Shown piece after piece: positions 1 through 64,000 of a stretch of DNA of 64,000 bases. The notes under the pieces were generated by a model. It was not told the DNA's origin, ran no database searches, and saw only the letters and a list, made by a program, of their open reading frames with translations. Where the stretch lies: positions 53,621,959-53,685,958 of the forward strand of contig NC_088715.1 in assembly GCF_963576615.1 (NCBI RefSeq), written 5' to 3'. Position 1 is the stretch's first letter, and the number at the start of each line of letters is the position of its first letter. The DNA is from Watersipora subatra. Taxonomy: Eukaryota; Bryozoa; Gymnolaemata; Cheilostomatida; Watersiporidae. The position numbers were made by a program, and so were the translations under genes.

Positions 1-759
1 TCACTACTGCCACCCAGGCCTATCTGACTCAATTATCCTGAACCATAAAATGTTTCATGTAAAATCATTGAAAAGATTTAGCACTGATCCCAGATAATTA
101 TTTGAATATTTGGATTGTAGTAGTTTAAAGAGTTAACTACTAACAAAGATTTCTTCCTGGTTTTCTTACAGGTGTATCAAAAGACATTCACTACTGCCAA
201 CCAGGGTCATCTTACTCAATGATCATAAACAATGTGTACACAACTTTCCTCTACACGCAGAGAACTCAAAAGTAATCTTTTGAATTTAGGTTTTCCTTAG
301 GAAACTCTTTAGCGATGTAGTATAAATAGTTTATAGTCATGAATATTACTATAAAAAATTTCAAACCTCTTTTAACAACTCACTTTTATTTCATATGCTG
401 TACACAGATGGTATGTTACAAAAATGTATAAGCTTGTAAGCGTCTAACATATTTTTTTACTAAAATAATAACACTTTGCTATTTTTGTTCATAGTGACCT
501 TTCCACTGAAGGTCATTGCTAAAAAGTTTTTACCTTTTTAATCATCTTAGTAAATATGGAATCATAGCTTTGTTGCAGCAGAGTAAAACTATCACAGTAA
601 GTTTGATTAGCTTGATTTTACAAAAACAGAAATAACTTCAAACTGCTTCAAAGCAGACCGTTATAAAGTGAAAACATAAAAAACCAACAAATTTTTTAAA
701 GACAGCTTTTAAAAGTAGAAGATATAGGAAAGCATATTTTTGATCATGCACCAATATTG
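1..759. other. non-coding stretch
   Basis: AT-rich DNA without a supported gene. It lies 3' of the minus-strand channel gene. No splice-flanked conserved exon was seen. Confidence 0.5.
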
Positions 760-900
760 GCTCCATGATTTTGGCTGAACATGCCTGAGCCCATTGGCAA
801 GGAACCATCGACAACTGGAAACATAACCAGTTGCAAGACACAATTCAATGTTCGATGCCATATCTGTCACCATTGGCAGCCTTTTCAGAATTTTAACCAA
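760..900 (-). repeat. diverged SINE body fragment
   Basis: Read on the minus strand, this matches the body of the SINE copies at 35.9, 48.7 and 50.6 kb: a GGTGACAG..ATGGCATC block, then ATTG, a CTGG/TTGCCA block and a final CAGGCATGT. It lies about 0.4 kb 3' of the last channel exon. The exon-11 relic at 29.4 kb has a similar SINE body in the same place, so the SINE probably predates that duplication. Confidence 0.5.
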
Positions 901-1338
901 AATCTGATGTTTGATTGTCCAGATTTTTATCAGGCCACAGCTGCTTCAAATGTACTGACAAACTGGATGTATTATAAAGGAAGCTATCCTATCCTATTGG
1001 GTAAGCTAAAACAGAGTCTTGACAACAATCTCTTAAGTTAAAAAACTGTCGTTCACACTTTATTAAAATTTAACTTTATTTTAATAAGTATAGGTAATTG
1101 TTGAGAAAGTTCTGACAGTTATGTTAGAAAAGTTTGATTCGTGTCAGACAAAACTAACTGAACTTTAAAAAGGTAGTTTTCATCATGCCTAGCAAAAATA
1201 TTAACTTAGCGAAAAACATAGCCAATGAAATAGCAAGTTTACTAGATTTGTAAGATTAGCATTGACTGTAGACTGTTATATAATAGACAATATGAAATAT
1301 TTCAGACTTTCCGCTAAATTGTAAAATCCATTCACTAA

Positions 1339-1502
1339 TTAGGAATCAATTTTTTGATCTTTCCAAGCAGCGATAGGTTCTCTGTTGACTTTATTTCGTT
1401 TCTGAATCAGCATTGAAAGACGGATGAGACCGTACTCTATCAACTCCATGAGAGTGAGGAAACTGGCTCCAATACAGACTCCAAGTGTACCTCCAATGCT
1501 TG
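1339..1502 (-). CDS. channel exon 11 (TM2 and C terminus)
   Basis: Encodes SIGGTLGVCIGASFLTLMEL and IEYGLIRL: the conserved GG..G...GAS filter and TM2. A short basic C tail ends in KIDS and TAA. A decayed copy lies at 29.35-29.52 kb. Confidence 0.9.
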
Positions 1503-4500
1503 CTGTAAGACAAACACACTGCTCATAGAATTTATATTTCTGAAGTCCAAGTGATGCTCAAACTGCTCAGAAAAATGAACTGATAGTGTTTGTGTAGTCT
1601 GTATATGTTATTGAACTAAATCTCGGTTGAGAAGGAAAAGGTTAGTAAAATCTGTAAGTTTCGTATATGTCTTTAATATCTGCTAAATAGAAAACATCAA
1701 AACTTATATAGTTTATTAGATTGTTATATTATTTTCAATTTATAGATCTTGTTTTGGCTTCTATGATTTTACTGTATAACTTCCATGATCTTGAGAGGTT
1801 TTTTAATCAAGTCTCTGTGTACGAACTAAAGTAGAATGGACTTGATTACTTGATAGATAATCAATTTAGTAACTCAAGCAACAAGTTCACCAATAGTTGT
1901 ACCGCTAAGAAGTGCAGAACTTTGAAGTTCACACTTATTACATACTGAGAACCTCTTACTTACCTATGAGGTCATATCCTTTGTACATGACATCTTCTTC
2001 AAGCAGCTCGTATGACATCTCACCATAAACTACATGCAGCATTGCAAGATTATTCCTGACATGCTCAAAGCATTCTAAAATATTACAGAAGCTTTACAGT
2101 GTAATAAAACTAGTAACAAGATTTGATTTATGCTAATCAAATAATGTATTTATTTGTCCACGTTTTTTCTAGGATTATCATGCAGCAAAATTATTTAGCT
2201 AGTGAGAGCAGATCAAATTGTGAATATAGCCATCATTTCATTGAAGGCGGCAAAAATTAAGATGACAAAAGTATACATAGCCCTAACATTTCAGCAACTG
2301 CAAGGCAGGTTACTGTAAAAGTTTTTCAATATATTGTACAAGGAAATTTTTTTTAGAAAAATCTAAAACAGCAAAATCTACTAATGATGCACCTCATAGC
2401 CTTGTTTATATTTTTGTTAAAACATATTGACATTTTTTGATGTTAGTATGAGCTTGTATTGAAGCTATTTGCATATTTTTATGGAGGCATTTACAAATAG
2501 TGCCTTATGGTTAGATAGCAAGTTAATCTGTTGCAGTTTTACTTATGGCTCCCATTTAGTTTTTTTAATTGTTGTAAAATACAGGAAGTAAAATCATTAA
2601 ACACTTTTAAAATAGTTTGTTATCTAAATAATTCAAAGTGAGTAATGCTTTGGTTTAAATTACATGTGTACTTTACTTCGAGATTTCACATTAGTAAAAC
2701 ATGAGGTTTGTACATACTAGAGACACATCCGGCAATTTCTGTCATTCTCTTGCCAGGGTAGGCAGTAGAAGACAATCTTGCCGTGTATTGAACTTCCTTG
2801 CACGTAGCTCTGCAGTTACACTCATGCAGATTCTTTGGATTTTTTCTAAACTCAGCTGAAAAACAAACAACAGAAGGTTTATTTTAAAGTTAAACTAAAT
2901 GTATGTATGTTGATACCAATCATTGGAACCCATTCAGATAATCAAGGTAACATTTTAGTTGCCAGAAACCGTTAAAATTATAAATGATTGTTTTTAGCTA
3001 TTTCATTTTTTTTGAAGTTTTATCTGGCTTAAGGAGAGTTAGAAGGCATCACTGAAATATATCACCTGGTCTCTTTCCATGTTTCCATGATTTATGAAGG
3101 GGGTGTGTGTTGTCCCCTTTCTATGCAACTGATATTTAGAAGGCTGCTGAAACCTTTCATTGTTTACTAAATGGTTTTAGAGGTCTCTTGTATTTTGAAC
3201 CACTATGTTTTTATAAGCACCAGGTCCCGCAATTTGTTTCTGCTAGGAAAAATTGTAGAACGAGTTAACTAATTGAGTAATGGTATTTTATAAAGTCTGT
3301 ACCGATGTTCACAAAAATCTTTAAAAAATTGCAGATAAAGTAAGTAAGTAATTGGTAGTAGAAAGATAGAACAAAGGTGTTCTGTTAGGCGCAAGTACAA
3401 TGATATAAACTACTGCGATGTTTAAAATTATTTTTTGTACATACTGGCAGCCGGGGCTGAACACTCGAGCATCTCTTGAATAAAGCATGATCTGGATCCA
3501 TTCAGTGCTGAAATCAAAATAACGAAAAAATAATTTAGTATGGTGAAAAAAAAATTGTCGAACACACGAGGCTGGCGATCACCTAGCTTCTGTCATAATG
3601 TATATGTATCTTATGCTGTGAGTTTCACCTTCTGTCAGAAGTCTCGAAATAAATGTGCAGGTCTCCTGGGATGACGGCACTCCTGTCTAGTGTTAAACAA
3701 GTGGTGTAGTAAAAAGTTAGATTTAGGAAAGCTGAAGTAGCTATTCTGTTTGGAGCTACATTAGGTGACTAACGATATTATTTTGGAAACTTTTTTGTAA
3801 TTAAAAAGGCAATAAAATAGCCATGATGAGACTATGCTATTGAAAAACTTTTAAATGTATTTTATGCATTTTTAATTAATTTGCAAAAAATCTCACCGAT
3901 ATTCACAATAATCTTTAAACTTGTGCAGGTAAAATACATAGGGTACTTGATAGTGAAAAGATGCCACATTTGTTTTTCGAAATATTAATTGACATGAACA
4001 ACAAACAATATGCAACATATCTTTTATTTTTTGGCAGTCGGTGCAATGAAACTCACTATGTTATTTTGCTATTTGTCAAGCTTTTCAATATCTCTGTGCA
4101 TGACCCTGCTTTGAAAGTTTACCAGCTGTCACACCCATTTTAAAAGAAAATGAGTCAAATTGCATTGGTGTAGTTTATATTGTTGACATAAAATGCACTT
4201 TAAATCAATTTTAATGAGCTTCTAACTTCATAGTGTGTATGTAATTCCTTTTGTTTTTGTTCAAATTTTTACATGCAAAAATCAAAGAGATCATTGAATT
4301 TGTATCTTTCAGGAACATGTTATTATTATCCTATGATAACTGCGCAACAAGCAGTATACACAAATATGTTTTTTGTACTCATTGCAAGAAAGTGCCCCTT
4401 TCTACCTGTAAGGTCTTTTTACATTTACTGCTGCTCTGAGAACCAAACAGCTGTATGGTTGAATTTTCAAACATTAGGTTAGATTTAAATGGTTCCTTTT

Positions 4501-7500
4501 AAATCTGTGCTCGTATTACACGATCTTAAATAGCTAATTGATGTTCTTCAAACTTAAATGAATGTAAAAATGTTTGCATTCTGTAATTGTTTAAATCTTA
4601 CTCACAGTGGTCAAAAAGATCTTTGCATCCACATTTCTTGAGAACATGTGCAACTTTGCACTCACTCTTGCATGCTGAATAGGAGTAAAATGGGTAATAG
4701 TGTAAAGGGTTTGGTAGGATATCAGCATCAAAACAGTCTGCTTGCCCACCATCAGCGTATGGAGGAACTCTTTTTATCTGAAAATTACAAAATGAATAAA
4801 AGTTAAAGTCATGTTTTTAGTACAAGCATTCGATTAGCTCAAGTATAAATACACTTTATGTATCATATATACCGCCATCCAAATACAATCTCTATAGAGG
4901 CTGGCGTATTGCAATATCGTAACAAAGTTGCAGTTAATTTGATAGAAATTCTCAAAACTTAAAATAATCTTGTGGATTAAAACAGTTTATAGTAAGCTAA
5001 TTTTGAGTTATTTGTTTAAGGGTCTTACTAAAATAACTAAATTAACCAACCACTTAAGACCTTATTGGCAGCTCTTGTCCAACAGTAAGAATTTTATTAC
5101 AATTTTACATCTTATTTTTTAATTAGGACTAGCTTAAAGTTAATACTTGTATATCTGACTATAAGTTGTCACCTCTTTTCGCTGCACAATGAATTGAGTC
5201 AGCTCCCCGGGTTGAACTCCGTAGCTGACCTCAGAAAGTAATGGTACTTGGTTAACATCGTGGACAGCTACCTATTTGAAAGAGTTTTTTAGCAAAGGAA
5301 CCAAATGCCAAACCAAAGGTTTGAATGTCTAACAGTGAATTTTGCCACGATAAATTTTCAAAATTGTTTTCAACTCACTGAAAACCCTTCTGTATGAGAG
5401 GTTGGTCCAATAAAGTATTCATCTACTAAGAGTAGTATATAGAGAGCAGATCTACACACAAAAGTGACGGATCCAGCGGGGGGATAGAAAAAGGGGGTTG
5501 TGAATTAAATTGGCTAGGGGTGTAGATTGAATCGTGTGGAGTTGAATGAGATGTTGGGGTTTGGGGGGAAATTGTGGTGTAGAGTAGGGGGTTGAATTCG
5601 AGGGGTTACGGATCCGCTCCTGGCGTAATCGGCGGATTATCTGTGGATGAGTCATCGGATTAGCGGGGGATGAGTCATCCGATTGAACGCGGATTATCGC
5701 GGGATTAGTCGGGGAAATCGTCGCGGATTAGTCGGGCGAATCGTCGCCGATTATCGGTGGAATAGTGGGGGTGAATATCTGGGACATCGAGGGCTGGATG
5801 GTTTTCCGGAGTGGATCTCGCGGATTATCGAGGAGAGCGAGAGATTACCTAGCGGATGAGTGAGGGGGTTAATATCTGGGACACCGAGGGGTTGATTTTC
5901 CGGAGATTGTTATATATTTGGTTGAATGAGAGATAAGTTTTTATTATAAAATATAAACTATAAATGTTACAAAAAATTCAAAATCATTCTGTCATTCGTT
6001 TTAAAAAGGAAAGTTTTGGAATACATCTTTCTTGAATTTCATTCAATCCCAATTTTCTTCTTCTTCTTTCATTGTCGAATGAGAATGAACTGTCTACAAT
6101 CAAAACATACATTATTTTTAGTGAGATATAGTAAAAGTAAGACATACAATCAGATTAGATCATTCATTCAAACTAAAAATCAAATATAATGTAATACTTA
6201 CTGAAGAAGAAGAAGATCCATCCTTTTTCTGAATGGAATCTTCCTGTTGAGATACGGGAGCCTGCAATTGCAATGATTACAGTCAGGATGGATTACTATA
6301 ACCTTGCTGAGATAGTAGACTCTACATTCACAATGGACTCCAACTTAAATTGTAAATTTCAATTGTATTAGTCATCGAATCATAGAATGATATGCAAGAT
6401 GTAGTGCAAACAGAATAGGATATGCAACCAGCTAGAGTAGGACATACAGACAATAAGAAAAACAAATATGTTACATCACATAGTCAGACTAGGACACACA
6501 GACAGAGGAGGATATTCAGTTAAAATAAAGAAATAAATATAATGTACTACTTACTGAAGATTCAAATTCATAAAGCCTTCTCCGAAAAGGACTATATTTA
6601 GTTCGGTGATGCCCAGGATCCTACAATTGCATTGATTATAGTCAGAGTAGAACATGCAGACAAATTAAAACACAGTCAGGTCTTACTTTGAATTTCAATT
6701 CCAACTCCTTTTGTTTTAAAGTGGAGTTATACAAAATATTAATTACTGTTTTCACAGATTGATACTCATTTTAACATTCCTACATACCAATTGGAGTGAA
6801 TTTTGTTGAATGTATTTGATCTTTAGTTACATGTTTTATCATTATACAACGATATTAGACGAAATAAATATAATGTAATACTTACTTTTAAAGTCAATGT
6901 AACATCGAAGTTACGAAAGAACTCCTCTCTTTGCTGCTGCATGACCAATGATTTCTACAATAATTTCCAAATTACTTTGTATAATTTAATTGTTTCATTT
7001 AAGCAAACCCTATAATTCGAAATATATTTAATATGTAGTTTATATTCTCGAGTTTCCTTTAACCCTTTCACTGCCGAGCATGTACAAATTTGGGTATTTG
7101 CCAAGTACCAGCCATTTTACCGAAAATTGCCGATATTGCTTCATGGTATGTAAACAGTATTTTTTCCAATTTCAATCTCTATTCAGAACAATTTTATTAC
7201 ATATTTTAATTTGCTAACATTGTAGCCATCATTGCTATGCAAAAATTCAACGAATCTATACTTTGTGCGATGATAAAGCTGTGTGATGCTATGATCGATG
7301 CGAAGCTAAAACGATCTTCCGTGTTTCTTACTCTCACAAAATTATTACTTTCACTACTCTCAGAGACAGTGCTGCTGCTTTAACTATCTGTATAATCACG
7401 AAAATCTGAATCTGAAATGGCTATAATGCCATCAACATTACTAATTACCTGTTTTCTGACTCGCGCGCGGTAATTAATGAACTCACACAAAAAATGTTCG

Positions 7501-10500
7501 TTATAAAATTAGAAGTTCTCTAACAAAAGTTTGAAATTGATTCGTTACTTTAGGTTAATTTTATAAACAAATCTTCAGACAACACTGTCAATTTCATAAA
7601 AGTCTGAAAGACCGTGGGTTATGCTGTCAACGAATAATAAAATGAGGTAACTACGCAATGGCTGGGAAAGTCGCATTAATGCGTCTACGGCAGTGAAAAG
7701 GTTAATCAAAAATATAATTTAGTAAAATATTATAATGTAATACTTACTTTCTTTTGAAGCTTGATCTTGTTTCGAAAAGCCTTCTGTTTTTCAGGATCTA
7801 CCTCTCTACCCCAAGGGCAGTAGCCCCATATCTCCACACACGTGTCGATGCAATTTGTCTGAGTTAGGAGTCTATCCACGTTTTTGTCTCGAGCACACAT
7901 TGTAAACTATTATAAATAAAATGAGATGAAAAACTTATTCTTTCTCGTTGCTTATATAGTAAGTAGAAGCAATGTTATGGTTCATTAAATTTGTGTAATT
8001 TATGTTCACGAAATTGTAAAATCAGCTAAACAGTTTTCGCGAAATTCACTTTCGCGAAATTCAATTTCGCGAAAGTTGACTATATAATATATATGTGTAA
8101 TTTCGCGAAATCCAATTTCGCGAAATCCAATTTCGCGAAATTCACTTTCGCGAAATTCACTTTCGCGAAAGTTGACTATATAATATATATAATGTGTAAT
8201 TTCGCGAAATTCACTTTCGCGAAACTCAATTTCGCGAAAATCTGTTTACTATTTTCGCTTCATTAATTCCTTTGGACACACCCATCATTCTTCAATTCAC
8301 TATATAAGCGTTGCATAATCTGATGGAATATTCTGCCTCATTAACCATCTCTTGATACCTACTTATATTTGAGAATTTGGGTCGATCGAGTGTTGATACC
8401 ATAAGGCTTGTATGCTTCAGCTAGAATTCTGTTAGCCGGCTACTCGCAATTAAGTTCGTTGAGTGTCGCTGTTTTCAGGGGCTGTTGTGTGGACAAGCGC
8501 CTTGGCATTCGACTTGATTGTTTTCCTAGGTTTACCTATGGAATTCTCCTGTTTGGTTTGGCTTAACCATTCCATAACAGTTTCTCGACCAGTAAATAGA
8601 TGAAGATGATGAACTAGTAAAGGGGCATACATGGATTAATATGTGGATTATTTTGAGGATAGCTCCAACTCAGTGTGAGTATATCAATATATAAAACTTA
8701 TATCAAAAAGTAAATAATATTCGGTTGTATTTGTTACCAACTTTATTTCGATATAAAGTATATATGTATATTCAATTGTAAAATATAGAAAAAAAAAATT
8801 TATGTCAGATCTTCTAGTAATTTAACAATTTGGGAAGTTCCTTGAATATGTACATTGTCAACACCTTCATTTTCTTCGTTATTAAGACTTTTACTAATTT
8901 TTTTTTTCATTCCAATCATATCTATCTAGTATAGTTTTTCGAACTACATGATCTCGTGTATCTGTTTCAGAAATTTTTAGCATAACTGTTAGAAAATCTT
9001 CTATTGAACATCCTCTGCTCCAAAATATTGCAAAGAGAAGACAGTAATCTCCACATGTTGTTGAAAGAATTGTTTCCAATGAAACAACCTTGTTGCCAAT
9101 GACGTGCAACTAAATTTTTGGTTCAACAATTCCATTTCTAATTATTTTTTCAAAAACGGTAAAACCAGACCGTTATCGTCATGACAATAAGAAACACACC
9201 GAGTTTGTTCAACGCAAAGAAAAGCGTCAGGAATTTTGTGAGAGTAAGAGTTGCTAAACAATTTTACACCTATCTTGTGGAGAATTTTGTTCTGAATAAG
9301 ATACATTTAAAAGTAAAACGATATATGTTTTCATTTTTTGAGATATTGCTTAAATACTAACGGTATATCGGATTTTTTAGAAAATCCGTTTGAATTAACT
9401 TGGGCAGAATAATCGTTTGGTCAACAATTAACGTGGTAGCGAAAGAGTTAATATACAAGTGAGCAGTGATTATAAATGTATATATAATAATAAAATGTGA
9501 GTAAGATAAAAGCTACTGAAGATACAATAAACAAAGCTAGGATTGTGCTAGTCCATGTTGATATACAAGGGAGCAGTGATTATAAATATATATATATAAT
9601 AAATCGTGAGTAAGATAAAAGCTACTGAAGATACAATAATCAAAGCAGAATTGTACTAGTCTATGTTGATGTACAAGTGGGCAATGATTATAAATGTATA
9701 TATAATAATAAAATGAGAGTAAGATAAAAGCTACTGAAGATACAATAAACAAAGCTAGGACTGTACTAGTCCATGTTAATATACAAGTGAGCAGTGATTA
9801 TAAATATATATATAATAATAAAATGAGAGTGAGTAATGTGAGTATATATAATAATACATTTTATTATTATATATAATTATAATCACTGCTCACTTGTAAT
9901 CACTGCTCACATGGACTAGCACAGTCCTAGCTTTGTTTATTGTATCTTCAGTAGCTTTTATCTTACTCACATTTTATTATTATATATACATTTATAATCA
10001 TTGCTCACTTGTACACCAACATAGACTAGTACAATCCTAGTTTTTGTTTATTGTATCTTCAGTAGCTTTTATCTTACTCACATTTTATTATTATATATAT
10101 TTATAATCACTGCTCCCTTGTATATCATCATGGACTAGTACAATCCTAGCTTTGATTGTATCTTCAGTAGCTTTTATCTTACTCACATTTTATTATTATA
10201 TATACATTTATAATCATTGCTCACTTGTATATCAGCATGGCCTAGCACAATCCTAGTTTTGCTTATTGTATCTTTAGTAGATTTTATCTTACTCACATTT
10301 TATTATTATATATACATTTATAATCACTGCTCACTTGTATATTAACATGGCCTAGCACAATCCTAACTTTGTTTATTGTATCTTCAGTAGCTTTTATCTT
10401 ACTCACATTTTATTATATATACATTTAAAATCATTGCTCACTTGTACATCAACAGGGTCTAGCACAATCCTAGCTTTGTTTTATTGTATCTTCAGTATCT

Positions 10501-13500
10501 TTTATCTTACTCACGTTTTATTATTATATATTCATTTATATTCGCTGCTCACTTGTATATTAACATAGACTAGCACAATCCTAGCTCTGTTTATTGTATC
10601 TTCAGTAACTTTTATCTTACTCACATTTTATTATTATATATACATTTATAATCACTGCTCACTTGTATATTAACACGGACTAGCACAATCCTAGCTTTGT
10701 TTATTCTATCTTGAGTAGCTTTTATCTTACTCACATTTTATTATTATATATACATTTATAATCACTGCTCACTTGTACATTAACATGGACTAGCACAACC
10801 CTAGCTTTTATCATACTCACATTTTATTATTATATATACATTTATAATCATTGCTCACTTGTATATCAACATGGCCTAGCACAATCCTAGTTTTGCTTAT
10901 TGTATCTTTAGTAGTTTTTATCTTACTCACATTTTAATATTATATATACATTTATAATCACTGCTCACTTGTATATCAACATGGACTAGCACAATCCTAG
11001 CTTTGTTTATTGTATCTTCAGTAGCTTTTATCAATTATTCTAAAGTGCTGTAAAAGATCATCAGGAGTGTTAATAAAGTACTGAGAATAAGTATGTGTAC
11101 AATTATTATAAAGTGCTGTAAGAGAACATCAGGAGTATTAATAAAGTACAGAGAATAAGTATATGTACAATTATTATAAAGTGCTGTAAGAGATCATCAA
11201 GGGTGTTAATAAAGTACAGAGAATAAGTATATGTACAATTATTATAAAGTGCTGTCAGAGATCATCAGGATTGTTAATAAAGTACAGAGAATAAGTATAT
11301 GTACAATTATTATAAAGTGTAGTAAGAGATCATCAGGAGTGTTATTAAAGTACAGATAATAAGTATATGTACAATTATTATAAAGTTCTGTAAGAGTTCA
11401 TCAAGAGTGTTAATAAAGTACAGAGAATAAGTATATGTACAATTATTATAAAGTGCTGTAAGAGATCATCAAGAGTGTTAATAAAGTACTGAGAATAAGT
11501 ATATCTACAATTATTATAAAGTGCTGTAAGAGATCATCAGGTGTGGTAAAAAAGTACAGATAATAAGTATGTGTACAATTATTATAAAGTGTAGTAAAAG
11601 ACCATCAAGAGTGTTAATAAAATACAGAGAATAAGTATATGTACAATTATTATAAAGTGCTGTAAGAGATCATCAAGAGTGTTAATAAAGTACTGAGAAT
11701 AAGTATATGTACAATTATTATAAAGTGCTGTAAGAGATCATCAGGTGTGGTAAAAAAGTACAGATAATAAGTATGTGTACAATTATTATAAAGTGTAGTA
11801 AAAGACCATCAAGAGTGTTAATAAAATACAGAGAATAAGTATGTGTACAATTATTATAAAGTGTAGTAAGAGATCATCAAGAGTGTTAATAAAGTACAGA
11901 GAATAAGTATGTGTACAATTATTCTAAAGTGCTGTAAAAGATCATCAGGAGTGTTAATAAAGTACTGAGAATAAGTATGTGTACAATTATTATAAAGTGT
12001 TGTAAGAGAACATCAGGAGTATTAATAAAGTACAGAGAATAAGTATATGTACAATTATTATAAAGTGCTGTAAGAGATCATCAAAAGTGTTAATAAAGTA
12101 CAGAGAATAAGTATATGTACAATTATTATAAAGTGCTGTCAGAGATCATCAGGATTGTTAATAAAGTACAGAGAATAAGTATATGTACAATTATTATAAA
12201 GTGTAGTAAGAGATCATCAGGAGTGTTATTAAAGTACAGAGAATAAGTATATGTACAATTATTATAAAGTTCTGTAAGAGTTCATCAAGAGTGTTAATAA
12301 AGTACAGATATTAAGTATATGTACAATTATTATAAAGTGCTGTAAGAGATCATCAAGAGTGTTAATAAAGTACAGAGAATAAGTATATGTACAATTATTA
12401 TAAAGTGTTGTAAGAGATCATCAGGTGTGTTAACAAAGTACAGATAATAAGTATATGTACAATTATTATAAAGTGCTGTAAGAGTTCATCAAGAGTGTTA
12501 ATAAAGTACAGATATTAAGTATATGTACAATTATTATAAAGTGCTGTAAGAGATCATTAGGGGTGTTAATAAAGTACAGAGAATAAGTATATGTACAATT
12601 ATTATAAAGTGCTGTAAGAGATCATCAGGTGTGTTAACAAAGTACAGATAATAAGTATATGTACAATTATTATAAAGTGCTGTAAGAGATCATCAGGAGT
12701 GTTAATAAAGTACAGAGAATAAGTATATGTACAATTATTCTAAATTGCTGTATGAGATCATCAAGAGTGTTAATAAAGTACAGAGAATAAGTATGTGTAC
12801 AATTATTCTAAATTGCTGTATGAGATCATCAGGAGTGTTAATAAAGTACTGAGAATAAGTATATGTACAATTATTATAAAGTGCTGTAAGAGATCATCAG
12901 GTGTGTTAATAAAGTACAGAGAATAAGTATATGTACAATTATTATAGAGTGCTGTAAGAGATCATCAGGAGTGTTAATAAAGTACTGAGAATAAGTATAT
13001 GTACAATTATTATAAAGTGCTGTAAGAGAACATCAAGAGTGTTATTAAAGTACTGAGAATAAGTATATGTACAATTATTATAAAGTGCTGTAAGAGATCA
13101 TAAAGAGTGTTAATAAAGTACAGAGAATAAGTATATGTACAATTACTATAAAGTGCTGTAAGAGATCATCAGGTGTGTTAACAAAGTACAGATAATAAGT
13201 ATATGTACAATTATTATAAAGTGCTGTAAAAGTTCATCAAGAGTGTTAATAAAGTACAGATATTAAGTATATGTACAATTATTATAAAGTGCTGTAAGAG
13301 ATCATTAGGGGTGTTAATAAAGTACTGAGAATAAGTAGATGTACAATTATTATAAAGTGTAGTAAGAGATGATCAGGAGTGTTAATAAAGTACAGAGAAT
13401 AAGTATATGTACAATTATTATAGAGTGCTGTAAGAGATCATCAGGAGTGTTAATAAAGTACCGAGAATAAGTATATGTACAATTATTATAAAGTGCTGTA

Positions 13501-16500
13501 AGAGAACATCAAGAGTGTTAATAAAGTACTCAGAATAAGTATATGTACAATTATTATAAAGTGCTGTAAGAGATCATCAGGAGTGTTAATAAAGTACAGA
13601 GAATAAGTATATGTACAATTACTATAAAGTGCTGTAAGAGATCATCAAGAGTGTTAATAAAGTACTGAGAATAAGTATATGTACAATTATTATAAAGTGC
13701 TGTAAGAGATCATCAGGTGTGGTAAAAAAGTACAGAGAATAAGTATGTGTACAATTATTCTAAAGTGTAGTAAAAGTCCATCAAGAGTGTTAATAAAATA
13801 CAGAGAATAAGTATGTGTACAATTATTATAAAGTGTAGTAAGAGATCATCAAGAGTGTTAATAAAGTACAGAGAATAAGTATGTGTACAATTATTCTAAT
13901 GTGCTGTAAAAGATCATCAGGAGTGTTAATAAAGTACTGAGAATAAGTATGTGTACAATTATTATAAAGTGCTGTAAGAGATCATCAGGAGTATTAATAA
14001 AGTACAGATAATAAGTATATGTACAATTATTATAAAGTGCTGTAAAAGATCATCAAGAGTGTTAATAAAGTACAGAGAATAAGTATATGTACAATTATTA
14101 TAAAGTGCTGTAAAAGTTCATCAAGAGTGTTAATAAAGTACAGATATTAAGTATATGTACAATTATTATAAAGTGCTGTAAGAGATCATCAAGAGTGTTA
14201 ATAAAGTACAGAGAATAAGTATATGTACAATTATTATAAAGTGCTGTAAGAGATCATTAGGGGTGTTAATAAAGTACAGAGAATAAGTATATGTACATTT
14301 ATTATAAAGTGCTGTAAGAGATCACCAGGTGTGTTAACAAAGTACAGATAATAAGTATGTGTACAATTATTATAAAGTGTAGTAAGAGATCATCAAGAGT
14401 GTTAATAAAGTACAGAGAATAAGTATGTGTACAATTATTATAAAGTGCTGTAAGAGATCACCAGGTGTGTTAACAAAGTACAGATAATAAGTATGTGTAC
14501 AATTATTATAAAGTGTAGTAAGAGATCATCAGGTGTGTTAATAAAGTACTGAGAATAAGTATATGTACAATTATTATAAAGTGCTGTAAGAGATCATCAG
14601 GTGTGTTAATAAAGTACAGAGAATAAGTATATGTATAATTATTATAAAGTGCTGTAAGAGATCATTAGGAGTGTTAATAAAGTACTGAGAATAAGTATTT
14701 GTACAATTATTATAAAGTGTAGTAAGAGATCATCAGGTGTGTTAATAAAGTACTGAGAATAAGTATATGTACAATTATTATAAAGTGCTGTAAGAGATCA
14801 TCAGGTGTGTTAATAAAGTACAGAGAATAAGTATATGTATAATTATTATAAAGTGCTGTAAGAGATCATTAGGAGTGTTAATAAAGTACTGAGCATAAGT
14901 ATTTGTACAATTATTATAAAGTGCTGTAAGAGATCATCAGGTGTGTTAATAAAGTACAGAGAATAAGTATATGTACAATTATTATAAAGTACTGATAAAG
15001 ATTGTACATGAACATTTTCTTATGTATATATTCAATGTTTCATTTATACTATATTATCTTTATTGTGTCCTATCTACTTGAATATTTTCATATATTTCAA
15101 GTTAAACATAAACTATTTTATTTTTATTGAAACAAAATGATGATGGAAATAATGAATAATACATATAAATATATCTTTTGAAGTGAATAATTTTGTAATA
15201 AAACTGATCTTTCATTCAACATATTAATTTCTCCAACAAATTTCAATCTTACATACAAAAAAAATACAAAAAAAACCGAAAATAAATTCCTTAAAATTCT
15301 TAACCATTCAAGAGCTTCAACATTACAAAATCATCAAATCTTCAAAAAATAACTTTGTACATAAACACTTTCTCATATATATTCAATGTTTCAAATATAT
15401 AACAATCTCCGGAAAATCAACCCCTCGGTGTCCCAGATATTAACCCCCTCACTCATCCGCTAGGTAATCTCTCGCTCTCCTCGATAATCCGCGAGATCCA
15501 CTCCGGAAAACCATCCAGCCCTCGATGTCCCAGATATTCACCCCCACTATTCCACCGATAATCGGCGACGATTCGCCCGACTAATCCGCGACGATTCCCC
15601 CGACTAATCCCGCGATAATCCGCGTTCAATCGGATGACTCATCCCCCGCTAATCCGATGACTCATCCACAGATAATCCGCCGATTACGCCAGGAGCGGAT
15701 CCGTAACCCCTCGAATTCAACCCCCTACTCTACACCACAATTTCCCCCCAAACCCCAACATCTCATTCAACTCCACACGATTCAATCTACACCCCTAGCC
15801 AATTTAATTCACAACCCCCTTTTTCTATCCCCCCGCTGGATCCGTCACTTTTGTGTGTAGATCTGCTCTCTATATACTACTACTAAGGCATTCATCACAA
15901 CTGTAAGTCCTCCACTAATACCAGGGGTGTGAGTGTAGAAACTTCCGTTCTTGTTAAACTGATGACAGAAACCTAAAATTGAGGCCTAAATTGTTTTCTA
16001 TAGTTAAAAGAACATTTGGGTGGTATGAAGTTAAACCAAAAAAGCTTTTTCTACTTAAACTCTATTTTATTTACAAATTATTATTAATAAACATTCAATA
16101 GATTCTTAAAACAATTGTCTCAGAATTTTATGTAAGCATTACAGCTAACTTGATTGCATTCATCAGACTTTCTCTAAAACTTAAATATATATACAATAAC
16201 TAAACACATACTTTGATGAAACATTGGCTATTGCATTTTAGAGCATGCCATCATCTAAACAGGTGAACTCAACTTTAAAAAAAACTGATTTAAAACGCCA
16301 ACTTGAAAATATAAAAGTAAAGATTTGAGATTAAGCATAAAGTTTTTGGTGATATACTATTCAACGGCAGATTATTCATGCCGTTGAATTATTTTTATAG
16401 TATTTCACCATTAAACTAAAACATTTAAACTAAAAGATCAAAAAGCTTTTTTTGTAAATTAAACTCAGTTTAAAACTTACCACATTGGCTACAGGGTTAA

Positions 16501-19500
16501 ACGGAGATACCACACTAACAAAGCACTATTTTGGCTGGTTTTTAGTTGAAATGTATGTTTTCTGTTAACAAGAGCCTGCTATACATATTCCCAGTTTATT
16601 TTGGCAATATGAAATGTTTACACTGAAACAATGTTATCAGTTCTAATGGCTGTAACTAAAGACACAGGAAAAAGTTTCACTTGATTATGTTGCAAGCTAA
16701 AATTTAATTTAAGTATTGAAGACTTTAAGCATGATCCTCTACCAATTGATATTATTTATGGCTTTATTTATTCTCTTGAAGCAAAGAACTAATAATAAAG
16801 AAGAACCTTAAACTGCCATGATACATAAAATGAATATTATTTTAGTATTTTGAGCTGTGAATCTTACAATGAAGAAATCTAGGACTAACATCAACAATTA
16901 CTTTATAACTCGGGTAGTCCATACATTAAGCAAGTTATGAAGTTTTGATAAACATCCTTTACTGATTTTTTTCTTCCTTACTACAATCCAGTAATGTTAT
17001 GCAAAATACTAAGTGTTTCATAAAAATAAAATATATTTTATATATTTTATAAAATATAATATATTTTATAAAATATATTTTATAAAAATAAAAATATTTT
17101 ATAAAAATATAAAAATACAAGAAATATAACTGACCAGGAGCACCAATTTTTTCTAATTGTTTTGTGTGAGCAAAGACTGGTATATTTTCATAATTCTTTC
17201 CATTAGTTTCCTTTTAAAGCAGAGAATTTGCAGTGCTATGCTAATCAAACTTGAGTTCAATAATTATTATCTACATTAGCTCTAATATTTTACACCCTAA
17301 GTTCTATTCTATGTATTTTGCATTCATTCATAAACCTTCTTTTTGACTTTGTGAAGAAGTAAAAACTGTTCTGACCCTTTCATCTCACTACTATGTTACT
17401 TGGTAATCTTCGTAAGCAGTTAGTACTCATTCTTCAAGAGAATGCAAGCCAGTTAATAAAACGTTACAGATGTTGGTATGTCAATATTTTAACCAAATCT
17501 AACCTGCATCAGTCCTTTCCGGCTGGAGTACTTCAGAGCAAGGTTTAGTGACCCCCAGTACTTGGCAGCTTATGAATGTTTCATTTAACTTGTGAGACAT
17601 CTTCTTCATTTCTTCTTCATGTCGTTCACTACTGATATTGGTGTCCTTTGACAGCCCCAAGTAGATAGGATCGCTCCAGTTGTACCTTTCATTGCAAAAA
17701 AATATCTACATTGAGATTCTCTACTCATATTTTAACAACTCGATCAATACAACGCATTCATCCGTTACTGTTACGTCAGCACAGCTGTATAAGTTTGATG
17801 AAAATTTGTTTGATGGCTGAAACAGTAACAAACTAATATATATTTGGCCAGTCAAGCAACTTTAATCTTTTTAAACTTTCTGGCACTCTGTCATAGGAAT
17901 GGAAAAATAACTTTCTTTAATTTATGCTCATCAAACAGGTATAAGCTTTTGAACACTTTGTGAAAGAATTAAATTTTATTTTAGTCCTCTGGTCTTTGAT
18001 CGTTTGGTGTTTTGGTCCTTTGGCCATTTTGTTATTTAGGTCAAACTTTTTAGCCTTTCTGGTCTTTTGGCCTTTTGGCCTTTTGACCTTATAGCATTTT
18101 GACTATTTGGACGATCAACCTTTTGGCGCTACAATTTTCAGCTTTTAGCTTTAATAACATTATAAAAAGGCCTTTTTGAGAAGTCGATTCAACTCATTTT
18201 TGCACACTTTTTTATAATTAAGAGTTCCATTACAAGGCAAGTATTGTAAGTGTTTCAAATATTTTAAAAGGTTGATGAAATACTAATTACTTGTTATACT
18301 TTCATAAATGCCAGATCTTAAAAAGTTCTTAAAAATAAAGTAAACCTGCCAGCTTATAATGTTTATAAAGAAAACTTTTGCATTGTGTCTAGAGTACCAT
18401 CTCGGAATAATGATTTTTTTGTGAGTCTGAAAGATCTGTTGGAGGTTTTTGCTCGCGTTGCCTTGCTACATGTAAAGCATTTCTTATTTATTCATATCAC
18501 ACGCTCTCTTAATAAAACCTCTGCGTGACTAACAATGATTTGGGCTGGTTATACAGTCCTTGCACTAGAGTGTAATTTTTCATGGCTTCATTCATGGACA
18601 AAGTTGACAAAATAGAATTTTTGGCTGTTTGTTTTATCTACATGTAGAAGCGCCCTGGAACTTTGCAATTACCTTTTACTATAGTACAGTTATAATCAAG
18701 GTAAATTATGCAAAGGTACCAGTCAAAACAGGTCTGAATTCACTATTAAAAGACTTTTCCATCAATGCAGTTAGTGGCACGTTGTAGCAAGGAGGCAAAG
18801 AAGTAATTCATATTTTTTGCAATTATTTTTCTAGTTGTAGTATGTGATCAAAATTTTGAATAATAGTTTTAACACTTTGTTTTACATTATTTTCTAACAC
18901 AATTATTATTGTTTTACTACATAATTTTACAAGATAATTTTACAAGCTTTGCACATCAGCTTAGAGTTTTCATCTCAGTAAAAGGTATTTGTTAAAAACC
19001 TTATTCTATTTATGTCGTGGCCACTTATAGAAACACTTCACTAGGTTATACTTTGAATGCTCCAGCAGTGTTCTATTGGTTTTTGTATTGATCTAATATT
19101 CTCATGTTTCCAATCAATTTTTTAATGGATAATCCTTATTATGAGGTTTGTAGAGAAGAGTTTTTACAGGAAGTGTTTTGAATTTGTTATGCTTTTATAT
19201 GCTAATTGTTAAAATTGGAAACCAATAAAGCTAAATATGTTCAATATAATAACAAGTCAACTAGCTTGGATCACAGTTCGAGTGGCTCCTTATAATGTTT
19301 CTAGTAGTCAGTAATTTTTGACCAAGCTTGATGACAATTTTTGCTGTGTTTGCAGTCAACATTGTAGAGCACATTAGAAATTTAATTACTTTACGAGCTC
19401 TAAATTAATAGCTAAACTGCATTTGTAAAACTGTCTGAGTAATGTCTTTATTTTTGTATGTAATGATTGTATAATTTTTATTGACAATGTGAACCGCCAA

Positions 19501-22500
19501 CAAAATGCTTCTTGTGACACTTGCCAAAAAAAGTATAAATTGAAAACAGAAACCAGGAATTATTGGGTAAGTTGGACAAAAATGTATTTAAAGTGCTGTG
19601 TAGATAATCTAATAGAGTTGCTAAAAAGTTGGAATAATGAATGGAAGGTTGCAGTAACATAAGGTTTGCAAAAGCTTTTGAAGTCATGCCTGGTAATAAT
19701 CAAAGCACCACACAAGAGCAGGAGCAATGTTATGCTGCCCATAAAATGGTAAGGCTGGAAAAATATGTTGATATCTTACTTGCCAGGTGGTGGAGGAAGG
19801 TCTCTTCTTAAATATAGATCCATCAGAACATCTTCGACTGCTTTCCGAGTTTTATTGTCCACATAGGGTGAAAAAACTGCTGATGACTTCCAGTTGTTTT
19901 TGTTGCAAATCGTTACAGTTGGGAACTAAAAAAGTTAGTGTTTGAGACTTAATTGACAGAATTGTTGTGGGATATTCTCTCATGTTTGCTCTTAGTCAAA
20001 TAGAAAAATTTGCGGACTTCAATTTTTTGCAAATACTATAAACTTGTTTGAATTGTTTAAAAGAGAAGGTACTAAGCTGTAAGTAGAATATTCTAAACTG
20101 AAATGATACCAGAAACTTTTAAAAATATATTTACCAATGGATTAATCAAAATGCATACCTATTTTATGTTGCACTGACAATAGACTTTGACAATAACCTC
20201 TTCTGATAATAACTTTAACTACGTGTAACTTTAATAACTGTGAACATAACCAACAAATACATCTTTATTTTTTCTATTGATCTTTAGAAATCAATAATAA
20301 GCATCCATCACAAAGCATTCATTTTTATGTTTGTGTTTTTAGCACATTTTCTGTGACAGTTACACATATATTCAATATGACATCATACATGTACATGTGT
20401 TCCAGCTATAACTGTCATAATTACAAAGTAGTCAAAATCCAGCTAGTTTTAGTGCTAACCTTGAACTTGATAACATATGTAGCCCTGATTTAGTCACTGA
20501 AAAATCCTCAGCTATTATCCTTGTGAAATTTCAGAGTGATCTAATGCAACAGTTTTAACAATATTCAAATAACGCTAATCTTATTTTTTTAAAACTTTGT
20601 CAGATATATTGATATGGAACTTACAAGTTTGATGTGTCTTCACGAGTAATAAAACCTATTCAGGTAAGTTTTAGAAAAATGATCTTGTTTTTTTTATTTT
20701 GCTGACAATCATTATAATTATATTTTAACTTCAACTACCAAACTTGGAATGTGTTTAGTCACAGTCTGGTTGAAGTTATGATAAATAAGAAGTAGTTTTT
20801 GGTGGTCATAGAAATAGATTTGTTTGATAGCAGAACAATTTGTGACCTGTTTGTTGATCTAGTATTCGTTTTTATATCATTTGTGGTTGCCCATCGCAGT
20901 TATTAAAATTGATTTGCAATAGCTAATTATGCAAACACGCTACAAAAGGATTATAAAATTAGTTAATAGTTTAAAATATGCGCAAAGTTAATGACAGATA
21001 AATTGGTAAAGTATTAGGCATAAGTTGGTCACAAATGAGCCTGCACAATAATTTATTTGGCTAAAAAAATTGATAACCAAACATTTAAAATTTCTAAAAA
21101 GCTATTTTTCGCTGCTCGTACAACTAAGCACAGCATCAGATTACTATTAATTGTGGCAGTTTGGGTGTCATTTACTTTTTTAACATGATTTTTTTATTAC
21201 AGGTAAAATTATACCTTCCTTAAGAAATACAGTGCATACCTGCATGCACAGTGAGTTTGAAATGCTAAAACATAAAGGGCCGGCAGGGATACAGTTTTTG
21301 ATGTACAGTTTTTTGGGTAATTACGAGTAGAATGTTTGTGAGTCAACAAGATTGTAGAAAAACAAAATAACCAGGTAAAATACTTGCTTTACAATAAATT
21401 ATAACTTAGTTTGACGTAATTGCTTTGATAGTGGTTTTCAATATAGTTCAAAGCTGTCCCGAGTTCATTGGTTAAACTTTAGTGGAAGTATCAAATTAAT
21501 AGTTTATTTAACTCAAATGTTTAAACAAAAGCAAATGGTTTAAAAATATTTTTACAACATTTTAGATTAAATCCAAAACGTTTGAGTCAATTAATATAAT
21601 AATGCTGAAATTTGGGTAAATATAGCTTAGTCTGCAATGCTTAACATAAACAATACCTGCATTTCTTTAGAGTTTTTAATTTTGATCTTTGTGCTGACAA
21701 TCTGCTTGCTGTAATCTCTGAGAAAAAGATATGCTGCCCAGGTGAAGTATCCTACTCCTATGAGAATCATCACGCTCCAGAATATTCTATAAATAACATC
21801 AGTACAGCTCAATTCAAAAATAGTAAAGCCTGACTATGCAGACATTTCTATGCGGGTCACTGTGGTAATTATTATGCTTGGCCTTCAATATACCAAATCA
21901 GTCTCCATGAAAGAAAAACTCAATTTATATAGCTAGGTCTAAAAGACTGTGGCAGCAATGCAACATAATTTTTCCAGTTTTCTATAGAACTGGCCTTTGT
22001 TACAGAGCAAGTTAAATTAGTGGTTCTGCGGCCAATTGTATTTTGTTCAGAAATATAATGAAAGTCAAGTACTCTATCAAGTTGTATCAAAATTCAGCAT
22101 GCCAAACAAGATTCTCACTTCATCAACCAAACCTTTCATAATTGCACCTTTAAGATCAACGTATACAACTTTTTTAGTTTTATTTGAATGCATCTGTTTT
22201 TTTCTATCACTTGTCTATATACTCTATGCATTAATATGTCAGCACTTTTGTAATAAAAAATTTGTGTTTTTCAAAATTTTTTAATTGAGTCTGTATTAAT
22301 AAACACCCATTTGTCACTGTTTTGGCAGCACTAATTATGTGGGTGTGAGCGCATGCGCAAGTGAGTTCATGTGAGCGTGTGCTCGTGTGTGTATGCAAGT
22401 ATGTTTGTGTGTGACAATGAACATGTGTGCATGTGCGCGTGTGCGCGTGTGCGCGTGTGCGCGTGTGCGCGTGTGCGCGTGTGCGCGTGTATGCGTGTGC

Positions 22501-24343
22501 GTGTGTGCATGTGTGCGTGTGTGCGTGTGTGTGAGTGCGTGCATGCGTGTGTGCGTGTGTGTGTGTGTTCGTGTGTGCTTGTGAGTGTGTGTGGGAGTGC
22601 ATGGGTGTGCGTGTGTACAAGTGCGTGTGGGAGCAGGTGCGAGTGTGCGCAAGTGAGCGTGTGTGCAAGTGTGTTTGTGTGCACGCGCGTATGCACGTGC
22701 GAGTGTGTGTGCGCAGGTGTGCTTGTGTGCATGTGCTTGTGTGTGTATGAGAATCTCTTTATCTGCAACTGTGAATATGTGTGTGTGTGAGTGTGTGAGC
22801 TTGTGTGCGTATGTGCCTATGTGTGAGCATGCGTGCAAGTGTGTGTGTGCACATTTGTCTGTGTGTTTATGTTTGCTTGTGAATGTGAGTGCAAGTGTGC
22901 GTGTGTGCACATGTGTGAGTGTGCGCATGTTCACGGTTGCGTGTGTGTGAGTGTGAGCAAGTGTGCAAGTGTGTTTGTCTGCATGTTTGCGTATGCACGT
23001 GTGGGCATGTGTGCGCAGGTGTGCTTGTGTGTATTTGTGTGTGCGTGTGCATGTGCGCATGTGTTTGTGTATCTATGCAAGTGCGTTTTTGTGTGACTTT
23101 GAGTATGAGTGCATGTGTAGGTGTGGGTATGTGTGTGTTCATGTGTGCTTGTAAGTGTATGTGCAAGGGCGTGTGCGCGCATGTGTGCATCTGTGTGTGT
23201 GAGTGTGTGCAAGTGTGAGCGTATGTGCAAGTGTGTTTGTGTGCGTGTGTGCGTTAGCACAAGTGTGTGCGTTTTTGGGTATGTGTGTGTCCGCTAGTTC
23301 ACGTAAATGCTCTGCATCTTCATATTTTGAGCAATTTAATTGAATCTTTACACGCATCTGCTCCCTGCTTCTCAGCACTTTTCTCAAAAATCCATATTGC
23401 TACTAAGCGTCTTGCATTTTATTTTTTGAAAATGAATAAAAAATTCAGGCATCGCTTAGCTCAGTAGTAGTCATAAATATTACTGATTTATGGATAGAAT
23501 CAATTACAAGAAAAATATTATTAAATTTCTACTAATAGTGACCACTTATATCAACGAAATAAAAAACTCACAAAATTTATTATTCATTTTTCAATGATGG
23601 AGGCTTTTCCTTCATATCCTTCATTTTCCTTAACAGCAAGTCCATGAATTAAACAACGCCAAAGTATGCCTTTAAAAATGCACGGAAATATATACTTTCT
23701 TTGCTAGATTCCGGCTAAACCAATGTCTTTGTAGTGCAGGCTACTTTGTGTTTTTGACTTGGCAAAGAGATCAATAAAAAAAAAGATTTTACATGTTTTA
23801 TTTACGTTAGCTGAGATTTACATTATAGGAGGCATCCTATAGTTTGTTGATGCTATTCCCATGTGTTAATGCTTGGGTTTTTGCATGTCTCAGGTCTGTC
23901 AGTGGTTTTCAAAAATTTAAACAATATTGCTCAATAAAGTTTCTAGTTCTTTTCTAAATATTTGCTTCTCTTTCCAAAAACTCTCATTTATGTTTTGCAT
24001 AAATGAAGATAAAGTATTGATATAAATAAGGGAACATTTTTTCATTTATGTACAGTGCAATAAAGGGAAATGTCAGCAGGTATTAAAAAATTGGCTACCA
24101 GGAAAGAAAGTTAATCAAAAACCAATGTTTATGCACTTTCACAGCAAAAACTTCAAAGCACAGTTTTTTCAGTTTTCTTTGGTAAGAAAAGCTTTCTAAA
24201 ATCAGCTAAAAAGCTAAAAACTATTCTCACCGTCTTTTTGGAGATGATTCTTTGGTAGTATATTGGACTCCATGCAGAGTCGTTTTTTCAGTGAATGTTA
24301 TCCAGCTACTTGCGTTGTGTCCATCAATTTTTTCACTCGCCAT
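1339..24343 (-). CDS. DEG/ENaC-family sodium channel subunit, 11 exons, interrupted in exon 5
   Basis: Probable subunit of a trimeric, amiloride-sensitive-type cation channel in the plasma membrane. Eleven GT-AG exons join in phase into 484 residues plus stop, a usual length for the family. Visible in order: a HG gating motif near residue 24 (TTLHG), TM1 at about 41-60, FPTVTICN at 82, a DEYFIGPTS palm segment near 223, cysteine-rich CKSEC..CGC and CNC..C blocks, then IGG..G..IGAS and TM2 in the last exon, where GAS is the selectivity-filter G-x-S. The start is the first ATG of exon 1, followed by a typical short cytosolic N terminus; a TTTTAG just upstream could end a 5'UTR intron. The Polinton-like element lies within exon 5 and introduces a stop about 12 codons in, so this allele should be null unless the element is spliced out. 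The ligand cannot be told from sequence; FMRFamide-gated and acid-sensing types are both possible. Confidence 0.9.
1964..2074 (-). CDS. channel exon 10 (pre-TM2)
   Basis: Encodes NNLAMLHVVYGEMSYELLEE, the strand leading to TM2. The donor is GTAAGT, phase 1. Confidence 0.85.
2718..2855 (-). CDS. channel exon 9 (CNC motif)
   Basis: Encodes HECNCRATCKEVQYTARLSS, corresponding to the family's C.CPp.C.e..Y....S block. Phase 1 at both ends. Confidence 0.85.
3445..3507 (-). CDS. channel exon 8
   Basis: A 63-bp exon encoding SRSCFIQEMLECSAPAA. Phase 1 at both ends. Acceptor TTTCAG, donor GTATGT. Confidence 0.8.
4606..4777 (-). CDS. channel exon 7 (cysteine-rich)
   Basis: Encodes ADCFDAD, then SYSACKSECKVAHVLKKCGC, the conserved Y..saC..eC......CgC pattern. 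The donor is GTGAGT, phase 1. Confidence 0.9.
5173..5271 (-). CDS. channel exon 6
   Basis: 99 bp in phase 0. Encodes VAVHDVNQVPLLSEVSYGV, matching the family's VLIHDQDEVP..SE..G.GV..G segment. The paralogous exon at 56,872 is also 99 bp. Confidence 0.85.
5379..5424 (-). CDS. channel exon 5, downstream part
   Basis: Encodes DEYFIGPTSHTEGFS, the DEY..GPT palm segment of DEG/ENaC channels, then a GTGAGT donor. It is now 10.45 kb away from the first part of its exon. Confidence 0.85.
5425..5430. repeat. target-site duplication, left copy
   Basis: ACTAAG immediately outside the left TIR. Removing one copy plus the element restores an uninterrupted 137-bp channel exon in frame, which proves the boundary. 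Confidence 0.9.
5431..5920 (+). repeat. left terminal inverted repeat
   Basis: 490 bp starting AGTAGTATATAGAGAGCAG. Its reverse complement is the right end of the element, with one mismatch noticed (near 5,727). It is far more GC-rich than its surroundings and contains reiterated GGATTATCG/GGATTAGTCG modules. Homology ends at ATATATTTG. Confidence 0.9.
5940..5945 (-). terminator. polyadenylation signal AATAAA
   Basis: AATAAA on the minus strand about 100 bp beyond the stop of the five-exon gene and about 20 bp before the TIR. Its position suits 3'-end formation inside the element. Confidence 0.45.
6043..7900 (-). CDS. five-exon gene of unknown function carried by the element
   Basis: Not recognised. 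Exons 7748-7900, 6886-6954, 6555-6620, 6202-6261 and 6043-6093 have lengths 153, 69, 66, 60 and 51 bp, all multiples of three, with GTAAGT donors and CTACAA/TTGTAG or TTGCAG acceptors, so every intron is phase 0. The product is 132 residues: a cysteine-containing N part (MCARDKNVDR, CIDTCVEIWGYCPWG), then charged low-complexity peptides (MQQQREEFF, RRRLYEF, a five-serine run, KEEEENWD) and TGA. No signal peptide or membrane helix. A TATA box lies about 50 bp upstream of the ATG and AATAAA about 100 bp after the stop, just inside the left TIR. Donor-side intron sequences resemble each other, suggesting exon-intron unit duplication. A MITE occupies intron 1. It could be an accessory Polinton gene or a captured host gene. 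Confidence 0.65.
7073..7701 (-). mobile_element. piggyBac-type MITE, copy 1
   Basis: 629 bp flanked by TTAA on both sides. The ends are CCCTTTCACTGCCG and its imperfect inverse. TTAA duplication with CCC/CCT ends is the piggyBac pattern. It sits in intron 1 of the element-borne gene, so it arrived after the element was built. Its interior, read on the minus strand, retains an acidic SDSD-type stretch like the N terminus of piggyBac transposases. Opposite in orientation to the copies at 45.5 and 53.9 kb. Confidence 0.7.
7951..7960 (-). promoter_or_regulatory. TATA box of the five-exon gene
   Basis: ACTATATAAG on the minus strand followed by CAACG, about 50 bp upstream of the ATG at 7,900. Nearly the same string, pointing the other way, occurs at 8,299. 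Confidence 0.5.
8035..8240. promoter_or_regulatory. array of 11 TTTCGCGAAA palindromes
   Basis: Eleven perfect TTTCGCGAAA palindromes about 15-20 bp apart, joined by TTCAC, TCCAA or TTCAA. Two GTTGACTATATAATATATA spacers divide them into three groups. The array is centred between two outward-facing TATA boxes. The core resembles E2F-like and CGCG-palindrome factor sites, but the binding protein is not known. Confidence 0.6.
8299..8310 (+). promoter_or_regulatory. outward-facing second TATA box
   Basis: ACTATATAAGCG on the plus strand, the mirror partner of 7,951-7,960 across the palindrome array. It should drive a rightward transcript, but I find no convincing reading frame after it. The ATG at 8,323 is too close to the TATA box, and the next, at 8,412, opens only 7 codons. 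Confidence 0.4.
8450..8632 (-). CDS. possible small reading frame, unknown
   Basis: A 60-codon frame starting MYAPLLVHHLHLF and ending TQRT. It has plausible amino-acid composition but no recognised domain. It lies between the protease relic and the promoter array on the same strand as both coding features, so it may be a remnant of another Polinton gene. It may also be chance. Confidence 0.25.
   Translation of the reverse strand: MYAPLLVHHLHLFTGRETVMEWLSQTKQENSIGKPRKTIKSNAKALVHTTAPENSDTQRT
8894..9109 (-). pseudogene. relic of adenain-like cysteine protease
   Basis: The frame contains TTCGDYCLLFA followed by SRGCS, matching the C-terminal Cys-nucleophile block (CG.YC..F....rG.s) of the Polinton/adenovirus-type maturation protease. 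In Polintons this enzyme processes virion-like proteins. The upstream half with the catalytic His is not readable: there is an in-frame stop just before this block and other stops above it. An A-run near 8,905 ends this frame, and a neighbouring frame continues to about 8,800, so there is also a probable frameshift. No ATG. Non-functional. Confidence 0.55.
9449..9850 (-). repeat. 108-bp tandem array, inverted part
   Basis: Between three and four units of about 108 bp, each with a GAGCAGTGATTATAAAT block, an AT stretch and AGATAAAAGCTACTGAAGA. They run opposite to the units on the right. Confidence 0.8.
9851..11031 (+). repeat. 108-bp tandem array, direct part
   Basis: About eleven units with CACTGCTCACTTGTATAT, CTAGCACAATCCTAG and TCTTCAGTAGCTTTTATC blocks. 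The array turns over at about 9,850 in an AT-rich dyad and joins the 68-bp satellite within a TTTTATC unit at its right end. Confidence 0.8.
11032..14996 (+). repeat. 68-bp satellite, about 58 copies
   Basis: Near-perfect 68-bp periodicity (ACAATTATTATAAAGTGCTG.., GATCATCAGGAGTG.., AATAAAGTAC..). The variant CAATTATTCTAA with TGTAAAAGATC recurs at 11,032 and 11,916, exactly 884 bp or 13 units apart, followed by the same order of variants: a higher-order repeat. No reading frame and no interspersed unique spacers, so not CRISPR. Confidence 0.9.
14997..15391. other. AT-rich subterminal region of the element
   Basis: No gene seen. A block beginning GTACATGAACATTTTCTTATG and ending ATTCAATGTTTCA occurs at both ends of this stretch (about 15,004 and 15,357). 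Confidence 0.5.
15392..15881 (-). repeat. right terminal inverted repeat
   Basis: Mirror of 5,431-5,920. It ends CTCTCTATATACTACT just before the second ACTAAG copy. Both TIRs contain the same 67-codon open frame, which reflects their identity and not a demonstrated gene. Confidence 0.9.
15882..15887. repeat. target-site duplication, right copy
   Basis: ACTAAG immediately outside the right TIR. Counted here as part of channel exon 5. Confidence 0.9.
15882..15972 (-). CDS. channel exon 5, upstream part
   Basis: Encodes GFCHQFN through GGLTVVMNAL and ends at the target-site duplication of the inserted element. With the downstream part at 5,379-5,424 it forms a 137-bp exon, the same length as the uninterrupted paralogous exon at 56,042-56,178. 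Confidence 0.85.
17504..17685 (-). CDS. channel exon 4 (finger region)
   Basis: 182 bp. Encodes YNWSDPIYLGLSKDT through LNETFISCQVLGVTKPCSEV. It holds two cysteines and N-glycosylation sequons (NIS, NET). The matching pseudogene exon at 55,763 is 4 bp shorter and so frameshifted. Confidence 0.85.
17983..18128. repeat. TTTGGCC-rich degenerate short repeat
   Basis: Degenerate repeats of GGTCTTTTGGCC-like 8-10-bp units inside intron 3 of the channel gene. Confidence 0.6.
19780..19925 (-). CDS. channel exon 3 (FPTVTICN)
   Basis: Starts in phase 0 with FPTVTICNKNNW, the family signature just after TM1, and ends in a proline run before a GTAAG donor in phase 2. Confidence 0.9.
21657..21786 (-). 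CDS. channel exon 2 (TM1)
   Basis: 130 bp. Encodes FWSVMILIGVGYFTWAAYLF, the first membrane helix, then LRDYSKQ. The acceptor is TTTATAG and the donor GTATTG. The pseudogene exon at 48,995 has the same length and phase. Confidence 0.9.
22335..23300. repeat. TG/CG-rich minisatellite
   Basis: Nearly 1 kb of alternating purine-pyrimidine (GTGTGCGCGTGTG, GTGTGCAAGTGTG units) in intron 1 of the channel gene. All six frames stay open over parts of it because of composition, so its Cys/Val/Thr/His-rich frames are not genes. Such tracts can adopt Z-DNA. Confidence 0.9.
24231..24343 (-). CDS. channel exon 1 (N terminus, HG motif)
   Basis: Begins at ATG and encodes MASEKIDGHN through ESSPKR plus two bases. 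It contains TTLHG, the conserved His-Gly gating motif found before TM1 in DEG/ENaC channels. The donor is GTGAGA. Intron phase 2 matches exon 2. Confidence 0.85.
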
Positions 24344-26789
24344 TTCGGCTGTCTAATCTTCTAAAATAAGATATAAGCTATCATATGCAGTAGATCAGTA
24401 TAAGAAAGTTAGAATATTTACTTTAAGTATAGTTGGGAGTTATCCAAAAAATTTTGAATTCATTAACAAAGGAGAAAATCTCTATTTTGCTCATTGTATT
24501 TTTTCAGTTCATTATTATCTGCAACCCTGCTACTGGTGCGCGCGGCTTACATGTATATAGGAACCAGGCTTTAAGTCTACAAATTTATTTTGATATGGTT
24601 ACATATTATAGGAAAGACAGTAAAGAGAGTTGATATATTGATATGTTGTCCTAATATGCAGATAAAACTATATTACTCTAAACCATGACTAAAAAGGCAT
24701 CAGTGGTTATTTAGTAATATTTTAGAGGATATGCTTAGTTTTCATTGATGTGAGAGTAATCAACCTAACAGATATTTAAAAAAAACTATGCATTGACTGC
24801 AAGTGACTCTTTTATTATGAACAGTTTCATAAGTGTGGTCACAACAGCATTTCAGAAATTGGTCAAACAACCAAATTATTCTAAACCGAGATCATAATAA
24901 AGCTTGCTAGTTTTTAGTATTGTGATTATCCACTCTTACACGGTATTTTCATCAGCTCAGATTAGAAAATGCTTAGTTCAGTGCCTAAAGCTGATGTTAT
25001 TCCATGTTTGGAATTTATTGAATAGTGTAATTTTGATGGCAAAATATACTATACATACTAAATTTAGTAAGCAATCTCAAACAGACAAAACCTCTACTTC
25101 AAGTGCTAATCGTCTAATATATCTACCGTTTAACCTGTGATATGCCTTCCTTTAGCAGGCATGTTTAAGATTTAGTCTAATCTTAATATTAACCTTAAGA
25201 TATTTTTAAGACTGTCATGGTAAAAGTTTAAGTCTTTCTATAAACTCATTGATCAGCGCGAATATCTATTAGATCAATAATGTACAATGATAATTAGATA
25301 GAACCCCAACAAAGTAAATAATATTGCCTATAGTATAATTCAGAGCTATACAGTAAAAACTCAAACACCAAAGTATCAACTATTTGCGAAGTTGATGCTT
25401 TAGTTTTAATTGACGCAAGCGCAAAATTTTTGCAACTCGTTAAATGATGCAATTATAATGGTAAACAATAATGTAAAAAATATATATAGTATAAGCAGAA
25501 CACCGAAAGTCACATAATGATATTGATCAGCAAACCCAATAAGACAAATGGGTTTAATATTTGAACAACTAAATACCTCAATCTTAAGTGATTGATATTA
25601 GCATGAACTCAAAACAACACAATAACTTGAATAAAACAAGATTAAAATATTTACTTCTCTGCAATAAAATCAGCTTCTTTTTTCAGCTTGCTCCTTTTCA
25701 ATTTAGGCTTGCAGGTAAATTATTGTCTATAGACACTTGACTGCACACATTTCTACATGCGCATCTAATAGGTATTTGACATAAACTGCTAATCTATAAC
25801 TCTGAAGTGGTGCTTTTAAACAAGATCAATAATTTAGTATAAATTAACATTGGTGGCAGGCCATGGGGACTTGAAACAATAGAGTCACGGAAATGTTTGC
25901 TAACTGAAGAGGCTTTATGACAGACATAGATTTATGTAAAGTCAATATTACTGGTCTCAGTCATTCTGCTGCTCAGCACTATTATTACGGTGATGCCAGC
26001 TTGTTTTATTAATGCTGTAACTCATTCTGAGCCATTCTGATACAAAGTTTTGCTTTTGTTGCAGCCAATCACAACTTTTACGCCTTAGTACAAGAATTCG
26101 AGAAAAATAGAATTTTGCCATGACAGCGTCAGTTGCCTTTGACACCTTGTTGACCATTGTGAACTATGAGAGAGAAACAAAAAAATAGGTCAAGTCTTGT
26201 ATTAAAACTGCAGACCATAGACCATCAATTGCTTATTTAGGTTAACAACAACAATTGTTTCTGACGTTGCTTACTCTGGCCTTCTATGGTAGAGAAAGGA
26301 GAATCAGTTCAAAATTTGTGCTATATATGTAGACTATTTTAAAATGTGTTATGTTACTTCCTGTTATAGGATCCTCATTTGGTACTTAATAACTAATTTG
26401 TACTGGCTCAGTTTTCACATGTCTACATTTATAAAGCAGAGCAAATGAAACCGTTAAGTACTTCTGTAAGAAAAAGACAAGATTCTTTTTTCCCAATCAG
26501 ATCTAACATCAGTGATATACTCCATTTGTAACAATTAAATATATTATATTGTTTATCCACCTATAATTGCTTATTTTTATGCAAAGGTAAATAGGGTTCA
26601 ATTTTTATGATGAGTCGGTCTTACCGCTTAGATCCCTAATTTGTGGCTGAGGTGTTTTAAAAAATTTTTATTTTCAGCCGATTTTGTATAAAATGGTAAA
26701 ATAATTAAATTTCTTTCTTACTTGTAGCATAAAACATTAATTTTTATACAGCTATTTTGCAGAGTCACTCTAAAAGTAGGTGTGTCATG
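24344..26789. other. upstream region of the channel gene, no gene seen
   Basis: AT-rich. No conserved exon recognised. A 66-codon frame at 25,957-26,157 on the minus strand has no supporting splice or family signal. Confidence 0.5.
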
Positions 26790-27034
26790 TTGCACCTTGA
26801 TTTGATTTGATTTGATTTGATTTTTATTGCGTAATAATAACATGACAATATGAGTAAAAAAATACACAGAGTAGCAATAGGACATGCCAGATAGCCAGAG
26901 GCTAGAGTCAAGGCAGCCCCAGCAAGCAGTAGGAAAAGAAACAGAATCAGCGATAAGCGCACACTCCGGAGCACCAGAGTCAGGAAGGACAGTCCCAGGA
27001 CGCCCACAGGCGCTCTTGTTTGTTGTTGATCCAT
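26790..27034 (-). mobile_element. 3' end of a retroposon (LINE or SINE)
   Basis: Minus-strand sequence of balanced composition ending TACGCAATAAAAATC and then a tandem AATCA tail (plus-strand TTTGATTTGATT at 26,799-26,824). A short tandem tail after ATAAA is typical of CR1/L2-type non-LTR elements and SINEs that borrow their tails. Only the 3' part is present. Its 89-codon frame is probably fortuitous. Confidence 0.5.
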
Positions 27035-27040
27035 AGATTA

Positions 27041-28082
27041 GGAAATACTGTCTCGAAAACCAAAAAAGTGTTCTCTAGAGTTTTGATCCCACCTTTTCTT
27101 GGCCTGATTTTATGCTGAAGTTGCATTCATGATATATTTAACCTTAAGCTACACTTTTATTTAAATCTCAATCGCATCCATTTATTTGTGACTGTGCCCT
27201 ATTTGATAAAGACCATCTTTACAGTTGCAATTGCTCAAAATTTCTGAGCAAGTCTTTGGTGAGAGCATTGTAGTGCATTTAAAAGTTACACAAGGGCATA
27301 TGATGGCAGCAGGCAACATTCTTGTGAATTCAATATTGGATGAGTTTACTGAGTTTTTCAGTTGTCTTCTCTTTTATGAATTTATTGTTAAATACGCTTA
27401 CATAACAGCATGTTTGTTTGAAGGCTCGGTTCGAACTTGCTGTTGCATTCAAATCTCTCAGCTTACATCACTCTGTAATCGAGAGTTATCTTCTCTTGAT
27501 GTAGTTATTTAAAATAAGGACCCAAGTTTTTCTACATTTACCAACATTATATTAGATTACACATTTTTGTTTCAAGCAGTGAAAAATTTGTAGCAAAGAA
27601 AAAATTAAAAATTTACCATCATGAGGCTTTGGTGGTAATTTTTGTGATAATTTTTTTGTTACGGTAGTTCTACTGCAAATCAAATTGTTGAAACGACCAA
27701 TCGGGATTGTGAGTGGTCTGGTTTAGCCAATAGGCCTGCATTGAGGTCTATATATACAGGGAGATAAAACTTATCTAGTTTTTAAACATTGAACTATATA
27801 CTACGTAATATGTTATACTGTCTCTGGTTTTGAATTTATTGCCTGTGAGAAAAAATATAGCCTAAATAACTAAAAAAACAAATATGTACTTACCTTATGC
27901 AGTTGGTCTAATTAACAAAGGAGTAAAAATAGAAGTCTTGGTTATGAATAGACACAGGAAGTGAATTTGAAGTTGTAATACTTTGTGTGAATGGAAATCT
28001 CTGCGAAATTTTAAGCTGCCAAACCGTTGCCCTCAGTCAGTTGCTATTGCAAATCATGTGATTTAAAACTTATACCCATTAA
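27041..28082. other. no gene seen
   Basis: AT-rich non-coding DNA. The plus-strand frame at 27,225-27,512 has no family motif and is not supported. Confidence 0.4.
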
Positions 28083-28440
28083 AAATGAACTTGCAGAACT
28101 TTCTATTGTTTACAACTTTTTTGATGTTTTGACTGTTCTGTCTGCCAGGATGTTAAGATTATAATCGACCAAACTACATGCGGAATGATGTCACTAGTTA
28201 TTATTGTTGCTATAGTTCATTTTGGCCATCACGATCAACTTGCAGCATTACGCGTCTTTATTATTTTAGTTTTTGGCAACTATTGAAATTATAGTTGCAC
28301 TTTTGGTTGATTTGAGCATTTCAGCATAATAATAATTAAATTTTTTTTTAAGTAATGATCTTGAAACATTTTAGCAGTCAAATCACCTGAACCAACGTTT
28401 TTTGAGAAAATCTACTAAAGTTTTGTGCAGGCTCATCTAA
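28083..28440. mobile_element. palindromic MITE, copy 1
   Basis: Begins TGAACTTGCAGAACTTTCTA and ends with the inverse type ACTAAAGTTTTGTGCAGGCTCA. It shares the inner ATGATGTCACTAGTT and GGCCATCACGATCAACTTGC region with the copies at 34.8, 37.3, 52.6 and 57.4 kb. Confidence 0.6.
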
Positions 28441-28738
28441 AAATATTCCATGGCGCATATAAGTTTGTTTGAAATACAAAAAAACCACATACTTATAAAA
28501 TATTTTGAATGTTTATCTTTTGTTGTTTCTGATTACTCCTAACTTAATTTATATAACTTAGAAACTTGGTGTTCATTTTATTGGAATCTCTGAAAGATTG
28601 AGTATTATGTTTGCTTAGCATTTGCTAAGTTAGTAAATAATTCTAGCAGAGGTTTTAGTGTTTTTAAAAAGCTTTATTTTGCAAAAATTGACACTGTGGC
28701 TTTGGCTTGTCATTTTTGAGCTCAATGAAAAATAAACC

Positions 28739-28830
28739 TCAATGACTGGAGACATTGTTCTGAGCAATTTTAGGTTGGATGCCATTTCGGTCACTTTCAG
28801 TAGCCTTTATAGGATGCTGTTTTAGGTCAT
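28739..28830 (-). repeat. SINE body fragment
   Basis: Minus-strand GTGACCGAAATGGCATCCAAC..AAATTGCTC..ATGTCTCCAGTCATTGAGG, the same body as the SINE at 35,940. The minus-strand frame reaching to 28,972 overlaps it and is not supported as a gene. Confidence 0.55.
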
Positions 28831-29353
28831 GCATTTTAAACCAATAAAATACAGCTTCTCTCAATTGTTTTGAGAAACAGAATAGATTACCAAAAAGGTT
28901 TGATATTATAATGGTGAAACTAAGACAGAGCATGACACAGCCAATTCCTAGATCGAAGACGCTGTTGTTCATACATACTTGTATTTTATGTATGTATAGG
29001 TGAGGGTCGGGAAACCCAAAATTGTGATCAGAAATGTTGGATTTTTTTGCAGAAAAATTAAAAACAATTATTTAAAATAGATAGCTAGTTTTTATTGCTT
29101 CTGACAAACAAAATAACATAGCAAAAATCCCGAATACTAATTATTATTTGGGTTTCAAAAATAATTTTGTTTATAGATTTAGTTATGGCTGAATATAACA
29201 AATATGGTATAAACCGCTCAAAATCATGACCAATGCATTAGCATGTTTACTAAATCTTTAAGATTAGCATTTGCTATAGACAGCCAACTACTTGTTATAT
29301 AGAAAACATAGAATCATTGAAATGTGCCATTAAATATTAAAATGCTCACACTA

Positions 29354-29518
29354 ATTAAGAATCTGAATTTTGATGTTTTCAAATTACTATAGTTTCTCTG
29401 TTAATTTTATTTTGTTGCTGAATCAGCAGGGAAAGGCCGATGAGAAAGTACTCAATCTATTCCATGAGAGTGAGAAAACTGGCTCCAGTACGGACTCCAA
29501 GGGTACCTCCAACACTCG
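29354..29518 (-). pseudogene. relic of channel exon 11
   Basis: Similar to 1,339-1,502. It encodes SVGGTLGVRTGASFLTLME, then TAG in place of the Leu codon in TM2. The acceptor AG is changed to AA. About 300 bp of the 3' flank is also conserved with the first gene, followed by a SINE. No other exons of this copy were found upstream, so it is a partial duplicate. Confidence 0.8.
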
Positions 29519-29599
29519 TTGTAAGACAGTCATATTGTTTATAAGGTTTATATTTCTGAAGCCCAACTATTTCTGAAACTGTTCAGGATGACCTGATAA

Positions 29600-31939
29600 T
29601 AGTTGTTGGTAATGTAGTACTTTATTAAACAGACCCTCAGTCAACATAACAACGGTAATTGTAAATCAAAGTAGGCACCTCTATAATAGTAGTGGGCTGA
29701 GTATAAGGGCTAATGTTAAGCCAATAGCATGATATTGTTGTTGTAGTGTAGAGTATCCGGATATCATGTTAGACTGAGGTCTTCAAGTAGAAAACAATGA
29801 ATGCAAAAATCACTTCCTTTTTGCTTCCAATGGATGGAGTTATACTTGAATTTGATTTCCGTTAGTTAATTGTTTAAGTATGCGCTTATAGCACCAGTGG
29901 ATTTTTGTTTTGTTTTGACCCAGCTGTTTATTTTCTAGGCTATGTTGCTACCTGGCCAGGTAGTGGAGCCATTGTGTAACCTAGCAACCAAAGCGTAAGA
30001 AGAAATCTCGATTTTGGTAGGAAAAGTGGAAGTAAAACAAACGAAAGCTTGGCAGGGTTTGTGATATTTACCAAAGTTGAAGTGTACTGTATAAGAGTCG
30101 GATTATGGAAGCTCTGGCTTGTGCTCTGAGTTTAAAGGATATTTTCTGGTATTATATTATTAAATATGTTGTATCATCTATTGGCACTGTTTTGTGACAA
30201 TCGTCGACATGTGCTCTTTCATCTATAATCAGTACATGTTTCTATTATTTTACCAGCGCTATGTATTTATACTAGATAGATAACTTTATTTCAACTTGTT
30301 TGAAAATATCACGTAGCGCAATGAGTATAATCAATTGTCCAGCCACCTGCAACCACCTGAAACTTTAGTCTACTGATTATCAGCTTTCAGTTTAGTCTCT
30401 CAGATAAATTCTCAAGTCTAGAAGCACCTGCTTGTGTATTTTAAGCGCTATTCAATAACGCAAAGCCTTTCAAGTTTTTGTAAGCTATTTATACTTGCCA
30501 TTGACAGCCATTTGATTCCCAGGCTACGTTGATGCCTGGTGACTCAGTTGGTAGGGATTTGTATCCACTCAGGCATGTATATGACAGGTTCATTGTTGGA
30601 TGTATTAGGCATAAATTCTCTTCTTACCTCTTCTGTAGCAAGAAGTACCATTCTGTACCATTTCTGATGAGCTATTTACCGCCATTAGTAACAGACTGAA
30701 AGTTGTTTTAAAATTGAATATGTAACAATGGTGAAAAAAATTAGTTCAACTAGCAAATTCTTTGTCATAAAAAGCAGGTAATTGATCAATTTTAGAAATA
30801 TTTTAAAGCGGAGAGACTATAGTGATTTGATCAAACTTTAGAGAAAAGACAACCCAAACTACTAATCCCTACTATAAGTAGGGATTTGCTCTCGTACACT
30901 GCGTTCAAATGAAGCACTGCTAATCAAAAAGCCCAAATTTTCGGCTGGTCATTGTTTGTTCATAGCTAGTCAGAGATTCAAACCAAATTTTTGTCTATCT
31001 TCAGGAAGCAAAGGCTCGAAGTATCTGAGATGCAGCATATATTAATCCTTAAAGAATGTATGTCAGTATTGTTCTAGGCAATCAAGTCAGACAAAATTAG
31101 CGAACCATTTCTTTTCATACGTTAAATGCAGCCACACACACTTAACGCAATTAACAGCTGAATAGTAATATTTACATCGCTCATCAGTACACAGGAATGC
31201 TTCGCTGAGCAATAATTATCAGTAGGTACAAACATAATTAGCTGCACTTGCAAGCACTTGTCTTATGACCTTACAGTCACGTTTTCTAAATTTCATTTTA
31301 AAACTTCAATTTTTGTATGAATAAAAACTTTAGCGATAGAGCGAACGACTTCTGGTTATTGTTGAGAATAATTGCCAAAAGCTCTGTTTTGGAGAAATTC
31401 ACAATGCTTTTTTTACCTTTAGGTATTCGTTATTTCAAAATTAATCAATATAATGCATAGTCATATCAATTACTGTCAGAGTTGATCTTTTAATTAGAAG
31501 TGAATGTTTTTAGTTTTTATGAACATTTAAAACTGATTATTTTTAAAAGACGTTGTACACTTCAGTAAATAAAGCGGCAACTGGTTTGGCGGCAACTTTC
31601 TTAGTATTTCTAAAAAATGTAGGTAGAGGAATGTAAGTAAAGATGTTTTGTGTAAATAATGTATGTCTGATGAAGGAAGAGTTTGTTTGAAACTAATTAC
31701 TGTAGCTGATAAGAACTCTTAATCGGTAATACCTGCGCTCTCACTCCAGTAGAATATCCTTGCTTTTGTTACAAGAAAAACTCCAGCTTCTAAGCAACAC
31801 TTTAGAAAACATTTTCGCCTTTGTTGGCCTTCTGGCTCATGCTAGATTTCAGTGTGAAGACCAAATGTAGTTAGCATCAATGAGCGAACAGAAAACATGT
31901 CATGTCATAGCACCATCATTAATGAGGCTGCAGTCTATC
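29600..31939. other. no gene seen
   Basis: Non-coding sequence without recognisable exons or repeats. Confidence 0.4.
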
Positions 31940-33677
31940 ACCACAATGTTGTGTGCAACTCATACTACACTTTCCATATCATGAAGAGCGTGGGGCAGTT
32001 GCTTTTGAAAGATTTCATAGGAAAATTTTAGACCAAAGGGTATCCTCAGCCATCCGCACCAATCAAACCAAGTATTCATGCAAGTGGGTGCAGCTGATTT
32101 ATCATCAAGTTGCACACTCCAATATCCAGATTTCAAGTCTACGACTGAAAATAACCAACTATGTTTGAACTTGGGTAAAACATCATCTAACATTGGCATG
32201 AGGTAAGATTCTCTTTGCAGTGCTTTGTTCAACTGCTGCAGGTCAATGCAGATTCATAACGTGCCATTGGCTTTCTTAGCCACTACCATACTGCTTTCCC
32301 ACGGTGTTGGAATGTCCACTGGCGCAATTATTCCTTTATCTATCATTTTACCCAACTCGGTCTTTGCATCAAAGCAAATAGCTTGTGGTACTCTGGGAAC
32401 TGGTGATGCATGGGACTTTGCAATTGAGGGTATATGCAAATTCTGTATCCCAGGAAGTTCTCCGAGTTCGACGTCAAACACGCTAAGAAAATCGTTATTT
32501 ATATCTAGAGGAGCACCGGAGGCTACTGTATTGATGTTTTCTTGATTGATAATGATCAAGCCCATAGCAATGGACACTCCCAGGCCAAGTATTTGTGTCC
32601 TGTTCTCAGATACTACGTGAAACCACACCTTGTACTTATGGTTGTTGGTGTGGTTTTGTACCATCACTTTAGCTGTGCCCATGGAGGTCTGAGAGTCATT
32701 CGTACATGATGTCAGAACTGTTCCATCCTGTACTATTCGTGTACCTCATAGTAGCATGTCATGCCTTAGAGTTTTTACAGTCAAACCACTGTCTACTTGA
32801 AACCTGATTTTCAAAGCCGATTTCACTAGTACTAAGTGGGTCATATTCTTCTTAGCACTTGTTGAAGATGTGATTTGGTCAATTGATATGTGGTCACTGT
32901 TGCCTGCAGTTATAACATGACTAGATGACTGTCGCTCTTCAGCTATCTTTTTTATACATCCTGATTCGAAATGATTCGTAGCCTTGCAGTAGTTACAGGT
33001 CTTCCCAAAAGCTTTGCAAGCTTTCTTTTATAAGGGTGGGTTTTACCACAATATTTGCAGTTCGACAACTTGGGGTTGTCACGCTTTCTTTCTGAGCTTC
33101 GTCGAGGGCCTCTGTTAGATACTGCATGTACGCTTGCTGTTTCATCTGCTTGTATTTTCTTAAATGTAGTCGTTGCCCTTTCCTCATTCTTGCACATCTT
33201 TGTGATAGCTTCAAGAATCTGTTTTGATAAAGCCAGTAACTTCCGTGTCCTCTCATTGCTTTGGATTCCGAGAACATTTTTGTTTCGGATCATGCGGTCT
33301 TTGAAGTCGCCAAAATCGCAAATTGACTCTAGGCTTCTAAGCTTTGCAAAGAAAGTATCAAAATTCTCACTTTCCTTCTGGTCAGCTGTGCCAAATACAA
33401 AATCATAATACAGTTCATTATTTGTTCCTATGCAATGAGCTTCCAGGATCTCTAAAATCTGATCTACTTTTGCATGTTCGACTCCACTAGATTTCACTAT
33501 TTTCACAGCAGGCTCTTGTATTGTGTACAATAACAGCAGTGCTTGATAGACATCATTTTCTTCAGGTAGCTTTGCTACAATTGAATACTTCCCCTACTGT
33601 TTTCTGAACACAGGGAACACATATTTTCTATGTTCATCTAGTACCAGGGGACGCGGAGGGTCAAATTTATGAGCCAT
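31940..33677 (-). pseudogene. Ty3-type retrotransposon gag-pol fragment
   Basis: Reads gag to pol on the minus strand. Gag starts at an ATG at 33,677, with a stop about 80 bp in. It has an SNCKYCGKTH zinc knuckle near 33,050 and a second CNYCKATNHFESGC-type knuckle at about 32,970. The protease active site FQVDSG is near 32,800. The reverse transcriptase shows LGKMIDKGIIAP, then FSVVDLKSGYW, and breaks off near 31,945, where the usual catalytic Asp-Asp pair is replaced. No RNase H or integrase follows. Several stops and frame breaks make it non-functional. Confidence 0.85.
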
Positions 33678-33800
33678 TCTTATTCAAAAGCAGTGTAAAT
33701 GGAGTGATATAGGTCGTGATTTTTCTATCAAAGGTAGTTTCATTTAAACTTTAGTAGTCAGGATTCTATGTGTATGCTCTAGTGTTGGCTATGATCAAGT

Positions 33801-33817
33801 GTTTACTTCTGACACCA
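33801..33817 (-). other. putative primer-binding site
   Basis: TGGTGTCAGAAGTAAAC on the minus strand, directly after a CA dinucleotide and about 125 bp before the gag ATG. TGGTGTCAGAAG is a tRNA-Leu-type primer site used by some LTR elements. Confidence 0.4.
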
Positions 33818-34050
33818 TGTTTTGGTAGCTCACCTGTGCTATCTTAGTTTCATAGGTCAGTAGTTTATTACCTGTTGTAGCTTTAGAATATTGTTACAAA
33901 GTGTTTGCCTGGTCAGGCATAAAAGGCATGTTCTCTAATTGATTGTTCTCCTTGTAAGGATGATCATTGCATGAACTTCTTATGCACATGTGTGATAGCA
34001 TATTCATAATCTATAATAAAAGTGATTAGTATCTGGCATGATATTGTGTA
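33818..34050 (-). repeat. putative 5' LTR of the Ty3-type fragment
   Basis: The region upstream of the primer site on the minus strand. Its end at CA fits an LTR. The outer boundary is a guess because no second LTR is present for comparison. Confidence 0.3.
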
Positions 34051-34825
34051 TGTCAAAATAATAAAGAAACCAAAATTCTGTTGGCCAAAATATATTTTCG
34101 CAATGAAAAGAGACACAATGACTGATTTCTTTCAGTTTGACAATTCTCGTGTGTAAAATGGTAATATTTTTCATTCAAAACCAGTATCAAAGTGGGAAAT
34201 GCGATCCCTGCATACAGGTGGTGAGACAACTTCCCTTAATCTGCTAACAAAAATACGCTTGATTATGAAAACAGCATCATTTGGGTTTTTTTGCCAAATT
34301 AGGTTAACAATGTTTAAAGTAGACCCGCTAAAGGTTATAGCGAATCCGAAGACCAACACTGCAAGTGATAACAAGTTGAAATTGAGTAAAATAGTTAAAA
34401 ATACATTTTAAAATTAGGTTATAAATGAGTTTCTTTAGTAAAGTAAATTTATTTGAAGATGAATTCAAAGTTTTTGTTTTAGGTACGTTTGTCTTTAATA
34501 TAAGAACTGTCTACGGTAGTAGTACTGCTCATAGAAATTGTAACGTTACCTTTTAATGTAAGTCATAACCAATAAATCCACTAAATTTATTAAAGTTACT
34601 GTAAGTAACTATAATTACTAAGTTTAACATACTATTTTGTAACTATTTTTTCAATATGTACAGCACTTATTTAAAATTTTGATGATTTTTACCAGGTATG
34701 GTTTTTATAATATAAATGCTATGGCTTCTATACTCTTACATATGATTTTTCACCATACGATGCCAACCCTGGAACGGATCAACATTGTATCTTGAGCGAG
34801 CACTGTACTTTGAGACTGTATTAAA

Positions 34826-35252
34826 AATGAAATTACACATTTTGGTAGATTTTATCAAAAAGTACCGACTTTTTTCTATCTTTGTGATAATTTTTGATGC
34901 TCACGATGATCCGATTGCCAGGACATTTCAATATATTTCCTTAATCGCTGTTAAAACGCTCAGAAAGAAAACATGTCTGAAATGATTTCACTAGTTGTTA
35001 TCATTGCTATAGTTGATATCGGTTATTGTGTTCAAGTTGCACAGTTACGTATCTCTACTCTGTCAATCTATTTAGTTGCAACTAAAGGTGTCATAATCAC
35101 ACTTTCACTTTATCTGAGTGCTTCAGCCTTGATCAAGTTTTATCGATTTTAATCTTCAATCAGATCACTTCAAACAATGAAAATAATATCAAATGATAGA
35201 GAAACATCAATACTCTTTAATAAAATGTGTTAAACCCTGTGTAAGACCTTTG
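34826..35252. mobile_element. palindromic MITE, copy 2
   Basis: Starts AAATTACACATTTTGGTAGA and ends AAAATGTGTTAAACCCTGTGTAAG. The centre has GATTTCACTAGTTGTTATCATT and GTGTCATAATCACACTTTC, as in the other copies. Confidence 0.6.
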
Positions 35253-35647
35253 TTATCACTTTCAACCTCCATCGCTCACATTACAATAATATTGCTGTTT
35301 CTATTAGATACTCTTCAATTTTCAAGTCATTTTAAGTGCCTGGTTCATGCATGGAGCATCTGACTATCATAATTGTACTCAACTATTTAAATTGTATTTG
35401 ATCAGGAATGTTATCGTCATTAAATTCTTTGCTGAACCAGAAATAATTACTGATATCATGTGCACATCGTTGTCGTAATCATTGTGTGAGAGGAGTGTGC
35501 TAGCTTTCGTTTGAACAATAAGAGTAAAATCAATATTTCTCTTGAGAAACGAGAAGTTTAGTTACATACAAGTATTCCCTAAGTGGTCCCACCTTTTCTA
35601 ATGAATAAATGTGACTAAGGAAACCATTTCTAATCTAGTATGTTAGC

Positions 35648-35750
35648 TGGTGAAACTATAGATTTCATACTCGCGCTTTAACTTGCTCTGAGTGTTTTAG
35701 GTGTGATCAAGTTATATCGATTTTAATATTTAATGAGATTCTTACACGAA
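35648..35750. mobile_element. fragment of the palindromic MITE
   Basis: Matches only the GAGTGTTTTAGGTGTGATCAAG..ATCGATTTTAAT part of the family. Confidence 0.45.
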
Positions 35751-35854
35751 GTGCTAAACTCAAACTGCGGCTATCGAAAGTAGTTAAGTTAGCGTCTCAA
35801 TATTATTTTTGTTACACGACTCGCTCTAGTCTTGTTGCCATCTAAAAAACGTAT

Positions 35855-36135
35855 GTGATGAGGGCAGCCATCGCCTGGTCATCTAGAACGCATGGTCTGC
35901 ATTCAACAGGTTTGGGTTCAATTTCCAAAAAAAAACACTGATTGTGACGGGAATGACATCCAACCTTAAATTGCTTTAGGTATGTCTCCAGCCATTGAGG
36001 TTCCCTTGCCACTGGACTCATACATGTACGAGTTCAGCTAAAATCAGGGAGCCATAGTTTGTGCAACAATGCTCTTAAAAACGCACAGTCTCTGTTTGCA
36101 GTAAGCTAAGCAGACGCACTTGATCTTCAAGAACT
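35855..36135 (+). repeat. tRNA-derived SINE, family 1
   Basis: A tRNA-like head (GCCTGGTCATCTAGAACGC..GGTTTGGGTTCAATTTCC resembles A and B boxes), then GTGACGGGAATGACATCCAAC, GCCATTGAGGTTCCC and GCCACTGGACTC. Copies at 48.7 and 50.6 kb share the whole order. Confidence 0.65.
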
Positions 36136-37267
36136 AGCTACCATGTTGTGATCACAATACATCAACTTTCATATAAAATTTGTTGAAATATTATTAATTC
36201 TCTTGGCTCAAAATTTGCAGGCCAGTATTTCCAATATTAAAATTAAACCTGCCATTAGATCAATTCAGTGACATTGTATAAAAATCACAATAGCATGCCT
36301 TTTATTTTCCATCGTGATGCAGTAAAAGTAGGTAGAAATCTTAGATAGATATCTAAAACAGGATTCAATGTCATATCACATTCCTTAGTCGCACAATATT
36401 AGTACTTTTACTATAATAAATCAAAATTACTCATTCATGTGGTTAAGGTGAATGGTTTGCCGGAGAGTTATGGTCATATTAGGAAGACATTACAAGTTAT
36501 GTGTTTAATGAGAGAATTATGGCCTGAAAATATATTACATTTTTATTCAGATATTTATTTCCTACACAAAAATTTGTAAAAAACGGCAACAATCTACTAA
36601 AATGAGAGCTGTGTCCGTCTACCCAAAGCCACGGTTGGAGGTTTAAAAAAGGATTGCATCAAAGAGGATTTGAACTCTCCACATCCAGCTTGGTAGACCG
36701 TCACTCTAAAATCTCCGCCCATGTTTGGAATAATTGTGCGCATATGGATTCTTCAAGTTTTATGAACACACTTGATGATTACTTTTTATTGGATGTTTAA
36801 AAATTAAGCTAACATATTTATTGTAGATTTGACGGCGTTTCGACTCGAAGATAGAGACTCTTAGATCAGTTAAACATTCCTCGATTCCTCTGAAGTAGAT
36901 TTGATAATATAATTATTAGATATTAGATGATATTAGATCGCCAATGATACACAAGTATGTTTTTTCTGATTTTCATTCAATGTATATCTTGTTGTTATTA
37001 TTGTCATTCTGCAACTGTATTTGAAGGGTTGTTGTAGGATAGCCTCAAATGTTTACTAGAAAACACGCTGTCATTGAACGAGCAGGCAACATATATCCAA
37101 CTTCCTAAAAAATGGCGAACAGAGATGTAGTAACTTGGCATGAGTTCACACAAGAGACATCAATGCACGGAATAAGATATGTCAAGATGCAAAATATATC
37201 TTTAGTGAGAAGGTGAGATGTTATTCAGTTCAGGCTCAGTAGAGAATGATGTGTTGAGATTAAGTTT
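36136..37267. other. no gene seen
   Basis: Non-coding DNA without recognised elements. Confidence 0.4.
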
Positions 37268-37702
37268 AAAGATGCTCTTGCACAAAATTTTAGTAGATTT
37301 TATCGAAAAGTAGAGGAATTTTTTTATCATTTGGAATTATTTTGGATGTTTGCAGTGTCAGGACTGCCAGCATGTTTCACCATTAAATTTGACAAAACTT
37401 GATGGCGGTTAAAACGCTCAGGTCAAGTGAAAGTCAGATTATGACATCTATAGCTGCAAAGAGACCAACAATAAAGACGTATAATGCTGCAACTTAAAAG
37501 CAATAGCCAATATCAATAACGATAGATACAGGCAGCTGTACAATGAGGAACATTATTTTAGCATGTATTTGTCTTCGCAATATTTTAATCTAAGAACATC
37601 CTGGCAGTCAAATCACCGCACACATCAAAAACAAGCATAAAAGATAGAAATACTGACACTCTTTAGTAAAATCTAATATACTTTTGTACAAGTTCATATT
37701 CA
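37268..37702. mobile_element. palindromic MITE, copy 3
   Basis: Starts TTGCACAAAATTTTAGTAGA and ends AAATCTAATATACTTTTGTACAAGTTCAT. Its inner part is inverted relative to some copies, as expected of a near-palindrome. Confidence 0.6.
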
Positions 37703-38826
37703 ACTGCTTTTCCACCATACAACCATGGTATGCAGAAAATGAGGGGCGAGACTAAAAGTTTGGATACTATTGACAAGTAACAGCTATTCCATTTTCTCTT
37801 CTACTGTATGTGATAACCAGTTGGGATTTACCGCTTCTGGGCTATTTGGTTGCAAGATTGAACACCTACCTACTGCTGAAAATGCACTTTGGTCTCTAAT
37901 AATGTTTATAACCAAAATAAAGATTATTGTATTTTTTTATTGTTTATTTTTTAAGTGAGTATCTCGTTTAACTTCCCTTAATCTACTTTTTGCCCAATAT
38001 AATTCTTAAATACTGCTGACTAAAGATTTCTGCTCTCATATAACCGTTTACATCCAAAGTAGTAAAACTTAACTTTAACGGCTGAATTTTAAATGATGTC
38101 ATGGCATGATAACACCAATAGTAAAGATGGTAACCAGATGGAGTAGACTTACATTGAAATTCATCTTTAGCAAAATGCTTGCTGCCAACAAACTTGGAGG
38201 TCATTGTGTTGTTATACGAGCCATACACTTTTTTGAGTGAGCTCACACCCGGTGTAGGCTGGGCAGCATAATATAATTATTTGCTGCTCAAGGTCAAAGA
38301 AGTTTAAAAAGAAATTAAGCAGTACAGACTCGGTCTATGGTTTTATCAGAAGAAATAAAATTGGCTTCTGACAAAATGTTATTGAATGCAGTAAGATTCA
38401 TTCATTGTTCATCATAATTGAGAAGCTATAAAAAATTATTCAACAGGGTTTATTGAAATATCACCTCGTCAGCAATTTTGATTTTTTTTTAGCCGAGAAG
38501 TTGAGGGGCTTCTCTGTCAATGATTTTACTTAAGTATTAAACTCATGCAGGCGTACAGATATCTGTTTTGGCCTATTTCAAATGCTAACTTTTTTGTTTC
38601 TTCAAAGTTTTGTTTGTTCCAACTTTTGTTACTTTCAAGGCTTAAGCCAATGATTTATGGATAAACCTGTAAATTTAAATAAGGTTATCATTACTTGAGG
38701 CTTTTAGTATAAATAGTATTCAAAACAGGTACAACAAATTAATTTGAGCATCAGACTTTTTTGCTAAGACATGATACTAGTAGCCTGTTATAAACGCTCT
38801 CAGAAATGTTTTCCTTTTATATCAAA
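37703..38826. other. no gene seen
   Basis: Frames at 37,770-37,958 (plus) and 37,983-38,246 (minus) carry no family motif or splice support. Otherwise featureless up to the Helitron end. Confidence 0.4.
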
Positions 38827-38855
38827 CTAGCTGAATTACCCGTGTTCGAGAACAG
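38827..38855 (-). other. Helitron 3' terminus with hairpin
   Basis: CTAG at 38,827-38,830. The hairpin TGTTC-TC-GAACA is at 38,843-38,854. Host T follows on the minus strand. Many invertebrate Helitrons end in a similar CACGGGT..TTCAGCTAGT. Confidence 0.75.
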
Positions 38856-39670
38856 ATTTACTTAAAGCAATAGTTTTGTTGAGAGTTGTCTTTCATACTG
38901 TAAAACAACTCCAAATACGCAAACTACTGAAATTGTTGTGCAGATCAGACTGCATACACATATGCAGACATACATGTCAATAATGTTGGAGAGACCAATG
39001 GAAATATGCAATGTGTTCTACAGCTAGTCTACAATGCATCAGTCTCGAACCACTCAAATCGGAGTTGTCCTAATTTTGTACACAGAACAGATAATAAAAT
39101 TGACATTGCTAGGCAAACTGAAATTGTTCAAACTGGCAGTATTGAAAAATTGTTCATGTTTTAAGAAATTCTACAAAATATTTGCTATTGCACTGCTGAG
39201 CTATTGCCAGCATTTATTGAATGGAGACATCTACATGCACTATACATGACTTCTACAGTTCTACATCGAATGTATACTTCTAACACTAATCATGGTTCAC
39301 CAGTTCTTCGCCTATAGCCTGTGTTTTGACATGGTATATACAAACAGTGCTGCAGTAATGTGGTTGTGTTAATAAAATTTATCAGTAAAATTTACATGTG
39401 CAACAGGACAGACAGTACGATGTCAAGGCAGATACAGCATTAGCACCTTACAATAATAAAACATAACGCCAACACAATAGCCTTTTTATGAGACACAATA
39501 AGCAAAACAAATGCATGAAAATATATATATATATATACTGAAAAATATGCTAGAAAATGCTGCATGTGGATAATAGGTAGGTATAGCAGTACATGAAGAA
39601 CATAGCATGACATAATAATAACATAATGTTAATTTAATGCAAGCATGACATAACAATAAGACAATGTTAA

Positions 39671-42600
39671 TCAACGCAAAACTTGTGGATAGACAACATT
39701 TTTTGTTTTTCTGTCGGGTGTATGAACATACAGTTTTCGGCTTGTGCCTACTCTTGAGCAGGCAACATACAGCTGGCCATGGCTAAAGCAAGGGGACAGT
39801 AAGTCGATACCAGCTACTTTGAGGGATTGACCTTGCGACTTGTTGATTGTCATAGCAAAGCAGACTCTGATGGGGAACTGAATCCTTTTAAATTCAAATG
39901 GTAGATCGGTTGGAATAATTGGGATCCTTGGAATAAAAACGTATTTTCCTCTACCAGATGCTGAAATGATTTTGGCCTGAATTACGTGCAAAAACATTTG
40001 CGTAACAATTAGCCGAGTGCCATTACATAACTTTGGAGGATTGAGGTTGCAAAGAAGCATGATCGCTGTTCCTATCTTTAGCTGCAATTTATGAGCAGGA
40101 AGTCCGGGCAAGTCCAGTGAATTTAAGAATTCCACAGGATATTCTACATTAGCGTCATCAGTCAACGATGTATCAACAGAAGTGAAGGTTTTTGAATTGC
40201 CAGGTAGTTGGGCTAAAAGCCGTGAGTTTATGGCAGCAGCTGCATCATTCCGGGGGCAAAGAATAGCTCGCTCAGATAACCAATCAACATCTTGGAACCT
40301 CTGTCGCAGATTTGGGTAAACGTTCTCCTGAAGTTGCTCGGTTGAATCCACAAAAGTGCTGTAGCCATCAAGTGACACCAAACCATCCTCAGCACTGACT
40401 GGCAAACGCCCTTCACCAATACACAGTAGTCCAGCAGCAAAATGTGCACTTGTTTCGTCACCAAGAATAGCGGCACGCTTGTTTCGTGTCAAATGCAGCT
40501 GCACAACAGACGGCCACAAAAATGATGATTTGATACATGCATTTATCTCATCAGCAGGTGTGCCTCTTTGTATGACAGGCAATTTTTGGCAAAAATCTCC
40601 AGAAAGTAAAAGAGTTATCCCACCGAAAAGTCTATTATTTTCACGCAAGTCCTTTAGGGTAAGGTTTAGAGCTTCAAATGCGAGCTTGTGCGACATTGTG
40701 CACTCATCCCACACAATAAGAACGCATCGTTGCAGAAGTTGGGCAGTTCCGCTGTTCTTTTTGATATTGCACACAGGATTCTCAGTTCTGGCCAAATTAA
40801 GAGGCAGTTTCAGTGCTGAATGCGCAGTGCGGCCACCAGGGAGTAAGGTAGCTGCAATGCCAGATGAAGCTACAGCTAAAGCAATTTTTCCAGACTCTCG
40901 TACTTTCGCCAATATAAGATTAGTGACAAAGGTTTTGCCGGTCCCACTTGGTGCGTGAAGAAACACCATACCGCCACTGTTTTGTTCAATTTTCTCAAAA
41001 ACTGTGTTATATGCAGCTCTTTGCTCTTCCAGCAGCAGTGGTTCATTGGTTTCAACATGGCGACGGAGCTCTTCACGGTCATATGCTGTTTCGCGTAATA
41101 TTTCCCTGCAAACAACAGGTTGCTCCACCCTAACAGGCCTGGGAATTCCAAAAACTGAGAGGTTGTGGTTTGTGACCTCAAGCACTTGGTCCTCAATAAA
41201 TATAAGAGCAATATTGAACATTCTATCTGTGAACTGCAGTTGTTGATCCTGAAGCAATTGTCGCTCATGAAACAAGATGTCTTCAGCCAAATGTTCCTTA
41301 AACTCTTGCCACAGCTGAAGAGGGTGAGAAAGCTGGCAGGTGCTCAACATAATAGCAAACAACTTGCGCAGTTGGGCAGGTGACCGTACAGTTGCAGCTT
41401 CTTCCAAGGCCTCCCTCCACTGTGTATCATCTTCCAATAGCCCCAAACGTCTGCATGCTTCATGGAAAGTGGCACAGACATGATCTTCAACAGTTCTCAA
41501 ATGCTGAAAGGACATTCGGCTGACTACGTGGTGCAGCATGATTCGAAGAAAGAAACATTCACGATTGTTGGGGTGAACAGTGTATACCCGTGCTAGGGCA
41601 TCAGTTTGATATATGCCAGAATGATCACGCACAGCAGCTCCATGAACTCATCTCTTCCAGCATTTTGTGGATGTGTCAAAGGTGTAATAGGCTGGCAATT
41701 GGCAGTAGAGAAGCGTCTTGGCAAAATCATCAAGTGTACAAAGCTTGAAAAAGGCGGTAAGGGTAGTGTCACGTGGTTCTTGAAGTTGTTGCTGAAGATT
41801 TGCTTCAGTGAAATACACTCTCTGGCCATTCTCAAGATGGACACTCAGATGCTGGACAGTCGGGTGTCGTGCATGAATAGGGAGACTGAAGATGCGCCAC
41901 ATTGCTTCACTTGCACTGATGTACCGGCCACTCTCATAGCGAGCTACTTCATCTACCTGTGCTCCATCTCTTTCCAAGCCGAACACTGCTTGATCACTAC
42001 CCTTATTGACATATTTGCAAATGTATTTGATAAATTTCACTGAGTTGCAAAATTCGACATTGATGTGTGCATTGAATACTTTGGACAGCAAAGGGAAGTA
42101 AGGCACTATCCTTCTATTGTCCAAAGTGATGTCGTAGGCCTCTCCAACAGCTCGCAATGTGTGTTGTTTGGTGAAACCTCCATCATCAGCGGAACGACGA
42201 TGATACAATGGATACCCATTTATGCCAGTAACTGTGTCTTTAATGAGAGCCTTAAGGTACTTCTTGGTACATGTGCCATCCTTCATGCAGGGTGAACCGG
42301 GGTTTAGCTGGCCACATGGACCATGTACCATGTGCTCGGTGACAATTTCGAACAGCTCAGGGTCTTCCACTCGATTTGGTATTTCTGCAGAAATGACACA
42401 ATCAACCTGTGCTAGCCTGATGCGATTGCATAACCAAATTAGAATGTGTGCATGAGGGAGTCCGCGTTTTTGCCATTCAATGGTGTACATATGGCATCGC
42501 ACAGCGCCAAATATTGCACCAGTGGTGATGTAATCCATTAGTTGCTTTAGTTTTAGGTGAAACACTCTTGCAACCACATCATGTTTGTCATAGCTTTGCT

Positions 42601-44788
42601 GACCAGGCAGCAATTCATTGGAAATCTCATCCCATTTGCTGTTGCAGGTAAATGTGATGAAGAGGTCTGGTCTGCCGTAATGTCGCACATATGTCATGGC
42701 ATCCTGTGTACGCTCATGCATGTAGCGCGGGTCACCAGTAAAAGATGAAGGTAAAATCACCATGTTACCTAGTTGGTTTGCATTGCGATCATCAGCCACT
42801 GCATCACGCAGGTGGATGTAGTCATCAGCTCTTAGCCGTGTCTGATGGTGGCGGATAAAGCTAAGTCTTTCAGTTTCAATTTTAGCGTACATATCAACTG
42901 CAAACTGCAAAAACAGCTTTCGGCACCTGTGAATGTAGTTAAAGCTACCATCATGAACCATCAGTCTGCTAGCATAAAAATCCATAGCAGAAACCTTTCG
43001 TGTACCTGGCTCTCCTGTGCGAATGTCAGTCTGTCACAGCTGAAAGTTGTAGCCATCGTCACCTCGCCAGAAAATGAGTGGATACTGCAGGGCGTCATAT
43101 GCTCTGTGCGCCTCAGATATCCTCTGCAGTTCATTGCTACGTAACTGCAGAATAATATCCCGCCTTTCAAACTGCTGTCCAACTATTTGAATGGCAACTT
43201 CATCTATGACAGGAGCATTGAATCTCCTTTCATGCTCTTCAACAGGGTGTTTGTCAGCATGAATGACAATTCGCAAGTCATCCGTGTTTTCAGGCAGCCT
43301 CTCCCGAGCAGTTTTGAAATCACGCACATATTTATTTTGCTCGTGTAGAACATCCTGCAGCTCACGTATTACGTTTAATCGCACTCCTTCAACAATACCA
43401 CGCCGACGTTCTGCCTCTGCCTGCTGGTCACCCATGAAATAGATTTGCAGGAACTGTGGTTGCTCACCCGGTATCGGAAGCAAGGATCATCCAATCAGAT
43501 GCTAGACTTGACCGTGAACCTTGAAATTCGGGTTAAATCCAAGCTCATCAATGGTTTTAGCTCCAAATGATGTCATTTGAAAACAGCTGTTATATTTTCG
43601 TATATTCCCCAAAAAATGTTCAGAATCAGGATTTGCGCCTTGGAATAGGTGAGTCAATACAGGTAGAATATCCTCAGAGAGTGGTCGTAGGCGAACTTTC
43701 CCATTGTTGCAACAAATGCCTGGCCTCTCGTCTTTCCAACTTAAGGCATTACATCTGGAACATTTTTTAGACATTCGTCCCATAAAAAATTTCTGATGGG
43801 CCCTATACTGCGTTGCAGGATTGTAGTCAAGTGCAAAGTTTTCTGCCCATGCCCGGCGCCTGGTAGGTTGTGGCGGCCAAGCAGCTGCTGTAGTTAGTGT
43901 ATCTTGCCGTGGGAGTCGCTGCTGGGTCGGCTCAACCGTCTCTGCACTTCTAGCAGCTGCAGCATTTATTCTAGCATGCTCTCGATGTACCTGTGTTTGT
44001 TCAGCGGTTTCTGCTCTTCTAGCAGCTACTATTCTGTTTCATTGTAGGCGTAGCTGTGTTTACTCTGCAGTTTCTGCACTTCTAGCAGATGCAGTAGCTA
44101 TTATGTCTCGTTGTAGGCGTAGCTGTGTTTGCTCTGCAGTTTCTGCACTTCTAGCAGATGCAGTAGCTATCCTGTCTCGTTGTAGGCGTAGCTGTGTTTA
44201 CTCTGCAGTTTCTGCACTTCTAGCAGATGCAGTAGCTATTCTGTCTTGTTGTAGGCGTAGCTGTGTTTGCTCTGCAGTTTCTGCACTTCTAGCAGATGCA
44301 GTAGCTATTCTTTCTCGTTGTAGGCGTAGCTGTGTTTGCTCTGCAGTTTCTGCACTTCTAGCAGATGCAGTAGCTATTCTGTCTCATTGTAGGCGTAGCT
44401 GTGTTTGCTCTGCAGTTTCTGCACTTCTAGCAGATGCAGTAGCTATTCTGTCTCGTTGTAGGCGTAGCTGTGTTTGCTCTGCAGTTTCTGCACTTCTAGC
44501 AGATGCAGTAGCTATTCTGTCTCGTTGTAGGCGTAGCTGTGTTTGCTCTGCAGTTTCTGCACTTCTAGCAGATGCAGTAGCTATTCTGTCTCATTGTAGG
44601 CGTAGCTGTGTTTGCTCTGCAGTTTCTGCACTTCTAGCAGATGCAGTAGCTATTCTGTCTCGTTGTAGGCGTAGCTGTGTTTGCTCTGCAGTTTCTGCTC
44701 GTCTAGCTGCTGCTTTGCAAACTCGGTCTCTTTCTCTACGGAAATCAATCTGTTCTTGCAATTGAGCGGTAGGCTTTTTGGGAGACAT
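39671..44788 (-). pseudogene. Helitron Rep-helicase (RepHel) with nonsense codons
   Basis: A rolling-circle replication initiator fused to a Pif1-type SF1 helicase, the transposase of Helitrons. One frame runs from ATG 44,788 to the stop at 39,671 (1,706 codons) with no frameshift, broken by about nine stops (44,591; 44,384; 44,198; 44,060; 44,039; 43,502; about 43,485; 43,034; 41,648). In order: a 23-residue repeat region; a CSRCNALSW..CC zinc segment at 43.7 kb; a Helitron-like N domain at 43.0-43.5 kb; a Rep domain with the HUH motif GLPHAHILIW near 42.45 kb and the tyrosine pair YICKYVNKG near 42.0 kb; then an intact 653-codon helicase with Walker A APSGTGKT, WDEC, LLSGDFCQ and a final TINKSQGQSL...LYVACSR. 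Most stops are CGA-to-TGA or CAA-to-TAA changes. Confidence 0.9.
44045..44714 (-). repeat. 69-bp coding repeats in RepHel
   Basis: About ten units of 69 bp, each encoding 23 residues (RLQRDRIATASARSAETAEQ..). Helitron N termini often carry such Arg/Glu/Ala-rich repeats. Five units have a stop. The opposite strand is open over 220 codons and is only a shadow. Confidence 0.9.
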
Positions 44789-44879
44789 TGTACTGATTCA
44801 ACCGTTTCTAAAAGTGAATAAGATGGTGTGATTTTTTGTAATATATGCTGCTCGCTTTCTTCTCACCGTCGCCTATCGC

Positions 44880-45454
44880 AACGCTCGGAGTACCCGTGCA
44901 AGTTCTGCAGTAGCTGTAGTACTCCTAGCTGAAAAAAAGTAAAAGTAAGTCAGCTGCGGAAGGTAATGAACATGTTTACTATCACAAACAGTGGCAAATC
45001 CAACGTTTTCAAGTAGTGGATGTGTGGTAATTCATAGACAATACAACATTGAATGAGAAGTGTTTACCTTTTTGAAGTAGAAATTTAGTAGGTAAAACAC
45101 AGTTGCAGTACCCGTGCAAGTTCTGTAGTTCTGTGGTAATCGTAGCTGGAAAAAAAAGTAAAAATAACTCAGCTGCGGAAGAAAATGAACATGTTTACTA
45201 TCAGGAACAGTGGCAAATCCAACGTTCTTAAGTAGTGGATGTGTGGCAATTCACAGACAATACAACATTGAATAAGACGTACTAACCTTTTCGCTGTAGA
45301 AATTTAGTAGGTAAAACGCAGTAGCTGTACCCGTGCAAATTCTGTAGTAGCTGGAGTTCTGCAGTACTTGTAGCTGGAAAATAAGTAAAGGTAACTCAGC
45401 TGCGGAAGGAAATGTATATGTTTACTATCACAAACAGTGACAAATCCAACGTTT
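44880..45454. repeat. 219-bp tandem repeats, nearly three copies
   Basis: The phrase ACCCGTGCAAGTTCTG recurs at 219-bp intervals (about 44,892, 45,111 and, slightly altered, 45,330), followed by CAGCTGCGGAAG and CAAATCCAACGTT. The third copy is cut by the piggyBac-type MITE. It lies upstream of the RepHel ATG. Confidence 0.85.
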
Positions 45455-45458
45455 TTAA

Positions 45459-45972
45459 CCCTTTCCCTGAAGTAGACTCATTTATGCGTTTTCTATGGTC
45501 GACCGCCATAGACGCTTATTTGCGACTTTCCCAGCAATTGCTAGTAACTGAATTTTATTATTCGTTGATAACATAAACAACGATCTTTAGGACGTTTTAT
45601 AGTAGTGACAGTGTTGTCCAAAGACTTCTCTATAAAATTAGCCTAAAATTTAATTTTAATATTTTGGTTGAGCACTTACAACTTAAAAGCAAACAGTTTA
45701 ATTACAGTTTAAAACAAATAATTACTTATGTTGATGTTATTATAGCCGATTCAGATTTTTGTGATTACGCAGAAATAGCAATTAGCAATAGCAATAAAAT
45801 ATCAATAGCAGCACTGACTCTGATGGTGGTGAAAGTATTGGTTTTGTAAGAATAAGGAACATAGTAGGGGGTCGCTTCGTAGCCTCACATCGCTTTATCA
45901 ATGCACAGAGTATAGATACAATGAATCTTTTGAATAGCAGTGTTTTGTTAACATGTTGGCAAAATCTATGAT
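45459..45972 (+). mobile_element. piggyBac-type MITE, copy 2, right-truncated
   Basis: TTAA then CCCTTTCCCTGAAGTAGAC, similar to copy 3 at 53.9 kb up to ATGTTGGCAAAAT, where similarity stops. The right end is missing. The frame at 45,664-45,849 lies inside it and echoes the acidic ADSDFCDYA stretch of the family. Confidence 0.6.
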
Positions 45973-46999
45973 ATTGTTATAGCTCTTTTTACTGCTTTTA
46001 TAACTAAGGCAATGCTATAACAACACTATATCAAACCTAGCGTAGCTATCTCAATCAATCACATTACTGATAAATGCAATCAATGTAATAATTCAAAGTA
46101 CCTTGAGTTCAAATTTCCTATAATTCAAATAGCGTTATTGAGTTGATCTCAATCCCAGTGCGTCCACCGCATTGGAAGTCCGAACTCCAAAAGAATACCT
46201 TTTTGTCCTCCGAATCTCCCACATCAGGTTAGTTAGAGACGCCCTGCCAGCGTGTAACAATCTTATTGGATCTTTCCTTAAACGCGGAAGTTCTAGCCTG
46301 AGACGCAATAGTAGAAAAGATGTTGAGTTAGACTGACGATGTCGTTTGGTAGAATATCAAGATTCTAGACTACCTCCGCTTTCTAACTATAGCTTAGTTC
46401 ATGTTGACGTGGTTGCAGCCCATAAATCAATGTTATTGACGGTTCCTCTTCCTATGAATGTTGTGAGTCAACCTCCGCAACATTCTATTGTTCAGAGTAT
46501 ATAGACTCTGTCTTATGTTCAATTTCAACTATCTACTATATAGAGAACAGCATTTTTCTAGTGGTTGCAAGAAACAAATGTTCACATGACCTTCCCGGTA
46601 CACATTGGCAGTAAATATTAATTAGATGTAATTTACTACTCATTAATTTATTTAAAGAGTAGTAAATTTTATTTAATTCACAACTAATATTTACTACTAA
46701 TTTAATTTTACTACTTTCTCATATTAATTAAGTTTGCTTCGTACGATCGAATTGAAAAAAAAAGACCGCCATATGATTTATTTATATTACTCATATTTAG
46801 GAGTTGTCGGTAACTCAATATATCGAGAGGACAACTCATACTATTAGCTTATCAGTATTTATCGTCCATCCCTACGATGAATAGGAGGTTACGTATTATA
46901 ATAGAGGCGTGTACTAACCGGAGATTCTCTTTAATGCGCCCTAGCGGTGAAAAAAAAACCACAGAATAGACACGCCCTTATATAAAAGTAGCGGCTAAT
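45973..46999. other. Helitron 5' region, no gene seen
   Basis: Unrecognised non-coding sequence inside the Helitron, with a small AT-rich TTTACTAC repeat near 46,630-46,710. Confidence 0.4.
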
Positions 47000-47076
47000 A
47001 GTCCGAAAAGTACGGTACTCTATAAAGCGGACAGACAGATAGACAGACAGACAACGATTGTCGTTTATATAGTAGA
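47000..47076 (-). other. Helitron 5' terminus
   Basis: Minus-strand TCTACTATATAAACG then CGACAATCGTTGTCTGTCTG, preceded by A. The short inverted repeat CGACAATCG lies just inside. Confidence 0.6.
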
Positions 47077-47157
47077 TAACCACACAGTGCGGGATGCATT
47101 CTTTCGAGTGCTTTTCTCGCAGCTCAATGAACCCCAATAATCGCATTTCCTTTACCG

Positions 47158-47425
47158 CTACTTAGTGCTGTATTTTATTTAACTGTTACTATGTACTGTA
47201 TTGTATTTGACTGTTACTATGTAGTTTACTGTATTTAATTGCTACTGTGTGTTGTATTTTATTTAACTGCTACTATGTACTGTATTGTATTTGACTGTTA
47301 CTACATGTATGTAGTTTATTGTATTTAATTGCTACTGTGTGTTGTATTTTATTTAACTGTTTCTATGTACCGTATTTTATTTAACTGTTACTATGTGTTG
47401 CACTGTATTTAATGGCTTTGGTAGG
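47158..47425. repeat. degenerate tandem repeat
   Basis: Alternating units TGTATTTTATTTAACTGTTAC and ACTATGTACTGTATTGTATT of about 30 bp, just outside the Helitron. Confidence 0.7.
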
Positions 47426-48084
47426 TTTGACTGCGTAATATATAAATAGAATAGTTTAGTTTATGTATTACTTAAACAGCTGCAGATCTACTGATGCTTC
47501 AGTTTTTGCTCTTCAAAAAAAGGTATCTTTCACAGCAATTTATCCCACTTTACTATTCCAACTACCATATTTTTCGCACCATAAGGTGCACTTACATGCC
47601 TAAAAAAGTGTTTTTAAATTGAATGTACACACCTTGTATGCTTTTGATAAGTACACTACGGTCCCGTTTGTGGGCCATTTTCTAATAAAACAACAAGAGC
47701 TCCCGAGTAAACAGCTGAAGTGCACTGCTAAACGGTATTTACTTGTTAAGACATGTCCCTAAAATGGCATCGGCAAAGTGAGATGCTCATCAGGCATCAT
47801 TTACACTGGGAGGCAGTAGGGTCAAGTTACACTACTGTATGCAGGTAGCTTGCCAGAGTTTTCAAGAAAGCCAGTGTCGATATAAACCGCAAACAGCCGG
47901 CAGGTTTGACTCAGACTCTGATGAGGAGGAACCTGGCATGTTGAACAGAGTGTTAAAAGAAGAGTAAACATTTTATCCATTCGATTTGATTAAGTTCACT
48001 GTTTTGCATTTGTTGTCACTTATTTCCGTATTTTTTAAAATGCATATATAGACCACAGAATTGAGACTGATCCCTAATAAGGTG

Positions 48085-48155
48085 CACCATATATATATTT
48101 ATATATATATATATTTATATATATTTATATATATATTTATATATATGTATATACA
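48085..48155. repeat. AT microsatellite
   Basis: ATATATATTTATAT units. A similar tract follows at 48,430-48,476, next to the inverted-repeat arm. Confidence 0.8.
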
Positions 48156-48475
48156 GTAAATACAAAGATGGAAATTTTGTTAACAATAGCCCAAATTTTC
48201 CATATTTGTATTTATACAGGTAACTCTTCATTTTGGTGTTCTTAGTGTATTCTTGGTTTAGTGCTTGTGTCCTGCAACTCTTTATTTGACGATTGGTGTA
48301 AACTTAACATCCTTTTGCATCATGACATTTTAGGTAATAAACTACCGCTAAAAAATTTTTCCATCTTTGTATTTATACAGGCTCGGTGAACAACTTTGAG
48401 CACTATATCAGTGTAGTCTCAACTATCAACTGTGTATATATACATATATGTACATATATATAAATATATATATAT

Positions 48476-49100
48476 ACAGGTTCATGTATGCAATTTTGTA
48501 AGTAACTGAAATGTTAATTTTGGCAGGCGAAACAAGTTATATGTAAATGTTTGACTATACTGCTGCACTGTTCTGTTGAAGGTTTCTGTGGCGGAACTTT
48601 TGTCAGAAGAACTTCTGACATTCACATTAAGAGAATACAAATGTTTTGCTGCCAAAATTTGTAACATACCAGAAGGCTGAGTCTATATGGAACCATATTA
48701 TAAAGCCATGGCTAACTGGCCTGGAACACCTGACCTGCAAACAACAGGTTAGGGTTTAATTCCCAATAAACCTACTGGTGGTGACAGGGATGACATCCAA
48801 CCATAAATTGCTCCAGAATTGAGGTTCCCCTGCCACTGGACCCAGACATGTCCAGTTAAGATTACAGACGCATTATTTGTATAACAATGCTCTTACAAAC
48901 AGCCACATCCTCTGCCTGCACTAAGTTAAGCAGACATCATAATTGATCTTCAAGGAATTTCTCACACAATCGCTCTAAACCTTTGTACCTGTAGGGTGAT
49001 TTGGAGCCTGTTCATAGGCGGCTGCTTTACCTACTTTGTGATAGCCACCTACCTTTTCCTCAGAGACTATGACAAAAAGTTCCTTAATACAAAGATCACG
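48476..49100 (+). repeat. left arm of a long inverted repeat
   Basis: Inverse partner of 50,391-51,005. The arm contains unique sequence (GCAATTTTGTAAGTAACTGAA), a SINE and the start of a TM1 exon, in the same order as the other arm. The arms are diverged but clearly alignable. Confidence 0.8.
48690..48965 (+). repeat. tRNA-derived SINE, family 1
   Basis: Head GCCATGGCTAACTGGCCTGG..GGTTAGGGTTTAATTCCC (A- and B-box-like), then GGTGACAGGGATGACATCCAAC and CCCTGCCACTGGACCCAGAC. It lies in the left inverted-repeat arm. Confidence 0.7.
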
Positions 49101-49124
49101 GTGAAGAATACTTTGAAATTAAAG
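48995..49124 (+). pseudogene. paralogue exon 2 (TM1)
   Basis: Encodes VIWSLFIGGCFTYFVIATYL then FLRDYDKKF. Same length and phase as 21,657-21,786, with good GTAG acceptor and GTATAT donor. Open on its own. Confidence 0.85.
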
Positions 49125-49817
49125 GTATATTTTAAAGCTTAATCTTTATGGGTTACCAGCTGACCTTGACATTTAGCGCAGCCGTTTGATACTATATAAA
49201 GGAAAGAAAGGAAAGCCATCAGTTGTTAGTAGTGTTTATAAAGTTATAACTAGCATGTGCATAACTATTATGTGCCTGTCTATGACTCTCAGACCCTTAG
49301 ATCTTTTGAATCCATGGCACTGTGCAGGGACCTCCCGGAACCCTCCAGCCACTCTAGTTTTTTAAAAAAGTTTTGGATTCAATATAGAGATGCATTGTTA
49401 CGTTCTGTTGTTAGGGTTTGATATTTAAATCGACTTGTTTCTCTTATAGGATTGTTTAGATTTCTGTACAAGAAAATAGAAAAGCTCACAACTAATTTAT
49501 GCAAGGAATAGGAAACATTGTTTCTATTTGCCTAATAAACAAGGGTGCGCAAACAAACGTGTCAAGGTTAGACAACTCCAAAATGCAAACCATGCATTGC
49601 AGGTTTCTGCTTACAAATTTGCCAAACTAACTTACATTAAAAGCATGTATCACATTATTATTCATCTTGTTTGTCAAAACTCGATGATATTCATTTGAAT
49701 ATTTCCTGTTACGCTGCTTAGTTTTATTCCTAACATGCAGCACATGAAAGCCGTGATTCAAGGATACATGACTAAATACAGTTACATCAAACACCTTTTT
49801 GTATGAAGTGAAAAGTT

Positions 49818-50340
49818 AACAGGTTGCTGTTTATATGAAGTAGATATATAGCAGGTGCTTGTTTATATGAAGTACATAGCTAGCAGGTGCTTGTTTGTAT
49901 GACATACATAGATAACAGGTTCTTGTTTGTATGAAGTACATAATTAGCAGGTGCTTGTTTGTATGAAGTACATACATAGATAGCAGGTACTTGTTTATAT
50001 GAAGTACATAGATAGCAGGTGCTTGTTTGAAAGAAGTGCGTATATAGCAAGAGCTCGTTTGTGTGAAGTACATAAATAGTAAGTACTTGTTTGTATGAAG
50101 TACATAGATAGCAGGTGCTTGTCTATATGAAGTACATAGATAGCAGGTGCTTTTTTGTATGAAGTACATAAATAGCAAGTGCTTGTTTGTTTGAAGTGCA
50201 GTTATAACAGGTACCTGTTTGTATGAAGTACCTAGATAGCAATACTTGTTTTTATAAAGTACATAGATAGCAGGTACTTGTTTATATGAAGTACATAGAC
50301 AGCAGGCGATTGTTTGTATAAAGAACATAGAAAGCACTTG
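49818..50340. repeat. 32-bp minisatellite
   Basis: Units AGCAGGTGCTTGTTTGTATG + AAGTACATAGAT, about 16 copies, in the loop of the long inverted repeat. The 168-codon minus-strand frame is a by-product. Further units lie at 51,035-51,180, beyond the right arm. Confidence 0.85.
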
Positions 50341-50394
50341 TATCTAGGATATGTGTACAAGTAAATGTTTAGATAGATCTTGCGTACAGATAGA

Positions 50395-50499
50395 TCTTTG
50401 TATTTAAGAGCTTTTTGTCGCAGTCTCTGAGGAAGAGGTGGGTGGCTATCACAAAGTAGGTAAGGCAGCGGCCTATGAACACGCTCCATATCACCTTAC
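50395..50499 (-). pseudogene. inverted, truncated TM1 exon copy
   Basis: Encodes VIWSVFIGRCLTYFVIATHL then FLRDCDKK and stops at the inverted-repeat boundary. It comes from the inverted duplication of the plus-strand exon. Confidence 0.75.
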
Positions 50500-50527
50500 A
50501 GGTACAAAGGTTTACAGCTATAATGTG

Positions 50528-50790
50528 AGCAATTCCTTTAGGATCGATTATGATGCCTGCTTAACTTAGTGCAGGCAGGGGATGTGCCTGTTTGTAAGTG
50601 TTGCACAAACAATGGCTTTGTGATATTATCTAGACATGTCTGGGTCCAGTGGCAGGAGAACCTCCATGACTCGAGCAACTTAGGGTTGGATGTCACTCCT
50701 GTCACGCCAGTAGGTTCATTGGAAATTAAACCCCAACATGTTGTTTGTAGGTGTTTTAGACCATTAGGCCACTGCTATATAATACGGTTC
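50528..50790 (-). repeat. tRNA-derived SINE, family 1
   Basis: Inverse copy of the SINE at 48.7 kb, in the right arm. The plus-strand frame across it is not a gene. Confidence 0.7.
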
Positions 50791-51034
50791 TATAAGGGTT
50801 CCGCCTTCTGGTATGTTACAAATTTTGGCAGAAAAAAATTTGTAACTTTTTAATCTGCATGTTAGAAGTTCTTCTGACAAACGCTTTGTCATAGAAACCT
50901 TCAATAGAAAAGTGCAGCAGTATAGTCAAACCTTTACATGTAACTTGCTTCGTTTGCCAAAATTAACATTTCAGTTACTTCAAAAATTGCATATATGAAC
51001 CTGTATATATTTGTGTGTATTTATTTGGCACCTG

Positions 51035-51180
51035 TATATATTTGGTGCTTGTTTGTATGAAGTACATAGATAGCAGTTACTTGTTTGAAGTACGATGATA
51101 ACAGGTACTTGTTTGTTTGAAGTACGATTATAACAAGTACATGTTTGTTTGAAGTACGATGATAATAGGTACCTGTTTGT
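51035..51180. repeat. outlying 32-bp minisatellite units
   Basis: Four or five units (GTACTTGTTTGTTTGAAGTAC variants) of the same family as 49,818-50,340. Confidence 0.7.
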
Positions 51181-51696
51181 GTTGAACAATGTTTTTATTA
51201 TCATCGTGCTCATCTCCTCAATCTTAAAATAGCTACCTTTGTAAATGGGAATACTTAGGAGTTATCTTTCATTCCCCTTCAGTCATCATTTCTCTGTAAT
51301 TTTACCGATTACTTATTGTAGTTGTTTTTATATCAGTGACAAATAATCAAGGCTCTGAGATCTTCTTTAAAGTACATTGAGATTCGGTTAGCACATTTCC
51401 TGTTTATACTAAATTCGATATTAAATGATGTATGAGCAAATCTACGTTCACAGGTAAAATAGTTCAGGCTTGGCGAATGAACATAACATTGGTCTAGATT
51501 GTCTTAGATAATTTTTAAAAATTATCTATGGCTGCGTTATTATGGCTGCATTCAGGCATCTTGTTTTTCACAGGAAGTAATTTCTCCTATGTCTATGTGT
51601 AAAATTTGATTAATATTCACAAATTAAAGGAGCCGCCAGTTTTTAAAAAGATCAGTTGAAAGATTTGTTTAAATTTTATGGAATATGACTCCAAAG

Positions 51697-51845
51697 TTTC
51701 CCACAGTGACCATCTGTAACCAGAACTACTGGAGGAAGAAGTATAGCACTTCCCCAGACATGCCTGAGGCTCAAGTTTCTATGTTTAGAAAAATTCTCTC
51801 TGATCTCTACCTTGGTTATGTGCCTTCTCCAGCTTGAAATGACAA
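51697..51845 (+). pseudogene. paralogue exon 3 (FPTVTICN)
   Basis: Encodes FPTVTICNQNYWRKKYSTSP through LSDLYLGYVPSPA, then TGA shortly before a GTGAG donor. Confidence 0.85.
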
Positions 51846-52639
51846 GTGAGTCATAGCCTGCTTCGCTTAATTACATTTCATTCTAGAACATTCTTAGATT
51901 GTAAACAGCTCACAATAATATACTATCAGGGAGTTCTATTCTATCTCTCGCCAGTCGCTTTCAGCCTTCAATCATAATATCACTGTCTTATATTTATCAG
52001 ATTTGACTTCTATCAAATCTTTGAAATCATTCTAAGCAAAACATATTGTAAACCTCAAACAAAACTCATCATCTCTGATACTCCAAAAATTATTTAATTG
52101 TAGAAATTGACGATACAGACAATCCTCATTTGTGCAGACTGCACCATGTCTGAACATTGCAAAATGTTCGGACATCTCAAAAAGTCTTGACATTGAAAGT
52201 TAAGTACTGTACAGTACTGTGCATTACACACCCTGTATTGCCTCTGTACACATACTCCTAGGCTACAATATACACATACAGTATACATGAGAGTGAAACA
52301 TGGTTTTACTTGCATTAGGATGCGGTGCAAAATTTATATCAGCAATAACAAACAAAAATTACAATACAACACTGGCGGCGAACTCACATATGGCGCTAGG
52401 GCTACCAATTAGTCAAATTTGTCATTCGTTGAATGGACGCGACTGCATCAGACAATGGCTCGAACATCGAATTTTGACAACATAATCGTAGGTCTTGGGA
52501 AGTGAAGTATGAAAAAGTGTGAATCGACTGTAATTGTGCATGGAGTCAACTATATTTTAATGTTTTCAAATGCTGAATTCCCGCTAAGGAGATATCTGGT
52601 TGACACTGAAGATGGTCAGCAGTCAGCATGGTTTAAACC

Positions 52640-53097
52640 CCTGAAGATAAACTTACACAAAACTTTAGTAAATTTTATCAAAAACTATTGGCATTTTTCT
52701 ATCATTTGTGATTGTTTTTGATGCTTGAGGCGATCTGACCATCAGGATGTTTTAAGAATAAAATCAATAAAACTTGAGCGCGGATAAAATGCTCAGAAGT
52801 TTTATACACGTGAAATGATGTCACTAGTTGCTATCACTGCTATAGTTGATATCGACTATTGCGCTCAAGTGGCTGTATTACGTGTATTTTTTCTGTTGGT
52901 CTGTTTCCAACTATAGATGTCATAATCATGTTTTCATTTGACCCTAGCGTTTTAACCGCTATCAAGTTTTTGGCGATTTTAATCTTGCAACATTCTGGCC
53001 ATCAAATCACCTCAAACATCAAAAGTGATTGCAAAGGATAAGAAATACCGATACTTTATGCCCAAATCAGCTAAAACTTTGTGTGAGCTCATCTTAA
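52640..53097. mobile_element. palindromic MITE, copy 4
   Basis: Best preserved copy: AAACTTACACAAAACTTTAG at the left and CTAAAACTTTGTGTGAGCTC at the right are inverse of each other. The interior mirrors itself (ATGATGTCACTAGTTGC, GATGTCATAATCATG, ACCGCTATCAAG). Confidence 0.7.
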
Positions 53098-53723
53098 TTT
53101 GACTCACCAAGCATAATTTGGAATTTTTGGTTTTGAACTATTGGCCTATCGATGAAATATAAACGAATTTTTTACCAAGTGAAAATAAAACTACCATGAT
53201 AGGTTTTGACATTTTCCACATTTCAAATCAAACAAACTTTAGATACCTTAAGCTAAAACAAAACTAATTCCGCATTACCAACAATTGGAAAAAAATTTCA
53301 TGTTCTTAAAATACTGATCTTGTTTCCTATTAAGTGATATTTCTCTGTAACAACTGCATAAACTATGTAATTTGCTTAAATTGTGATCATTTCCCGTATC
53401 AAAAAACTAAGTCCTCTATGTGGATTAATATAACCTATCAAAAGCCAAGTGTTGAACCAGAGAAACCAATGAGTGATTGCCATCAGTATTGGCAATCAAT
53501 ATTATACACATTTGTAAATAGCTGTAAAAGCAGATTGTCAGTATGTGCTCAACACCACATTACCTGACAAGTATGTTTATAGTTGGCATGGCCAACTATA
53601 AACATACTTGTCACCTTTTTGGTAAACAATATTTTACCAAAAAGGTGGTTCTATTGCATAATAAACATGTATGTTTGCTTTTGTGAGTATCATTTCTATG
53701 GAGTACCAACCCCAGCTTCAGTA

Positions 53724-55020
53724 ATCTGCTTTCAACGCCCTGGAGATCCAGGAATAGCTGACGAAGTGCTTTTATTAAAATGCATGTTTTAGTTAAAGAG
53801 ATTGCGATTTGACAAGTTTTAATTTTCTTGGTAAAACTTAGACTAAATACCAAAGAATATCATTTTTATATTTTTGTGTTTAAACGTGTTTATCCCTTTT
53901 GCTGCCAAAGACGGAATTATGCGTTTTGTAAGGTCAAGTGCCACAGACACATTTTGCGACTTTCCCAGCAGTTGCATAGTAACTTCATTTTATTATTCGT
54001 TGACAACATTGCCCACGGCCTTTAAGACTTTTATGATATTGACAGCGCCGTTTAAAAATATCTCTATAAAACTAGCCTAAAATAACGAAGCAATTTTAAA
54101 GTTTTGTTCGAAAACTACTAAACTAAAAACAAACAAACAAATTTTTGTGTAAGTTTTGCTAAGCACCGCAGGTCAGAAAACAGGTCATTACTTATGTTGA
54201 TGATGTTACAGATAATTCAGATTTAGATTTTTGTGATTATACAGACAATTAAAATAGCAAAAGTGACTCTGATAGTGGTGAAAGTAATAGTTTTGTAAGA
54301 ATAAGGAAACATTGTGGAGGATTGTCTTAGCTTCGTAGCGATCACTTCAAATAGCTTTATCATTGCACAAATTATAGACACATTGAATTTTTTGCATAGC
54401 AGAGTTAGTGAAAATGTTGGCAAAATAAAATATCTTACAAAAATGTTCTAGATTGAGTTTTAAATTGAAAAAATATTGTATACATATCCTGAAGCGATAT
54501 CGGCAACATTCAGTAAAATGGCTGGCACTTGGCCAATAGCCGAATTCGTACATGGTTGGCAGTGAAAGGGTTATATTTGATTTTCAATGACATAATAGTA
54601 CCCGGCAGTTTATTGGGCCGTCAGAGAGATTGTCATGTGTAATAACTATACACACAATTATTCTGGAATGCTAATAGGTGGTTTGGTTGGCACTGTTGCT
54701 AGAGAGTTGGTTATGAGGCTAACATTCAAAAGTTTGAATCCCCTTTGCAGTCTTTATTTCAGCATTTATTCAGAGCAGAGAAACCAATCCTCCAATAGGA
54801 TAATTCCTTGTGGTGATAGGTTTTTAAATAAAGTGTTTATTCCAATAACTATTTGAGTATGATTCAATGATTGTGTGCTAAAAAATTGACATCATTAGCT
54901 TTAGTCTTGACATTATGAGACTCTTACTACATGACTTAAAACCAGAATTTAGTGTTTTAGTAGGATAACTCCAAAATCACTGACAATTTCGTAGCTCATA
55001 GCTCATAAGATTTGTGATAA
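53724..55020. repeat. tandem duplication, unit A (with MITE)
   Basis: Aligns with 55,038-55,665 on both sides of the inserted piggyBac-type MITE (CTTTCAACGCCCTGGAGATCC.., then GAGAGATTGTCATGTGTAAT..). Confidence 0.8.
53894..54570 (+). mobile_element. piggyBac-type MITE, copy 3
   Basis: 677 bp with CCCTTTTGCTGCC and GGCAGTGAAAGGG ends, flanked by TTAT on both sides. The MITE-free duplicate also reads TTAT, so the target was TTAT and not a mutated TTAA. Confidence 0.75.
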
Positions 55021-55037
55021 ATATGGTCTTAACCAAT

Positions 55038-55665
55038 CCGCTTTCAACTGCCAGATATCCAAGAATAGCTGACGAATTGCTTTTATTTACAAATATGTTT
55101 TAGTTGAAGAGATTGTGATTTTTCTAGCATTTGTCATCTTGGTAAAACTTAGACTAACTACCAAAGATAACATCTTTTTTATATTCATGAGTTTATACAT
55201 GTTTATATTTGATTTGCTCTGACATGTTAGTACCTGGCAGTCTAGTAGGCAGTGAGAGAGATTGTCATGTGTAATAACTATACATACAATTATTCTGGAA
55301 TGCTAATAAGTGGTTGATTGACACTGTTGCTAGAGAGTTGGTTATGAGGCTAAAATTTAAGAGTTTGAATCTCGTTTGCAGTCTTTATTTCAACATTCAA
55401 TCAGAACAAGACACTGATCATTCCATAGGATATTTTCTTGTGGTGATAGGTTTTTAAATAAAGTGTTTATTTCTATAATTATTTGTGTACGATTTAATGA
55501 TTATGTGCTGAAACAAGTTTAACTTCAATAACTTTTGTCTTGACATTATGAGACTCTTACTAGATGACTTCAAACCAGCAAGAAAGAATTTAGTGTTTTA
55601 GTAGGATAACTTCAAAATTACTGATAACTACGTAGCTCATAGCTCATAAAATTTGTGATAATTAC
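55038..55665. repeat. tandem duplication, unit B (MITE-free)
   Basis: Homologous to unit A without the MITE, so it shows the empty insertion site GTTTATATTTG at about 55,200. Unit A and unit B both contain a tRNA-like GCTAGAGAGTTGGTTATGAG..GTTTGAATC stretch. Confidence 0.8.
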
Positions 55666-55762
55666 GGTATCCCAATAGGAAAAACGATTTGTCTGTTAAC
55701 TATTGAGGAGTAGAAAAGCCATTGAGGAACTCTTCGACATATAGGCCGGTAACTTATGGCAG

Positions 55763-55940
55763 GTACAACTGGAGCGATCCATATTTGATGAGTATTGTGA
55801 ACATGTCTCGGAATGGCATATACAAAATGCTGAGGTCATCAACTCACCATCAATGATGAATGAGACCTTCTTTACCTGCTTCATAAAGGGACAGACAACT
55901 CCTTGTCATACAGTATTAAATCAAATAAGAACTGTTGTTG
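55763..55940 (+). pseudogene. paralogue exon 4, frameshifted
   Basis: Starts YNWSDPYLMSI in the expected phase, then needs another frame to reach MMNETFFTCFIKGQTTPCHT. Four bases shorter than its counterpart. Confidence 0.8.
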
Positions 55941-56041
55941 GTAGGTTATATTACATATATGTTCTCAAGCACTTCCAATGGATTGCCGTGATTTGTCTTC
56001 CTTGTAACATGGTTCACTAATTGCTTGGAATGTCATTTTAG

Positions 56042-56178
56042 GCTATTGCTTCCAGTTTAACGGGAAAGGCACCTTCGAGTCAAACTCAGCAGGCAGAACT
56101 GGAGGCATTTCATTTATGCTTGACGCTATTACTTGAGAGTATTATATTGGGCTTTTCTCCTCTTCGGAGGGGTTTTCT
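56042..56178 (+). pseudogene. paralogue exon 5, uninterrupted, one stop
   Basis: 137 bp. YCFQFNGKGTFE, GGISFMLDAIT, TGA, EYYIGLFSSSEGFS, with a GTAAGT donor. It aligns across the point where the Polinton-like element enters the first gene. Confidence 0.85.
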
Positions 56179-56282
56179 GTAAGTTTCTTGAAAATCCAGT
56201 TTTTAAAAAGTTATAATTACACCTGAAGATGTGACGATGCAAGGAAAACAGTCGCTGCTAATGCAAGAAGAAGAACTAGTGC

Positions 56283-56460
56283 AAGAAATAACAATTGGTA
56301 ATGCAGGCACTGATTACTGCACGCAGATATTGGTTGTAATGCATGCACTGATTGTAATGTAGGCACTGATTGTAATGCAGGCACTGATTTTAATGCCAGC
56401 ACTGACTGTAATGCAGGCACTGATTGTAAGGCAGGCACTGATTTTAATGCAGGCACTGAT
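56283..56460. repeat. 18-bp minisatellite
   Basis: GTAATGCAGGCACTGATT units, about nine, between channel pseudogene exons 5 and 6. Confidence 0.85.
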
Positions 56461-56871
56461 TGTCAATTATAGTGTGAAATTATAAATGATAGTAGACAGT
56501 AATAGAGACAGCAGGGAGCTAATAAAACAAGCACAAGTAGATTGTTTTCACACAACTAAGCAATGCATGATATCAAGCCTGACCAGGTCTCTGCGATACA
56601 AACTATTGATTTAGTGTGTGGTATTTGGGATATAACCGATCAGCATGTGATACACATGTGGTCAAATGTGATTACAAAAGGAATACAAACAACATGTATG
56701 TGATACACTTCTGGTAAAATTTGATCACAAAAGTGATGCAAAACACATGCAATCACAAATTTACAGGCAAATACCTGTTTGCCAAATAATGCTAGCAAAT
56801 AGCCTTTAGCAAACTCGCAGAACATCAAAGTTGTCGATGTTATTGCTAAATACTGTTGCTGTATTCTCCAG

Positions 56872-56970
56872 GTTCTTTTGCATGACTACACAACGGTTCC
56901 TTTAATGGCTGAGCTCGTTTACGGCATTCCGACAGGTATAGAAATTATCATGAACATCCAAAAAACTGAA
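56872..56970 (+). pseudogene. paralogue exon 6, open
   Basis: 99 bp. VLLHDYTTVPLMAELVYGI, with intact splice signals. Confidence 0.8.
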
Positions 56971-57123
56971 GTGAGTGACTTTTGAGGAATTGTCTTCTAT
57001 CGAATATCTAATTAGCCTTACTAAAAAATTGTTAAAGAACTCTCGACAACAATTGCCATGATGTTTTATTATCTTGCAATATTCTAAATTATGTCTATGC
57101 GCAGGTAATTCATGTTCTCATAG

Positions 57124-57294
57124 ACAATTCGTGGGTCGCCACCGGTAGATGATAACCAGTCAGACTGCTTTGACACAATGAGTAGAGAGAATTCTCTGCA
57201 CTTCTTTGAAAACTACACCTACCAGGGGTGTTTTCAGGAGTGCAAGGCTGCTTTTGTTATAAACCTCCGTGAATGCCGTGACCTTTTACAACCG
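57124..57294 (+). pseudogene. paralogue exon 7, donor lost
   Basis: RGSPPVDDNQSDCFDTM through YTYQGCFQECKAAFVI. The CGC pattern is altered to ECR. The GTGAGT donor is absent and the frame runs to TAA. Confidence 0.8.
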
Positions 57295-57369
57295 CTTAAG
57301 CATCTTTTGGTTTAAAATCTAGAGAGTCATTTTGTCAAATATAAAGCTTTTCAATATTTTTATAATGTA

Positions 57370-57752
57370 AAGCTGAACTTGCACAAAATTATGGATATTA
57401 TCAGAAAGTAGCAGCATTTTAGTATCATTTATGATCATTTTTAATATTTGAGTTCATTTGTCTGCCAGGATGTTGCAGTATCAGCGTGTCGCGTTTACCA
57501 TTTTAAGAAAGCACCATTATGACATCTATAGTTTCAAAGAGACCAACAGAATAGAGACACAAGCGACGATAGCAAGTAGCGTCATCATTTTGACACTTTT
57601 TTCTGAGCATTTTTAACCGCAATCAATTTTATTGATTTTAATCCTGAAACATTCTGGCAGTCATATCACCTCAAACATAGAAAAAATCACAAAAGTTAGA
57701 AAAATACTGAGACTTTCTGTTAAAATCTACTAAAACCTTGTGTAGGTTCATA
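57370..57752. mobile_element. palindromic MITE, copy 5
   Basis: TGAACTTGCACAAAATTATG at the left and AAATCTACTAAAACCTTGTGTAGGTTCA at the right. Immediately 3' of the truncated channel pseudogene. Confidence 0.65.
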
Positions 57753-57754
57753 CT

Positions 57755-59094
57755 TGACCTCGTAAACAGAAGATCAAAATTTTTTTAAGTTGGTTCATTT
57801 TTTATTTTTATAAATGAAGCAATTTTTCTCCTCCGTTTACAGTGATACCTCGACATAAGAATTAGCTGACATATAATAAAGTTTGAGATATGATAAAAAT
57901 TTGAGCAAAATCTTTGCCTTGAGATACAAACCCATTAGACAGTTCTCGATGCATTCGCTAGGCCGCCGAGAATGCAAGAGGCAACCGCTTACAGAAACGG
58001 CGTCGCTTGATCACTCTCATCTGATCAGTTTGAAAAGAGATGCTTGAAGCAAAACAAAAAGACCAAGATGAAAAAATATAATGAAAAGAGTACTTTGAAG
58101 AGAAAATTATAATCAATCCAAGTTTGAGATTCCAACTCATTTTATGTGTGTGTTGTAAGCTGAATTAATTTAAGTTAATAAGTTTATATTATGCTAGCAC
58201 CACCAAAATTTAGTGCACCAATTATAATGCAGCAAATTCTCTCACTCCTCGTGAGCTGCTACTATCTGTCACAGAAGAATAAAATGCACACAGTACTCTA
58301 CATAAAAATGTTATATTTAACTGCAGTTAATAACCACTGAATGGGTATTTGTTAATCTTTGTAGAGTAGGTAGCGTAATAAAACAAAAGCACACATTGGC
58401 TGCAGTAGTATCCTGTTTTAGGCGGTTTGGAAAAAGTGGGTAGCCGATTAATTTCTATTTAGTTATTTTAAATAAGAATAATTGTTTTGAGATACAAGAT
58501 AATTGATGTACAAGCTCAGTCTCGGAATGTGATAAGCTCACATGTTGAAGTATGATTATGTTGTAAGGCTACCACATGCATACCCCTTGTTTAGTGCCCT
58601 AAATTCTACCAACCAAAATTTGCAATTTATATGAGCCTATGAGGTGAAAAGGTTTTTTTAGATTAGTGTAAAGTTGAATACTCCATTGGCTCGGGTTTGC
58701 ACAACAGTGCTCAAAGTTGTTTTACTTAGCATTGTAGTAATGGTTGGTCACTATCACCAAGTTTTGCCTAGCCTGTGCTCTTAATGTTGTCCCTAGATGG
58801 CATTTAATTCTTAATATTGAAAATCATTTACCATCTTATTCATTTTGTTCTCTAGGACAGAGTTGCCTCCACTAACACCGAGTATCTATTCTTCATTTTT
58901 ATGACACTTGTCTGAAGGTCACACATTTTGTCGCATCATAATTAGTTCTAACTATGCAGTAATTGCGTTACATAGTCTAGCTCTTATGTCTAGATCTAGA
59001 TCTAGTCTAGATCTTATGAAACTATATGACTTGCACAAACTATAACAACAGTAATGACCATTATTGTGGGCACGTACATAATTTTTAAATAATA
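57755..59094. other. no gene seen
   Basis: Non-coding. A small TCTAGATCTAGATC repeat lies near 58,990. The missing channel exons 8-11 were looked for here and not found. Confidence 0.4.
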
Positions 59095-59420
59095 TTGAAA
59101 CTGTATATGGTAAATATATTATTATGTTATATATAATTAAATTATTATATATTTTTAATTTATGGTAAATTGATACAACGAGTATAATTAATATATATAT
59201 AATAATATATATTAATTCTTATATAATATAAATATTATTTTATATGTAATTATGTTATTGTATAGTTTTGATAATATGTAATAGTTATTATATATTAATC
59301 ATTATAAAAATTATATTATATATAGTTATAATATTATCCGTTTTAATATACTTGATGTATAGAAAAATTAATGTATATGCTAATAAATAAATCTTAATTA
59401 TTATATATATTAAATTGTTA
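59095..59420. repeat. AT-rich low-complexity tract
   Basis: Almost pure A/T (TATATAATTAAATTATTATA-like). Confidence 0.8.
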
Positions 59421-59984
59421 TAGTTTTTAGGTCATGATGCAACATTTTTTATAGATATCTGTTCAACTTCTAAAAACATGTTTTAAGAACAATGTTTTAT
59501 AGCTTAAAGTGACCTTATGCTGCAACAGGTTAGCCCCTAATCTCAAACAGCTGTCATTCTAGTTGAGTCACAGGAATAATATAACACCATCAATTAATTT
59601 AATTACTCTCCATCCTTCTGTATCCTTTAGCTGTTAGGCAATGAATGTTGTTTATGCTATAGATCAACAATGTTGTTGTTATTTTATTTAAAACAATTAA
59701 CAAGTTTTTTGACTGAGGCTGCTATTATTGTTGTAATTTTTGTTGAAAATTTCAGCTCTGAGCAATACACGAACATGTGACATGTATGAAATGCTCTATT
59801 GCTCCACCCCTGCACTGCGAAAGAACTCTCAATCTAACTGTTTTTGAGATAAATTAGCCTGTGGTCATGGCCCTAAAATCAGCAAAATACAACCAACTTC
59901 GGATTGACGTAACCCATTGTTATAAGGAAAGGTCTGGTAATGGGAGTGATTTACTTTGATTGTAAATAAATTCACTTCAGATGT

Positions 59985-60115
59985 AAGCTATGCTGGTTTG
60001 ATGTGCGTTGTAGGAGTGTTATTTCACTACTGTTGGAAGTGATGCTGGTTTCAATTTTGTTATAATTTATGTTGGTTTAACTTCTGTAGTAAGTAATTTG
60101 GGTTTCACTAGACTG
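59985..60115. repeat. degenerate tandem repeat, GGTTTCACTTCTGTT type
   Basis: Units like GTTGGTTTAACTTCTGTAGT of about 30 bp. Same family as 62,300-62,480. Confidence 0.6.
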
Positions 60116-60469
60116 TGGTCAATAGTAATAAACTGTAGTAATAACCTGTAGTAATAAATTAGTCTTTGGTTCTGGTGAGCTCTACGACAATATAAGCTTT
60201 GAGACCAATGATCCTTATCCATTCCTTGTGAGTAATATAGGTCATACTAGCGGAATGCCTGACACTGCAAAGTCATTAAAAACCAGCTTATAATGTAGTT
60301 GCCTGTCACTTTCCATTAGTCTGGCCTATTGCCAATGGTTAATTCAGGTCAGCTAGTTATCTATGGCTCTTATTAATACATAAAATGATGTTGCGCTGTA
60401 ACGGAGATCGGTAGCATATATCCACTTACATAGCTACATGTATTGCCTAAAGAAACCATCAAGCTTGCA

Positions 60470-60615
60470 TAGATAAATTGGTACAACATTTGCCTGGTGA
60501 ACTGGAGGTTCCAAGATCAAATCTTCAGCAATACAGATTCTTCCTATCAATATTTTAACAACTATAGCTGGCAAACTGAACTACAGACTTTGAGATTTAT
60601 ATATGTACGAGCTGC
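60470..60615 (+). repeat. tRNA-derived SINE, family 2
   Basis: tRNA-like head (AATTGGTACAACATTTGCC..GGTTCCAAGATCAAATCTT) then AACAACTATAGCTGGCAAAC and CAGACTTTGAGATTTATATA. The copy at 61.7 kb shares this tail. Confidence 0.55.
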
Positions 60616-61729
60616 ACTATCTGGTGTCGCCCAGGTAATAAAAAAGTCTTTGGACAGAAAATTTATTTTTATTTAACATGTAACAACATTTGCCAGTCTA
60701 ACTTTCAAACTGCATATCATGAGAGAAGTGTTTTGTGTAGTTGAAATAAATTAAGAGAGAAAATAAAAACAATGGTAAAAGTTTTCAAACTTTGTCAAGC
60801 AACTGCAAGTTTTAAACTTCATATCATGAGGAAAAGCTTTGTGCAGGACAACTAAATTAAAAATAAATGAAACAATTGTAAAAGTTTTCAAACAACTGTA
60901 AATTTAAAATTTCATATCTCAAAACAAGTGTTTCGTAGAAATAAATTAGAAGGAAAAATAAACAGGTAAAGGTGTTTAAAAGTAAATGTGAAGTCATTAG
61001 CAAGTAATAGCTAAATATAGTCTATTTCGTTATGATTACGATTAAAAATTATTTGGTGTCCAATTATATGATTCGAGTTCGTTTCAGCATTGGTATGCAA
61101 AAATTAGCGTGAACACTAATATCGTAGACTATAGACATACATAGAGTGGTATAAAAACCCATAGTCATTATCTAATGCGATCACCTCCGGATAAAAATTT
61201 TCACCATTAAAAATAGGATAAAAATGCTATGTTAACCTTAGTAACTATAGGTGCCTACAATGATTTCAGTGCATTTTGTGGTTATAATCGGCGGGCCAAA
61301 GATAATATAACATTACAATGTACTACGTGGAAAGTTTTTACCTTTGAGATAGAGGTGTAACATAAACACTGAATCTAACTTAAATGAACACAGTTTAATA
61401 AACACATACTTGAAAAGGTTTTAGTGTGTGTTTTAGTAAACCTTAAACTTTTAACATTAATTTTATCATTGCAAAACCTTTTTATTTTAGCGGAGACCAG
61501 ATGTACCGTATAACAGATACGGATAACTCACCATGGCAAGTTCAGTGACGTATATATTTTAATAATGTATATAATCAGTACAGAATTCGTCAAGTTTTAA
61601 GTTCGAGATAAATTATTGTCAGGCAAAGAAGCATCGTATCGCATAAAATTAGGTATCAAAGTATTTGTCAAGGCCAAAATAATTAGCATGCTCGTGCGAT
61701 ATGCGGTATAAAAAACAGCTTCTATCAAT

Positions 61730-61900
61730 ATGCCATTTTAGCTCAGTGGTTGAGCCATTGGATAAAAAAACTAATCGATGAGTTGATTATGAGTTCAAAT
61801 TCATCAGTAAGCGGAATTTTAATATTAATATTTTAATAGTTATAGCTGGACAAACCAAAAACAGAAAACAGACTTTGAGAAATATACACATGTAGATATA
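61730..61900 (+). repeat. tRNA-derived SINE, family 2
   Basis: Head TTTAGCTCAGTGGTTGAGCC (a clear A box) and GAGTTCAAATTCATC (B box), then ATAGTTATAGCTGGACAAAC and CAGACTTTGAGAAATATACA. The extended tail and poor stem pairing argue against a working tRNA gene. Confidence 0.55.
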
Positions 61901-62299
61901 AATTGTATTAGGCAGTCTATTTAAGCATCAAGCTTCAACCTGAGATCAGCTAAAATCACTAAAATTGGACTCACTGCAGATTGGTTTAGCCCTGCGCTGT
62001 AAGTGGAAAAGTTTTAGTAACGAAAGCAGTTGTCAGTCAGGAGAGGGTTATCATGGCTTTTGATATTTACAATGGTCAGTAATTTTTATAACACATACGC
62101 TGACGCTGCCCTTTTTGATAAATTGTCAATCTAGTTATCAGATTGTTTCTCTGCTGTGAATAGTGTGTGCAATAAATCCTGGAGATTTTGGGGAATATCA
62201 CTTTTTTGTCATTCATTTTTGGTTCTGGTTTAGAAGCATTTCCCTCCTGCTGCGGAAATTTTCATTCTAGTTATAAGGACAATATAGTCTTCCTTTGAG

Positions 62300-62480
62300 A
62301 GTTATTTGCTCAGGGTGTTAAGAGTTTCACTTCTGTTGTCAGTAATATGGTTTCACTTCTGTTGGAAGTAATGTTGGTTTCACTTTTGTTAGAAGTTCTG
62401 TTGGTTTCACTGTTATTGCAAGGAGTGCTGGTCTCAATTCTGTCATTATTAATGTTGGTTTCACTTCTGTTTTAGGTCAG
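62300..62480. repeat. 30-bp tandem repeat
   Basis: ATGTTGGTTTCACTTCTGTT with spacers of varying length, about six units. Confidence 0.75.
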
Positions 62481-62639
62481 TTTCATGCCCAGTCATCTCA
62501 CCTCAATGCCTGTAACTGCAAATCTGTACGTCGAGAAATTCAATACTAAGCTAAGGTATCTGCTCTGACTTTTCCAAGTGTTGGATATGCACAAAGCCCT
62601 TTGAACTCTACTCTTGGTAAGCTCAAGAGCATTGCACAG

Positions 62640-62705
62640 AGAACAGTCCTGGCTTAGTGGTTTACAGCGCAAAACTTGTAAACAACGGGTTGGGTTCAAT
62701 ACCTG
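62640..62705 (+). repeat. tRNA-like SINE head
   Basis: GCTTAGTGGTTTACAGCGC..GGGTTGGGTTCAATACC resembles A and B boxes. No body follows, so it is probably a SINE fragment. Confidence 0.35.
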
Positions 62706-63239
62706 AACAAGCCGCCAACTAAACAAACTTTCTTTGTATACTTTTCATTATGGGTCTATTTTTTATTCACACCAGCATCTTTACATTTACTTAACAGAAC
62801 AAAAATAATTAGAGAAACTTTTAACATCATAAGCTAGCAATTACTTTGATGTTCTGTCGAGTAATTGCTGAAGTTATCAACCGTAATCGGGTAGTAGAGA
62901 TCAGCTTAAGTTTGCTATTAGGGTACAAAATTGCTCAAAAAATTGCAGCCTAGCATAAAAACCTTGTAATACGAGTAAAATAATTTATTTCTTTGTAGGT
63001 CTAATCGAAACTGATTTTAGTCTGGGAGATCTTTTTTACAGTCAAACCTTTTTTTTAGATTACCTCACCATATGAATTTACCAACAAATGATAGGTTGTA
63101 AAAATGTGTATCTCTGCACTAGGGATGATTAGAAAATCAGAAGCTACTAAAAATTGAAAAGAAAATGCAAAATAATAAGACTGAACAAAGCTAAGTTAGT
63201 TTAAACTGTAACATTTCCAACGTTAAAGAAAGTTACATC

Positions 63240-63760
63240 AACTGTCTCTTTCACCACCTCTACCTCATGATTTACACATTACCTATGTATCTCTACCACG
63301 CCTTCACCTCAGGACTTACTCATCACTTATCATTATCACGACTTCTACCCCAGTACTTACACATTATCTATCTATATAACCACCTCTATCTCAGCACTTA
63401 CACATCACCTATCTCTAGCACCCCTCTACCTCAGGACTTGCACATTACCAATCTCTATCACCATCTCTACTTCAGGACTTACACATTATCTACCTCTATA
63501 ATCACCTCTATCTCAGCACTTACACATCACCTATCTCTAGCACTACCTCCACCTCAGGATTTGCACATCACCTATCGCTTTGACGACTTCTACCTCAAGA
63601 CTCACACATCACTTATCTCTGTAACCACCTCTACATAAATATTTTTAAATTACCTATCTTTTTCTTTTTCACCAACTCTACCTAAGGACTTACACATTAT
63701 CTATCTCTATCACCACATCTACCTCAGGACTTATGCATCACCTACCTCTATCACCTTCCA
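63240..63760. repeat. minisatellite of about 42 bp
   Basis: CACCTCTACCTCAGGACTTA + CACATTACCTATCTCTAT units, about 12, pyrimidine-rich on this strand. The 123-codon plus-strand frame is a product of the repeat. Confidence 0.8.
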
Positions 63761-64000
63761 CCTTAAGACTTCATATTTTTACGCCTCCTATTAAGCCCTT
63801 CATTGATGGAAACTCACAAGTAATGCATTTAGTGACATTTTCAGGGAAGCATTTCTTGTAAAAAAATAGGCACAAAAATAGCATTTTATCATTGGTCATA
63901 ACTATGGATGTAGAAGACAAGTGGGATGAAGACTTCCTATGTTTTAAACAACATTGTTCATAAAAACAGGAACACAAATATTACTACCTTAGCATCGGTC

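Follow-up and report, generated by a model that had tools for sequence, protein, structure and literature searches.

The window analyzed here, a 64-kb stretch of the Watersipora subatra genome, carries on its minus strand a gene of five in-frame exons (153, 69, 66, 60, and 51 bp) that encode a product of 132 residues. The gene and its promoter region comprise the following features.

8300..8308, plus strand, diverging TATA box CTATATAAG
8035..8239, promoter array of 11 perfect TTTCGCGAAA palindromes
7951..7959, minus strand, TATA box CTATATAAG of the five-exon gene
7748..7900, minus strand, exon 1 (153 b; residues 1-51, with the four cysteines C2, C17, C21, and C28)
6955..7747, minus strand, intron 1 (793 b; holds a presumed piggyBac-like MITE)
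7063..7701, inverted-end stretch in intron 1 (639 b, TTAA on either side)
6886..6954, minus strand, exon 2 (69 b; residues 52-74; missing in the annotated isoform X2, P0003)
6621..6885, minus strand, intron 2 (265 b; identity to intron 3 of 96% over its first 25 b and 88% over its last 25 b)
6555..6620, minus strand, exon 3 (66 b; residues 75-96)
6262..6554, minus strand, intron 3 (293 b)
6202..6261, minus strand, exon 4 (60 b; residues 97-116)
6094..6201, minus strand, intron 4 (108 b; 75% identity to intron 3 over its first 75 b)
6043..6093, minus strand, exon 5 (51 b; includes the stop codon TGA)
5940..5945, minus strand, AATAAA poly(A) signal, 20 b inside from the left terminal inverted repeat

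Every exon length is a multiple of three and every intron is in phase 0. GTAAGT is the donor of all four introns and occurs nowhere else on the minus strand in 6000-8400, the acceptors are TAG, TAG, CAG, and TAG, and the spliced frame runs for 132 codons before TGA. An earlier note on this DNA, which named no strand, had proposed five exons of these lengths with consensus GTAAGT donors and AG acceptors, an open frame of 132 residues with a stop, a TATA box, and AATAAA; all of these are present on the minus strand, with the TATA box at 7959-7951 and the poly(A) signal at 5945-5940. Its view that such a structure is unlikely by chance is borne out. With the splicing rules fixed (donor GTAAG[TA], acceptor [TC]AG, introns of 60-900 b, and exons of at least 30 b), none of 300 dinucleotide-shuffled versions of 6000-7960 produced a spliced open reading frame with at least four introns, whereas the real sequence gives 132 codons, and annotated proteins of the same species provide independent support. 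A chance reading frame is thereby ruled out, and the multi-exon gene is confirmed as real.

When the product was compared with 5.8 billion proteins, using an exact-word prefilter that reaches proteins sharing exact 5-residue words, the only relatives were three W. subatra proteins labeled "uncharacterized." Annotated protein P0001 shows 99% identity to the 132-residue product, and P0002 aligns in BLASTP with 99% of the query at 85% identity. P0003, labeled isoform X2, equals the product minus exactly exon 2 and is identical to the exon-2-skipped product of five copies of the gene (L020, L021, L025, L026, and L027), of which L025 sits on a contig whose length agrees with that given for P0003. 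According to public annotation, splicing therefore yields at least two proteins, one that includes exon 2 and one that lacks it; the in-frame exon skipping suggested in the earlier note stands for this one isoform, whereas the "many" variants it envisaged come down to the one seen. Protein searches found no relative outside W. subatra, and a search of viral contigs confirmed none. Membership in a known family was rejected on the lack of any Pfam, PHROG, or PDB match, in agreement with the earlier note, which recognized no family. Its term "undescribed" holds for the function but not for the sequences, which are already in NCBI/UniRef as "uncharacterized protein." A signal-peptide-like stretch is absent (the highest 19-residue mean hydropathy is 0.42, from residue 11), and the product is a small, basic, probably intracellular protein. 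The low-confidence AlphaFold2 model (mean pLDDT, 56.7) predicts a helical, cysteine-bearing N-terminal part followed by a disordered tail.

The gene lies inside a mobile element, as had been proposed, with terminal inverted repeats (TIRs) that enclose it.

5425..5430, left copy of the target-site duplication ACTAAG
5431..5920, plus strand, left TIR (490 b; starts AGTAGTATATAG)
8897..9109, minus strand, open frame of 71 codons that includes a CGDYC segment
9447..11032, tandem repeats of 110 b, in either orientation, common to L049 and L055
11032..15002, 68-b tandem repeat of 58 units, common to L051 and L053
15392..15881, minus strand, right TIR (490 b; 100% complementary to the left)
15882..15887, right copy of the target-site duplication ACTAAG

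The ends of this element read AGTAGT//ACTACT. At least 40 copies of the five-exon gene are present in the W. subatra genome, on ten contigs (C1-C10). A TIR directly adjoins the gene in 18 of the 40, each with a different left flank, which supports carriage by the element; all 18 start with AGTAGT. In four further copies viewed more widely, the TIR was found farther out in three. All four elements for which both ends were available have 6-b target duplications (ACTAAG, CATTTG, TATCAA, and GCTAAG). The 490-b TIRs recur in L050/L051 and L052/L053, with one outer end eroded in L052, while the left end in L054/L055 is of another kind that has only 30 b in common with the TIR, as read on L048, a 99% match to L054. 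For L048/L049, a right end was sought within 10 kb and not found.

No open reading frame of at least 120 codons lies inside the window element (5431-15881), and no transposase, integrase, polymerase, ATPase, or capsid gene was found in it. In Pfam searches of selected frames, no match above the cut-off was obtained for eight frames from 8405-9357, ORF2, or two L055 frames. The CGDYC segment at 8897-9109, whose frame has a counterpart open for 91 codons in L049 and 115 in L055, presumably resembles the C-terminal part of adenain/Ulp1-type proteases and may be reminiscent of the Maverick protease; all searches with this frame were negative or irrelevant, with no Pfam, PHROG, or PDB match. A second gene of unassigned family stands next to the five-exon gene in 19 of the 40 copies and is intact in 18 of those 19, and L055 has a third open frame of 322 codons. 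A likeness between ORF2 and ORF3 seen by eye was dropped, as BLASTP gives it no support (E 44). The 639-b stretch in intron 1, which we take from its ends to be a piggyBac-like MITE, is missing from 15 of the 40 copies.

The promoter region offers a possible link to the host cell cycle. All 11 TTTCGCGAAA palindromes of the 64-kb window fall in 8000-8260, where they crowd a two-way TATA promoter; the five-exon gene would be transcribed from one of its sides. As these palindromes resemble E2F half-sites, expression in S phase would be plausible, and the element would gain from replicating then. Rfam gave eight weak matches that fall short of the gathering scores; seven of them lie on the palindrome array and the eighth at 6030-6089. 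Among the papers listed by a literature search for TTTCGCGAAA, none was relevant by title.

When these observations are placed together, we consider it reasonably probable that the gene is an accessory gene, and possibly a passenger, in a family of non-autonomous elements whose ends are of the Maverick type. The spliced protein gene would belong to a mobile element family of W. subatra rather than to a host locus. As no polymerase, integrase, or capsid gene is visible, the element is probably mobilized in trans, with a full Maverick supplying the enzymes that copy and insert it, and the protein could have a helper role for the element. As clear purifying selection is not seen in the sampled copies, the gene is probably a passenger in many of them. 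Counting against this reading are the neutral-looking sequence comparisons and broken frames described below, the different left end in L054/L055, and the lack of a right end for L048/L049 within the 10 kb covered.

A competing possibility, which we take seriously without favoring it, is that a formerly useful gene of host or viral origin was caught in the element and copied along, and is now functionless in every copy. The window copy and L020 differ by 3 synonymous and 11 nonsynonymous changes (dN = dS = 0.037), and with dN/dS of about 1 between these two subfamilies, purifying selection is unsupported. Across the 33 intact copies there are 30 nonsynonymous and 7 synonymous variants (site ratio, about 3.6), and pN/pS is 0.85 and 1.44 in two groups of copies; the value of 0.13 in the window-type group comes from few changes (means of 0.36 synonymous and 0.18 nonsynonymous per pair). 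Apart from the window-type group, these sequence comparisons look neutral, in line with a functionless gene, as are the frameshifts or stops in 5 of 38 full-length copies and the lack of a relative found outside W. subatra. Several observations pull the other way, although the youth of the copies could also explain each of them: the whole frame is kept in 33 of 40 copies, the exons of the window copy and L020 differ by just two indels, both of 3 b, the second gene is almost always intact, and splice sites are retained. All four AG acceptors are present in 37 of 37 copies and all four GTAAGT donors in 36 of 37 (L023 has one GCAAGT), where the 37 are the 40 minus L031, L032, and L044; in L031 and L032 the match stops before exon 1, and both are scored as not intact. 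The earlier note had named a lack of spliced transcripts, together with broken frames and absent purifying selection among copies, as signs against its gene; the dN/dS and the five broken frames answer to the second half of that condition. It appears unlikely that the gene instead generates diversity in the manner of a micro-exon gene, with phase-0 exon skipping yielding many variants. Its symmetric exons, phase-0 introns, and annotated skipped isoform would suit such a role, as would the greater divergence between the window copy and L020 in exons 2, 3, and 5 (14 of 183 sites) than in introns 2-4 (22 of 666; Fisher P 0.02), but these exons were chosen after the fact, and for exons 2-5 as a whole the difference from introns 2-4 is not significant (P 0.12). 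The MAFFT comparison supplies the window versus L020 figures only, and exon 1 is misaligned in the MITE-less copies. The missing signal peptide, the 153-b exon 1, the total of five exons, and the single variant seen also argue against this role.

Two further proposals concern where the gene came from. Pack-type capture, in which the element transduplicated a host gene family whose functional progenitor sits at another place in the genome of this bryozoan, could account for a spliced structure of a kind absent from the intact vertebrate Mavericks described in PMC8097293. We regard it as improbable, as the gene is equipped with a two-way promoter of its own within the element and in 19 of 40 copies has the second element gene as a neighbor, and protein searches, within their reach of shared exact 5-residue words, found only close relatives. 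The other proposal, that an introner-like element entered a once shorter gene and gave rise to the similar introns, concerns the origin of the structure and is compatible with the other readings; we consider it doubtful at best. Introners are groups of similar introns whose likeness reaches near both splice boundaries, as described in PMC9860276, and within the five-exon gene, to which this comparison applies, some introns are likewise similar as far as the splice sites: the first 17-25 b are common to the introns, and the last 25 b are common to introns 2 and 3, a pair similar to near both boundaries. However, introns 1 and 4 bear little resemblance to the others at their 3' ends, and the 20-b intron start has no further copy in the window at up to four mismatches except one weak plus-strand match. 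On both sides, the sequence flanking exon 3 matches that flanking exon 4, which is the pattern expected from duplicating an exon plus its flanks, and exon duplication would also account for exons 3 and 4 themselves.

Building on the preferred reading of an accessory gene, we tentatively raise the idea, on balance rather unlikely, of a bryozoan Maverick satellite lineage that lacks the replication and capsid set and lives off autonomous relatives with a small gene set of its own. That set might comprise, with similar reserve, the spliced exon-skipping gene and its partners under an E2F-like two-way promoter timed to host replication. With its Maverick-type ends, its spliced gene, and no enzymes found, this family of at least 40 copies would be well suited to testing for parasitism among animal virus-like transposons, and some "uncharacterized proteins" of a sequenced invertebrate can be explained as likely mobile-element genes.

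Comparison with known systems helps to place the gene and its carrier. Micro-exon genes of schistosomes have a signal peptide with small symmetrical exons (PMC4350168), numbering 10-20 and of 6-81 b, mostly 15 b (PMC10526429). The gene described here shares with them symmetric phase-0 exons and frame-keeping exon skipping, as in the annotated isoform X2 without exon 2, but it has no signal peptide, its five exons are larger and fewer (51-153 b), and it sits on a repeated mobile element; the resemblance drawn in the earlier note therefore does not extend to membership. For Maverick/Polinton elements, PMC8097293 gives end motifs of (AGT)2//(ACT)2 or (AG)3//(CT)3, vertebrate examples with AGTAGT//ACTACT ends, 6-b duplications, and TIRs averaging 402 b, spans of 12.7-24.6 kb, and intronless open reading frames in intact vertebrate elements. 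The W. subatra carrier has the same (AGT)2//(ACT)2 ends, perfect 6-b target duplications, and TIRs of a few hundred bases, but it is about 10.5 kb long, contains large satellite arrays, and carries a spliced gene. As none of the Maverick enzyme or capsid genes was found, it is classed as having Maverick-type ends only and not as an autonomous Maverick. In 5.39 million open papers, phrases for a "non-autonomous" Polinton or Maverick had no match and only "Polinton-derived" matched; among the matches listed, none of the Polinton/Maverick papers concerned a bryozoan, and for spliced Maverick genes only PMC8097293 deals with Mavericks. Nematode Mavericks carry the cargo genes wosp and krma, according to a meeting report (PMC10680173), where the cargo comes from nematode gene families and the elements are described with integrase, polymerase, and capsid proteins. 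The present gene differs in having no relative found outside one species and in a carrier that looks non-autonomous. As in those nematode elements (PMC10680173), an element with Maverick-type ends here carries extra genes unrelated to replication.

The five exons described in the earlier note are all present on the minus strand, where they form a frame of 132 codons plus a stop.

7900-7748, minus strand, exon 1
6954-6886, minus strand, exon 2
6620-6555, minus strand, exon 3
6261-6202, minus strand, exon 4
6093-6043, minus strand, exon 5

Within 6000-8400, GTAAGT occurs on the minus strand only at the four donors. The view that this structure is unlikely by chance holds, as none of 300 dinucleotide shuffles produced a spliced ORF with at least four introns. 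The reported TATA box (7959-7951) and AATAAA (5945-5940) were located, and the TIRs around the gene, 490 b each, are identical. The product (15.6 kDa, pI 8.3) has no hydrophobic segment. A search of 5.8 billion proteins returned three matches, every one from the bryozoan Watersipora subatra, and a profile search returned the same three, both methods detecting relatives only via shared exact 5-residue words. P0001 (132 aa) differs from the window product at one residue, while P0002 (130 aa) and P0003 (107 aa) are annotated as "isoform X1" and "isoform X2." The 23 residues of exon 2 are exactly the part missing from P0003, and a frame-keeping skip is therefore present in public annotation. The gene is thus genuine and spliced, and a form of its product lacking one exon is annotated; of the many in-frame variants that had been envisaged, this one case stands, at annotation level. 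P0002 joins residue K16 of one copy group to the tail of another and, judged by its sequence, is evidently a mosaic of copy groups. An AlphaFold2 model of P0001 (3 sequences) places helices at 10-25 and 36-74 followed by a disordered tail, and at a mean pLDDT of 56.7 it is too weak for a fold search.

The window itself occupies 53621959-53685958 of contig C8. The gene region was matched at at least 40 places on contigs C1 to C10, a lower bound since 40 of 4495 candidates were scored. A complete frame is kept in 33 of the 40 copies (the window plus 39 others); four carry frameshifts (L018, L022, L042, and L045), L028 has a stop codon, and in L031 and L032 the match breaks off before exon 1. No product of an intact copy is identical to P0001 or P0002, so gene copies beyond the 40 probably exist. 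Intron 1 carries a MITE, presumably piggyBac-like.

7063-7701, MITE in intron 1, TTAA at each side

It is present in 25/40 copies (two of these matches stop within it) and its site is empty in 15/40; relatives lie elsewhere in the window at 53939-54573 (78.7% identity) and 45502-45963 (67.3%). The window also holds long minus-strand ORFs split across several frames (39671-43486), which resemble a Helitron helicase and replication protein, and long GT-rich tandem repeats with units of 8-26 b (22424-23254), in which several frames are open as His/Thr-rich repeats. Upstream of the gene, TTTCGCGAAA, which we assume to resemble E2F sites, occurs 11 times in the 64-kb window, always inside 8000-8260, in an array flanked by two diverging CTATATAAG boxes. 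Counts per copy run from at least 0 to at least 32 in the fetched stretch (38 copies; L031 and L032 left out), these being lower bounds because the stretch is truncated.

Comparison of dN/dS among copies had been proposed as a test of purifying selection, and such selection is not borne out. Between the window and copy L020 there are 3 synonymous and 11 nonsynonymous changes (dN = dS = 0.037), and the 33 intact copies hold 30 nonsynonymous and 7 synonymous variants. The pN/pS ratio is 0.13 within the window-type group (11 copies), on very few changes, and 0.85 (9 copies) and 1.44 (13 copies) within the other two. On these values purifying selection is not demonstrated, and a strong rival reading is that the gene is a passenger carried along by the element. 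Changes between the window and L020 number 14/393 in exons and 23/819 in introns. Exon 1 is unchanged (0/153), and as the neighboring MITE is also nearly so (5/639), the 5' half is probably simply of more recent origin, through exchange between subfamilies.

All four introns have their first 17-25 b in common, and the final 25 b are likewise shared between introns 2 and 3; BLAST detected no exon-exon similarity within the gene. When exons 3 and 4 are aligned with both flanks, the flanks match at 48/59 positions (minus splice signals) versus 37/60 in the exons (Fisher P = 0.025), an exon identity not above shuffled sequence (mean 0.60), with z = 3.6 by score. Exons 2 and 4 behave similarly (flanks 40/54 versus exons 30/60; P = 0.012), while exons 2 and 3 have unmatched upstream flanks (11/26) and show no flank-exon contrast (P = 0.44). 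The simplest account would be that an exon was duplicated with its flanks to give exons 3 and 4, which then diverged; introner-like gain of introns is a possible alternative.

Other genes accompany the five-exon gene in the element family.

L048:9206-9784, plus strand, ORF2, 192 codons counted from the first ATG (left surroundings of copy L037)
L055:4942-5910, plus strand, third open frame, 322 codons, lying toward the right end of one element, beyond a second array of palindromes (right surroundings of copy L038)

ORF2 lies between the gene and the element end, convergent with the gene, in 19/40 copies (within the fetched 850 b) and is intact in 18 of these 19; its variants are 25 nonsynonymous and 10 synonymous (site ratio 3.7). 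It has no match in Pfam, PDB, or PHROG, and the 322-codon frame none in Pfam or PDB. ORF2 was not found in the window's element, inside which no ORF reaches 120 codons. A frame at 8897-9109 contains CGDYC and may resemble adenain-type proteases. Two satellite arrays with units of 110 b and 68 b (9447-15002 in the window) vary among copies, the former being present in L049 and L055, to the right of L037 and L038, and the latter in L051 and L053, from the surroundings of L029 and L021. A same-strand gene (1342-21833, minus) that resembles amiloride-sensitive sodium channels surrounds the element, which falls between the exon at 4777-4606 and others lying upstream of it. In open frames, matches to Pfam ASC lie near 21833-21630 joined with 19925-19779, at 4777-4606, and at 1557-1342, with one under the cut-off at 2883-2689.

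The TIR adjoins the gene in 18/40 copies, starting with AGTAGT in 18/18, and all 18 left flanks differ. Four further copies were read about 10 kb to either side: L029 and L021 have a window-type TIR at both ends, L038 at its right end, and L037 at neither end within that distance. The left terminal regions of L037 (L048 from 8623) and L038 (L054 from 8598) are unlike the window TIR in sequence, with a 93% match over the first 30 b. Target duplications of 6 b (ACTAAG, CATTTG, TATCAA, and GCTAAG) flank 4/4 elements for which both ends were located, the window's included. We conclude that the carrier belongs to an element family that has Maverick-type ends and is probably non-autonomous. Vertebrate Mavericks, as characterized in one account, end in (AGT)2//(ACT)2, lie between perfect 6-b duplications, and carry TIRs with a mean length of 402 b, and the ORFs of intact ones are intronless (PMC8097293). 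Set against that description, the window element, with no ORF as long as 120 codons, lacks Maverick genes, whereas the ends are common to both.
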